Positions 1 through 64,000 of a stretch of DNA of 64,000 nt are shown here, in pieces. A model generated the notes under the pieces. That model did no database searches and was not told the origin of the DNA. It worked only from the letters and a program-made list of their open reading frames with translations. The position numbers and the translations under genes are program-made. Every line of letters starts with the position of its first letter. Within the stretch, counting starts at the first letter, position 1. The stretch lies in the NCBI GenBank assembly GCA_014871385.1, contig CM026421.1, positions 26,778,752 through 26,842,751 on the forward strand. The letters are read 5' to 3'. The DNA is from Ceratodon purpureus. Lineage: Eukaryota > Streptophyta > Bryopsida > Pseudoditrichales > Ditrichaceae.

Positions 1-911
1 ATCCTTTTCACGGGAGTTCCAAGGAGGAATCACGGTAGGAGGATAGGAAACGAGAGGGACAGGAAGATTCTCAGGGATGTCAACGATGATCAAGTCGACT
101 CCCAGATGATTCTCAACCTGGCACCGCTCAGGAACTTCGTTCTGGCGGCCACGTCCAAACTGGAGAAACAATGCTATAGGGTTAGACTGTATGAAATTAA
201 TTGAAGTGTATGTAATATCGAATTATGTAAGAAGAGAATCATACCTTGCGCACGAAGTCTAGAGTTTTCACCCAATCCGGATGGCCACCCTTGTCTTTGA
301 GCTCCATGTTACGAACCAGTAACGGGGTCACGGATGAGTTGATGATAGAAACACCAGTGGAATGGAGAGTTCCTGCGGAGGAGGTGCTTGCCGGGAGAAG
401 TCTGGCCTTCCTTTGTTCCAGAAGACCTCTGGTGATAGCGGATGCACTGACCGATGAAGGCGCAGGAGTAGGGGACGGATTGGGAACGACAATCACAGGA
501 GATGGAATGGCAGCGCCCTTCTCCGGTGCGGAGGACTCTGCACCAGTCTCCTGAGAGCCCTGGGACGTAGCACCCAGCTTTCGCAGTCGCCGCCCCCGCC
601 CTTTCTTCGGTGGAGGTGCAGATGATTGATCCTGGAGGCCTTCGGCCTCATCAGAACCGTCTCCAGAGTCGTCGATGGCTATTGATCCCGCGTCAAGCTC
701 AGCTTTGAGCTCCGCTTCAGAATCAACAACGAAACCTCGAATGCAATCGAGGTACCAACAACCAGCGGCTAGGTGCGGAGAGCTGAACCTCTTCAGCTGC
801 AGAGGAGTATAGATACACTGATCAGAGCCTCTCTGAATCCACGAGGCGAAGTATGAAGGGAACTTCTCAGGATCAATTGCACCTTTTGGAAGCAGCTCTC
901 TGTTGAAGTAC
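1..911 (-). other. Last visible exons of the giant gene
   Basis: Exon 245-911 has a good acceptor (TTTTCATTAG) and a donor AAG|GTATGA. It is followed by an 85-bp intron and exon 1-159, preceded by acceptor TTTCTCCAG; phases agree (2 entering, 0 leaving). Exon 245-911 encodes a compact start with several Trp, Tyr and Cys residues, then a low-complexity acidic and Pro/Ser linker with a basic patch (KKGRGRRLRK). Exon 1-159 opens with FGRGRQNEVPERC and then a hydrophobic strand ending DLIIVDIPEN, open to the window edge. The last motif loosely recalls motif IV (DPPx) of amino-methyltransferases, but with E in place of the second P; this is a guess. Confidence 0.5.
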
Positions 912-3900
912 CTAATGAAAATCAAGTGCCATATTGATCAGAATCATAGTATTGACAGTAAATAAAAGCGAAAAAGAAAAAAAGATAAAAATTCGAAGTG
1001 CATAAAAGTCATACCGGTATGTCACACGCTTAACAACATCTGCTGCTCCCGGATAAGTGGAAAAATCAGACTTCTTATCAAAAGGCTTTTCTGCGCGGGT
1101 ACTTATAAATGCGGGGAAAGCCTTTTCCCAAAGGAGAATACGCCAACTCTCCACATATGCGTCTGGCCGCAACAGTCCCGGGAAGGACTTCCACTTGATG
1201 ACAAGGTTCTCGGTCTTGCAGATGTCATCAAACTCCCGGGTAACAGCATCCTCTATCTGCGATTGAAAGGTAAAGTCATCGACATAAATATTGACATGGG
1301 ACAAAGAAGAAGTAGTATCTGTAATTATTTCGAAGTATGAAAGTACTGTACCCCAGCCCAGAATGTTGCCTTGCTCAACCAAGGGTCAAAGTCGGCCTCC
1401 TTAAAGTCCTGGGGCAAAAATCTGTAAGATTGTCGTGCACTTGCTGAAGAGTTCCACCACCTCAGCCAACGCGCCTTGAACTTTGCATCAACAGCTGCAG
1501 GAACAATCTTCTGAAGCTTCTCCACTGTCATCTCCGGCTTGGAGAAATCACTGTAATGCCGATTGATCTGGGAAGTGAACATTACATGAACGGGAAGGTT
1601 AGTGTTTAGATTACTTATTCAAAAGTAAAGTACAGATGTGAAGAAACTAACCTCCGCGAGGAAGTCATCACCGTTTTTGGGATTGGCAATGGCGAGGTAC
1701 TTGGTGAAGTCCTTCTTCTTAATGTAGTCGACCATGTTGGTCGAAGCGGCAGACATGGCATCCCATACACCTGCCGCCGTTTGCTCTCTTATGGGTGTTT
1801 TCTCCTTGTAGGCCCGGGCAACTTCGTCAGAAGCAGCCACGATTTCTCTCTGGAAAATAAAATAATCAACTTCTGAGTATAAACAGCATGGCAATTCATG
1901 ACATTTAGAAGCGTGAGGGGGGGGGGGGGGGTGGAATTGCTTACACGATAAAGAAATGTGATGAAGATTTTGGTTGGCAAAGTAAACCATCCAGGAATTG
2001 ATGGTTTGTGATTCAAACATATTTGGTACTCCGCTGGTGAGAGCAGATCCTTGAATTCCTCCAATTTCATCACACCAAAAGAGCGAATACGGAAGAGTTT
2101 TGCAGGAAGATTACTCTTCACGTAATCATTCTCTGTAGACCTGCTCGAAGATATGGTAGTTAGTTAAAGCCGTGTAGTGAAAGTTCAAGCAGCTTTCAAG
2201 AATTGAGGACAAGAAGTAGGGAAAAAGTGCTTACCAGTTGATGTCGTGCATGGCATGAAGAAGGTTTCCCACACGACCGCGTGGGTCAAGAACAATGCAA
2301 TGCACGGAGATGTGCCAAGCTGGATCATCATAGTGATGGTTGTTGATATGTCTGAACCATGCGGCAAGGCGATGGTTACCTTCCCAGACATAGAACATCT
2401 TCCCGGAGAACTCCTTCCAGTCCGGATCGGCCAAGAGCTCATCCTCGAAAGCATCGTTGACTTTCTGCCAACAAGGGCTCCAGTCAGCCTTGATCTCCTC
2501 AGTGACATCGGCGGTCTTCTCTTCGTGGTTGTACATGGAAATGTACATGACACGGTCTCCATCTCTATATCCATTGACAAACTCTCGCTCCAAATGTTGA
2601 ACTCCCATTTCTCCTACAGGTCGCACTCTTGCCATTGACTGCATCCTGCAGAGGGGTACGAGGATACGGGACTTCGTCTTTGGGAGTATTCGGAGGTCGT
2701 TGATGACGGTTGTAGAGTCCAATTTGAATTGTTTTCTGTGTTCCAATTCACTGTCCACTGCATTCGTCAATTCAATCGGACAAGATGGCGCTGGCAACTG
2801 ATCCTGTGTTTGTGTTTGAGTTACCTGTCAAACGTCATACTTATTTAGAGTTGATTCAAAGATAATGAACGTAAGCAAATCAAAAACAATAATGTAGAAT
2901 ATAACAATTACTTCGCAGACTGGTACATCTCAGACTGCAGCAGAAATAAGTAGAGCTTAGGCCACTATGTGCGTCGTGCACGACTATAGTACTCCCTAGC
3001 CTGTCTACAGTTCCAGTGACGGCGCCTCTTCCAAAATCGCCTAGTCTGCTGGACAGGGCATGGCAGTATCGCCGGGAGGGCGAAGACAACATGGGCTGGC
3101 CTCCTCACTCTAATAGGCGAGGATGGAGAAGGTGGAGACATAGGCGGGGTCCCAAGTCTTGGAGAGGTAGGCATGTAGCCCGGGGATGTAGGCTCATAGA
3201 CGGGAGACGTAGGCATGTACTGAGGAGAGTGGACCTCGAGAGGTCCACTACCTAAACCTACAGGGCTGCCCAAATCACATCTACATAACTAAGGCTGATC
3301 AAAAGAATCCGAGAGGTCGGAGACATTGATGACTGAGATTGGCGAACTGATGGACAAGGGTGCATCTGAGAATACCTAGAGAAATAGAACAAAGACAATG
3401 TCAGATTCTTAACTAAGCTTTCAAAAGAAAATTAGAAAGGACTATGGAGGTTAAATATACTATGCTATTCTTAATTGAGAAGACAAATTCCAACAACTTA
3501 CCTCAGTTTCAGCTGGAGTTGGGCCATCAAAGTCACTTGCAGTGAATTGCTCTGTGACCTCCTACAATACAAAGGGAAAACAAATAATCAGAAATCATTA
3601 GAAAACACCAAACAACAAGAAGAAAGCAACAGTTGACATTTAAACATATTCATTCCCCAGATATAATTCTTATTGTTTTTAAAATTAGCCCCCTTCTCCC
3701 CCTCCTCCTCCCCCACATCCTCCCCCTCCTCCAGGGGGGGTGTCGGCTCCGAATGCGCCTTGGCGGAGGCACCTCCCCCCGGGTCAGGGGCCTCCCACTC
3801 TTCCTCTGTGGCTGCAAGCATGAGCACGAGGGCCGCGGCCATGGCCTCCGCATTGAGCCCCTGCATAGCACTGCTTGCCGCCCCCGCAATCACCCCCTCC

Positions 3901-6900
3901 TCCAGGGGGGGTGTCGGCTCCGAATGCGCCTTGGCGGAGGCACCTCCCCCCGCGTCAGGGGCCTCCCACTCTTCATCTGTGGCTGCAAGCATGAGCACAA
4001 GGGCCGCGGCATTGGCCTCCGCATTGAGCCCCTGCATAGCACTGCTTGCCGCCCCCGCAATCACCCCCTCCTCCAGGGGGGGTGTCGGCTCCGAATGCGC
4101 CTTGGCGGAGGCACCTCCCCCCGGGTCAGGGGCCTCCCACTCTTCCTCTGTGGCTGCAAGCATGAGCACTAGGGCCGCGGCATTGGCCTCCGCATTGAGC
4201 CCCTGCATAGCACTGCTTGCCGCCCCCGCAATCACCCCCTCCTCCAGGGGGGGTGTCGGCTCCGAATGCGCCTTGGCGGAGGCACCTCCCCCCGGGTCAG
4301 GGGCCTCCCACTCTTCCTCTGTGGCTGCAAGCATGAGCACGAGGGCCGCGGCATTGGCCTCCGCATTGAGCCCCTGCATAGCACTGCTTGCCGCCCCCGC
4401 AATCACCCCCTCCTCCAGGGGGGGTGTCGGCTCCGAATGCGCCTTGGCGGAGGCACCTCCCCCCGGGTCAGGGGCCTCCCACTCTTCCTCTGTGGCTGCA
4501 AGCATGAGCACGAGGGCCGCGGCCATGGCCTCCGCATTGAGCCCCTGCATAGCACTGCTTGCCGCCCCCGCAATCACCCCCTCCTCCAGGGGGGGTGTCG
4601 GCTCCGAATGCGCCTTGGCGGAGGCACCTCCCCCCGGGTCAGGGGCCTCCCACTCTTCCTCTGTGGCTGCAAGCATGAGCACTAGGGCCGCGGCATTGGC
4701 CTCCGCATTGAGCCCCTGCATAGCACTGCTTGCCGCCCCCGCAATCACCCCCTCCTCCAGGGGGGGTGTCGGCTCCGAATGCGCCTTGGCGGAGGCACCT
4801 CCCCCCGGGTCAGGGGCCTCCCACTCTTCCTCTGTGGCTGCAAGCATGAGCACGAGGGCCGCGGCCATGGCCTCCGCATTGAGCCCCTGCATAGCACTGC
4901 TTGCCGCCCCCGCAATCACCCCCTCCTCCAGGGGGGGTGTCGGCTCCGAATGCGCCTTGGCGGAGGCACCTCCCCCCGGGTCAGGGGCCTCCCACTCTTC
5001 CTCTGTGGCTGCAAGCATGAGCACGAGGGCCGCGGCATTGGCCTCCGCATTGAGCCCCTGCATAGCACTGCTTGCCGCCCCCGCAATCACCCCCTCCTCC
5101 AGGGGGGGTGTCGGCTCCGAATGCGCCTTGGCGGAGGCACCTCCCCCCGGGTCAGGGGCCTCCCACTCTTCCTCTGTGGCTGCAAGCATGAGCACTAGGG
5201 CCGCGGCATTGGCCTCCGCATTGAGCCCCTGCATAGCACTGCTTGCCGCCCCCGCAATCACCCCCTCCTCCAGGGGGGGTGTCGGCTCCGAATGCGCCTT
5301 GGCGGAGGCACCTCCCCCCGGGTCAGGGGCCTCCCACTCTTCCTCTGTGGCTGCAAGCATGAGCACGAGGGCCGCGGCCATGGCCTCCGCATTGAGCCCC
5401 TGCATAGCACTGCTTGCCGCCCCCGCAATCACCCCCTCCTCCAGGGGGGGTGTCGGCTCCGAATGCGCCTTGGCGGAGGCACCTCCCCCCGGGTCAGGGG
5501 CCTCCCACTCTTCCTCTGTGGCTGCAAGCATGAGCACTAGGGCCGCGGCATTGGCCTCCGCATTGAGCCCCTGCATAGCACTGCTTGCCGCCCCCGCAAT
5601 CACCCCCTCCTCCAGGGGGGGTGTCGGCTCCGAATGCGCCTTGGCGGAGGCACCTCCCCCCGGGTCAGGGGCCTCCCACTCTTCCTCTGTGGCTGCAAGC
5701 ATGAGCACGAGGGCCGCGGCATTGGCCTCCGCATTGAGCCCCTGCATAGCACTGCTTGCCGCCCCCGCAATCACCCCCTCCTCCAGGGGGGGTGTCGGCT
5801 CCGAATGCGCCTTGGCGGAGGCACCTCCCCCCGGGTCAGGGGCCTCCCACTCTTCCTCTGTGGCTGCAAGCATGAGCACGAGGGCCGCGGCATTGGCCTC
5901 CGCATTGAGCCCCTGCATAGCACTGCTTGCCGCCCCCGCAATCACCCCCTCCTCCAGGGGGGGTGTCGGCTCCGAATGCGCCTTGGCGGAGGCACCTCCC
6001 CCCGGGTCAGGGGCCTCCCACTCTTCCTCTGTGGCTGCAAGCATGAGCACTAGGGCCGCGGCATTGGCCTCCGCATTGAGCCCCTGCATAGCACTGCTTG
6101 CCGCCCCCGCAATCACCCCCTCCTCCAGGGGGGGTGTCGGCTCCGAATGCGCCTTGGCGGAGGCACCTCCCCCCGGGTCAGGGGCCTCCCACTCTTCCTC
6201 TGTGGCTGCAAGCATGAGCACGAGGGCCGCGGCCATGGCCTCCGCATTGAGCCCCTGCATAGCACTGCTTGCCGCCCCCGCAATCACCCCCTCCTCCAGG
6301 GGGGGTGTCGGCTCCGAATGCGCCTTGGCGGAGGCACCTCCCCCCGGGTCAGGGGCCTCCCACTCTTCCTCTGTGGCTGCAAGCATGAGCACGAGGGCCG
6401 CGGCATTGGCCTCCGCATTGAGCCCCTGCATAGCACTGCTTGCCGCCCCCGCAATCACCCCCTCCTCCAGGGGGGGTGTCGGCTCCGAATGCGCCTTGGC
6501 GGAGGCACCTCCCCCCGGGTCAGGGGCCTCCCACTCTTCCTCTGTGGCTGCAAGCATGAGCACTAGGGCCGCGGCATTGGCCTCCGCATTGAGCCCCTGC
6601 ATAGCACTGCTTGCCGCCCCCGCAATCACCCCCTCCTCCAGGGGGGGTGTCGGCTCCGAATGCGCCTTGGCGGAGGCACCTCCCCCCGGGTCAGGGGCCT
6701 CCCACTCTTCCTCTGTGGCTGCAAGCATGAGCACGAGGGCCGCGGCCATGGCCTCCGCATTGAGCCCCTGCATAGCACTGCTTGCCGCCCCCGCAATCAC
6801 CCCCTCCTCCAGGGGGGGTGTCGGCTCCAAATGCGCCTTGGCGGAGGCACCTCCCCCCGGGTCAGGGGCCTCCCACTCTTCCTCTGTGGCTGCAAGCATG

Positions 6901-9900
6901 AGCACGAGGGCCGCGGCATTGGCCTCCGCATTGAGCCCCTGCATAGCACTGCTTGCCGCCCCCGCAATCACCCCCTCCTCCAGGGGGGGTGTCGGCTCCG
7001 AATGCGCCTTGGCGGAGGCACCTCCCCCCGGGTCAGGGGCCTCCCACTCTTCCTCTGTGGCTGCAAGCATGAGCACTAGGGCCGCGGCATTGGCCTCCGC
7101 ATTGAGCCCCTGCATAGCACTGCTTGCCGCCCCCGCAATCACCCCCTCCTCCAGGGGGGGTGTCGGCTCCGAATGCGCCTTGGCGGAGGCACCTCCCCCC
7201 GGGTCAGGGGCCTCCCACTCTTCCTCTGTGGCTGCAAGCATGAGCACGAGGGCCGCGGCCATGGCCTCCGCATTGAGCCCCTGCATAGCACTGCTTGCCG
7301 CCCCCGCAATCACCCCCTCCTCCAGGGGGGGTGTCGGCTCCGAATGCGCCTTGGCGGAGGCACCTCCCCCCGGGTCAGGGGCCTCCCACTCTTCCTCTGT
7401 GGCTGCAAGCATGAGCACGAGGGCCGCGGCATTGGCCTCCGCATTGAGCCCCTGCATAGCACTGCTTGCCGCCCCCGCAATCACCCCCTCCTCCAGGGGG
7501 GGTGTCGGCTCCGAATGCGCCTTGGCGGAGGCACCTCCCCCCGGGTCAGGGGCCTCCCACTCTTCCTCTGTGGCTGCAAGCATGAGCACGAGGGCCGCGG
7601 CATTGGCCTCCGCATTGAGCCCCTGCATAGCACTGCTTGCCGCCCCCGCAATCACCCCCTCCTCCAGGGGGGGTGTCGGCTCCGAATGCGCCTTGGCGGA
7701 GGCACCTCCCCCCGGGTCAGGGGCCTCCCACTCTTCCTCTGTGGCTGCAAGCATGCGCACTAGGGCCGCGGCATTGGCCTCCGCATTGAGCCCCTGCATA
7801 GCACTGCTTGCCGCCCCCGCAATCACCCCCTCCTCCAGGGGGGGTGTCGGCTCCGAATGCGCCTTGGCGGAGGCACCTCCCCCCGGGTCAGGGGCCTCCC
7901 ACTCTTCCTCTGTGGCTGCAAGCATGAGCACGAGGGCCGCGGCCATGGCCTCCGCATTGAGCCCCTGCATAGCACTGCTTGCCGCCCCCGCAATCACCCC
8001 CTCCTCCAGGGGGGGTGTCGGCTCCGAATGCGCCTTGGCGGAGGCACCTCCCCCCGGGTCAGGGGCCTCCCACTCTTCCTCTGTGGCTGCAAGCATGAGC
8101 ACGAGGGCCGCGGCCATGGCCTCCGCATTGAGCCCCTGCATAGCACTGCTTGCCGCCCCCGCAATCACCCCCTCCTCCAGGGGGGGTGTCGGCTCCGAAT
8201 GCGCCTTGGCGGAGGCACCTCCCCCCGGGTCAGGGGCCTCCCACTCTTCCTCTGTGGCTGCAAGCATGAGCACTAGGGCCGCGGCATTGGCCTCCGCATT
8301 GAGCCCCTGCATAGCACTGCTTGCCGCCCCCGCAATCACCCCCTCCTCCAGGGGGGGTGTCGGCTCCGAATGCGCCTTGGCGGAGGCACCTCCCCCCGGG
8401 TCAGGGGCCTCCCACTCTTCCTCTGTGGCTGCAAGCATGAGCACGAGGGCCGCGGCCATGGCCTCCGCATTGAGCCCCTGCATAGCACTGCTTGCCGCCC
8501 CCGCAATCACCCCCTCCTCCAGGGGGGGTGTCGGCTCCGAATGCGCCTTGGCGGAGGCACCTCCCCCCGGGTCAGGGGCCTCCCACTCTTCCTCTGTGGC
8601 TGCAAGCATGAGCACGAGGGCCGCGGCATTGGCCTCCGCATTGAGCCCCTGCATAGCACTGCTTGCCGCCCCCGCAATCACCCCCTCCTCCAGGGGGGGT
8701 GTCGGCTCCGAATGCGCCTTGGCGGAGGCACCTCCCCCCGGGTCAGGGGCCTCCCACTCTTCCTCTGTGGCTGCAAGCATGAGCACTAGGGCCGCGGCAT
8801 TGGCCTCCGCATTGAGCCCCTGCATAGCACTGCTTGCCGCCCCCGCAATCACCCCCTCCTCCAGGGGGGGTGTCGGCTCCGAATGCGCCTTGGCGGAGGC
8901 ACCTCCCCCCGGGTCAGGGGCCTCCCACTCTTCCTCTGTGGCTGCAAGCATGAGCACGAGGGCCGCGGCCATGGCCTCCGCATTGAGCCCCTGCATAGCA
9001 CTGCTTGCCGCCCCCGCAATCACCCCCTCCTCCAGGGGGGGTGTCGGCTCCGAATGCGCCTTGGCGGAGGCACCTCCCCCCGGGTCAGGGGCCTCCCACT
9101 CTTCCTCTGTGGCTGCAAGCATGAGCACGAGGGCCGCGGCATTGGCCTCCGCATTGAGCCCCTGCATAGCACTGCTTGCCGCCCCCGCAATCACCCCCTC
9201 CTCCAGGGGGGGTGTCGGCTCCGAATGCGCCTTGGCGGAGGCACCTCCCCCCGGGTCAGGGGCCTCCCACTCTTCATCTGTGGCTGCAAGCATGAGCAGA
9301 AGGGCCGCGGCCATGGCCTCCGCATTGAGCCCCTGCATAGCACTGCTTGCCGCCCCCGCAATCACCCCCTCCTCCAGGGGGGGTGTCGGCTCCAAATGCG
9401 CCTTGGCGGAGGCACCTCCCCCCGGGTCAGGGGCCTCCCACTCTTCATCTGTGGCTGCAAGCATGAGCAGAAGGGCCGCGGCCATGGCCTCCGCATTGAG
9501 CCCCTGCATAGCACTGCTTGCCGCCCCCGCAATCACCCTCTCCTCTAGGGGGGGTGTCGGCTCCGAATGCGCCTTGGCGGAGGCACCTCCCCCCGGGTCA
9601 GGGGCCTCCCACTCTTCCTCTGTGGCTGCAAGCATGAGCACGAGGGCCGCGGCCATGGCCTCCGCATTGAGCCCCTGCATAGCACTGCTTGCCGCCCCCG
9701 CAATCACCCCCTCCTCCAGGGGGGGTGTCGGCTCCGAATGCGCCTTGGCGGAGGCACCTCCCCCCGGGTCAGGGGCCTCCCACTCTTCCTCTGTGGCTGC
9801 AAGCATGAGCACGAGGGCCGCGGCCATGGCCTCCGCATTGAGCCCCTGCATAGCACTGCTTGCCGCCCCCGCAATCACCCCCTCCTCCAGGGGGGGTGTC

Positions 9901-12013
9901 GGCTCCGAATGCGCCTTGGCGGAGGCACCTCCCCCCGGGTCAGGGGCCTCCCACTCTTCATCTGTGGCTGCAAGCATGAGCAGAAGGGCCGCGGCCATGG
10001 CCTCCGCATTGAGCCCCTGCATAGCACTGCTTGCCGCCCCCGCAATCACCCCCTCCTCCAGGGGGGGTGTCGGCTCCGAATGCGCCTTGGCGGAGGCACC
10101 TCCCCCCGGGTCAGGGGCCTCCCACTCTTCATCTGTGGCTGCAAGCATGAGCAGAAGGGCCGCGGCCATGGCCTCCGCATTGAGCCCCTGCATAGCACTG
10201 CTTGCCGCCCCCGCAATCACCCCCTCCTCCAGGGGGGGTGTCGGCTCCGAATGCGCCTTGGCGGAGGCACCTCCCCCCGGGTCAGGGGCCTCCCACTCTT
10301 CCTCTGTGGCTGCAAGCATGAGCACGAGGGCCGCGGCCATGGCCTCCGCATTGAGCCCCTGCATAGCACTGCTTGCCGCCCCCGCAATCACCCCCTCCTC
10401 CAGGGGGGGTGTCGGCTCCGAATGCGCCTTGGCGGAGGCACCTCCCCCCGGGTCAGGGGCCTCCCACTCTTCCTCTGTGGCTGCAAGCATGAGCACGAGG
10501 GCCGCGGCCATGGCCTCCGCATTGAGCCCCTGCATAGCACTGCTTGCCGCCCCCGCAATCACCCCCTCCTCTAGGGGGGGTGTCGGCTCCGAATGCGCCT
10601 TGGCGGAGGCACCTCCCCCCGGGTCAGGGGCCTCCCACTCTTCACCTGTGGCTGCAAGCATGAGCAGAAGGGCCGCGGCCATGGCCTCCGCATTGAGCCC
10701 CTGCATAGCACTGCTTGCCGCCCCCGCAATCACCCCCTCCTCTACCTCAATCTCGCCCTCTCTCAATGCTTTCAAAAGAGTCAGGCCCCAATTCGTCTCT
10801 CACTCATGACCCACAAACAGAACCCCAACAAATCTAAACACCCACAAATCATAAAAACCCAAAACCCGAACTTCGATCCTCACCTCCTCGGTGGCAGGGC
10901 CGCGGTCTGACCTGCCATCCTCACTCGCAGTGACCTCCTCCAGACGCTCCTCTCCATGCTCATCTCCTCGGTCCGCCATCTCCTTACCTGTGCCCTGCTC
11001 TACCGTGGCCGCGGGTGCTTCTTCCGATGGGGCTTGCAAAGAGGCCTTCCCTCTCCCACCTCGACCCTTACCCCTCCCTCGACCCCTCACCTCCGACTTT
11101 CGACCTCTCCCTCGGGCCGACCCCTCATCCATGTCCACTTCTGGACCTGGACTTCCCGCAATGTCAAGCGAATGATCATCCTCCCCACTAGTTTCAGTAG
11201 GACTTCCAGGGTGCCCTCGCCCCGCTCGTGTAGCAGCAAGTAGTTCCCCACCTTCGCCCGCCTCCATAATTTGGCGTCTCGCTCTCCTAGCGACTTTTCT
11301 CAAGGTCTCATGATCTGACTCCTCGCCCGTACCCACTTCTGGCGTCTTCTCCTCTTCAACGTCTTGCTCAATCCTAAACAAGTCGCCAATCTGCGCAAAT
11401 GTTTAGGACTATGATGAAATTTACTACTCCACTTTTATTTTGAACAACCGTTCAGATTCATGCAGCTTCACTATTCTAAACAGTAAAACAACGAACCCGC
11501 AGCAAAGACATTACTTCAAACGAACTATAATTTACATTTAATATCTTTTTATTGATGGATTCTGAAACTTACCACATCTATATTACCATGGTCGCCCGAC
11601 TGAGAATCCGTCCCTCCTGTCGAACACTCCTTGAATCCGAAAGAAGGTTGCGGTGTCTCCAAAGTCGGACTACAATTCAATCCTAGCTCTTCCGACATCT
11701 CCAGATGTTTCTCTCCGCTACTTATTACTTCATGCTCCTCATGCTCAACTGCGGTATCCTCTAAAACCTCATCTTCCGCCTCTACTATGGACTCTAGAAT
11801 GAGTTTACGGATGCTACAAAATTTAATTGCCACAGGCAGCCCAGCTCCTCGAACCTTCAGAGGTGCACTCAAGAGGTTGCCTTTCGACTTTGACTTCCTA
11901 CTTAATTCTCTCCTCTTCCTCGATCTCCTGTTAGTAAAATCTGTACCACCTGGTTTTCTTCTACGCCTAGGAGTGACAAAAGTGGAGGGAGCTGACCCTC
12001 CACTCTCCTTCAT
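1..12013 (-). CDS. Giant multi-exon gene: repeat array plus GNHR (ParB/Srx-like) domain, partial
   Basis: I do not recognise this as a named gene. Exons read on the minus strand from canonical splice sites with matching phases: 11573-12013 (ATG at 12013), 10884-11390, the repeat exon about 3720-10745, 3502-3561, an uncertain stretch 2912-3375, 2235-2824, 1945-2140, 1652-1849, 1352-1567, 1015-1256, 245-911 and 1-159, which runs off the window. The N-terminal exon is rich in Arg/Lys and could hold a nuclear signal. The second exon is acidic and RG-rich. Then come 41 repeats of 57 residues, CTD-like heptads, the GNHR domain, and a C-terminal part with a Pro/Ser-rich linker. An in-frame TAG at 3289-3291 and ambiguous splicing around 2.9-3.4 kb leave open that it is decaying, alternatively spliced, or really two genes. 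It lies head-to-head with the MULE-like transposase, about 0.8 kb apart. Confidence 0.5.
1015..2140 (-). other. Four small internal exons of the giant gene
   Basis: Exons 1015-1256, 1352-1567, 1652-1849 and 1945-2140 each have GT donors and pyrimidine-rich AG acceptors. Their phases chain correctly: 2140 completes a Trp codon split with 2235; 1849, 1567 and 1256 all start in phase 0; 1015 leaves phase 2 into 911. Introns are about 85-105 bp. The encoded segment is mixed charged and aromatic (for example RWLRWWNSS and KWKSFPGLLRP) and reads as a globular alpha/beta domain. I see no family motif. The consistent phases are the main evidence that this is a real gene and not chance ORFs. Confidence 0.55.
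2235..2824 (-). other. Exon with GNHR motif, ParB/sulfiredoxin-like
   Basis: This exon encodes about 197 residues. After a polar start there is RVRPVGEMG followed by a helix (VQHLEREF), then a strand (RVMYISMYN), a Glu-rich helix region, and FYVWEGNHRLAAWFRHI at about 2355-2395, with GNHR at 2369-2380. In ParB/Srx-fold proteins a substrate Asp/Arg-Pro segment precedes a G-x-H-R nucleotide-binding loop and a following helix, which is the order seen here. The C-terminal part has another strand pair (WHISVHCIVLD) and ends at donor AACTG|GTAAGC. The fold assignment is inference from motif order; a structural model would settle it. Confidence 0.45.
2912..3375 (-). other. CTD-like heptad segment with in-frame TAG and ambiguous splicing
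   Basis: From acceptor TTTCTCTAG at 3376 the frame reads a Ser/Pro/Asp-rich stretch of 28 codons, then TAG at 3289-3291, then continues in the same frame through three heptads of form YxPTSPx at about 3155-3220. A donor lies at AGA|GTGAGG (about 3106) and an acceptor CCCTGTCCAG near 3057. A rival reading splices from GTTATG at 3290 to that acceptor and skips the heptads, keeping a different frame open to about 2912. Which is used cannot be decided here. The heptads resemble the Pol II C-terminal repeat YSPTSPS but there are only three. Confidence 0.35.
3502..3561 (-). other. Sixty-base exon of the giant gene
   Basis: The sequence is bounded by acceptor CCTTTGTATTGTAG and donor GAG|GTAAGT, both strong. 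It encodes 20 residues (acidic and Thr/Pro-rich) in phase 0 on both sides. It joins in frame to the next exon, which begins at 3375. Confidence 0.55.
3720..10745 (-). repeat. 171-bp coding minisatellite, 41 copies
   Basis: A GC-rich direct tandem array has a 171-bp unit (57 codons). The landmark cccccgcaat occurs at 3881 and again at 10721, exactly 40 x 171 bases later, so 41 copies carry no net insertion or deletion. On the minus strand each unit encodes an Ala-rich helix (GVIAGAASSAMQGLNAEA and following), then EEEWEAPDPGGG, then SEPTPPLEE. Variants are few: Ala-Met-Ala against Ala-Asn-Ala (gccatggcc or gcattggcc on +), cacgag, cactag or cagaag next to it, and Glu/Asp before EEW. The unit being a multiple of three keeps both strands free of stops over 7 kb. 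The minus frame is favoured because the flanking exons lie on that strand. Confidence 0.9.
10884..12013 (-). other. N-terminal exons of the giant gene
   Basis: Exon 11573-12013 starts at ATG 12013 (an in-frame TAG lies about 45 bases further upstream). It carries basic clusters RRRRKPGG and RRSRKRRELSRKSKSK, then an acidic stretch, and ends at donor GTG|GTAAGT. Exon 10884-11390 begins after acceptor TTGCGCAG and ends at donor GAG|GTGAGG; both junctions are phase 0. The second exon is Glu-rich, then RGRGRKSEVRGRGRGKGRGG. This composition suits a nuclear or nucleic-acid-associated protein, but no domain is recognised. The intron 10746-10883 leads into the repeat exon; its acceptor is uncertain (AGAG|GGCGAG or TTGAG|GTAGAG). 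Confidence 0.55.
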
Positions 12014-12366
12014 ATGTCTAACTAACGAGAGAAGTCTCCTCACAATATAGCTCTCCTCCTAACTTCCCTCTAACTTATGTATCCCAAACCTGCAACCCCC
12101 CTGACTCAGCCCTAAATACTTTCCATATTCTAAACCTACTTGAATTAATGAAAACTAAAAACAAATTGCAACTTGAATTAAAGCTGATGAGATCAATCTA
12201 TATTTGAAGAGAATAAACCAAGCCCACATAATATTAAAAGATTTGAATTAAGCACAGGAATACTTGTATTAAATATGGATGCAAGTGACGGCTCACTCTA
12301 ATCTCACTCACAGTCTATCTGTCCAGCACTTTATTATGAATATTGAGGAACTCTAACACTAAAAAA

Positions 12367-12457
12367 AATATAGAATTTGAATAAATCATATGCTTGCATT
12401 AGTCCTATAAAGATAAAACTAATGCATGAATTTGATTTATTCAAATTCTATATATTT
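12367..12457. repeat. Imperfect hairpin, arms of about 37-40 bp
   Basis: The left arm 12367-12403 and right arm 12418-12457 are near-perfect reverse complements (core tatagaatttgaataaatca) around a 14-base loop. It sits between two divergent genes. It could be a small foldback MITE or an inverted duplication. No target duplication was identified. Confidence 0.75.
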
Positions 12458-12810
12458 ATTGTTTTAAATGCAGAAAGAGTAGACGGCTCTTTTTAATCCA
12501 ATCACACCCCATAAAATATAGAATCTGCTCCACCATTCAAATACGCGAAGCAATATTCTAAAAATCTTCCTACATATTTATGGGCCTGCAAAAAGCAACA
12601 TTATAATTAGTTAGCGCCGTCTCTCTTTAATCATTCATTCGTTACGTAGCAGAATGAATCATTACCTAGTCGTCCACATGGACATTCCAATTTGAATAAA
12701 ATGATCAACAGCGATGCATCATTCCTCTCACTTCGCTCTCGCGATACTGCTTTGCTACTACACTCACTCTTCTTCCTTCTTCCTCTCGTACATTTGTGTT
12801 GCCTGCGAAT

Positions 12811-15800
12811 ATGGGGATGGTCTGTCTGTACGCCCAAGGCATGGGCATCCCTCTTAGGTTTCGCGTAGATGACGATGGTCTAGCTACGGTGTCCTCTCTT
12901 CGCCTCAGTCTCAGATTCCATTTTCGTGAGGATTCCATCAGTATAGAGGAGGAGATCTTTGATGACGTTACTGCCGAGGTTACCCACACTCTCGGGCAAC
13001 CTTCAGTGAGAGATGAGAACAACATGTTGCAGTGGAGACTCCTCCCTGGATCCTATAGAGTCTATGGTCTTACTGATTCTCTTATGGCTGCATCCACTGA
13101 GATCCTCACCCCTCGTCGCTCTTCTACTTGCACAATTCAGACTCCCTTACCTCGTGATGTCAAAGTCAAAGTCGAGCCTGGTACCGAGACTTCAGATGTA
13201 GAGAAACCTCCTCCGACCGTCATATCTCTCTCTTCTGATGACGAAGTCAGTCCCGTCAAGTTGGTGCCCAAGGTCCACGCTGATGCTCCTCCTTCCAATG
13301 TCTCACCTCCATTGTCCCAGGTCACAGTTAGCATTGTTCCGCTCCTTAAAGAGATTGCTAAGACGCGTGGGTCCAAAAACATTTTGAAGAAGATAGACTA
13401 TTCCACTATTAGACACGAGAGAGTAGAGTACTTGCCTGCGAAGTTTGATGGTCCGGTTCTTTTTGAGTTGCCCCCAGCTGCTGCAGGATCCTCTAAGCTC
13501 GCCGCCAAGTCTATGCAGGGAATGGATAAACGATACGACGGACACTTGTGGACCAAGACCATCACAACAAACATAAAAAACGACTTCGGACTCTCTTTCC
13601 GAAGTTCCACCTGCGTCGGATGGTTGCGTTGCACGAACGTGGAGTGTGACTTCCTCAAGCGTGTTCCCAAGATCTTCGAGGTTAACGAGACTGAGTTTGA
13701 AGGCTGTACCCTGCAAGCTTTTGTCATGGACCAGCCTCCTCCATCTGACTCCACGCTAGTGTGCAAGGTATGTAAAGAACCTCCATCATGTGTAGCTACA
13801 TGCGAGGCTAAGATTTATTACGTTGTGGGCAAACCGAATCAGACTAGAGCGTGTATTCACATAGGAACACATCATCATCCAGTGAAAGTAGGAGACTACA
13901 GAGACTCTAAAGCAGAGATTAGTAGCTTAATAGAAGAGCAGGTCGAGATGAACAACAAAGCAACAAAGAGCGCCGTTGTCCTGGAGGCGAGCAAACTCCT
14001 CATCGGGAGCTACCTCCTACAGCCCGAGGATGCACCACCGAGGAAGCTGACGATGGAGGAGCTGGTTCCTGTTCTGGATCGATGCAAAGACATGGCGTCA
14101 CCAAACATCCGCAACAAAGTCGCCACCTTCAAAAAATTCAACAGGTACGGAATCATGGACGGTATCACCAAGCTCCGTGGTAACAGTCTCTGGGCGTATG
14201 TCCAGGAGTATAGGTTTCCTGGTCAGGGAGCTATGCGTGACAAAGTCTTCGTCTTCAAGATGTCGGAGGTCGGGCCGGGAAGTGGTGTCGACTTGGTCAG
14301 CCGTATGCAAGCTGGTGGCGACTTGGAGAACGCATGGATCATGTTCGACCATGTCAAACGCGTCAAAGACTGGTCGACGATGGCGTGCCATGTGTACGAC
14401 GCCACCTACTGCCGCGTGATGACAATCGCCACTTGCGACATGCAGTCCGAGGACACGGACGCCCAGCTCGTCTTCTGGAAAAACCTGAACCTGGTCATGG
14501 AGATCAATGGCGTTGCAGCGCCGAACTTCAAGGGGTTCATGGCGGCTAACGCACAGGCCAATTGGAATGCAGTGCGAATCCTTTACGGCAATGGCAACAA
14601 AGAGGACCCAATGGAGGACCGGGAGAGGTCGTGCTTGTTCCACTGGACTCAGAACATGGTGGCGTATACGCAGAAGCACTTCCCCGAAGAACTTTGGGAA
14701 CAGCACAAGAAGATGTGCACTCAGTACAAGAATGCGACCAGCATGGCAGAGGCGGAAACTCTGTACCACGCGTTGCGAGCATGGTGGGCCTCCACCGGGG
14801 TCGTTGGCGAGAGCGGGCTCATCAAACTCGATCAGTGGCTGTCATTCTGGCACCACCGCTTCCGCCAGTGGGGGGGATTCATGACCGAGGTATTATCTCT
14901 GCACTCTGTTTTCATGTTTTTGATACTGGTTTCCTAGCCCTAACCTAGAAACCTGTAATCCGTGAATCTAACGGCACCTACTGTCAAATCTGCAGAAATT
15001 CACGAAAGAAGAACTCACAGAGATGCCCACCTGTAACCTCGCCGAAACAGTTCACAACAAGTGGCTCCAAGCTTCAGGAAACAATGGGAACGACCTGTAC
15101 GTTGCTACCGTGGACGATTTCGTTCGGGCTTTTCTACAGGTTGTCAACTACTACCAGTTCCTCAAAGGTGACGTCGGCGGAACAGGACCATCCAAGAAGG
15201 AACTCAGGCTCCGGATGGCTGAACGCAACGCGAAGAAATGGGGAAATCCTACAGTGCTCGACAAGCCCATGCTCGATATGCCAGGCGCGGATGAGTTCTG
15301 CACTCGTCAGCCTATCATGCCTGGAGCGGAAGTCTTCGGTTCACAGAAGCGAAAAGCCGACGTCCTTATCGGAGCTGACGAGGAGTCTCATCGCCCGGAC
15401 AAGACAAACTTCTCACGCCCAAGAGGCCCAAGACGTGCTGTCAGGGCTCGCCCTATGCAGATGCCCGTCATTGAGGAAGACGACTCCGAACACGACACCG
15501 AGGTACAATGTACGCAACCTCCTGCCCGGGAAGTTCATTCCCCTTTACCTTCACCTGTGAACAAGGGCGGCATTCGCCATGTCAACGCGGTTGAAGAAAC
15601 CAAGGTGGACGTAAAGGAGTGGCACATTTCCAGACTTCACAAACTTTTTGCAAAGGGCTGCTGGGCCCAAAGAGCTGAAACGAAGAAGAAGTGCACTGAG
15701 AGAATTGTCAGGGGGCCCCATTGCACAGCTGCACCGACCTACACTGGGCTCTGGACTAACTATCGCAGGAACACTGTTGAGAAGACAGAGTTCTTCTTCT

Positions 15801-16489
15801 GCTCCGACGATATTGAGCGCTGCGTGAAAGGCTCTAAGCGCAAGTGGGTAGCGCACTACTCAAAGGACCAGGAATTCCCCTCCATTCAAGAGGTCTGGCC
15901 AGTGAAACTAGGTACTAATCTAAAACTGACTGAGATTCTTGCCCTCGAAGCAGCAGGCTTTCAACTTCCGCCTAAAAAGCCGGTCTCCCCAAGACGCCTC
16001 TTCTCCTCTGCCCCGCCCCCTGCGAATCTCAACTCGGTGCCAGTCCCTGCAGACGCTGACCGCTACCCAGGCAAGAGAGACGGCAAGATGGTGAAGCGCA
16101 CTGCCACTCGTCCCAATCCGGCGCAGCGACTATCCATGGGCTCCTCCGAGTCTCTCAAAGCGCGCCTCCGTTCCGTGACCATGATACCTGAGCCGGGCCA
16201 CGGTTGCATCATTGGGCTGGATTCGGGCGTCGCTCCTCACATCACACGTTACCAGATTACCATCAGTTCTTACCCTGGTTGCACTTGCCCAGCATTCAAG
16301 AAGACAATGACTACGTTCAAAGGCAGGACTCAGTTCACGTATTGTAAGCACCTTTACTACATACTCTTGAAGGTCTGCAACCGTGATCCCGAAGCCGAGC
16401 TTTTCATCCATGCGCCTACCTTTAGCTTCAACGAGGTCAAGCTTCTCCTAGAGAGTGGAATCTTGCGTCACCCCTTGGCGAAGAAGTAG
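12811..16489 (+). CDS. MULE-like transposase with SWIM zinc finger, two exons
   Basis: Exons 12811-14889 and 14996-16489 join in phase 0 across a 106-bp intron (GAG|GTATTA ... TGCAG|AAATTC), giving about 1190 aa. The start is ATG 12811; another ATG lies two codons downstream. The N-terminal third has a SUMO-interaction-like motif VISLSSDDE (about residues 137-145) and a VKVEP sumoylation-like site. A Cys-rich segment (CVGWLRCTNVECDF and VCKVCKEPPSC) may be a DNA-binding zinc domain. The MULE-type DDE region includes VYDATYC (about 526-532), FMAANAQANWNAVR (about 576) and CLFHWTQNM. A SWIM finger follows near the C terminus: GCTCPAF ... YCKHLYY. In related plant proteins the second acidic residue lies where this one reads M-A-A-N, so activity is doubtful. 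It is GC-richer than its flanks. Confidence 0.8.
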
Positions 16490-16743
16490 GTAGCCCTCCT
16501 ACTTTAGAACTGCCATTTCCACGATGGCCATTTGTCACGTAGTGAATGATTTTAGTAATATACCATGTACTAAGTCAGCTATTCAGAAGCTGTATTGACT
16601 TTTTCATTATATTAAAGGCTTTGTCGTTCACATTGATTGCATTCTATTTCAATACATTCTATCTTGAAGAAGTGCACTATATACCTCGTATCCTCTGACA
16701 TGTACCCTTTATTACAGCAAACATATACTTGTTATTAGATGTC

Positions 16744-17196
16744 CTAATCTTCGAACCTAACACGTTTAGGGTTGCCCACTACACTATCAGCAGGGCTCCG
16801 AACCTCTGACTGTACTACAGGACAAACTACATTCGCATTCACTTTCGTTCCCACACTTGGAGCGTGTCCTTGGTATGATCGTTTCAGCAATGGCCCACCT
16901 CCCCGCCTCCGATTCACTGATTCCCTAGAATAGGTTCCCCTTGGGATCTTTCCAACCCTGGAGTATGCATGAGTTTGCAAAGGCACATCTGCGTCCTCCT
17001 CCAGCACTATGATTTCATCCGAATTTTCTGAACGTGGAGGGTCGGCTCTTACATCCGATTGGACGTCAACATCCGTTGTCGAAGGACGCCCTTGGCTGTT
17101 GGCCATCACCTCTTCTTCGTCCTCCACCTCAACATATGGTTGAAATGGACAAACATCGTCAGCAAGTGAAACAACAATATCTCTGACGTCTTCCAT
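16744..17196 (-). CDS. Hypothetical 150-aa acidic protein, convergent to the transposase
   Basis: The single open frame begins with ATG 17196 and ends TAA at 16744. I do not recognise the product. The N-terminal half is acidic (VEVEDEEEVM) and contains SDEIIVLEEDADV, which has the form of a SUMO-interaction motif. The C-terminal half is basic, with NRRRGGGPLLKR and NPKRVRFED. No zinc ligands or catalytic pattern are seen. It lies 255 bp past the transposase stop on the other strand, so it could be a second ORF of the same mobile element or a host gene. It may also lack further exons. Confidence 0.45.
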   Translation of the reverse strand: MEDVRDIVVSLADDVCPFQPYVEVEDEEEVMANSQGRPSTTDVDVQSDVRADPPRSENSDEIIVLEEDADVPLQTHAYSRVGKIPRGTYSRESVNRRRGGGPLLKRSYQGHAPSVGTKVNANVVCPVVQSEVRSPADSVVGNPKRVRFED

Positions 17197-17399
17197 AGCT
17201 GCTGTCCCGCAGTACGGAAAAGAGCTTCACAAAACACCAACAGAAAAGAGGAAGAGACATTCCATAATCCTAACTTAAATATCCGTGAAGGAGATGCTTG
17301 GCGCCCTTGAAAATCGGCTATTCATTCATTTGAAAGTTGCATCTTCCTCAACTGAATGGAAAAGGATGAGGGTTGAGCAGAAGTCATTTAGCTTTTAAA

Positions 17400-17800
17400 A
17401 TTAAAAAATAATAAAAAAAATTAAAAATAAGTTATAAAAGCAAAAAGGAAAAAAAGCAAAAATAAATATTAAGGTTGAAAATAATATGAAGGCGACTAAG
17501 AAAATGAAAGATAAAATAAAATGAAAGACAAAATAAAATGAATGACAAAATAAAATGAATGAGAAAATAAAATGAATGAGAAAATAAAATGAAAGAGAAA
17601 ATAAAATGAAAAGGAAAATAAAATGAAAGAGAAATTATAATGAAGGAGACAAGAAAATGAAAGAGAGAATAAAATGAAAGAGAAAATAAAATGAAAGAGA
17701 AAAAAAAATGAAAGAGCGAATAAAATGAAAGAGAAAATATAAGGAACTAGAAAATAGAATGAAAGAAAAAAGAAAATGAAAGAGAGAAATAAACCATGTA
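17400..17800. repeat. A/G-rich degenerate minisatellite (gaaaataaaatgaaaga)
   Basis: Many imperfect copies of a roughly 17-base unit such as agaaaataaaatgaaag run from about 17,490 to 17,790, with a poly-A-rich lead-in. The minus-strand Phe/Ser/Leu-rich open frame over it is a by-product of composition. Confidence 0.85.
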
Positions 17801-18186
17801 GACCATGACGGATGATTTCTAACAATGTTAAGAAATTGTTACGATATTAAATGTTACTTTATCCCTCTTAAGAGCTTTAATACCAATACATTTTATGCGG
17901 TAATTTGCATATAAATTTGAGGAGATAAAGGGAATTAATGTATGCCTAAACTAGTTAGAAGGAGCTGGAGCATAGTAATTGGTGCACGTTAAAAAATTAA
18001 TCATCAAAAAAAAGAGAAAACGAACTACAAATTCAATGAAAACACTGTAATAATTCCACGGTTATAGGGTCAATAAAAGTACTAAAATTAGTATTTTTCC
18101 AAAAATATACTTAGAATATTCGAATCTTCTAATTTTATATTTTATTTTTAGTAAAAAAAGTGCTATTTTTAGGTTCTGTCCCCCAC

Positions 18187-18250
18187 TCTGTGCTCTCCGC
18201 TCTCCAAATCTGCGCTCACCGCTCTCCGCTCTACGCTCTCCGCTCACGTA
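18187..18250. repeat. CTCTCCG short repeat
   Basis: About eight imperfect copies of gctctccgctc-like words lie in 64 bases. The flanks 17.8-18.7 kb are AT-rich and hold no gene I can support. Confidence 0.6.
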
Positions 18251-18920
18251 CAAGCTACGTCCCGCTGAAGCATCAACCCGGACAGTAGGTTAGTTTGATC
18301 ACCTGGCAATAAAATCTCAAAAACATAAATGAATTTCGACTCGCTCTCTAACAATGCCTAAGTGATTTGAAATCAGCAAGTGTTGGTGGGGGAGACTCAC
18401 CCGAAGAAGTGTCGGCCGTTGGAGGTAGGGAAAGAACGACGCTCCTTCTCTGCAGCACCCTAAACCTTTGAATACCGCATGCAGGGTGTGGGGGGGTTGA
18501 TTAGTAATGCGTTCAATCAGCAAGACTCAAGTGGAAAATAAACTCACGGACTCTATTTCTAACAGTGCCTATGTGAGCATGTGACCACGAGGATGGAGAT
18601 TTGCTTGCTCACCTCGAGCCGTAGCAGCGAGTACAAGTACAGGCTCAACCCAGTTGCCGCTCCTTCTGGGGCACACCCCAATAGTTAGCAGAGTATGTGT
18701 GAATTTTTTTTAAAAACGAAAATGAACCTAAGGGCCACCGAAAGAGGTGTTCCCATGCCTTAAGATCTAAGACAACGTGTCTCAATATGTGACAACAGGC
18801 ACCGAAGGTGGCGCTCAGATCGACTTACCATGTTCTGACGAGGCTGAAAAAGGCTTAGTGGAGGAGCAGCAGGTCTCCCCAAATCAGGGAGCAACCATGG
18901 CACTCACCTGCATGCCACCA

Positions 18921-19944
18921 GACGTCATTACTTTGTGGATGTCCCAGATGCACATGAGAGCAACTACGAGGTATCAGAGCAGCATATGAGCATGGATCCA
19001 AGTTTTAGGGCGGAAGTAGAGAGGAATAACGAGAATGACATCTCTCAATTCCTCTGCTTGCCAGAACTAATTCCAGCAAAGAAGAGGAGAAGGCACCAGC
19101 CACTTCTAGACTACACCCACAACAGAATCTTGACATCTGAAGACTACATGCAAGGACTAGAAGACCTCTTGGCTACAAAAGAAGCAAACGCAGCAGCAAC
19201 AAAGAAGAAAAAAGAGGAAAAAAAAGCCACAAAGGAGCAACGAAAGCTTGCAAAAGAGCAAAATCAAAGAGAAAAAGACATGCGAGCAGCTGAAAGGGAG
19301 AGAAAACGACAAGAAAAAACAGCACAACAAGCTGCGAGGCGGGCACCTGGTAGAGGAGGACGTAGGGGCGGAGGGGCGGCGAGGAGCTCCGGCTCTAGAG
19401 ATGCTGCAACTGCAGTCAAAGGGGGCGTTGTCGCTGGAGGAGGGACGGAGCAATCTGAAGCTCACAGGCAGCATCCCGAAGGCCCAGCAGACTTTGGCCA
19501 CTCCGTTCTACGGCACGCTTCGTGGCAGTTGCAAACAGCAGCAGACACCGCCGAGAGGGCTCCCATGTCGGCCTTCGTAGCCCTACGCAGTATTCCTCGA
19601 AGCTCGGCCGCAGATGCACCTTCTCACATCTAGGTGAAGCCGTTGTTGCTAGCCCGCATCCCATACCCCGTACGCCTCTAGTACACACCGTTCCCCGTCG
19701 GTGGATGTCCTCCGCAGCTCCCTTGTCGTCACCTCTCCCTCCTCCACTCGCAGCCCAAGAGGCAAGCCTCGCAAACCTATCGTACCTTCAAGTTATCCAG
19801 GGCCTTCACCAAAATTATTACAACCCCCACGCAGGAACCCATTTCCAGCCTCATCCCCACGCATATGGTAACACACTACCGCTTCCTATGCAGCCAGGAG
19901 AGGAGCAAAGTACCGGGATGGAGAGAGACACAGATCTATGGTGA
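18921..19944 (+). pseudogene. Degraded pogo/DDE_1-type transposase tail (tentative)
   Basis: An open frame from about 18,921 to 19,633 starts after a possible acceptor (ccaccag) and has no good ATG at its start. It reads PELIPAKKRRRHQPLLDYT, then ILTSEDYMQGLEDLLATKEA, then a long charged coiled coil (KKKKEEKKATKEQRKLAKEQ). That order resembles the region after the DDE domain in pogo/Tigger-like transposases. After about 19,480 the frame shifts; a second frame (19,522-19,944) continues with a His/Pro/Tyr-rich tail (YYNPHAGTHFQPHPHAYGN). No DDE catalytic core lies upstream, so this is at best a remnant or a host gene derived from one. Identification rests on memory of family style. Confidence 0.4.
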
Positions 19945-20299
19945 GCGTGGAGGAGGGGAGAGCAGCGCGGGGCAGGGAAGCACGAAGCGAGAGGGGGAGC
20001 GAGCGCTGCAGAGGGGGGGCGGGGAGATGGAGAGGGGCGCGGGGAGGGGCCGGTCCAAGGGACCGTTGGAGGAACGGGGTCGCAGCTCAGATGGGCGGGA
20101 AGTGGCTCCCCACAGTGGGGATCACAGCCCCTGCCAGGGTGGCCCATGGGGCTCAGCGGGCGGCCCCCCGCCACCTCAGTGAGTGGTATGCGACACATGT
20201 AGGGCCAGGACTGTGTTTTTTTTTGGTTGGTTCTAGATCCGCCTTGTGCGTTAGCACATCCTTGGGAGTGCCTACTGGTGCATCTAATGCACGCCTCTT

Positions 20300-22445
20300 A
20301 AGCGCTTGACGTTTTTTTTGAGCAACTTACTGTGGCTAAGACATCCGACCACCATGCGCGGTTTGAAGGAATTTTAGTGTCAGAAAGTAGACCTTTTTTG
20401 ATTGGTTCTCCAACATTGAGTCCACAATCTCAAGAATCCAACCTCTTAGTTTGGTGAGGACTCTATGTTCGGTCAGTGGCTCCCCTACACCTGAACACTC
20501 AAAAATTCATAGGAAATTATAGAATTACCCAAAAAATGTTTTTTTTTTTTTTGGTTGGCTTTGTACTAGCTTTGCAGATCAGCGAAAAATTACAAACTTT
20601 TTCTACCACCATCCTAACTTTCTAACCCTGAAATTTGTGCGGTTACTGGGGGCACTACGTTACTTCCAGCAGAAGCAAAATCACCAACTGAGACGTACTG
20701 ATTATTGCTGTCTTACTCAATCCAGTGATAATTTATGCTCCAACACTGGAGTTGATTTTACGACACAGGGAGGGATCATCAGCACATGAATTGTAGCATG
20801 CACTGAAAGGCACCACATCTTGGAAATAAATTATGTCGCCTCCTTGCTGCTCAAGCAACCCTAATCCGAAGGTAAGTTGCAATCAGTGAGCTAATTGTTG
20901 GTTCCGAACAAATCTTGTTGATCATAAAGTCTCAATCATGAAGGCTGTTTAGTGTTCTTAATTAGCCAGCCTTGCTGATTATGTAAGAAATGGTTGGGAC
21001 TTCAGAGGTTTAGAATCATCTGCCTACAACATTGAAAGTTAGACAATAGAGTAAGAGTGAGTGAGTTTGACTTGGGGTTTCTTTTTGGAATAGTGGAGCA
21101 TGATGGTTCCAAAATGGTTAATCACACAAGATTCAAGGCATCATTAATATTTATTGTAATTTTTGATGATTCAAAAATAGTGTTAACAATTTATAGTTAA
21201 TTTTTGAGATTTACAAGAGAATCCCTTGCCTAAAATGATTGTGATTCTCATGATAGAGTTATGGAAAGTATAGTGCTAAGCTTAAGATGTTTCCAAACAT
21301 TCTTTAGGACCAATAAATATCATATTCTTTATATTAGGAGATTATGAACCTCTTAATTTAATAAGTGTGTTGTCTTTGAGCTCTAAAATGTATCTATAAT
21401 GAAGAATTAGGTTGAGTCGAGCTAAATGTGTACAGGATCAAAATCATGGAATTTCCCCAATATAACAAATATGGTGTTAATAGTAGTGTTCTTAGATTAG
21501 TTGTATATACGGTTGGGTTTTTCCAAAACATTTAATGGTAATGATGGTCTTTAAATAATGGTAAAGAGTTAAATTGTTGAAAATGAAAATAATTGGATTT
21601 TTTTTTCGAGTTCAATGTGGAACTTGGCTTATGATGAACAAAGGAATTTTTGGTTTTTAAAAATTTTATTAAAGCTTTTGAATTTTTTATTTCTTAGTTT
21701 TCTAAAAAAATTTATAAGAAAAAAAGAAACTTTAATCTTCAAAATGATTGACAATTAAACATCGATTTGTTCCACTTCTAGAACTAGGCCTGGTTGGAAT
21801 TACATCACAGTAATACCACTTCCGATTCAATCATTACTTAAAGGAATATAAAATGTAACATATTGAGGTCGTTTTTACATTAGAAACAAGAAGTCATGGA
21901 GAAAACCAACCAAGGGCCACGATCCATTCTTGAGAAGACCAACTCTAAATTTGATATCCTTTGGATACAGTATAAAGTGAGAAAGGGCCTACTAACAATC
22001 TGCTGAAATTTTTAATACTTTTTCTAATGTAGGGTTATGAAAAATTATTATTAAAATGAAAATGATTGGCTTTGAGAATTTTGGCCAAATGGCTCCCGAA
22101 TTTTTAGTCATGCCCACCTCAAGAGGCGGGCCTGATTAAAAATCTTGGGTCTTAAAAAATGTGCCTTTTTGTTGCCACCAAGGACAAAAGTGCTATTCAT
22201 GTCTTTTTTTCATAGTTTTGTCCCTTGGGGTAAAATTTTGGGTGTAAAGTGACATTTCTTGGTCCTCTCAATTTCTAGGGATATCATTGGCTGAAAATTC
22301 TTCTCTCACGACCTTTAACCTTTAGTGTATAAGGACCTGAGTATTTAAATTTAATTTCAATTTCTAATGTAAAAGAATTGATCAATATCTATTGCATATT
22401 AATTATTGAATTTGCAATCACCCAAACATAGAATCCTTTAAGGAC
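20300..22445. other. Gene-free AT-rich stretch
   Basis: I see no coding region here. There are scattered poly-T runs (for example 20,540 and 21,600) and no repeat unit that I could delimit. Confidence 0.6.
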
Positions 22446-22449
22446 TTAA

Positions 22450-23480
22450 CCCTTGAAGCATCAAGTCAACAATTTTGGTATGATTTAAGGTCTAGTTAGG
22501 CTCCCTACAAGTCAAATTTTACTGGATGGGGCTATAACTTTGACACAGCATGAGAAATTGTCATATCTTTCTAACAAGACCAAATCTTACTTTCGTCGGG
22601 CCCGTAGTTAAGAAATAATTTGTTTTTAAAGATCAAAATTCAATTCAAGGCAGTTGGGGCAGGTTTGTGGCCGATGGGAGTGGTGTACCAAATCCGTGAC
22701 AATCTACAATGACTTCCAAATGATCCTTTCTGAAATCGTTTCACAATTTTTTTTTAAAAATGATTTTGAAAAATCCAACCGTAGGATCTTGTTTACAACC
22801 ATCCAATTAGTCTACGTGTTGAGTTTTGTAAAATTTGACCATACGGATCTTGAGATATATTCAGTCAAAGTTCCAAGTTTTATAAAAACTTTCAAGCAAA
22901 TCAACAGTGATTGGGTCACCTTCGTCACCCATTTTTCCTTCTCCATTTTCTCCTCCTTATCCACAATATATGCTGTAAAATTCATATCTATTTTGGATTT
23001 ATTTATTTTTTGGATTTATTTCTTCTACAATTTTTTTTCCATACAAATGCATGTATACACCATTCGGATTTCAAAAAATAGATGATCTTCTTAGGCATTT
23101 GTAGTGTGGAAAAAGAGCCAGTGTATATGCATTTCATTTGACTCCCGTCATTGGAAATGTCGTTTTCCAATGCTTTAGTGTGTTGTATTGTCTTCAATTT
23201 TCTTGAGCATACTCCCAACTCACTTTAGAATCCAAAACTGAAGAGCCTTTAACCACACGATCTCAAAAAATTGGTTGTTTCACTCTGCAAACGGTGGCTG
23301 TCCTGCTGCCCAGTACCATTACAATCTAAAATTTTGTGTACACATACATGTACAAGTTAGGTACTAGATCCTACGGTTAGATTCTTTAAAATACATTCAA
23401 ATTTGCATAATTCTACCTTGAACTAAAACAGGGCAGAATTGAGACAGAATTTGGGATTTTATAGCCAAAAACTTTAGGGG
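22450..23480. mobile_element. TTAA-flanked MITE-like element 1 (tentative)
   Basis: TTAA at 22446-22449 is followed by CCCTTGAAG, and CTTTAGGGG is followed by TTAA at 23481-23484. The ends are roughly inverted and the flanking TTAA fits piggyBac-type target duplication. It contains the internal word aatccaaccgtaggatcttg (22772) and an inverted relative (gatcctacggttagattc, about 23,363). These recur in the other TTAA-flanked elements of this window. It encodes no protein I can support. The boundaries are less certain than those of the copy at 60.1 kb. Confidence 0.35.
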
Positions 23481-24668
23481 TTAATTAGTGGTTCATCTAA
23501 TTCAATGCAAGTGTATACACTAGGTATTTTGCTCTGAACTGTGTCCAAGACTTACGACATAGTCCAATGTCAATGAAAAATCTTGTCTCCTTAACTTAGT
23601 GGAGCCTAAATTATTTGATGTTTGGACCACTAAGAAATAAGAAAACTCAGTTGATCCATCATCAACACCTGCATACTCCACCTTTAAGGTATGTTCATAC
23701 GTGGCCTTAGAAGTGGTCTTAAAAGGGGGTCTTACATTTTTTTTAAAACGTGTGTTCCCACCAGCGTTCTTTAGTAATTACCAATCCTACATGGAGGTAT
23801 ACATGGCACACTTTTAAGAATGGCTATTAGTTAACATCAAGGAGGATAAAAAATATTTGAGCAATAAGAGGCAATTGTTAAGGGAACACCAAAATAGAAA
23901 ATGTTCCCTAGTTTTGAACACTAAAGAACGGTCTTAGCTAATGGGGCACTTGAGGGGCCATTATGTAATCTCCCTACTATTGCTATCACCTTTCCAAACC
24001 TCATCATGACACCTTTCCGACAAAGAATATATTTCTCCTAAAATTTTGAGGGTATTAAGTTTTTATCCATGGTCTTTACAAAGACCAAACGGACCTTAAG
24101 CTAACTTAATCAAACTTAAAATGCTATTTGTGACTCATCAAATGGGGAGCGCCTCTACATGCCAAGTGTTGAAAGTAGACGATGCAACCATCCCAAGGTC
24201 ATCATTCATTGGCACTTTGCTTTCAAATTCCAGCTCGCTTTTATTGTAAAATCCAAGCCACAAAGTGAAGCAGGCTGTGACTAGGCACATTGGACTCAAT
24301 CATGCACAAGAGCATTTGACAATTTCCTTAAGAGGTTTCTTTAATATCAGATTAAGGTTAGCTGCTTTCATCTGCGCAGTGGCAATGATTTTTGTGTATG
24401 ACATAAAACATAAGAAGAGGAAAAATAACTTAGGTAAATTTGTGCAACGCAGTTCTGTGCAAATATGTGTACTGAGAATCCCTACAATTGTTTACAGTAT
24501 GCCAGTTTCAGAGTAGTTTTGGGATCTGCAATTCCTCATTTCTTCAAATGAATTGTGCTGCATTGCAACGTTCATGCTCTTGAATGCTGTCAAGTGAAAC
24601 TTGCATTGTGCAGTAAGGCAGTCAACGCTTTGTGCAACAAGAGCCTCTTTATACTTACATTAGAAACC

Positions 24669-25235
24669 TTAACCCTTTAACCCTTAACCCTTTAACCCTT
24701 TAAGGACCGGATTCAACACTGTTTTTAATGATTTTGTTATAAAATGAATGATGAATCACAAAAATTGACTTGATGTACAAAGTAAAGTTGTAAATGTCAA
24801 TGTGAAGATAAGATCTTTATGGTTGGATTCATCATATTCATTATTAATATTTTAAAAATAATTTTGCAAGTTTTTCTCTTGAAATTCAATTAAAATCCAA
24901 AATTAACTCAATTTGTTTTTGAAATATTGTTATAAAATGAAAATAACTTACACTACAAGATGGTTAGTTCCCATTATTTGATCTCACTTATTATGGAAAA
25001 TCATATTTGAGATCTCACTTTTTGAACTAAGAATGAAACTTGACATAAACTACTTTCATGGATTTTCAGAAAGTTACAAGATCTTATTTTGAAGATCCAT
25101 ATTGTACAAATGCTAGACATCTAGCACAAAATTGAAAAAATTTAAAAATGGATGAAAAACATCCAATTTCTACAAAAATTTGGCTGTTGGATTGCATACG
25201 GCATCTAGAATTTGGACGCCAGCGCGTTAAAGAGT
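24669..25235. mobile_element. TTAA-bounded repeat unit A, MITE-like
   Basis: It begins in a run of TTAACCCTTTAA-type words and ends GACGCCAGCGCGTTAAAGAGTTAA. The reverse complement of that end (TTAACTCTTTAACG) resembles its start (TTAACCCTTTAAGG). The inside carries agatctttatggttggattc, the motif shared with other elements nearby. It lies directly before a diverged copy, unit B. Confidence 0.45.
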
Positions 25236-25754
25236 TAAGCAGAAATATGTTATAAAATGTTTGATGATTCACAAAAATCGAGTGGATATACAAGCAACAG
25301 TTGTAAATCTCAATGTGGAGATCACATTTGTATGGTTGGATTTATTAAAAAAGTCATTAATATTTTTAAATTAGTTTTGCAAGGTTTTCTTTTGAAATTC
25401 AATTAAAAATATCAAGTAAACAAATTTTTATTGAAAAAAATCATTATGAAATTGGAATAACATGTACTATGTGATGGTATAATTTCTACTATTTAATTCT
25501 ACATTTTTTAGAAAATCATATTTAAGATCTCACTTTTTGAACTAAAGATGAAACTTGAAATTAACCAATTCTATGGATTTTCAAAAATCACAAGATCTTC
25601 TCTTAAAAATCCCCACCGTGCAAATGGTAATTAGCTAGCACAAGAATTTAAGAAAAAGAATAAAATGGATGAAAAGCATCCAACACCTTAGGAATTAGGT
25701 TGCTAAAAGTCATCCAACGTCCAGAATCTGGACGCCGGAGCGTTAAAGAATTAA
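25236..25754. mobile_element. TTAA-bounded repeat unit B, diverged copy of A
   Basis: It matches unit A in order over about 500 bp with many substitutions: gttataaaatg...gatgattcacaaaaat, then tatggttggattta, then aattttgcaaggtttt-like text, and the end GGACGCCGGAGCGTTAAAGAATTAA. The pair is a diverged head-to-tail duplication. Confidence 0.5.
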
Positions 25755-26089
25755 ATTTGAACCATCTACAAGAAACCTTAAATTTGATTTTTTTTTTGAA
25801 GGATGTGATTGAGTGTTGTTGAAAAGGAGGTGGATATTGGTTTTGTACTAGAACTTTTTTAGTCCAAGGGACACCAAAGGAAAAAATGATGGAGCAAAAA
25901 TTTTTTCATACAAAAGAAGTGCTTGAAAAAAAGATGTTTGCATGCGACAAGGAGGTGGGCATCATGCAAATTGGGAAAAAAATAGATTTAAAAATAGCTT
26001 TCAAAACATTAAAATTTGAAGAAACATGGATTCCTTTGTTTGCTATAATAATTTCATAATTTAAAGCTGAGTGTTATATATGTTATATT

Positions 26090-26154
26090 AATCTCCTTAA
26101 TCTCCTTAATCTCCTTAATCTCCTTAATCTCCTTAATCTCATTAATCTCCTTAA
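26090..26154. repeat. (CTCCTTAAT)n minisatellite
   Basis: Six to seven copies of the 9-base word ctccttaat lie head to tail, the last slightly altered (ctcattaat). Confidence 0.9.
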
Positions 26155-26218
26155 ATTAAATTGACAGAGGAAGGACATATACATTATATTAATCTTCTAA
26201 ATCTCCTTAAGTAAATCT

Positions 26219-26276
<58 letters not shown>

Positions 26277-26360
26277 CATATTACATATTACATATTACAT
26301 ATTACATATTACATATTACATATTACATATTACATATTATATATTACATATTATATATTG
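26219..26360. repeat. Compound microsatellite (AT)n then (ATTACAT)n
   Basis: A run of about 26 AT dinucleotides passes directly into about ten copies of the 7-base word attacat, ending in two tatattac variants. Confidence 0.95.
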
Positions 26361-26472
26361 GGAGTTTTCATAGTTTAATGATTGTAATGAGATCAATTTC
26401 AATGCATGTCTTTGAATTTGATTTTGTAGTAAATTATAGTGAATAAGTTGATAATTCCACTGCAAATTTTAA

Positions 26473-27041
26473 CCCCTAACTGCCCAAGCAGGCCAAAATG
26501 GCTTGATGTATAGATTCCATCTGCATTTTCTCATCCGTCATGCACATTTTGTAGTGTGATTTTTTTACTGAATTTTCTATGGAAAGTTAGCTTCTTGTAT
26601 GTGTCATCCGATCGAAAAGGAAACAATTTTTGAAGAAATTATGATTCATTTTGTGTTGTAGTGTTTCACCCAAAATTTTGAAGATTTTAGTCTAAAATTG
26701 TTCTTGAAAAAATAAACTCATAAAATTAAGCATACAAAAAATCTCCAAAAATCATTACACCTAAAGTACTACATTATAACCCATCACAACAAATTTCATC
26801 CACTTATTGTCAATATCTTATTCGTAAATGAATTACAAAATAATTTTTTATTTTATGTTTCAAAATTTACAAATAAAGATTAGTGATAGCAGTCATAGAT
26901 CTAACCGTATAGATAGAATCTAAAATTCAAAATGTATTACTTTTATTCATACATCAAGTTCAAAATATTCATATTGATTGCATTTTATAATGCATCTTTG
27001 CAAAACCACCTAAATTGGACATAGGTGAGGACGTTTAGGGG
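26473..27041. mobile_element. TTAA-flanked MITE-like element 2
   Basis: TTAA (26469-26472) precedes CCCCTAACTG, and CGTTTAGGGG precedes TTAA (27042-27045). The 569-bp interior is AT-rich, non-coding, and contains agatctaaccgtatagatag, related to the motif in the other TTAA-flanked elements. The ends match piggyBac-type MITEs (TTAA duplication, ends starting CCC). No transposase is present, so it would be non-autonomous. Confidence 0.55.
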
Positions 27042-27049
27042 TTAATGAA

Positions 27050-29315
27050 TGGTTTGGTCTTTTTGATGGTCTCTTCTCACTGCACACAGCTACCACCACA
27101 GAGCAAGGCTGTCAAAAAATGGCCAGTTTGATTTTGAATCAGGGATCTTCGGAGACAGGCTGAGATATGGCCATGTGGAAATGAAGGCATTCCTCTCCTA
27201 AGTCCTGATTCTTGTTGGTCCTTGGCCAGCTGTGGGTGATCATCCGCCAGCCCTGCCTCACCAATACACCATCATTTGGTTGGAAACTTGCACCTGTGAT
27301 GAAGCTCTAGAGGGCTCAAACGGTTGCTTGACCAGTCCATTTGGTCCGTTCACCTGACAGTCCTTCCTCTGTCTATGTACTCGGAATGGTGGGCGTGACC
27401 TCCGCTCAACCTTGTCGTTTCATTGCAATTCTATCACATGGTTGTATTTTCTAATATTTTATTTTCAGGTATACGTAATTAATATACCAAGTTCAGTTGT
27501 TCAAAGAATTTGGTCAATATACGACCTGGTCTAAGGAATAAGGAAGTTGACGACAGCATACGGTGGTCTGGGTACAGTTGTGCGGTGGCCAGTCTAGGAA
27601 GAAATCAAGGCTAAGTTAGCCATTCAACCTCATGAACATGTACTGTACAGAACATGGAGGCTTGAAGGAGTACGATGCACATAAACCTCGAAGTTGTCAC
27701 AAGTGATAATCTGAACGAAGGGTTCCCCGAAAGTTTGCACCTGACAAAGGCCGTCTGTTGAGCAAGTGGAAGTCTGTGGGTCCAAGTGCTTGCCAGCTTC
27801 CATCAGAAAGGAGTACGACTTAGACGCCCATGGATTGCCACCCGACACGCTTCCTTACCAGAATTTACAATTAAACTAAATTAGTTGGACCTGTTCCAGA
27901 ATTTCAACTTAATTACAACCTACTGCAACATCTTCAATTCAACCCAATGCTCATATGTTCAATTTTCAAACCTTATTCTTCAGATCTACTTCGCAACACA
28001 TTGAACCGGGACTCGTGCCAGACTTATGTAAAGCGAAGATACACCATTTTCATTTGAAAATTATTCCTGCTTTACATACTGGGGAATCGGGATGGGGGAT
28101 TGAGTAGTTTGTAGTCTCCATATAACACCGCGTCCGGAACCAAGTGGTAAGCATAACTAGTGATATTCCTCGATGTCATAACATAATCCCACAACCTCTC
28201 GATGTCAAGCAAGTTCCGAATACATGGTACAATCTGCTAAAACGAAAAAGAATTCAAACCGATCACCGTATCATGGACTCCACCGCTGCACCGACACCGG
28301 AACCGCTCAGGTGTGAAAGTTCAATGAAAGCCCAGTCGGCTGGTGTTGCTCTGCCATGGCCAACTGGGTTGCCAGTTGCCAAGCAGAGTGACACTTGACA
28401 AATTATGGATATTACTATAAGCGTGAGAAATTCCCTTCAACAGTGAGCACGGTGAGGGCCGGCAGCTGCCCAGCGCCAGCGTCACCTGGGAATTGATGCG
28501 CCAGTGTGACCAGGTGTTTGCTGTCGCGGCTCAACTGAGCTAGCTTCTCGCAGACAGGAAAGCGTCACCACCTTTGGCACCTTTAGAAACAACCAGGGGC
28601 GTCGCGCATCGCCACGACACCTGAGTAGACTGTCCGGGGAGCAATAATTGTTCGATGCGTCCTCCTAGAGTTGCTAGCGAGCCTCTTTGAAGTCTTCAAG
28701 GTCGACGTGAACCAAGGATTCGGTCAGCTGATCGTTAGTTGTACAACAAGGCCTCTTTTTTCCAGTTCAACGCTCACTCAGATGTCACGGGTCTGATATA
28801 TTGGGCTATTCCAGGGATCAACTCTTCGGTACATTCCTCAGCTGAAGGTGATCAATGCTTCAAAGCACTACGAGTGATCGTCTCTAGAGTTGAACATAGC
28901 TAGCGCCTGACAAGCACTTGCTGTTGCTTGCAATGTACAATATCGGTTTGTTTTAACGTCTTGCTGCTGTTGGAGCAGCTTCAGGAAGTTAGTGTATTCA
29001 TTTGAGTGTACAGAAATTAAGAAATTAATTCTTCGACGAAGCTGGTGAAGTCTCGGTAGGACGGTTGGATGGGTCCATATTTGTTCTTTCTTAAGGAGTT
29101 TGTTTCAGCGTGCTCATTTCCAATTAGAACTCAGACAAAAAAGTAGCTGGAAGTGGTAGCTTGTGGCGTAAGTGAGGAATCGATGTCCATTGACAGCATT
29201 GTAGGGTGTACTCTGAGAAGCATCTAGACGCTCGCACTTCGTCTCTTATTCCTTAGTGCTTTCGTAGGCTTAGACTATATTAGGGTATAGAAGTTGAGGG
29301 TGGGATACAAAAGGA
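27050..29315. other. Gene-free stretch upstream of GALS
   Basis: I find no convincing coding exon. Base composition becomes more balanced towards 28-29.3 kb, as expected for promoter and 5' untranslated sequence of the gene at 29,322. No TATA box or transcription start is claimed. Confidence 0.5.
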
Positions 29316-29321
29316 TTGATC

Positions 29322-31235
29322 ATGAAGATGGACAAGGAGCATACAGTCATTAAGGTAGGGGAGGGAACTGAGAAAGGGAGGGAGAAAGTGTGGTCCAAGG
29401 AGTTGGGATGCCACACAGCAATCCAGTTCCAAATGAAAACATTCCCTGACGTTAGAGTGAACGTCGTGTACACCATGGTGGTGGCAATCGGATTGTTCTT
29501 AATCGCCGCGCAGCTCCTCCCTCTCAGTAGTTTCGACGCCAAGCTTCTCGGGTGCGCCACGGAGATGGCAGCGAAGCAGGACACTCTGCAACCTCTTCTC
29601 TCACAAGCGCTTCTCCACGAGAAGATCAACGCAACTTCGATAGACGTACGCCACGGGGAGGTTCGGGTCTTCAAGCCTCACGGATTAGCAACACACTTGT
29701 ATATCGAAATGAGCGCCTATCGAGGCGGCCCGCGCGCGTTTTCCATAGTCGGCCTCACCTCGAAGCCCGTCGAAACGCATCACCGACCGCCTTACGCCTG
29801 CGAGTGGGTGTCGCGCTCTACTGGCCAGGTGATCAAAGGCCGGCCTCACAAGGTTCTGCCCGATTGGGACTACGGGAAGCTCTACACTGTTGTGGTGATC
29901 ACTTGCAACTTTGTGGAGGATGTCGGAGTGGACGGAGATGGCGGGGAACTCATCCTGTATGCTAGTTACGGCGACCATTACAGGCAACCGGAGAGAATCG
30001 TTGCGCTCACAGAATCAAAGGGGGAGTACAATGCGAGCATCTTCGATCCTCAGAACTTCCCATACGATTATGTGTACTGTGGGTCGTCAGTCTACGGTGA
30101 CATTAGCCCGCAGAGAATGCGGGAATGGATGGCATATCATGCGAAATTCTTAGGTGATAGGTCACATTTTTTCCTCCACGACGCTGGTGGCTTTCACGAA
30201 GATGTGCGCAAGGTTCTGGAGCCATGGATTCAGCAAGGGAGAGTGACTCTGCAGAATATTAGACAACAAGAGATTTACGACGGATATTACCACAATCAGG
30301 TAACCATCGTCTTCTCAATTTGTTCTGCATTTATCTTCTTACAGCTCGCAGTCTCAATGTAAAGTTTGTGAGTCAATTATTGCAATCAATTGACGAAAAT
30401 ATGTTGTGTGCATCAGTTTTTAATTGTGAACGACTGCCTGTTTCGGTCTCGGTTTATGGCGAATTGGACATTCTTCTTCGACATTGATGAATACATGTAT
30501 GTGGAGCCTACGACAACTCTAGCGGAGGTGCTGAATGAGAATCCTAACATTACTCAGATTACGATCGAGCAAGTTCCCATGGCGAAGGATATGTGTGTTG
30601 CCGATAACTCCACTCAAGGCGAACATCAAAGGTATGCACCCAGTTCCTAATTTGTGATCAATTGGATCGTGATTTCTTTGATGAAAATACATCAGGTTCT
30701 AGTGCATAAGCCGTTGTCAAGATGACATTTAGGTCATGGCAGATTCTCGAATAGATAGCCTGCAAGTCACCATAGCGTCGGCCATTTCTAGTATTATTGT
30801 ACTGTGCAAGTGCCAAAATAAAACCTGAATATGGTGAAATCGATGCTAAGTTCGCAACATTGTATGAATGTGCGCAGTCGATGGGGATTTGAGAAACTGG
30901 TATACCGGAAGGTGTTGAAGCGAGGAATCCGTTATGATCGCAAGTACGTCGTACAAGCGCGGCACGCCGAGGCAGCGGGAATCCACATGTCGATGAACAT
31001 GCGGAAAGGGCAGAACCTGTACCCCAAAGGAGACCGGATCCGCTACTACCATTACCATGGCACCATCAACAAAAGGGACGAAGTCTGCAACATTTTTGTC
31101 GATTCAGGAAACAAAACAGCTGTGCAGCGGCACGAAAAGCACTACCACCGGCTGGAGGAGACTATGGCGAAATTGGGGAAGGAGGTGAAGTTGTTCGAGC
31201 TGAATACTGTCGGGCCACAACCTGTCATTGTTTAG
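29322..31235 (+). CDS. GALS: GALS-type beta-1,4-galactan synthase (GT92), three exons
   Basis: Exons 29322-30299, 30417-30631 and 30878-31235 join in phases 0 and 2 through GT-AG introns, giving 516 aa, near the usual length. A single N-terminal membrane segment (about residues 47-67) predicts a type II Golgi protein. The GT92 (DUF23) core follows: HFFLHDAGG, then VLEPWIQQGRVTLQNIR, YDGYYHNQ at the first splice, then FFFDIDEYMYV with the DxD motif at about 348-350. The C-terminal part shows WGFEKLVYR, GIHMS and IRYYHYHGTI, typical of plant GALS proteins. Members extend beta-1,4-galactan side chains of pectic rhamnogalacturonan I using UDP-galactose. ATG 29322 is chosen over the upstream in-frame TTG; ATG 29328 is also possible. 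It looks intact. Confidence 0.9.
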
Positions 31236-34200
31236 GCACATATGACAACAACGAGTTATCATCCCTTCTCAGCTTTGAGTATACCATCGAGAACCGATAT
31301 GATCATGCGGAACTATACTACTAGACATGCATCTCCCAGTGAGTAGTACCATCGTCTTCGGAGTTCCAAGGAAATGAAGATTGCTGGCAGATTTCGCATA
31401 ACATCTCAGCTTATAGAATCTCAGTTTAAGGAGATGCGCTTCACTGCATACCAGGGACTTCTCTCCTGGCGTAAGAAATTTTCCCGCTTTCTTACAACGT
31501 CGCCGCCGCATTGGCCACATCCTTCTACAGACATCGAAGAGACGTGATCTGGAGTTACACGGCTATGCAGGATTTCGGCTGAATGGTGAGCAGCTTTGAG
31601 CAGAGAGGCATCACACGAGAGATTTAGGTACCTTTCTATGTGATGTATCCAAATGTGGATTGTACATCTTACACAAGTTTAGTGAGAGCTGCATCTTCTT
31701 TTCCCAGAGTTGCAGAGTTACGTAAAGTGGATCACCATACTATTTCTGCATTGTGCACAAGAGGCTGGAAGCTCTGTTACGTCCTCCTAAACGACTGTCA
31801 ATATTCGGACAGTTCATTGTACATAGTTTGATAAAATGATCGAGCGCTGTCTACTAGCGCTCGTTCTAATTCTTTGGTAAATTCAACTGTGCTGTTCATG
31901 ATTCTTCTTCAGTGTTTCTATGTACTTTGATCACATTCTTTAGCACCGAATACGTTTTTGTCATGACACAGTTGAAGCCTTAGGATGATGCCAACAATAG
32001 GTGATATCGCCCTTCTCAAGCAAAGGCCCTTGTCAAACCGTTCAAATTCTCTGCTATTTCCATATTCAAATTGAGAATTTGGAGAGGGCGATGTCACCTA
32101 TAGCTGACACAGTTAAAGCTTCAGGTAGTATCAGAGAATTTGCGCGAAAGGGTTCACAAGGGCCTTTGTTGAGAAGAATCTACGTCAACTGAGATTTTGT
32201 GAATCATTGTGCTTGCGTTTGAAATCATTTCTTGAAAATTAATCGCATTTTCTCCAAGTTTTACTTAAGGATATTACGGCTTGATGATGGCAATCTTACA
32301 ACTTGAGGTCTTGTGACAAGGCAGTGGTCCATGCCCATTTCTATCAAGAAGATATTCCGTTTCATTTGAAAAGTCTCTGGAAGTGGAGCCTTCGATTGTC
32401 ATTTTTTGGTGTGCGTGCTAAGTCTTTGAACGAGCTCAGGGCTTTTTGGTACACAAGCTTAGAACGGCATTAAATTTGACCTTTCTTCAGCGAGTGGTTT
32501 GATTTTCATCCTGGATAAAATCATTTTCGTAATGGGGTGTCATGTGTGGGTCGAGAATGCGTTCTCAGTTTTCTAAGGATTCTGCTTACTCTGAGGTTGC
32601 GCATTGCTCTATGATTCAAATTTGCTCTTTATGTATATTCGTGCCACTGCTTGAATTTTTTAGTGCCTTGACGCGTCAAGCTTGTTAAGTAGAAGCTTAT
32701 ACTGTGACATATTCATATTCTCTACATGGAAAGGCACGCGAATATTTTCCAGTAACCAAAAGTTCATAATATGCATTCATCTGAGTGTAGACTTAGAACT
32801 TTCTTAAACATGATAGCAACATGGAAATGTGTGAACCTTGGAAGTATTAGGCCTCTAGAAATGTGTGAACCAAGTTGGAAGTTGGAACAGCCAACTTTCT
32901 GGCACCTTAGTCATGTCTAATGTGATTTACAAAAAGGCTCGTTCCACATTTTAGTGTAACATAATATTCATGTGCTTAAGCGTTACATACAGACATCGAT
33001 TGCAGCAATTAGGTGAAGTCTCTTCCTCCGAGGTCCAGGCATATTCATGAGTGCATGGGACGTTTTGTGCGTGGATTGAAGTAGTTAGTTTTGAAAGTTT
33101 CTCAAGGCGGTCTCTAATGTCGCCCCTTGTAAGTATACTTCCATTAACTAATCGAATTTTACTTTGTTCACGATTTTGCACTTATACGTATAATTTGTTT
33201 TCTAGGCATTCATTCGAAAGGGGTTTGACTTGTCTTTACATTTCATGTCTTCAAGTATCTTATAATACTATGTCTTGATCATGTTGACAGAAACCATTGC
33301 CAACAACATCAGAATTGGTTGCATTTCGAAATCAGCGAGCCCCAGTTGCAGAGAATTTTCAATCCAGCTCTATCAAGAATTTTTGAGATCCTCTATTTAA
33401 CCCTTGTACTGCAACAACCAATGGCTCAACTCGTAGGCAATCAATGAGGCAGTATTAACAGCAATAAATTCTAACCTAACTACGCCTTGTAGCAACTCCT
33501 ATAACGAGAATACTTCAACTAATTCACGTCGTACAATGAACACAAATTGGAATTTCTAGAAATGTTTGGAGTACTTATCAAGATACAGAATGGTTTCGAA
33601 TCCTCTGCTTCCAACTGACCGAGCTGAAGCTCACTACCGATAGATTCCCGTTAACCTTCGACCAGCTTGTCCAAGTCAGAGCAACTGTCTCGATTCTTGA
33701 TGAAGAGGAAGATCATGTATGAAAAAATTCTATGCTGCCTACCAACAGATTCGTTCTCCGAGGAACCGCTATGTTGAATCAGCAATTCTAGATCTGAGTC
33801 AGCTAGGAATTAACATCTAGATAAATTATCGCTTACAACAAATTCTTACAAGACTTACAGAGTCAATTGTAGGTCCAAAATACCGACAGAAAACCTGTAT
33901 AATCAATCAATCCTACCCAACAATCACCTCCCGGATAAGAACAACCCAACCGCATTTGATTTCGAGCACCCAAGCGGACGTGTCGAAGCAGAATCAAAAT
34001 CCAGGAGAGGAATTCCTTGCCTTCACCCAACCCCGTCCCGGCATCCGGCTGCAACCATGCTCCAATCCCACCTGCAGCAGCAGAAGCTTGGTAGCAGACT
34101 ACCTTCATTGTCTGTCAATCATGGGCAATCGTGCGGCAGTCGTGAAACAGATCTGAAGTACTCGACACTTGCAGGGGTGAGATTGGACCGGCCATGTGCA

Positions 34201-36238
34201 TGTGTGAAAAGCATGGCTGTAAATCCGCTCACGGCTCTCGTTACCGGTGCTTGGGGTCCGATTCCAGAGAATACACGAGTAAGTGCATATTAATTAATCA
34301 AGGTTAGCAAGCACAAGAGCACGCACAAATTGGAGAGCTCATTGGAGAGAGGCTCCCGATAGGCACAATCGGAGCTCAATCAATCTTAGCGATCATTAGC
34401 CATGTGATCGTGTGCATCTTTGCGTGCTGTTGAAGCCAAAGCTGCCTCGAAGCCCGACACAAAGCTGGATTTACGTGAGCATGGGTGAAATCGTCGACCA
34501 CTTCTCCCTTGTTCCTGGAGTTTGTCTATATCTGGATCTAACCATACAAGTCATGCGACCTTGTTTTCCGTCTCGGACTTAGTCCACCCTACCACAAAGC
34601 CTTTTGTGTGAAACAATATTATAAAAACATTTTTGCAGCTGTTTAAATATCATCGCCCAAATCAGCCAAGAATTGGATTTTCCTTTTGCGTCAAAAATTT
34701 AAAAAAATAAATAAATAAAGAAATCAGCCAAGAATCCAGTGCTCAAGGAAATTTAATCATGCACTACAACGCATAGCATCGTAAAATCTTTACAGAATTT
34801 GACCCGTCAATGAAGAATTAGTTTACATAGAATCACATGATTTCAATGGTAACTGGCACTTGCAAAGCTGCGATTCCTTTTAACATCGTCAGCGTCAGCA
34901 GATGATTCGGAGTTACAGTATCTAGAATGCGATCACATAGCATTAGGAATTAAAAATGAGCCCTTCCAGTAACTGTGTAATCAGGAGTCAAAGTTCCATG
35001 TCCTACCCAAGAATATAAAAATATATTGAAAACTCTACCTAGCTCAACTGTTCATGTGAATTATAAAAAAATCGATCTGGGTCCGATAGGAGGAAGTACA
35101 AATAACAGAGAGGTTCGTTCCGTTTGGCCCTGTGAAGAGCCGATGCCATGATTTGATCTAGCACAGTAAGTCTAGATGGCTTTGCATGTGCCCCAACTGT
35201 TTTGGAGTTGATCCACTGCAGGCATTTCCTAGTCCCCGCATTCCTCCCAGTAGCCAGTGATTGCAATCATATGTCTCTCCAACACCTAAACCTAGATTAC
35301 AAGTGGCCCTTGGCGACAAGTTGGCTCTTGAGCGTTGTAAAAAGCAGGTAGATTGACTTCTAAGTAACTTCCCTTCTCGCCTCTACAGTTGGAAGTTGAG
35401 TTGGGACTTATCTTCATGAGTTCGCACTTTCGAATAAAGAGTCACAAATCACGCTCGAAACTATAAAAAATGGGTCAAAGTAGTACGATGGTTGGGCGTG
35501 ATATCATGATGACAGGATCATTTGTAGCTTCGAATGTTTACTCATGATCCTTCAGTGATTTTCGAATGGATGATCATTGACTGACTTGAACTGATCTTGT
35601 CATCTTGCTCAGCAAATCTTCTTCAGTTGCTAGGAGTATAAGTTAGCTCCAGCATTTGTTTGGCAGTTTCTCAGCCGGCCCCAGTGTTTCGCTGAACTTA
35701 CCACATGTTTCTGAATGTGAGGCTTGTATTGTGATGATATGACTTGCTCTAGTTAAGTTTTCATACTGAGCGTACACCGGGCTCTAGTTCCCTTTCTGCT
35801 TCAGTTGGTAGACTCTTTCTTGCTTTCCACCACCTCAATCCTTGCTGTTGCCTGACAGACCATATATCCTCGTGAAATTTCGCCCACTGCAGTCAGTGTT
35901 GAGAAACTCGTTTAGTTCACGGTGGGTTTTTCTCCTACAGCTAGCTGTGAAAACACTACATTCCTCCTTCAAGCGTCTCTAAAATTCGACAGACTCTAGC
36001 CTTTCTCTGTTCTGTTTCGAGCTACCGTTATGGAGCAGCGCTAAGTGGATCTCTAAGTAACCCAAAAGTTATACTTTGTTTGGAGGTGGAGGTGGAGTTA
36101 GACTCTGTTTTGTTGCATGCCTGTTTAGGGTTTAAGCTGAGCGTTTTGTCTTCAAACCCATCCTTGTTGCAATCAGCTCCAACGACGGGCTGGCGCTTCT
36201 TCGAAAACTAATTTCGCCAAGTGCTTAAAGTTCATATT
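31236..36238. other. Long stretch without a recognisable gene
   Basis: Only short chance ORFs lie here, apart from the inverted-repeat cluster near 32.0-32.2 kb. The last several hundred bases before 36,239 may be promoter and leader of the gene downstream. Conserved non-coding RNA cannot be excluded by eye. Confidence 0.5.
31996..32174. repeat. Interlocked inverted repeats 3' of GALS
   Basis: Arm 31996-32017 (aataggtgatatcgcccttctc) is complementary to 32081-32103. Arm 32014-32053 (tctcaagcaaaggcccttgt and on) is complementary, with a few mismatches, to 32132-32174. A direct near-repeat gacacagttgaagcctt/gacacagttaaagcttc also occurs (31967 and 32106). Confidence 0.65.
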
Positions 36239-38067
36239 ATGCTTGCTGGAGTCCTGAAGGATTTCATGCTTGAGAGGTTCCCACTTGAAGGTATGTTCTT
36301 ATCAAATGATGTGCAAGTTTAGTGGCCTAGTGCTTTATGTGTTTTTAAGAGATCTAGCATCTGTTTTCATCCTTTCTAGAGAATTTTGTAAGCAGTTACT
36401 GTTAAGATGGTTGTCTTTCAGTGGTGAAACTTGTTACAATAGACTACTTAAGATAAGGAGAGAATTTAGCTTGAGGTGGTCTCTTTCTACATCTTGCATC
36501 TTGACTTGGTGCTGTCAAGGTCAATGGTGTGGATGTCGAAGTTTGAATCCTCCTTGCTCTGGCTCTTAAAGAATTATTATCACCATATTCTCCACATATT
36601 TTAGGCATTCTTAGATGAAGATGCAGATCGCCGAAAGAAGCGCGACCATGATGGCAAATATGTTTTGTCTACCAGTTTCTACAGGCCTCAAACTTTTTGT
36701 AATGTTCTAGGATTTTTAAGACTGTTCAAGATTGTTTACTTGCTTGTGGTTTATTGACTAAGATAACAAAATAGCAAAGATAACGATTCTTTGAATTATT
36801 TTACAATCTGCAGGCTTAGGATTCTGTACCGAAAGAGCCTCCATATTTATACTCATCAATCACGATGGAGCATGCAGTTTTTCAAAATCGGCAGCAAGTT
36901 GGCATGTACGGCAGCCATTCTCATCTATCAATTCATCTCATTGACATGTTGTCTTTAAAAAATTAAAAAAATCAAAATCTTTTGGATATTACAGCTACAT
37001 CTCTGTCTTTACAGTTTGAATGAAAGAGAGCCATTTGAAACACTTCTGTGTTTCCTTTATCTATGATCCGTTACAGTCGACTCTCGGCAAGCTTTGCTAC
37101 TTGTTCACGTTTACTAAAGAACACTTAAACGTACTCGGTTTCTTCAGTCTGGAACGTGAACCGCCTACCCATGGCATCGATCTTACGGATTCATGGATGG
37201 AGCTTAATCCGTTCGGGGGCAATGGGCTAACCATCTTGCCGGCTCTGGAAGAGATTATCTGGGATCCTCAGCCCAATCAAGATGCAGGCCATGTGGTTCC
37301 GGGGCTTGATCCTGCTGCTCACAATGAAAATGAAGATGCTGCCAGCGCGCGTCTTCAGCGAATTGAGCAAGAGGATCTGAATGGTGATGAATTTAATTCT
37401 ACATAATGTTATGTTATTGTTGGCCTAGTCTTTTGTTTCCTTTTTAAACGGATGGGAGAGCGTAGAAATGCTTAATTGACGGCTTTCACCAATTATTGAT
37501 CTTATACTGGTACGTAACTAGGTTGTGTTCTGCCACTGCATACTTGATGTTGGACCAACACTTTTGCTGTAACAAAGCTGTGATATACTAATATGGGTGG
37601 TTGTTGTGGATGCAGCTGTACGCAGAATTCTGAAGCAACGAATTCGGGGGAGTAGAATTACTGTGAGGCACTGTTGGTTGGTTTTGAAGAAACTGACAAA
37701 CATTCTGCCCAAAGAAGTTTCTCAGAAGATTGAACAAGGACAAGACTATGCAAGAATCCTTGAGAGGGTGGCCAGGGAAATCAAAATTCCAACTGAGCAA
37801 GATTTCATATCCGCTCGCTATGTTGAACAAGATTTCGAATCCGCTCCCTTCGTTAAACATCCTCTCAGATACGAGTGCATGTTCGAAGCTCTTGAGGAAA
37901 TGAGCCCAGACTTCTCATTGCCAATTGATATTGGCGAGTGTCTTGACCAGCTGCTCAAAGATTTGAGCGCAACATATCTCATGATGCCAGGTGCAGATGG
38001 AATATTTGTTATCAAAGACCGAGAGCAATATGCAAGGCGTTTGCGTGCCTTGGCATCACGTCTGTGA
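36239..38067 (+). CDS. Unknown protein, five exons, about 290 aa
   Basis: I do not recognise the family. A consistent model is 36239-36290, 36615-36661, 36820-36905, 37148-37383 and 37616-38067. All introns are GT-AG, phases match at each junction (1, 0, 2, 1) and no stop occurs until TGA at 38067. The protein starts with a short helix (VLKDFMLERF), then a charged patch (DEDADRRKKRDHDGKY), a Pro/Tyr-rich segment, a Pro-rich acidic middle (LPALEEIIWDPQ), and a C-terminal region of about 150 residues with several helices (for example RRILKQRIRGSRITVRHCWL). No signal peptide or membrane span is seen. The phase agreement supports a real gene; its function cannot be stated. Confidence 0.6.
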
Positions 38068-39212
38068 AGAGATGATAACTTTGTATATTCTGTGCAGCAC
38101 CGTAAGCAATTGTGTGTTCTATGTAAAAAAGTTCATAGTTATTGTACTTAACCAAATCATAAAAGGAAGTCTAAATCAAAAAACCAAAAAAGAAAAAAGA
38201 AAACAAAAAATCTGAGTGCACTGAGCTGAAGGACATACAAACATATAGATTATGTATGCGTGAGATGTACAGTTGCTGGTATTGCAGAGTTTGGAGGATT
38301 CTTGGTGTAGCTTTGTAACAATTGGACGCCGACATAACTCGAAGCTCGATAGTGAAATTTGGTGTGGGCAAATAACTGAATGGATGGGGTGAGCCACTAG
38401 AGTTTACTACTTCTGTATCACTGCTGTTTCATTATATAAAAAATCGTGTAATTGTTGTATGCATTTTTAGTCAGTCTTTTGCTGTGATTATTTGCATGGG
38501 TTTTCCTGATTCTTGCTGTAATTCTTTTCAAACGCTTGGATGCACCTTTGCTCATGTAGTCAGGCATGAAGTAGTTCATGACTTGAGGATTATCTTCAGA
38601 ATCTTGATCAAAATTTATGCTGTTTACATTAATTGACTTCATTCCGTCTAGTTTAGATGACTATTCAGTCAATGACTATTCCGCAGACTTTTTATATTCA
38701 AAATTGTGATAGTGGTAGCTAGCAACAAAAACCCTTGCTTAAATAACAACATGCTCATATTTCAGAAGAGAAACAGATGAGAACAATTTGTGGATTCCAA
38801 AAATTAGGGTTAGGTGTTGATGAAAATGAAATCCATATCGTTAATATGATCTGAAATTTACATGTCATTCAGTTGTCAGCTCAATGATTTACTCAATGGA
38901 GATTTTAGCTCTCTGTGCACCGAGCCCAAGTTACAGAAGTGGTTGCCTGGAGACATTACTCCTATGCTACACACAATATGAGGAAACGACATCAGATTCA
39001 GTGCTCCAAAACACAAGGATGGGTAGAGCTTCTGCTGGTATGGATAACACAAAGGAGTATAGATGTTACAGCAATTTAGAAATTGGGCGACACAGTTCTG
39101 TGCGTCTGGTTTGCAACATGGATCTTCATCTGCTCGCTTCTTTGGAGTTTTCATTCTCTCTGTACTTTCTTCTAGCGCTGCTGCTGGTATACTTCATCAT
39201 GGTCTCCCTAAT

Positions 39213-39681
39213 TGTTGATGTACGAGGAAATTTCTAATGCTCACCAGACTTTGTAGCTCTCAGTGTGTACGAACTAGACGTAGATTAAAGCAACTACACA
39301 TCAAGACGCAATAACTCAACGCACAGTACTCACACACAGTAACTGAGAATTCGTGAATATATTAAGCAAGGATCAAGAACATGGCCATACTGCCTATGGC
39401 TGCTAAGCTGCTCCCACTGACACTACACAGTGGATTCTTGGAGCGTGGTACAGCCACTACACACCAGGAATCAAAGAGAGCTACTCCAGTCACAATCATG
39501 GTACTTAATCCCTTGTGTTCCAGCTGTAATTTGGCGCGGAACTCCCAGTGATGATTACTTCTTCGGCAGAATTTAAAATGTATACGGCCGGGTCCAGCTG
39601 GTGCCACGTAACTCAGAAATGCTACGTACCCAGTCTGATCTGGTTAACCTATTGTGTAGATTTAAGACTACTATTCCAATA
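39213..39681 (-). repeat. 3' LTR of copia 1
   Basis: It is 469 bp and nearly identical to 44568-45036. In element orientation it starts TATTGGAATAG and ends CATCAACA, so its first bases are not the usual TG. It directly follows the polypurine tract. Confidence 0.95.
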
Positions 39682-39691
39682 CTCCCACTCG
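39682..39691 (-). other. Polypurine tract of copia 1
   Basis: The plus strand reads ctcccactcg, that is CGAGTGGGAG in element orientation, immediately before the 3' LTR. Confidence 0.75.
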
Positions 39692-39721
39692 CAATAGGTT
39701 AACCTGTCAACATACCCGATG

Positions 39722-42700
39722 CTAGCCACTGCCACAGTCTGAGCGCTCACAAGATACCGAAGTGAGACCGAGAAGATTGGTAAGACGAATGAACCGATCA
39801 CGGGGCAATGGCTTGGTGAGCAAATCCGCCACATTATCTGCAGTTGGAACGTAGGTCAGTGTAAGACGCTGCTGCTGGAAGTGGTCACGTATCACGTGAT
39901 ATTTGACGTCGACGTGTTTAGTTCTCTTATGGAACTCAGGATTGCGTACGAGTCGTATGGCCGCTTGATTGTCGCACTTGAGAAGTGTTGGCCCTGGCTG
40001 TGGGTGCCCCAAATCGAGCAGCAGTTGACGCATCCATATAATTTCCTGCGATGCGAGATGAGCCGCAACGTATTCGGCTTCTGTCGTTGAGGCGGCAGTA
40101 CAGCCCTGCTTTCTACTCCCCCAGGCGATTGGACCTCCGTTGAGTGTAATCACGAACCCACTTCGAGACTTGCGGTCGTCCATGTCACCGCCGTGATCAG
40201 CATCGCAGTATGCTTGGAGTATATTCTGCTCCTCACCGGCTGAGTAAGTGATCCGGAGCTCTGGTGCTCCATGCAAGTATTTCAGAATCCTCTTGGCTGC
40301 AGCAATATGACTTAGCTTTGGGTCACGCGTGAATTTAGACGCATGCCCCGTTGCGTAGGTAATATCAACTCTACTTCCCTGGGATGCGAAGTGCAGACTG
40401 CCAATCACTTCAGTATACGAGAAACGTGGGTCAGTACCCTCATCGACTGATGACATAAAGCTTAATGGAGTATGAGGGTCGGCAGGGATGGATAGCGGTG
40501 CACAATGTGCAAAGTCATACTCCTCCAGCTTTCGCATGATATATCGACTCTGATCGATCTGTAGAGTTCGCTCCTTCCGGTTTCGGCTGATGTGCAGGCC
40601 TACGTATATCTCAGGGTCTCCAGTCGTAATCTTGAAAATTCCCTGCATGGACTTAATCACCGCGTTAATTCGTGCATGGTCGATGTAGCAAATGATGCCG
40701 TCATCTACAAAAAGCGTGAGATACAGCTTATTGTCACCTCCGCCAACATAAACGCACGGATCGGCATGGCTGGGAACGAGACAGTGCTGGACCAGAAAAT
40801 CGTGAAACCGTCGGTTCCATACTCTGGACGCCTGTTTGAGGCCGTATAACGCCTTCTGCAACTTGCAGACCATGTGGGGGCGATCACTGTCGATGAATCC
40901 TTTAGGCTGGCTCATGTATATGTGCTCGTCAATGGCACCATATAAAAACGCTGTCTCTACATCAAACTGCACAATGTGCATATCTTCCACTGCGGCTATG
41001 GACAAAATTGCTCTGATCGAATCAAACTTCACAACCGGTGAAAAGGTTTCTGCGTAATCCACGCCTTCCCTCTGAGAGAAACCCTTTGCCACTAAACGTG
41101 CTTTGTACTGATTCACAGTACCATCCGCCCCCATCTTCACTTTGAACACCCATTTATTCTGAATGGTTCTCCGACCTGGAGGTAGCTCTGTTAATCGCCA
41201 TGTCTCGTTGGTGATTAGTGACCTATGCTCCTGCTCCATCGCAGATTTCCACTGGTCAGCCTCCACTGACTGAATTGCCTCCTCGTATGTTCGGGGCTCT
41301 GGCGGAATGACACCGGCGCTTGCCTGGGCCATGGCTGCATATGAGTCTTGGGATGGGGAATATTCCCACTCTCCAAAGCGTACAGGTGGTCGGCGATCGC
41401 GTTGCGAACGTCCAGTGGGCAGGCTGTCCCCTCGAGGCATGTCGTTGCTGATTGGGACGCATACTTCGAGAAAGATTTCTGCACTTGATTGCGGTCCCAG
41501 GTCCTCTTGTGGTGCTGTCTGAGTGACTGCATAATCCGGCATGTTGGAATCTGCCGGTGGGAGTCCGGTGTCATGAGTATCATGTCCCTCCTCTGAGGCA
41601 TACACTTCCTCCAGGATTGCATTACCATTGACGGTGGCATCTCCCACTGGTGAGGTAGAATCCTGTGCATCTTCTGGTTGGATTGCTGGCACTTCTTTAA
41701 ACACAAATTGTGTTTGGTCGACATCTGTTATTGTGATATCGCCCCATAGCGCAAGTGTGCTGTCGATCGGGTCTCGTGGCCCCCCAAAGATCTCTTCAAC
41801 TGGCTCGGCTCTATGTGCCGGATTGGTATCCTTGCTGAAAGAATTCACTGGTTCGGAGGGGATGTCGTCACTCTCAGTGGCTGGAGTTAACTGCACTTCC
41901 TGCGCCCCTTCCTCGTAACTCACGACCTGAGCTGGAACCACCAGTGGCACCGCAGCTGCGACTGGGAATGCACCGACCTGAGGTTGATGGTTACGTGGCA
42001 TAGAATTGCCGATACCAAGTGGTGCCTGATCGGCAAGCCAAAGCGGGCTAGAATTGGAGATGATCCTTTCAGGTGCTTCGCTCGGGGTCACTCCATAGAG
42101 GCCTGTGATCACACTTGTCTCGTCAAAGATAACGTCCCGGGACTCCAGGATTTTCTACGACCTATTTATTCATATTCGGTATCCCTTGCTGTGAGCACTG
42201 TACCCCATAAAGATCCCCCGGGTACTCTTAGGGTCTAACTTGGCTCTCAGTTCCTTTGGGACAAAGACAAACGCGTCTGCTCCGAAGATTCTCAAGTGTG
42301 AGACGACTGGGCAGACTCCATGCCACCTTCCGAAAGGTGTCTCCCCATGTAGCATGCGAGTTCCTGATCTATTTAGACAATAGACCGCCGTATGCAGCGC
42401 CTCCCCCCAGAATCTGAGGTGTACGTTGGCCCCGTATATCATGGTGCGGACTGATTCTACGAGGGTCCGATTGTCTCTCTCGGCCACTCCGTTCTGCTCG
42501 GGGGTATATGAGCAAGTGAGCTCCTGCACTATGCCACGAGACTCCAGGTATTCTCGAAACGCAGCGCTAGTGTACTCCGAGCCCCTGTCAGTCCTCAGCC
42601 GGGCCACAACAGACTGAGTCTCCCGCATGACCATGTTCACATAGTCTTTGAAATGCTTGAGTGCTTCCGACTTCTTTGTCATAAGTTTCACCACCCTGTA

Positions 42701-43516
42701 CCCAGTCGAGTCATCCTTAAAGAGAATGAAATATTTTGCTCCGCTTACAGTTGCTGTCTGCATGGGGCCGCATATGTCCGAGTGGACAAGGTCCCCGACA
42801 TGGCTCGCCTTCTCTCTGTCTTCCTTAACAGGGAAGCCGCATCGTCGGTTCTTCCCGTACGCACACCCACTGCAGAAAGGCGGCGGTCCTCCTCTGCCTA
42901 CCAGCGCCAGACCCTCCACGGTGTTGCTCGACGCCATCTTTTTTATCATGTCATGGTGCACATGCGCTAGGCGCTTGTGCCAGATGTCAAGAGTCTGCAG
43001 CCCCTCTTTCTTGCTTGAAACTCCAAAAGATTCCACGTGGAATGCTGCAATCTTGCTCGGCAACAACGGCGTTATCTGCAGCTTGTATAACTTGTTTACA
43101 AGAACTCCCTGCATTACGATCTGTCCAGTCTGGGTAACTAGTCGGCATGAATACTTGGACGTCACGGTGTCAACGTTGCGCTGGGCCGCCCTTTGTGACG
43201 AGAAGAGACTGGTGCCTAGCCTTGGCACGTAGAGGACCTCTGTCAAAGTGGCAAACTCCTCCGAATCACCCAGGTGCACCTGCACGTTGATATCACCAAT
43301 CCCTACTATCTCAAGAACGATACCTCCCACTCCCTGAACTGTGCGCTTCTCCACGGATATGTCTGTATACACTGAAAAATAAGTGCTCACATTGGTCATG
43401 TGGTCCGTGCAGCCGGAGTCCACATACCATGCCGACGAGTGAGCGGCCGCTGTAGCTGTCATGTATGCACGATGCTGTGGAGGCAGAGGGGGGGGGTGGC
43501 GGCAGCTGCTCCTCAA
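39722..43516 (-). pseudogene. Copia 1 pol (protease, integrase, RT, RNase H), broken
   Basis: The frame runs protease WYVDSGCTDHM (about 43,430), GAG-pre-integrase with CSGCAYGKNRRCG, integrase with HSDICGP, RTDRGSEY and NGVAERDN (D, D, E), then reverse transcriptase with FVDD at about 40,700 and RNase H with YCDADHGGD near 40,200 and TEAEYVA. Stops TGA at 42170-42172 and TAG at 42155-42157 interrupt it in a single frame, just after the integrase, where a tryptophan would be usual. The frame then continues to TAG at 39722. Gag lies in another frame upstream, offset at a homopolymer run. These breaks make it a decayed copy. Confidence 0.9.
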
Positions 43517-44348
43517 GAAGATCCCCTGATCCCTCCTGTCCGTCGCTGAGAAGGCACTCTCTTGCCCAATGGCCTACTTGGTTACACCTATAGCACACAG
43601 TCACTTTCTTGCGTTCACTGAACTCGCGCCGACGTTCAACTCTCTGTTCATAGCTCAGTGACGGTCTGCCTCCTTGTGTCTGTGATGCATCGAGACCTGC
43701 GGTGTTACTTGGCACTTTATTGTACGAGGCTGCGTAAGCTATCGCGACTTTCTCTTCTTCTCTCTCTTCGTTCTTAAGCCGTGCCTCGTGGCGCAGCAGA
43801 CGAATGGTCAGATTGTTCAGGGTTCGGGAAGAGTCCTCGACGTTGTTCCATGCTGACAGGAATGAGCTGTAGCGATTGGCGGGAAGGTTTGCAAGCACTT
43901 TAGCTATAATGCTTGCATCAGTAATCGAGTTATCCCCCATATTAACCAATGAACTCTTAATGACCTCTAGCTTCCCCAAGAACGATGCTATGGTATCCGA
44001 TGACTCCATCTTGCACTCATAAAAGCGTTGCTGAATATGATGGACGGATTTGTGGACTGACTGATCGTGCAAGAGCTTCAGTTTATTCCAGATCGCCTTT
44101 GAGGTGCTGCAGTTCATGAGGATTTCCAAGATCGACTCATCAACTGCCTTGCACAACAGAGAAATGCACTGGTTGTCTTTGCGTACCCAATCTGCTTGCA
44201 GATCAGACTCAGTCGGCTTCGGCACACTACCATCCACTATTCCCATTAGATTCTGTTCGAGCAAAATGGCCCTAAGCTGGAATTTCCAGAGGTGGAAATT
44301 CTGACCGTTGTAGCTTCTCACATTTCTCAGCTCGGCGTTGGCGTCCAT
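43485..44348 (-). pseudogene. Copia 1 Gag
   Basis: ATG at 44348 (GCCATGGAC context) opens a Gag of the UBN2/retrotran_gag type, with NGQNFHLWKFQLRAILLEQNL near the start and a CCHC zinc knuckle CYRCNQVGHWAREC at about 43,555-43,600. Beyond a run of nine G (43488-43496, C9 in element sense) the Gag frame leaves the pol frame, which continues one base off. This is either a frameshift mutation or, less likely for copia, a site of ribosomal slippage. Confidence 0.85.
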
Positions 44349-44553
44349 GGCACCAAGAGGAAGGTGAGGTGACAACGAAGGTGTTTTGCGGTTGATCAGA
44401 AAAGGGAAACAAACTGACAGTACTACAGCTAATTAACACGGTGTTTCCTATGGCTAGGACAACTGTTCTGTCGGCACAGAACGCGAAATAACTCTCAGCT
44501 AATCCTTTCTTTCTCTGTCACGACTCCCAGTCAGGGTGGCTAGGAAGACTTGT

Positions 44554-44567
44554 GTGGGCCCATAACC
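44554..44567 (-). other. Primer-binding site of copia 1: tRNA-iMet anticodon arm type
   Basis: Directly next to the 5' LTR the plus strand reads gtgggcccataacc, which equals the anticodon-arm text of eukaryotic initiator tRNA-Met; in element sense it is GGTTATGGGCCCAC. This is the half-tRNA priming type known from Drosophila copia, not the common plant TGGTATCAGAGC. The adjacency to the LTR leaves no spacer. Confidence 0.85.
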
Positions 44568-45036
44568 TGTTGATGTACGAGGAAATTTCTAATGCTCACC
44601 AGACTTTGTAGCTCTCAGTGTGTACGAACTAGACGTAGATTAAAGCAACTACACATCAAGACGCAATAACTCAACGCACAGTACTCACACACAGTAACTG
44701 AGAATTCGTGAATGTATTAAGCAAGGATCAAGAACATGGCCATACTGCCTATGGCTGCTAAGCTGCTCCCACTGACACTACACAGTGGATTCTTGGAGCA
44801 TGGTACAGCCACTACACACCAGGAATCAAAGAGAGCTACTCCAGTCACAATCCCGGTATTTAATCCCTTGTGCTCCAGCTGTAATTTGGCGCGGAACTCC
44901 CAGTGATGATTACTTCTTCGGCAGAATTTAAAATGTATACGGCCGGGTCCAGCTGGTGCCACGTAACTCAGAAATGCTACGTACCCAGTCTGATCTGGTT
45001 AACCTATTGTGTAGATTTAAGACTAATATTCCAATA
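44568..45036 (-). repeat. 5' LTR of copia 1
   Basis: 469 bp, the same length as its partner with about seven substitutions and no indel. It should contain the element promoter. The small ORF inside it repeats in both LTRs and is not a gene. Confidence 0.95.
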
Positions 45037-45041
45037 CTAAT

Positions 45042-46440
45042 GAACCATACCAAACGACATTGTGTATAATGGCGCTTGAGGGAACGGTGTAGTTACACGT
45101 CAAATTATTTAGCTCTGTGTTATGCTATCACATACATCTGAATTCAAACACCATGGGGCTAACTCATGCCAGTTTTCTGTTCCATATTCTCTCTGGCTAA
45201 ATACGAACATGAGTGGATGCCTCGCAGGGAAAGTTGTGGTGATCTTTCAACTGTACTCTACAAAGCGGAAGCGTATACTAAAGCCTCATAAGGTTTTCAC
45301 TGCAATTTGAGGATTTTTAGAGTTTACTGGTAAGTAAATTTCACAAATCATTAAAAATTGGGCAGGCTTATTTCGAATGAGTGAATTACCACCACGCCAC
45401 ATCTGGTCACTTATCAATGCGTTCACTCCAGAGTCCAGGGCCATTATTGTTACACTTCCTAGTCTATCATTTCTAGCAGCTGCAAGCAATACTGGCCTTG
45501 ACTGCGCCCATAATTAAATAACCCAGTGTAAAAAAACCAGTCATTACAATCAATTTAAAAAACCTATTTCAATATATGTTAATTTCCAGCGATTGCATAT
45601 TATTCTTTTTATTTTTATTTTAAGCAATAAACGAAGATTCATTGCAAAAGGATAGATGACAAGCCCAAGCGATTGCATAGTATACACCCCGGGTAGGATG
45701 AAAGGTCAAGATCGACATAAACTGAACTGGCACGTACATCAATCACATTGAAGTGCAAATGTTGCACGTCCTGTCTTTGACCAAGACTTGATTCTCGAAG
45801 CGGCGGATTCTCCGAGGCCCGCAACGACTGAGAGCATACCACATGTATGCATTCTTAGCAACGTAGCATTTGGAGTAACGTCGACAGTGTCACACTCCAC
45901 AAGAGGTCTTGTTCTCTCCAGATTCTCACCGCTGGGAGAGGATATTCACATCAATCCAGTCACTTTCAGAAAATGGACCCAAGGTGTGTAGAACAAAAAA
46001 ATTATTGGCCGAAACAGCATTTGGTAGGCGCAGGCCGCTGTTTGATTTGAGAGTGATGGTAATGACACTAGTGCTGATAAGCGGCGCTACCCTTTGAGTT
46101 ACATGCAAGTAGGATGCTCCAACATGCAAGTAGGCTGCCAGATGTTGAAATCCGCGTTTATGAATTCGCTCAGTAAATCGTGGTATAAAAAGCTGCAATG
46201 TTTAGAAAAAGAAACAGCTAGGATGAAAACGCTACGTAAGAATCCCTGGATTTGTAACTAAGAGTTCCGGTTTGGTTGTGAAAACTACTGATCAAGTAAA
46301 TGATCAGATACAAATTCGTGGAAGGCCTCGGTGGTCAGGTGGAAGGCCTCGGGGGTCAGGTGGAAGCGTGTGTCTGTACCTCTAATCCAATGCCTCGGGG
46401 GGAGGATGAGGCTCCTTGTGAAAGCTACTTAAGAGAGTTT
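45042..46440. other. Intergenic stretch with exon-like minus-strand pieces
   Basis: No gene can be closed here. Minus-strand open pieces at 45639-45842 (with FNVIDVRASSVYVDLDLSSY) and 45926-46198 (with LHTLGPFSESDWIDVNILSQ) read like exon debris of some protein, but no splice chain or family is evident. Confidence 0.25.
46320..46361. repeat. Tandem 21-bp duplication upstream of the S1-like gene
   Basis: ggaaggcctcggtggtcaggt is followed at once by the same word with one change (t to g). It lies about 120 bp before the probable transcribed leader. Confidence 0.8.
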
Positions 46441-47013
46441 TGAGAACGCCAAACGCCCAACAGTTGCTCTGTCTTCCGCTTCTCTAGTTCAGAGTTCGGT
46501 ACCTGAGATACCATCATCAGAGGTCGAGGGATTTGGAGACTCGCCTTCAGCCTAAGGTAACAACTGAAGCTCAGTTCTCTCTCGTTTTCTCCTGAGATCA
46601 TGCTGCATGATGTGTATGTTGCAGCTTAATGCATTATTTCGATCCTGTGAATTTCTTTTTGTTTCAGCATGGGTTAAGTCTACTTGGGTACACGATTTTC
46701 GCTTGTTCACATCTCTGCAACTCGATTTCTACCTTGGCTTTGATGAATTCCATGCGAGCTGATCATCAGCCCATTATTTGTTCCTTTTTCTAAGCTTCTT
46801 CTCCGTGCATTTCCCTTGGATGAGCTAGCGTAAGTTTCCTGCATTTGTCTTTGTAACCAAATGTTAATTCCACAGTTTAGGTTGTAAGACAGCAGTTGTG
46901 GATTAATGCAACAACTTCAAGGTGTCGAAAGAATGATCAGCTACAATTACTCTATCCTTAACTTGCAAGTTGTAATTGACTGTGCTGCAGGCAGATCGGC
47001 ATTGCAGTTTACA

Positions 47014-47499
47014 ATGATGAACTCTAAGGCGGCCCTTCTGCTAATCCTAGCGATCAGTTCCGTTGCGCTGCTCACGTGCAGCCCGGCTGACGCGGCCGTG
47101 CCACACCGCATCGGCTCCGTGCAGCTCATCAACGCCGTGGGCGAGAAGGTGATCGTGCCGCTGTGCTCTGGCCCATACGGCGACCATCGTGGGCCAGCCT
47201 TCATAGACTTCCCCGGATCCGAGTCCTTCCAGTTCCCAGTGGACATCTTCATTCACGGTTGGACGTGCAGCTTCGAGTACGTGAACACAGCCGAAGGCGG
47301 CCGCAAGTACACCGCCAATGTGCTCGTATGGAAAGGCGTATTGCCAAAATCCAACAGCGCAGACGTGCCGGAGTATCCCTCTCTCGTGCCAGACTACGTG
47401 CCTTGCTACGATTGCATCTGGAAGATCCAACGCGATGGGTTCTACTTAGCTGATGATAAGAATCACACGGTCTTCCATTTTATCGGTCACTGGAAGTAG
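47014..47499 (+). CDS. Secreted S1-like self-incompatibility homologue (SPH)
   Basis: ATG 47014 opens 161 aa. Residues 1-27 form a classic signal peptide (MMNSK, then a Leu/Ile/Ala core, then ADA), so the product should be secreted. The mature part has the pattern of plant self-incompatibility S1 proteins: an early Cys (VPLCSGPY), F-P at the middle, WTCSFEY, and a C-terminal CYDCIWKIQRDGFYL, which is the C-x-x-C-x-W hallmark with a following Gly. Length fits the family (about 120-160 aa). The coding exon begins just after acceptor GTGCTGCAG at 46990; a leader exon probably ends at the donor near 46,557, so the intron lies in the 5' UTR. S1 itself acts in poppy pollen rejection; roles of most homologues are unknown. 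Confidence 0.8.
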   Translation: MMNSKAALLLILAISSVALLTCSPADAAVPHRIGSVQLINAVGEKVIVPLCSGPYGDHRGPAFIDFPGSESFQFPVDIFIHGWTCSFEYVNTAEGGRKYTANVLVWKGVLPKSNSADVPEYPSLVPDYVPCYDCIWKIQRDGFYLADDKNHTVFHFIGHWK

Positions 47500-48088
47500 G
47501 ACCTCCAACTGATTCAAGGATGATTCCTGTTTGCTGTAGAGTTGTGAGAATTGAGACTGTAACAACTCAGGCAATATTTAGCAGGTGTTATAATCATGGT
47601 CTTTTGGTTGTAGGATAGACCCTCAGTTGTTCTCACTGCCGGAAGGCCATAATAAAGAGAATCATCCTTCGTGTCCAGGAAAGCTTGGAGTTCGATCACA
47701 GTGTGTGTGTGGTTACCACCTTTTCTTTTTATCGTGAAGGTTTCGTGTGCGTGGATATGTTGGTGGAGGTTTCGTTTTCGGATAAGCTACATTAGTAGAT
47801 TGGAATTCTGTGGTATGACCTAATGTGTAAAAATTAGGTCTTGCGCTTCATTCCTCATATGTTGCATACCTGGTTGTGGTGACGCTTTGGAGGGGATTTC
47901 TCGTTGTGAGCCTGTCCTGAGCAATTTAGTCCGTCGGTTTGACAAATGAAATTAAAAATGCTTCAACGTATGATGCATCAAACACACATTGTGCCATAGA
48001 GTTTTGAATGATAAGAGTACAGATTCAAATGCCGGTTACAATCCTTACAGAGAAGTGTACATTGATCATACCAGCAGCATATTAGCTT

Positions 48089-48276
48089 TGTAGAAGCTGC
48101 CAACTCACCAGACAGCATGGCGGTATCCAAAGACCGGTAACTGAATCAGTTGCCGGTAACACTGGACTACCTGTAGTTAGTTATCAAGATCGGTGGCCCT
48201 GTACTTAACCAGGCTATGGGACATTTTTATTTTTTATCTGTGTTTACGCTTTTAGCTCAGACCTTAGTCCTCCACA
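48089..48276 (+). repeat. 5' LTR of copia 2
   Basis: 188 bp, TGTAGAAG ... CCACA, standard TG...CA ends. The partner at 54375-54562 has the same length. Confidence 0.97.
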
Positions 48277-48288
48277 TGGTATCAGAGC
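48277..48288 (+). other. Primer-binding site of copia 2 (tRNA-iMet 3' end)
   Basis: tggtatcagagc follows the LTR without a gap; it is complementary to the 3' end of plant initiator tRNA-Met, the commonest copia site in plants. Confidence 0.95.
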
Positions 48289-48486
48289 GGGGAATGTAGG
48301 CAGTATCGTCTTTTTCCAGAGGATCGAGCTTGCGGCGTCGTCCTTAGTAGAACATCGAGATACTGAGAAAGAGCAATAGCAGAACAAGAAGTAGTGTCTT
48401 TATTCCAGAGCTGAGCAGAGAAGCGTCAGTCTTAGTAGGATACAGAACTACCAAATAGAAGCAGATCACTGTTAACCTCTAGACTC

Positions 48487-51400
48487 ATGGCACTTAGAGA
48501 CGGAATGATGGGTGACTCGTCTAAACTCGAGGGGATCACAAACTATAGCGTCTGGTCTTTTAAAATGCAGAGCCTCCTGAATCGTGATGATGTCTGGCGT
48601 ATTGTAGACCCCCCTTCTGGAACTCTCGCCCCCACCAGCCCCATTGAAAAGGCTGCATTAGAAGTGTTGAAAAAGAAAGCACTGAGTATGATAGCACTGT
48701 CAGTTCATGATAATGTCAATCCATACATCATTAACATTAGAGAACCAGATGTCTGCTGGAATAAACTCAAAAGTCTCTATGCTAATGGGACTGACTCAAG
48801 AAAGCTGATGTTACGCAGGAGACTTGCTAACCTCAAAATGGATGAAAAAGAAACACGGGTGAGAGCACAATAAAGTGGACCACAAAGTGCAATATGTGAT
48901 CACTAAGAAGTGAATATGAAGTGTACTGTTTTTTAAAGCTCAAAGCTGATTTTGAGCATTTTGGTGAAGTTTTTGAGCATTTTAGTCACTTTTTAGGGTG
49001 TCATAAGGTATCTTACACGCATCTTCATAAAAAGATCATCCTCAATTAAAACTAAATTTGACCATTAGTTCTAAATCATGAAAATGAACTTTTCCGAAGT
49101 CTTGATTTCTCCATTTGGTGCCCTCTATTGTCTTTAGAGGATGTTTTTTCCAATTTAAAAAACAATGTTCGGTGAAAAAAAACTCACAAAAAGTAGCGCT
49201 GAAGTGACCCTCCTAAAAAACATCCCAGATACACTTATCGTCCATCCAAACTTCCGAACGAAGTAGGTGGTGCCCATTTCCACGACCACAATTCACGAAC
49301 GGAGGGCACCATCCGCTCAAAAGTGTTTTTTGACAAAGTTTGCACTCTTTTCTAGCCACTTTTTCAAATGACTGCATTCACTTTGTCGCACTTTGAGGTA
49401 CTCGTAGGGCATCGTAAACACCTTACCTTCTTATGCAAATTTCGAGGACTCAAGATGACCGAGTCTATTTTCTATATCTCATCCCGCTTTCAACATATCA
49501 AAAACTTATATGGCACTTTTCTTAGTGTTTACAACAACGGCTGAAATTGGCAATGAGCTAAGCACTTTTGTGGTCCACTTTATTGTGCTTCCCCCCACAC
49601 TCACTATTTTCTTGAGACAGGTAGAGGAACTGATAAACGAATTCGCATGTACGGGTGAGGTCATCTCTGACAGAGAGCTGGTTCAGCATACGCTACTCGC
49701 CCTACCTGCAAGTTATGAGGGACTGGTAAACACAGTCACGTACCAGTCAAACCTGCCCACTTTTGCAGATCTCACCATCCTGCTCTTAGAAGAAGAGCAG
49801 CGACGAGCTCTCCGCGACTCCAAGACGCAAGGCGACTCCGAAGCACTGCTGGTGAAAAGTGCGGGACGTCACTCTGCGCATCGCCGACCTAGCAACAACA
49901 ATCAAGATCAAGATCACCAGATCAAGATCAAGAAAAACGGAGTGACATGTCACTACTGCGGCAAGGTTGGCCATTGGATGAAACATTGTGTTGAGTTAGT
50001 TGCCGAAGTGAAGCGGCGTCGGGCATCACGTATCGACAAACCATCACTGAACGTGGTCGACAGTTGGGAGAGTGGAGATTCCGACTCTGACGGCCCCTAT
50101 GATCACAGCAGCAAAGATCACCTCTTAGAAGAAGCTGCCGAAGATGACCTGGAAGCTAATTTCACAGAGCTAAATCTTGCTAGCAATCAGGGAGATGAGT
50201 GGTACCTTGATAGTGGCGCCTCGCGCCATGTCACTGGCCAAAAGCAGCTTCTGTCAAAACTCAGAGCAGAGAACCGATCTAAGATTAGTACAGCAGGAGG
50301 TGACAAACTTGATGTAGCAGGAAAAGGATCGGTGTGTATTCCCACCACCTCTGGAGGAATAACATTTGATGATGTTCTATATGTCCCTGGTGTCACAAAG
50401 AATCTCTTGTCTGTCGGCACTATTACTGACTTACAAGAAAAGTACAAACTACTGTTTGATTCAAAACAAGTTTGGGTACTTCGTGACTTCCCTACTCCGA
50501 AACCTCACTCAGTGGTCACCACAGGCACTCGAGACCATCGCAATGGGTTGTACAGACTACGGCCTCCAGAGACCAGCATCTACAATGTCAACACTCATGA
50601 TTCCGAAGCTCATCTTTGGCACTGCAGAATGGGTCATGCCAACTACAAACTTGTGGCTTTCATGAGCAAGCACAAGAAAGCCACTGGTCTGCCGTCCCTC
50701 TCAGTACCGCAACACTTCTGCTCTAGCTGCCGCATCGGGAAGCAACATCGACAGCCAGTCAAGCGTTCAAATCAGGAGCGACTGAGAATCTCAATCTCAC
50801 CCAGCGTGAATTACCTCACAGGGACTCGCACCAACACACCGCTGGCTCTTCTTCATTCTGATCTCTGTGGTCCTCTCTCCACGCCTTCGCTTTCGGGATC
50901 CCGGTACGTTCTCACGATAACTGATGATTTCAGCAGGTTCACTTGGATTTTTCTCTTGAAACTCAAAAGTGAGACCCTGTCCAAATTCAAGCAGTTTAAA
51001 ACAATGATCGAATTGCACACCAACCACAAAATCAAGGCAATTAGATCTGATCGTGGCGGAGAGTACCTGTCAAAGGAGTTTAACTCGTTCTGTGAAGAGT
51101 TTGGTATCCTTCGCCAACTTACACAAAGCTTCACTCCACACCAAAACGGCGTGGCGGAACGCAAGAACCGCAGTCTGCTTGACAAAGCTCGAAGTATGGC
51201 ATTTGACTGTCATCTTCCAATTCACCTCTGGGCTGAAGCTGTCTCTACGGCGAACTACCTCATCAACCGCACCTCCACTCGTGCGAATAACGGTGATACT
51301 CCCTATGAGCGGTTCACAGGACAAAAACCCACCCTCAGCCACCTGAAGGTTTTTGGATGTAGGACGTTCGTCCTCACCACCAATCCTGCGTTGAAGAAAT

Positions 51401-53634
51401 GGGCCCCAAGGTCGACGGAGTGCATATTTCTCGGGTATGATCACAACTCTCGTGGATTCCGCAACTACCATCGTGCATCCAGGCGAATCTTCATCTCTAA
51501 AGATGTTGAGTTTGATGAACTAACCTTCTCTTTTGCCCCTTCTAAATGCACTAGTGACTCGCCCCATGCTTCTCACGAGGAACGGCACTCTTGGCCCATT
51601 GACCTAACCCCCTCCGAAAATAGCTCGGAGTCCAATCTCGGCACTACCAATAGCCAATTGCCACCTAATGTCAGCAACTCTCAGTTGGAAACGTCTAGAT
51701 TAGAAACACAGGTTCCAAGTCTCTCTAGATCTGAATCTAATTCCCAACATCCTACCCCTACTGTTGCTACTCCTACTCTGGTCTCTCCATCACAGAACGT
51801 CTATCCTGCCGTTGGAACACCTAGTTCCTCCCCTACTCGCCCAGTCACCGAGTCATCTGCAGATGTTCCCATAGAACCAGACCTCTCCCATCCTGCTCAG
51901 ATTCCTCTCATCACATATCAGCGCCGTTCGAGACAACCTGAGCAAGGCCAAGCAAGCGAGCTTCCCTCCGAAGCCTGCCCTAACCCCCAACTACCCGTCA
52001 CCCGCAGCGGAAGGATCAGCTTACCTCCTTCCAAACTTTTCGATTATCATCTCCATGTAGTCGAGCAACCCTTGACCACTCCTCTTCCTGACAGCGTCCA
52101 GACAGCGTTACAACATTCAGGGTGGCGCTCAGCAATGGAATCGGAACTTGCTTCCATTTCGAAAAATCACACCTGGGACACTGTCCCATTACCACCCGGC
52201 CGCAAGGCCATTAGTACCAAGTGGATTTTTCGAGTCAAAACTAACGCTGATGGGTCTACAGCGAAACTGAAAGCTCGTCTGGTTGCCAAGGGCTTTCAAC
52301 AAAAAGCCGGCACTGACTATAATGAAACGTTCGCACCTGTGATTAAGTGGAACACGCTCCGTAGCGTGGTTGCACTCGCCGGCCATCACGGTTGGAGCAT
52401 TCGCCACCTTGATGTCAAAACGGCATTCTTGAACGGTGAAATCGAGGAGGATCTCTATGTGACTCCTCCACCCGGCTATGAGAGCTCCACCCCTGCGAAC
52501 CACGTCTGCAAGCTGCGCAAGGCTCTGTATGGCCTCAAGCAAGCACCTCGTGCTTGGTACTGCAAGATTGATGGTTTTCTTGTGTCACAAGGCCTCCAAA
52601 AATCTACAGCTGATAGCAATCTTTACTTCCGCCAAGCTCATGGCAAACTTACCTTTCTGCTGCTATATGTCGATGATGTTTATATCACCGGCAGTGATGA
52701 TCCCCACATCGCCCAAGTAAGCACAGCGATCCAGGCTGCATTCGACATGAGCGACTTGGGGCGCCTCTCCTACTCCCTTGGACTGGAGTTCCTATTCACG
52801 GATTCCAGAATCCTTGCCACGCAGCGCCAGTACATTCGGGAGCTTCTAACCGAATTCTGCCTTGCCGACTGCCGTCCTGTCAATACTCCTATGGCTGAAA
52901 AGCTCCACCTGGAAACGGACATGTCCGCTCCAACCACCGACGCAGCCTTGTATCAGAAAATGGTGGGCAAGCTCATCTACCTGACACACACCCGACCCGA
53001 CATAGCGTTCGCTGTGAGCACCGTAAGTCGCTACATGAACCGGCCCCAAGAGCCCCATCTACAGGCTGTCAAACATATATACAGGTACCTTCGTTGCACT
53101 ACAGATCTTGCTCTGTAATACAAACGAGGGGAGGAAGATTACCTGTGTGGTTACACTGATGCAGACTGGGCCGGTGATGTCCAAGACCGCAAATCTACCA
53201 CTGGATTTGTATTCCTGTTGGGCAGTACTCCCATAACGTGGAACTCAAGGAAACAGCCGACCGTGGCATTATCCTCCACAGAGGCGGAATACATGGCCAT
53301 AACAGAGGGCGCCAAGGAGGCCACTTGGCTGCGCCGACTCCTCGAAGAGCTACAGCTGCTTGATCCGGAGACTCCTACAGTGATCCACGGAGATAACCAA
53401 GGAAGCCTCAACCTTTCCTTCAATCTTGTCTACGACGGGAGGACAAAGCATGTTGAAGTGCGTCACCACTTCATACGTGAAAAAATCCAATCCAAGGAAA
53501 TTGCACTGGAGTACGTACCAACACAGGATCAGGTTGCTGATGTCTTCACAAAGGCACTCGGACGGACAGCCTTCGAAAGAATACGAAGTCAGCTAGGCTT
53601 AGTAAGAATCGACACTGTTACAACAAGAAAGTAG
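48487..53634 (+). pseudogene. Copia 2 gag-pol, interrupted
   Basis: ATG 48487 starts Gag (NYSVWSFKMQSLLNRDDVW). After the nested element the same frame resumes at 49601 and holds a CCHC knuckle CHYCGKVGHWMKHC (about 49,950), protease WYLDSGASRHVTG (about 50,200), GAG-pre-integrase HLWHCRMGH with CSSCRIGKQH, integrase HSDLCGP, RSDRGGEY and NGVAERKN (about 50,850-51,165), reverse transcriptase with YVDD at about 52,665, and RNase [11 protein letters not shown] ... STEAEYMA after 53,150. A TAA at 53116-53118 cuts the frame between reverse transcriptase and RNase H; no other break is seen up to TAG 53634. Apart from the nested insert and this stop, the polyprotein is open throughout. Confidence 0.93.
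48857..49596. mobile_element. Nested non-autonomous TIR element inside copia 2 gag
   Basis: A 740-bp insert has inverted ends: agcacaataaagtggaccac on the left (48863 on) and its reverse complement gtggtccactttattgtgct on the right, within arms of about 34 bp (one-base difference inside). ACAC flanks it at 48853-48856 and 49597-49600. Removing the insert and one ACAC brings the two halves of gag into one frame. It encodes no transposase. The 4-bp duplication does not by itself name a superfamily. Confidence 0.88.
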
Positions 53635-53669
53635 TGATTGACGAATTCGTGCATTGATGGAAGCTGCAA

Positions 53670-54308
53670 TTACAAGCCATAGAAGGCTGGGCACTTCTCA
53701 GCATCTGGAGGACCCCCCTCCAAGGAAACATATGAAGGCACAATTCTGAAACTCAAACTAAAATACCTAACCCTAGCTTCGATTTCCTTTAGGTCCTCAG
53801 ATAGGAGGCACCGATACAATTCTACCTCTGTTGCTAATCGCAGGACAGACTTAGGGCTATCAACACTACCGGGAGCTGTAACAATCGCCCCAGGTGATTC
53901 AACAAGGATAGCCTTCAAAGCTCCCCACTCCAGCGAAGCTTCAACAACGCACCTCCACTGCCTGTTAACCTGATGTAGCTGCAGGATGATCCCAGGGGAT
54001 CGCGCCAAAACAGGCCAAACCCTCTTCTCGACAACCTTGTCCGGCAGTGCCGCAATGAGGTTTCCAAGAACCCTACAATTGTCTGCCTCTGTCCGCTGCT
54101 CACCATCGTCCGTTGAAACACGACGCCACCGCCCCAGCCATCTCCACAACAAACTGGACACTGCACTCACCAATTTCTGAAGAACGAGACTTATGATCTC
54201 CTCTTCAAGGGTCTGCACCAGCCATCGCCACGACAAACAATGAGGCAAAGATAGACTGATCACGAAGGTGTACAAGGTCCCTGTCAATCGCTCCCACGAG
54301 ATCGCCAT
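53670..54308 (-). CDS. Antisense ORF with F-box-like segment, between pol and 3' LTR of copia 2
   Basis: ATG 54308 to TAA 53670 gives 212 aa on the strand opposite to gag-pol. Residues about 87-135 read LIAALPDKVVEKRVWPVLAR, then LHQVNRQWRCVVEASLEWGA, then LKAI. The spacing of Leu-Pro, Val/Trp and a Trp near the end fits an F-box or F-box-like helix bundle common in plant proteins. The rest is Leu/Trp-rich at the start and acidic to hydrophobic at the end. It lies wholly inside the element, 36 bp from the end of pol and about 66 bp from the 3' LTR. It is uninterrupted although gag-pol is not. It is most likely a captured or accessory gene; no promoter has been shown. Confidence 0.55.
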   Translation of the reverse strand: MAISWERLTGTLYTFVISLSLPHCLSWRWLVQTLEEEIISLVLQKLVSAVSSLLWRWLGRWRRVSTDDGEQRTEADNCRVLGNLIAALPDKVVEKRVWPVLARSPGIILQLHQVNRQWRCVVEASLEWGALKAILVESPGAIVTAPGSVDSPKSVLRLATEVELYRCLLSEDLKEIEARVRYFSLSFRIVPSYVSLEGGPPDAEKCPAFYGL

Positions 54309-54360
54309 ACTCAGAGTACCGCCATGGCCAGCCGCTCAAGTGACAAGTAACCTGGCCCCT

Positions 54361-54374
54361 AGAGCGAGGGGGAG
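54361..54374 (+). other. Polypurine tract of copia 2
   Basis: agagcgagggggag directly precedes the 3' LTR. Confidence 0.9.
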
Positions 54375-54562
54375 TGTAGAAGCTGCCAACTCACCAGACA
54401 GCATGGCGGTATCCAAAGACCGGTAACTGAATCAGTTGCCGGTAACACTGGACTACCTGTAGTTAGTTATCAAGATCCGTGGCCCTGTACTTAACCAGGC
54501 TATGGGACATTTTTATTTTTTATCTGTGTTTACGCTTTTAGCTCAGACCTTAGTCCTCTACA
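54375..54562 (+). repeat. 3' LTR of copia 2
   Basis: 188 bp, TGTAGAAG ... CTACA, two substitutions from the 5' LTR (g/c in gatcggtgg and c/t near the end). Confidence 0.97.
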
Positions 54563-54915
54563 AGCTTGGTAGTTCAGATCATGGGTGACTATTTACTTCA
54601 CCGTGAAATAATTTGTACATCCTTCAACAGCCGCCAGAAAAAAAAGCAGAGGCCTATACTTAGAACTTTGTGCAACTAATGCCACATTAACCACCAAGAA
54701 AATCCAATAAACCTTCACCTGAGCTGGAAACTGAGCAGACAAAACAAAGAGCTACCTAATTCAAGCAGACCTTTGTTAGAACAAGCTCCAAATATCATGA
54801 TGTATGAAAACATCCCTGAGAATACTGTACAGAATTCAGAAAGAAAGGAAAAATACTACCTCCCAGCTGAGGACGCCACGAGAACATGATCGACTCGATC
54901 AAGACTAACTTCTAA

Positions 54916-55140
54916 TTAGGCACTAAGGGTCAAGGAGAGGACGTCGTTTAAGTTGTAATGCACAGATTTAGGGTTAGCTACTGGCTGAAAGACGATCTTC
55001 ATATCCGGTCTTACTTCCAGACGGAGTGGGAAACCTGGGTCTTGGTTTTTGCTGATCTTAGTGATGTTGGCATCTCGGTGATCACGAACAGTCACAACCA
55101 CCTTCACTTTGGGTGTTCGACCCACCAAAAACCCTGTCAC
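54916..55140 (-). CDS. Small exon-like ORF, unassigned
   Basis: An open frame follows a possible acceptor (CTGTGACAG) and ends at TAA. It reads as alternating strands (VKVVVTVRDH, LRLEVRPDMKIVFQPV), like a beta-rich domain, but no ATG, partner exon or family could be found. Confidence 0.25.
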   Translation of the reverse strand: MTGFLVGRTPKVKVVVTVRDHRDANITKISKNQDPGFPLRLEVRPDMKIVFQPVANPKSVHYNLNDVLSLTLSA

Positions 55141-55190
55141 AGGTCACCACAATGGTCAGCACCATATGGCAACACTAATCTATGGACTAG

Positions 55191-55277
55191 GTAACTTGGG
55201 GGACGAGGAGGGTTACGGGATGTAGCCGAGTCCGGTGGACGAGGCTCATCCGTAACCCTCCTCGTCCCCCTGGTTAC
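55191..55277. repeat. GC-rich perfect-core hairpin
   Basis: Arms 55191-55218 and 55250-55277 (gtaac...gggggacgaggagggttacgg and its reverse complement) differ at only three bases and enclose a 31-base loop. Confidence 0.85.
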
Positions 55278-55307
55278 CGTACATAACCATCGGTCGTTGG
55301 ACGGATT

Positions 55308-55375
55308 CGCTGCTTTTCGTTAGATGCTTTTCGTTAGATTTTCTGCTTTTCGTTGGATTCGCTGCTTTTCGTTGT
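55308..55375. repeat. TGCTTTTCGTT short tandem repeat
   Basis: Four imperfect copies of tgcttttcgtt separated by 3-8 bases. Confidence 0.75.
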
Positions 55376-56241
55376 ACTGATTCGCTTGTTTGTATTGATT
55401 TGCTTTGTTTATTGATTTGCTGGTGTAGTGATTCACTTGCATTGGTTCAAGACAATGCCAATTTCCGGCCAGCATCAAAATGAAGTGTACTAAAAGACGA
55501 AGCATCAAAATCTGAAATTTGTGACCGGTTTGTTTTAGTTTCGCACATTGACAATTTCACAAATTCACTTCTCAGTTGCTAATTGTGTTGACAGCTTAAA
55601 AGCAGTTCACAATCTCAAGAACCTCACATTTGCAATCCGTCAACACTTACAGAAAGGTAGGCTATAAACGTAAGAGTTGATTTAATCAAACCCAGTTGAT
55701 CACACCGCACTTGATCGACCACTTAGCATGACACAACTGAGTCACTGACCCTTGACTATAATGCCGGTAAATAAGAGAAAACCAAACCCCATCTTCCAAG
55801 CACAGTGTTTTAAGTAAGGTTCGTTTCGGAAGTTTTCCAGTTTCGAAACTGATACGAAAGGGATACGTAACGAACTGTTTGAATCATAAAACTTCGTGCC
55901 CAGCTCCCCGAACTGTAACAAGAGTCAGATTACCCTTGTACACGATTTCACGACCTCCCACCTTGAAAACACAGCCATCCCATACACAACATCAAGAAAA
56001 TCAGTAAATCAACAGAGAGAACTTGAAAGCACAAAGTTTACTACACTTGCACTCCTGTAACATCATGTTAATTCTAGAATCAAGTATTCAGATTGTACGC
56101 AACCTTGGATGCTAAAATATCCCTGAAACGCATATGTACAACATTTAAGTGCATTTTGAAGATTACAAATTTTGCAAATTTCCGACAATGAAGGAATCAC
56201 AGCACCTGGTGAGCATCTGAAAACGCAATTTACATACTTGT

Positions 56242-56913
56242 TTACTGTTTCATCTTCTTTGCCTTGCCCTTAGCAATCATCTCTGCCTTTCGCTTAGCAA
56301 TCATTTCGTCATTGTCGTAGTTGTCCAAGTCGTCATCTTCACCTTCATCCTCTGTCTCTTCATCCTTCAAGTCGATGTAAGCTGTTTTTCCCTTGTTGAT
56401 GGCTGCTTGATATTTGGTGAAGGAATATCCAGTCACTTTCGGAGTTGCCACTGTCGGAGCTGCCACTTCTGTTTCCATTGTCTCCATCAGCTGGTTTTTG
56501 ATGGAAGTGATGTGATTCTTGAGGTAAGTGAGTTGGTTCTTCTTATTCCTTGGAGGGTGCATCACCCCAGTTGTATTTGCCACTGCCACAAATTGCCTCA
56601 AAGCTATGGAGTTCCAAGTTCCATCCCATCCTTCAGAAACCATCCCCGAAACTTGGTCAAAATCAGGTACTTCATACTTTGTTGTCTCTTGAAATGTCTT
56701 CAGATCCTTTAGCCAATGTCGTAGGCATGGCAGGTTGACATGTGCATCTTTCATGAATTAAAACTCTCCACCTCTCCTTGCTGCTGAATCTCTCCAGACT
56801 AGAAGCTCTGGTTTCTCGCAATCTCCATTGAAGACCAACTCGGGTTCCTTCTGGGAGGTTGAACCATCCTCAATCTTCATCTTCCCCTTCTTGATATTCG
56901 GATCCTGTTCCAT
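56242..56913 (-). pseudogene. Hypothetical DNA-binding-like ORF with one nonsense codon
   Basis: From ATG 56913 the frame reads 51 codons (with VWRDSAARRGGEF), meets TAA at 56758-56760, and continues in the same frame from ATG 56754 for 170 codons to TAA 56242. The second part has LRHWLKDLKTFQETTKYEV, then a stretch with conserved-looking Trp (SEGWDGTWNSIALRQF), then KSIKNQL-like helices, then an acidic tail (DEETEDEGEDDDLDNYD) and a Lys-rich end. This order recalls Myb/SANT-like proteins associated with plant and fungal transposons, but I cannot name it. It may be a nonsense-broken gene or a shorter gene starting at 56754. Confidence 0.45.
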
Positions 56914-58700
56914 ACCTGTAACCTGTAGAAAAAATATTCAAAAAAAAAATATTAGAAAACACATCCAGTACCCATCTAGTACACATCCAGATTGAGACTA
57001 ATTAGTATCCATGTACACGATATTAATTCAAAAACTATACATAATTCGACTCTATTGAGACTTAATATCAATGGAACCTGAACTTCAGAAAATGACCAAT
57101 CAGAGCTGACAAAGAAGACCAATGAAACAGCCTCTCAAGGTCCGCTTATTAAGGTAAATAATTAACTATACAAAGCACTTGTACCTGGCTAAATGAGAGA
57201 TGCAAGTGCACACTGACTGCGCTCTAGTTGAAGAATAATTATCAATGGGAGTCTATAAAAAAAGTTGCTCAAATAATCCAGACCCACCCGAGAAGGGAGC
57301 TTGCGGTTAGACCTGTGACCAAGAAAAGGGTCATAATGATACCTGCAGTCTCTGATTCGAAGATTGAAAGAATTCTTTGGCCTTCAACGCCAACACAGAG
57401 GAATGGCAACAGTGAGTTACCTGCAGCCGAGTTGTAGTTGCCAAAATTCAAATTTTGTCAGTGTCGTGAGCAGGAACTATGCCATAGCCCAGATGATGCT
57501 ATCAATTCACATAAACCCGCACAAAAAACAGAGAGGTCGTACTCTAAATCAACTATGTTACAGTACCGATTAGAATTTAACGAAGTGAAACCCCACTATA
57601 GTACAGTGAAACAAATCCGCAGATAAAACTGAAGTTTAAATGGAGTTTGATGGCCTATAAATTAGGACTATACTTTTTTCTCACAAGTAGCGATCAGGTT
57701 TATGCTACTCTCGGAGACGGAATAAATTTTGCACCAAAACGCACACAAAAACCTAGATCACCTCCTTCCCAAACTCAAGCAATACAGTGCCTCCATGTCA
57801 AGTAATCTACATGAGAATCTTCCACACGCCCCAAAACAAATGCGGTTTCGAAGTCATTGTGGCGGGTTTCATCAAAACTTACCAGAAAAACCAACGCAGT
57901 CACAATGCCCACTCCCGGCTTCACCTTCGTCTTAAATCCTCTCTCCCTCCCTGACCTTGGCTTCAAGCTCCGCACTCTGCAGATTATAACCACCAGTAAA
58001 TACACAGAAGAAACAAAAGACCTTTGAGACAACAACAGCATTCCTCTCTGCAGAAGCTCCAGCGCCACAGTCCCTAATCTATCGACAAAAGACCTCGGCA
58101 GTACTTCCTCAGCAAGTCTGAGATCAAGACGTGAAGTCACTCGAACAAATTCCCGAGTGTCTACATAGCTGACAGCTTCTACATATCAAATCCCAGATGC
58201 TCCTCGCCCGCCCCCAAGAGACACCCCTCAAACCCCAAGCCTCGCATGCATCTGTTTGAGCAAGTCTAGAAAGCGAACTGCAACGGAACTCACCTGCTAC
58301 GGAACTCGCATTGCTGGCGATGCCGGTGCCAAAGCTCCAAGTTTTCTCGAAACCAAATGAACTAGGCGTATGATTCTAAAGCTTTTCTCCTTCCCTGCTT
58401 GTTCTAAAAGCTTCTACTTGCTTCCTCTGCTTGCCCACTACTCCATCTCCTTCATGAGTGATTCTCCACGTTGCGCATTCATGATCGTGTTGTTAGCAAA
58501 GTGTGACAAATCTCATGAACTCCTGTTGAAGTGACGGACCACGTTTCCCATTTCGTCTCGACAGGTCGACGGGCTACCACCGGTGGCAAAAAACAAAACT
58601 CAGTTTGAATTTACCGGCAAGGCCAGTCACTATACCTGCTAAGCAGGTCACCATCTCTCTCGTTAGTTCCGTGATTTAGGGTCATCGCTGCTCATTTTCT
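56914..58700. other. Unassigned stretch
   Basis: I see only short ORFs. One minus frame (57775-58140) is mildly protein-like with LRLAEEVLPRSFVDRLGTVA, but nothing supports it further. Confidence 0.4.
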
Positions 58701-58725
58701 CTTATCTCATTCTTGCAGTCGCATT

Positions 58726-58825
58726 GCCTGCGCTTGCTCCGCTCCATCCGCTTGTCTGCGCTTGCTTTGCTTGCCTGCGCTTGCTCCGCTCCATTCGCTT
58801 GCCTGCGCCTGCTCCGCATCTGCTG
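58726..58825. repeat. Degenerate minisatellite, gcttgcctgcgcttgctccgc unit
   Basis: Two to three imperfect copies of a unit of about 40 bases containing cctgcgcttgctccgctccat. Confidence 0.7.
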
Positions 58826-59283
58826 AGCTCATTTCTTTCAAGTCGGCATATCTTTGGATTGAGGTTTGCGGAGAAATCTCAAGCATCTGCAACAGCTTTG
58901 TGAAGGAGTGTATCAGGTACGCATTCGGCTATTGATGCAAGTTTTTTGTATTTCTTTGTTGATCGTATCGATGACTTAGGTTTTTGGAGTTTTTACGATC
59001 TTTAGTGTCATTGCTGTTGTTGAAGTCTGCTAACGTTTGAGACTTTTGATTTGGTTTTACAGGTGAAGGCTCTGGATCCTCAGTAGAGCGTATTCGAGAC
59101 CGAAGACCTTATGCCGAACCTTCGTTCACCTTCTACTTTGTTTTGATTTTCTTGTTGTTGAAGGAGTGTTTGATTTCGCTGCATGTGTTTGATTCCGCTA
59201 GAGTGTTTGATTTGGCTGGATGTATTTGATTCCGCTAGAGTGTTTGATTTGGCTGCATGTATTTGATTCGGCTGCATGTCTTT

Positions 59284-59512
59284 CCAAGCTGCTGCGATCA
59301 TTTTATTTTTTTTTGGTTTTTAGATTGGTGCGGTGGCTTAGGTTTGGTTTAGTTTTCTTTGCAAGCTGCTGCGATCATTTATTTATTTTTGGTTTTTAGA
59401 TTGGTGCGGTGGCTTAGGTTTGGTTCAATTTTCTTTGCAAGCTGCAGTGATTGTTTGTTTTTTTCGTTTTTAGATTGGTGCGGTGGCTTAGGGTGGGTTC
59501 TGTTTTCTTTGC
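59284..59512. repeat. Three tandem copies of a 74-76 bp unit
   Basis: The word tagattggtgcggtggctta occurs at 59321, 59397 and 59471. Each copy starts caagctgc and passes through a T-rich stretch. A further caagctgctgcgatcgttta piece lies at about 59,702. It sits in what may be the leader or an intron of the recombinase gene downstream. Confidence 0.85.
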
Positions 59513-59952
59513 AAGCTTGACATCGGCAGTGCCTCTCGGCCGATCACCTGTTTGGCGCTTTCTTCCTGCTTTAGTGCAATTGTCTTCACATTTGCTCAAT
59601 AATTCCACGTCACAGACTTCTCTATCTGCCAGAAAGGTCAATGGTTCTTCAAGGTTTTATTCAGCTCGATTGGGTGTTAGCAATGTCTTTGCATGTCGTT
59701 GCAAGCTGCTGCGATCGTTTAATTTTTTTTTTGTTTATAAATTGTATGCTACGGTTTATGCATGCTACAGGAGCATGCGTTATTTCTAATTTATTTTATG
59801 ATTTTGTTTTGTGCAGGATACAACAGGATACAGCAGGGTAGCAGGGTTTCTAATCTAGTGTTTTGATTTTTTGAGTCTAATTTGTAGATTTAATTGATGT
59901 TAATTTTTGTTTTGATTCTTAGGTGTCTGTTTTTTGTTTTCTTTCATCATAG

Positions 59953-60078
59953 TGGAGGTTAGAGTTAGCAGTCGTTCTACTAAGGGGAAGAGGGGAAGGG
60001 CTTTGTTGAAGAGAGTCAGTGCTGATGGACCTGTTTGTGATCGTCCCCCTGTTGGGGTTTCTGATCCGGGGGTTTTTG
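59953..60078 (+). pseudogene. Upstream exon piece of the recombinase gene, cut by the TTAA element
   Basis: After acceptor TTTCATCATAG a frame stays open for 42 codons (VEVRVSSRSTKGKRGRALLK and on) up to the TTAA element. It resumes in the same frame at 60948 with NSPGRSPVSKKPAKSRRSR. The insertion therefore lies in coding sequence. Confidence 0.55.
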
Positions 60079-60082
60079 TTAA

Positions 60083-60943
60083 CCCCTAAAGTTCTGAGGG
60101 TATTTTTCATCAAAACTGCCTGAAAACAGCCCCTCTTCAAATCAAGGTGGATTTTGCTAAGTTGGGGTCATAATTAGTACATCTAACCATAAGATCTTGT
60201 AGCTAACTTCTATGTCTACATGTCCGCCAAATCTTGCACACTCATTCCTCACCAATTGCAACATCATAACGTTTAAAGTTGAAAATCAATTTTTTTTTCC
60301 CTACGCAAAAAAGGAACAGCAGAGTTTTGAAGGCCCAAAAAACCATTTTTTTGCATTATGGATTTTGGCGGTTTTGATGCACATCAAAGAAGACTGAGTT
60401 AGCTATTTGTATTGAAAAAACCATATTCAAAAAAGTTGTGAAAGGTTGCCAAAAAAATCATTTTTTGCTAGGGGGTATACTGAAATTCACAAACAAATGC
60501 CTTTTTTTGACAATAAAAATAGCATATGAAAAAAATTTGGATTAAAAACCCGAACAGTGGGAACATGCTCTATTGCCTTCTCTATACATAGAAATTTTTA
60601 TTTTTGAAAAATATCAAAATCTCAATTTTTGGTGGAATTTCAAAGTTTCGTCTTTGGGCAGATTTTCGCAGATTTTCGCAATTTTGGGCAGTTTTGGGCA
60701 GTTTTGGGCAGAATTTGCTGCATTCAGAGTGGTTCAGCAGCTGCCCTACGAGCAGCGTTTGACACTTAAACCTTCATAACTTTTGATCCTGATGTCTGAA
60801 TTGAAAAATAAAAATACCCACACCAAGATCTCCGAACGGCCCACCTTCAATAAAAATTTCAGAAAATCCCGATGTAAATTGCATTCATAGGTACATGCCC
60901 AAATTCCAAAAAAGCCCAAATGTGGATGATTGTCCTTTAGGGG
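60083..60943. mobile_element. TTAA-flanked piggyBac-type MITE inside an exon
   Basis: An 861-bp insert begins CCCCTAAAG and ends CTTTAGGGG, flanked by TTAA at 60079-60082 and 60944-60947. Removing it and one TTAA leaves an open frame across the join. The inside is AT-rich, without a transposase, and contains catctaaccataagatcttg (60,180), the motif shared with the elements at 22.4-27.0 kb. Confidence 0.8.
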
Positions 60944-60947
60944 TTAA

Positions 60948-61113
60948 TAGCCCTGGTCGTTCGCCGGTTTCCAAGAAACCAGCGAAGTCCAGGAGAAGTC
61001 GTTTGCCTCGTAAAATTGAGGCTAGTTTCAGTGATGCATCTGCAGCTATAGAGAGCGAGGTAGTTCTAGCTATAGAGAGCGAGGTAGTTCCAGCTGTAGA
61101 GAGCGAGGCATAG
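60948..61113 (+). pseudogene. Exon piece between MITE and in-frame TAG
   Basis: The frame carries basic residues (KKPAKSRRSRLPRKIE) and three Glu/Ser repeats (AIESEVV type), then TAG at 61111-61113. The same frame continues at 61114 into the recombinase. The stop would truncate a protein started upstream. Confidence 0.5.
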
Positions 61114-63919
61114 CCCAAGAGGGAGGTGACAAATACAGCCGGTCTTGAATTCCACGATCCTCAGCGACGTGGTCTTGAATTGCACGATCCTTTTTCTGGT
61201 CTTGATTCGCTTTTAGAGTTGGAATGTGGTTCTGAGGATGAGCTTTTATTCGATACGTCTTTGGCAGCTCCTCAAGCCGGTTGTTCGTTACTCGATGTAC
61301 CTGTTACTCCTCTCGAGGTACCTGTTACTGCTTCTGTCAAGACAGTATGTGTCACTCCTTCTGTCGAGGTAGTATGTGTCACCCCTTCTGTCGAGGCAGT
61401 ATGTGTTGCTCCTTTAGTCGAGGCAGTATCTGTCGCTCCTTCTGTCGAGGCAGTTGATCTTGGAAATTCTTCTAAGAAGAAGAGTTGCACATTTCTTCCA
61501 TTGGATCCTGAGATTTTTGAATCTGTGTGTAACATGGATGAAAGCAAAAGCATTAAGAATGAGAGGTGGGCGGCAAATAGATTCAATGCTTGGCGAGAAT
61601 CTGTAGGTCTGAGTACTTCTGTCAGTATTGTTGACCTGCCGCTTGAAGATCTAGCAGATCTTCTTACTCGTTTTTTTCTCTGTCTATGCAAAGACAGTGG
61701 TGAACGGTATCCTTCTGGATCGATTGGAAATATATATGATTCTTTCCATAGAATCGTTGGACGCCATCAAGCTAAGCAGATGAAACTTCAGAAAATTAAA
61801 GAACCTCTAATAAGAATATCTGAGCATCATTTCTTTGTTCAGACTAATGCTGCAGTTGTTAAATCAATGGAGCTCTCAAGAGATGCAGGAGTTAACAAGC
61901 CAAGGAAAAAACCTAAGAGCCTGACCTTTGCTGAGGAGGCAATGATATTAAATCATCCTTCTCACCAGTTGACCTCAGCCAGAGGTGTTAACAAGCGTAT
62001 GTTGTATCACTGCATGTCTAAGTTTGTCATTCGTGGTGGAAAGGAGGCATATAATCTGAAGTATAAAGATTTTGTTCGTGGTGTGAATTCGGCTGGAGCA
62101 CCGTACGTTCAGTAAGTTTCAAAAAACTTTTTATTGTTTTTTATTTGCTTGGTTATTCAGTAAGCTAGTTTGGATTTCTTTGTTTCGACTGTATTGATGT
62201 TCTCAGTTCTTTGCTTCGAGCTTTTTTGTTTGCTTATTTTATGTTTTGCTTTGTGTTTTGCTTTTATGTTTTGCTTTGTGTTTTGCTTTTATGTTTTGCT
62301 TTTACGTTTTGCTTTGTTATCTTCAAGTCTGGATTTAATTTACATGGTTTTTTTTTTTGTTTATTAGGTACAATGAGAGGCTGTCAAAAAATAACAAAGT
62401 GTCACTGAGCCGCTGTCAGGATGAACACTTCCGACCACCCGTGACTTCTTACTCCCATGATGTTGTTATGACATGGGCCACTTATGATGAGCATCTTTCA
62501 GATGACATGAAGAATGGTGCACTATTTCTCACTGCCATTCCTAAATCAGCATCAAAGGTATGGTATAAGAATACTCCAGTTGGCCTTTGTACAATCAGTA
62601 ATTGGTTGAAAGTAATGGCTGCTGAAGCTAATGTTCAAGGAGTAGTGACGAACAAAAGTGGAAGGAGAACTGCTATCTCTCGCATGGCTATCGCTAACGT
62701 GCCGAGGAATGTCATGTGTGAAGTGACTGGTCACAAGAGCGCTACTTCACTTGATCGCTACGATGATACTCTAGATGTTTCTAGAGAGGCTGCCATGCGA
62801 GCTTTGGATGCTGCACCTGTTGGCGGTGTAGTTCAACAGTACTCATCGCTCAAGGCTCAGGTTGCTAGGGACTACATTGATCATAATGCTGTGAATGTTC
62901 CATCGGCATTGAAGGAGGTTCCACCGAGTACCAACCTAAGTGTCGTTCCTTCATTTGCTAATTTTCCGTATGCTGGTTCTGATCGGCTGAATAGTCCTAC
63001 ACATACTAATTTCGTTGGAACTAATCTACATCAGAGTAGTCGACAGTTTCCGGTTACTGAAGCATCGGATCCAGGTACTGGAAGACCGCTTCAGGGTACT
63101 GGGCCACCAACTCAGATAAGTGGACACGGTCAAGTGGATATGGAGCCTGGATGTGCGGCTTATGTGCATCAGAGTCCGGCTTATGTGCATCAGAGTCCGG
63201 CTTATGTGCATCAGAGTCTTGTACCATCGCATCCACGTAGTGGACCACCGCTTCAAGGTCCTAGACCACCGGGTCCTAGACCACCGACTCAGATAAGTAG
63301 ACCTCCGGGTATGTCAAGTGGTCAAGCTGATATGGAGCCTAGATTTGCGGCTTCAGGTTCAGCAAGGTGTATAGGTGCCTGTGAAGTGCACTGCAGAGTT
63401 GGTGTTTCACCTCAATCTGGCAAGTTTGAGGTTGCTAAAAACCCTTATGGCAATCAGAAGAAGCATGGCCAGGTCTTCAAATCAGTTCCCCCACAATACG
63501 CCAAGACTGCTGGACAAATGTTACGTGAGGCCGACTTTGCAGAAGGATGTACCTACGGTGTGGAAGCGAGACTTTGTAATCCTGTTGATGGTACTTACTG
63601 TGAGCCTGATGATGTTTTAGGTTTCTCCGATTTAGACCTGCAAGATATCATAAACAACTTTGGGAGCAATCAAGAGGCACCGAAGAGGAGTGTTAGAGAA
63701 GAAGGTCAAGGTGGCGTTGCAGGCTCTTCTACTATGGCCGAGTCAAAAACCTGCGTTGTAGGGGATGGTGTGGTTGCTGTCACGAGTAAAGAATTGCGGC
63801 CAGTGCAGTCAGAGTCTCGACCTCCATCAACTCCATTTAGTCAGTTGACGAATGTCAACATGGTTTTTGGTAGGGAGCAGATGGAATCAGTTCTAAATAG
63901 ATTGTTTGGTTCGAAGTAA
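61114..63919 (+). CDS. Crypton-like tyrosine recombinase, two exons
   Basis: The exons are 61114-62111 and 62368-63919, joined in phase 2 (TTCA|GTAAGT ... TTTATTAG|GTACAATG). The first ATG after the upstream stop is 61534, which still includes the whole recombinase and would give 709 aa. The N-terminal part has a 12-residue repeat (CVTPSVEVV type, 61,330-61,450). The core starts NERWAANRFNAWRESVG with TRFFLCLCKDSGERYPSGS, similar to the SAM-like region of Crypton/DUF3504 proteins. Catalytic-type motifs follow: FVIRGGKEAYNLKYKDF (Arg I), NKSGRRTAIS (box II, with Lys where His is usual), VTGHKSATSLDRYD (His and nucleophile Tyr). A C-terminal extension of about 350 aa has QSPAYVH repeats and Pro-rich repeats. 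Confidence 0.75.
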
Positions 63920-64000
63920 TTTAGACCATGCTTTTCTCCCTCAACTAATTGTGACGTTGAATAGTTAGAAATAATGAGGGAGTTTTTAATGCAGGTCTAA

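Follow-up and report, generated by a model that had tools for sequence, protein, structure and literature searches.

A hypervariable tandem repeat, probably a coding exon of a Mutator-like transposon, in the moss Ceratodon purpureus

Analysis of a 64,000-nucleotide stretch of the Ceratodon purpureus genome (C1:26778752-26842751, referred to here as the window) revealed that its tandem array of a 171-bp unit lies inside a transposable element of about 21.1 kb (window positions −2843 to 18262). We consider it likely that the array forms a coding exon of gene 2, the second gene of this Mutator-like transposon, in which unit length and frame persist while the sequence of the unit turns over. This explanation is backed by the element ends with a 10-bp target site duplication (TSD), the location of all nine listed unit places within the element, the presence of an array in 31 of 34 loci (with a period of 171 in 28 of the 31), the codon frame (27 of 27 unit consensuses and 10 of 10 exons), a methylase domain in the same gene, and the discordant kinship of arrays and flanks. 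Against it stand the weak splice sites of the repeat exon, which were picked by eye to keep the frame, a transposase without a Pfam match above cut-off, 46 frame-shifting spacings among 409, an atypical methylase motif IV (DIP[EK]), a stop codon in the gene of the window copy, and a plus strand that is open as well.

The initial annotation had described forty-one in-register copies of a whole-codon unit, without net indel, which encode an Ala-rich, acidic repeat of 57 residues, and each of these points was borne out. Tandem Repeats Finder (TRF) reports a period of 171 over 3722-10742 (41.1 copies, 98% match, 0% indel), successive spacings equal 171 in 40 of 40 cases, and from 3722 onwards the array holds 41 full units of 57 codons each in register, read in a minus-strand frame that is open from 10775 to 3588. 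The units vary mainly at two sites, 107G>T and a double change at 119-120, and those at the right end are more divergent. Units 3-32 display a three-unit ordering (equal at lag 3 in 16 of 27 comparisons, shuffle p 0.002, uncorrected for the 12 lags tested), which we read, together with the divergent end units, as the footprint of growth by unequal exchange.

That annotation had also failed to recognise the 57-residue repeat, and our searches in Pfam, NCBIfam, the PDB and public proteins agree. Every match in Pfam and NCBIfam stayed below the curated cut-offs, no PDB chain appeared at E ≤ 1, eight units gave no match at E ≤ 10 among 7,999 public protein candidates scored, the N-terminal part of the predicted protein plus two units gave none among 7,994, and exact-pattern scans of viral and prokaryote contigs returned 0 matches. 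The repeat fits no described family in the libraries searched, and literature searches found no description of it. Of 24 aligned units, 23 retain the short motif AHS and 22 the short motif AxAAA, in an alignment that leaves out L039, L046 and L048 as well as C8b, C8c, C6u and L045. An AlphaFold (AF2) model of four units is of low confidence (pLDDT 40), and with the same low confidence each 57-residue bead would consist of two helices and an acidic Pro/Gly linker.

The 171-bp length also suggested a centromeric-type satellite, a candidate we rejected on account of the GC content of 70% and the location of the unit inside the element at all nine listed places. Among the matches listed (part of 429; 39 of 99 first-look candidates scored), these places comprise the window plus eight further loci, each alignable to the element, and none is a large array outside genes or elements.

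The host element and its two genes

The genome searched comprises 362.5 Mb in 151 contigs. Within the window, the element and its predicted genes are laid out as follows.

1-18262, no strand: part of the element within the window (element start at −2843)
1-2140, minus strand: predicted gene 2 exons 8-13 (remainder of exon 13 and exons 14-16 left of the window, where the methylase-like domain is encoded)
2235-2824, minus strand: predicted gene 2 exon 7, conserved domain with the motif VWEGNHRLAAW
3109-3375, minus strand: predicted gene 2 exon 5/6, in-frame TAG at 3291-3289 in the window copy
3502-3561, minus strand: predicted gene 2 exon 4, phase 0
3717-10745, minus strand: predicted gene 2 exon 3 (the array with short margins), phase 0 on both sides, borders set by eye from GT/AG and frame
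10884-11390, minus strand: predicted gene 2 exon 2, charged, phase 0, codon score best in the true frame by leave-one-out
11573-12013, minus strand: predicted gene 2 exon 1 with a putative start codon
12796-16489, plus strand: transposase-like gene 1, divergent from gene 2 (ORFs 12796-14937 and 15023-16489, putative intron between them)
17477-17793, no strand: 17-bp minisatellite, 18.5 copies by TRF, just inside the right end
18199-18262, no strand: right terminal inverted repeat of about 64 bp, with a 53-column core nearly identical to the left one
18263-18272, no strand: right 10-bp TSD CGCTGAAGCA (its left counterpart, −2853 to −2844, falls beyond the window)

Alignments to other copies end at −2843/−2844 on the left (C10, C1b, C2, C8a, C8c) and at 18262/18263 on the right (C10, C8b, C8c), where those of C10, C8b and C8c run through the 17-bp minisatellite. 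A 10-bp TSD was present in all three loci with both ends read, namely the window, C10 and C8c, the latter two with duplications of their own. Since the TSD length fits the 8-11 bp given for Mutator-like elements (MULEs) in the parts of PMC6446971 consulted, and the window element carries terminal inverted repeats, we assigned it to the Mutator-like group.

All 63 genome copies of gene 1 that were scored, out of 2,777 first-look candidates, are 98-100% identical, and the element is a high-copy family in the Ceratodon purpureus genome. The joined ORFs of gene 1 gave no Pfam match at E ≤ 10, and none that reaches a cut-off; by eye, they seem to contain a second-Asp and a CxC...CxH pattern of the MULE type. 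At its putative second-Asp motif (14536-14556), a presumed catalytic site, the window transposase differs from 10 of 10 other copies, and the window copy may be non-autonomous. A new superfamily of cut-and-paste elements, possibly called Lanisha, is reportedly described in the Ceratodon purpureus genome paper, where the element may already have a name.

Gene 2, putatively spliced and expressed, spans 12013 to −1193 with predicted exons 1-5/6 and 7-16. The splice sites of exon 3 are weak, with a purine-rich acceptor and the donor GAT/GTGGGG. In exon 5/6, three heptads (YxPTSPx, 3157-3219) presumably resemble those of the RNA polymerase II CTD. A stop at the codon 3291-3289 occurs in none of 11 other aligned copies, while C9u has a TAG two codons earlier; an exon border at 3288, which would avoid the stop, was rejected, as other copies show one open exon at 3375-3109. 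Exon 7 gave 150 scored matches at 85-100% in its own genome (of 1,895 first-look candidates), and the only part of gene 2 for which a relative was found includes it: the fern hypothetical protein P0001 shares 30% identity across 23% of a query made of exons 7-13 (E 2.2e-5, 7,994 candidates scored). The likeness of exon 7 to ParB is confined to its GNHR motif; neither exon 7 nor the fern relative gave any Pfam match at E ≤ 1, and the AlphaFold model of the exon reached a pLDDT of 38.

The C-terminal part of gene 2 matches PF01555 (N6_N4_Mtase) with 34.2 bits, above the curated cut-off of 26.7, along with phrog_3008 (E 3.6e-10) and, weakly, the PDB entries of DpnA and CcrMI. The catalytic motif IV of N6/N4 DNA methylases reads [DNS]PP[YFW]; at the corresponding place, every one of the 15 loci that gave a match (from 17 sources) has DIP[EK], so that the predicted C-terminus appears methylase-like and its catalysis doubtful. 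Given the TAG in exon 5/6 and the altered second-Asp motif of the transposase, the window copy is probably defective; copies without these changes exist.

Beyond the element, the window contains a copia-type LTR retrotransposon on the minus strand (39213-45038, 471-bp terminal repeats 98.5% identical) and a second copia-type element on the plus strand (48089-54562, 188-bp end repeats 98.9% identical, 1202-aa ORF). Two ORFs at 61126-63919 resemble, as we assume, a Crypton/tyrosine-recombinase element, with a match to Pfam Phage_integrase at E 0.05, below the cut-off. An ORF at 29316-30362 with a partial match to glycosyltransferase family 92 above the cut-off is possibly a host gene.

Coding frame and unit number of the array

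Codon usage supports the earlier proposal that the array is coding on the minus strand. With a codon score trained on the flanking exons of gene 2, the minus frame of the array reaches z = 3.0-3.5 while the remaining five range from −2.6 to +0.9, and the best of six frames equalled this score in at most 0.2% of 1,000 shuffles. The true frame ranked first in 10 of 10 exons (≥150 nt) when each was left out of the training; nine introns scored mostly negative, and two short ones reached 0.10 and 0.04 per codon in one frame or another, versus 0.14 for the array. Among the six frames, an open one on the gene strand also scored highest for all 27 unit consensuses to which the codon score was applied; these leave out C8b, C8c, C6u and L045, have small margins for L029, L034, L035 and L039, and are related copies of about seven unit types by eye rather than 27 independent tests. 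Open frames and divisibility by 3 are weak evidence of coding, because the plus strand is likewise open across the whole array (3673-10809) and shuffled units are often open: dinucleotide shuffles of one unit left on average 2.7 of 6 frames open, and at least three in 58% of 5,000.

In other copies, 34 loci were read: the window, six with longer arrays of the window unit type, two with two units each, five exon 7 neighbours that head the list of exon 7 matches and 20 chosen manually further down. A tandem array occupies the homologous site in 31 of them and is absent in L041, L043 and L044; the period is 171 in 28 of the 31. The other three are L039, with two units only (174 by TRF, 170 by anchor), L046 (period 441 by TRF; anchor spacings 60, 84 and 117) and L048 (period 84 by TRF; anchor spacings 84, 117 and one of 119). 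Arrays contain between 2 and at least 46 units, figures that are lower bounds because many stretches were cut.

The distant copies L046 and L048 carry a quite different array in the same place, TASMETMAAAAATAAMWEVG-like and with spacings of 20, 28 and 39 codons; 31 of their 32 anchor spacings are multiples of 3. On contig C8, C8a (L016/L017) and C8b (L018/L019) each comprise half an element; they point in opposite directions at a distance of 0.48 Mb, the array of each breaks off at a stretch of N, and TTCCCGGGG is common to both outer flanks. The two are probably one copy split by an inversion or misjoin at the array, and the 34 loci therefore represent at most 33 copies.

Across the 31 arrays, 363 of 409 spacings are divisible by 3; of the remaining 46, C8a, C8b and C9n account for 32. 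Where spacings depart from 171 in 171-bp arrays, most are frame-shifting, with one case each in C10 and C1b, two in C2, 11 of 45 in C9n and 12 of 30 in C8a. Slippage or sequencing error is possible for part of them, since C8a and C8b lie beside assembly gaps and 29 of 79 gap columns (11 arrays) fall within runs of at least four identical bases. C10 and C1b, aligned over 14.1 and 12.8 kb, match the window flanks with 99.4-99.6% identity and have 13 and 12 units, each with one frame-shifting spacing of 170 bp, versus 41 in the window. As these sisters are nearly identical, either the window array expanded or the sister arrays shrank very recently, and we take the 41 perfect units as a recent expansion in a copy that now has a stop downstream in its gene.

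Three other accounts of the array were weighed against these data. A non-coding minisatellite in an intron would let exon 2 splice to exon 4 in phase: the array frame joins exon 2 upstream and exon 4 downstream in phase 0, and since both exons are in phase 0 the frame also survives skipping of the array, the plus strand of which is open too. Such an intron is nonetheless very improbable, as the codon score favours the gene frame, highly divergent units mostly retain 57 codons and an open frame on the gene strand, and the GC content of the array is 70% versus 27-46% in nine introns. The strict register had originally been taken to suggest frame selection or very recent expansion. For the window copy recent expansion is the better fit, selection on the frame being visible at the level of the family only: that selection holds this particular array in register is very unlikely despite 40 of 40 spacings of 171 and a frame open along its entire length, given the frame-shifting spacings in C10, C1b, C2, C9n and C8a (the last beside an assembly gap) and the stop downstream of the array. 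A stand-alone gene under strict frame selection was rejected on the same grounds of frameshifts in sister copies and the stop in exon 5/6. Finally, long near-identical arrays are hard to assemble, those of C8a and C8b run into runs of N, and the count of 41 units comes from the assembly; an assembly artefact in copy number is nevertheless barely plausible, as the unit variants are ordered with distinct ends, the window contains no N, and other loci with unique flanks carry arrays of different length.

Sequence turnover between element copies

While unit length and frame persist in the family, the sequence of the repeat exon is hypervariable among copies. Amino acid identity to the window unit is 49% in C12n, 39% in C6n, 37% in L037 and 30% in L047 (the last two gapped), whereas the transposase copies whose coordinates adjoin those of C12n, L037 and L047 show 99% identity, and the respective values for exon 7 are 96, 95 and 89%. 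The ratio pN/pS of exon 7 is 0.15-0.41 in five more distant copies (C12n, C3n, C9u, C9n and C1n) and 0.54-0.81 in C2, C10 and C8a, which are close sisters and carry few changes; exons 1 and 2 together gave 0.47-1.13. Between array units, pN roughly matches or exceeds pS; one of 36 pairs reaches Fisher p < 0.05, uncorrected. Gapped nucleotide alignments raise the matches between unit types, and compensating indels may lie behind some of the unit differences; positive selection is not claimed.

Arrays and flanks also appear to differ in their histories. On either flank, C3n, C6n and C12n share 96-97% identity with the window, but in the unit 60-72%, while C9u is 87.5% and 92.7% identical on its flanks and 91% in the unit. 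From this discordance in kinship we infer that exchange or replacement of arrays between element copies is its best account.

Possible roles of the repeat exon

The closest likeness among known systems is VANC, the anti-silencing protein of VANDAL elements in Arabidopsis (PMC5735166 and PMC10398659, in part), the variable regions of which often comprise tandemly arrayed peptide motifs that, in the sections of PMC5735166 consulted, the authors speculate to confer target specificity. Gene 2 is similar in being an accessory gene of a Mutator-like element with a variable region of tandem peptide motifs. It differs in lacking DUF1985 and DUF287 among its Pfam matches and in having 57-residue units in up to at least 46 copies, a methylase-like domain and a moss host. 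With no domain common to both, we regard the resemblance as likeness and not membership. Extra ORFs beside the transposase of MULEs also include mudrB of maize MuDR as well as vanB and vanC of Hiun (excerpts of PMC6446971); we found no domain that they have in common with gene 2, and they are set side by side by description. Rehavkus, described in the same excerpts as MULE-like with a 9-bp TSD and a minisatellite before the 3' terminal inverted repeat (PMC6446971), is comparable in the placement of the 17-bp minisatellite at 17477-17793, the position of which is possibly also comparable to VANC target repeats; unlike in Rehavkus, the 171-bp array lies in a predicted coding exon of a second gene, and no PHD finger was found among the Pfam matches. 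Compared with the N6/N4 DNA methylases (PF01555, e.g. DpnA and CcrMI), the C-terminal part of gene 2 scores above the cut-off and departs in its DIP[EK] at motif IV. Bdelloid rotifers possess an N4C methyltransferase, a bacterial-type amino-methylase in a eukaryote (PMC8885841, in part), whereas the domain of gene 2 resides within a transposon gene and has an atypical motif.

Taken as predicted, the gene 2 protein would run from a charged N-terminal region through the 57-residue beads, the CTD-like heptads and the central domain to the methylase-like C-terminus. The array would grow, shrink and homogenise within each insertion, and units would be exchanged or replaced between element copies, which would leave arrays and flanks with separate histories. 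By analogy, the protein could be an accessory protein that works like VANC of the Arabidopsis VANDAL elements, the likeliest role in our view and one we propose with low confidence, and the repeat could serve as an evolvable multivalent binding surface or as a spacer that sets the N-terminal region apart from the methylase-like domain.

Of these two options, the pN/pS evidence favours the spacer over a specificity surface. The exon may be translated with its sequence being immaterial, such that turnover stems from fast recombination of tandem repeats, and frame and length are kept up by the dropping out of deviating copies from the transposing pool. We consider this a serious contender, albeit at somewhat below an even chance: it accords with pN about equal to pS between unit types (one of 36 pairs at Fisher p < 0.05), the contrast with exon 7 (0.15-0.41 in five more distant copies), unit counts from 2 to at least 46 and the low-confidence four-unit AF2 model (pLDDT 40), while the retention of AHS (23 of 24 aligned units) and AxAAA (22 of 24), and of the 57-codon unit length in 28 of 31 arrays, speaks against indifference to sequence. 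An arms race, in which a specificity region diversifies against host silencing or for the distinction of self from non-self, as proposed for VANC in the text consulted of PMC5735166, seems unlikely to us. Transposases that are 98-100% identical in 63 scored copies versus units at 30-50% identity would fit it, as would the tandem peptide motifs that VANC variable regions often hold too (PMC5735166, in part); but dN significantly exceeds dS in no more than one of 36 pairs, and apparent pN may be inflated by compensating indels. The related idea that the methylase-like protein acquires lineage-specific target or marking specificity as its repeat exon is swapped and re-homogenised, whether for cassette-switching, self-versus-other distinction or anti-silencing, has in our judgement a similarly small chance of being correct.

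Irrespective of its role, the family provides a natural series within one genome, with at least 63 copies, near-identical transposases and a repeat exon whose sequence and unit number vary from copy to copy. The role of such repeats thereby becomes testable by relating array type to methylation, small RNAs and expression of each copy, and the family shows how far a coding repeat turns over at constant unit length and frame.
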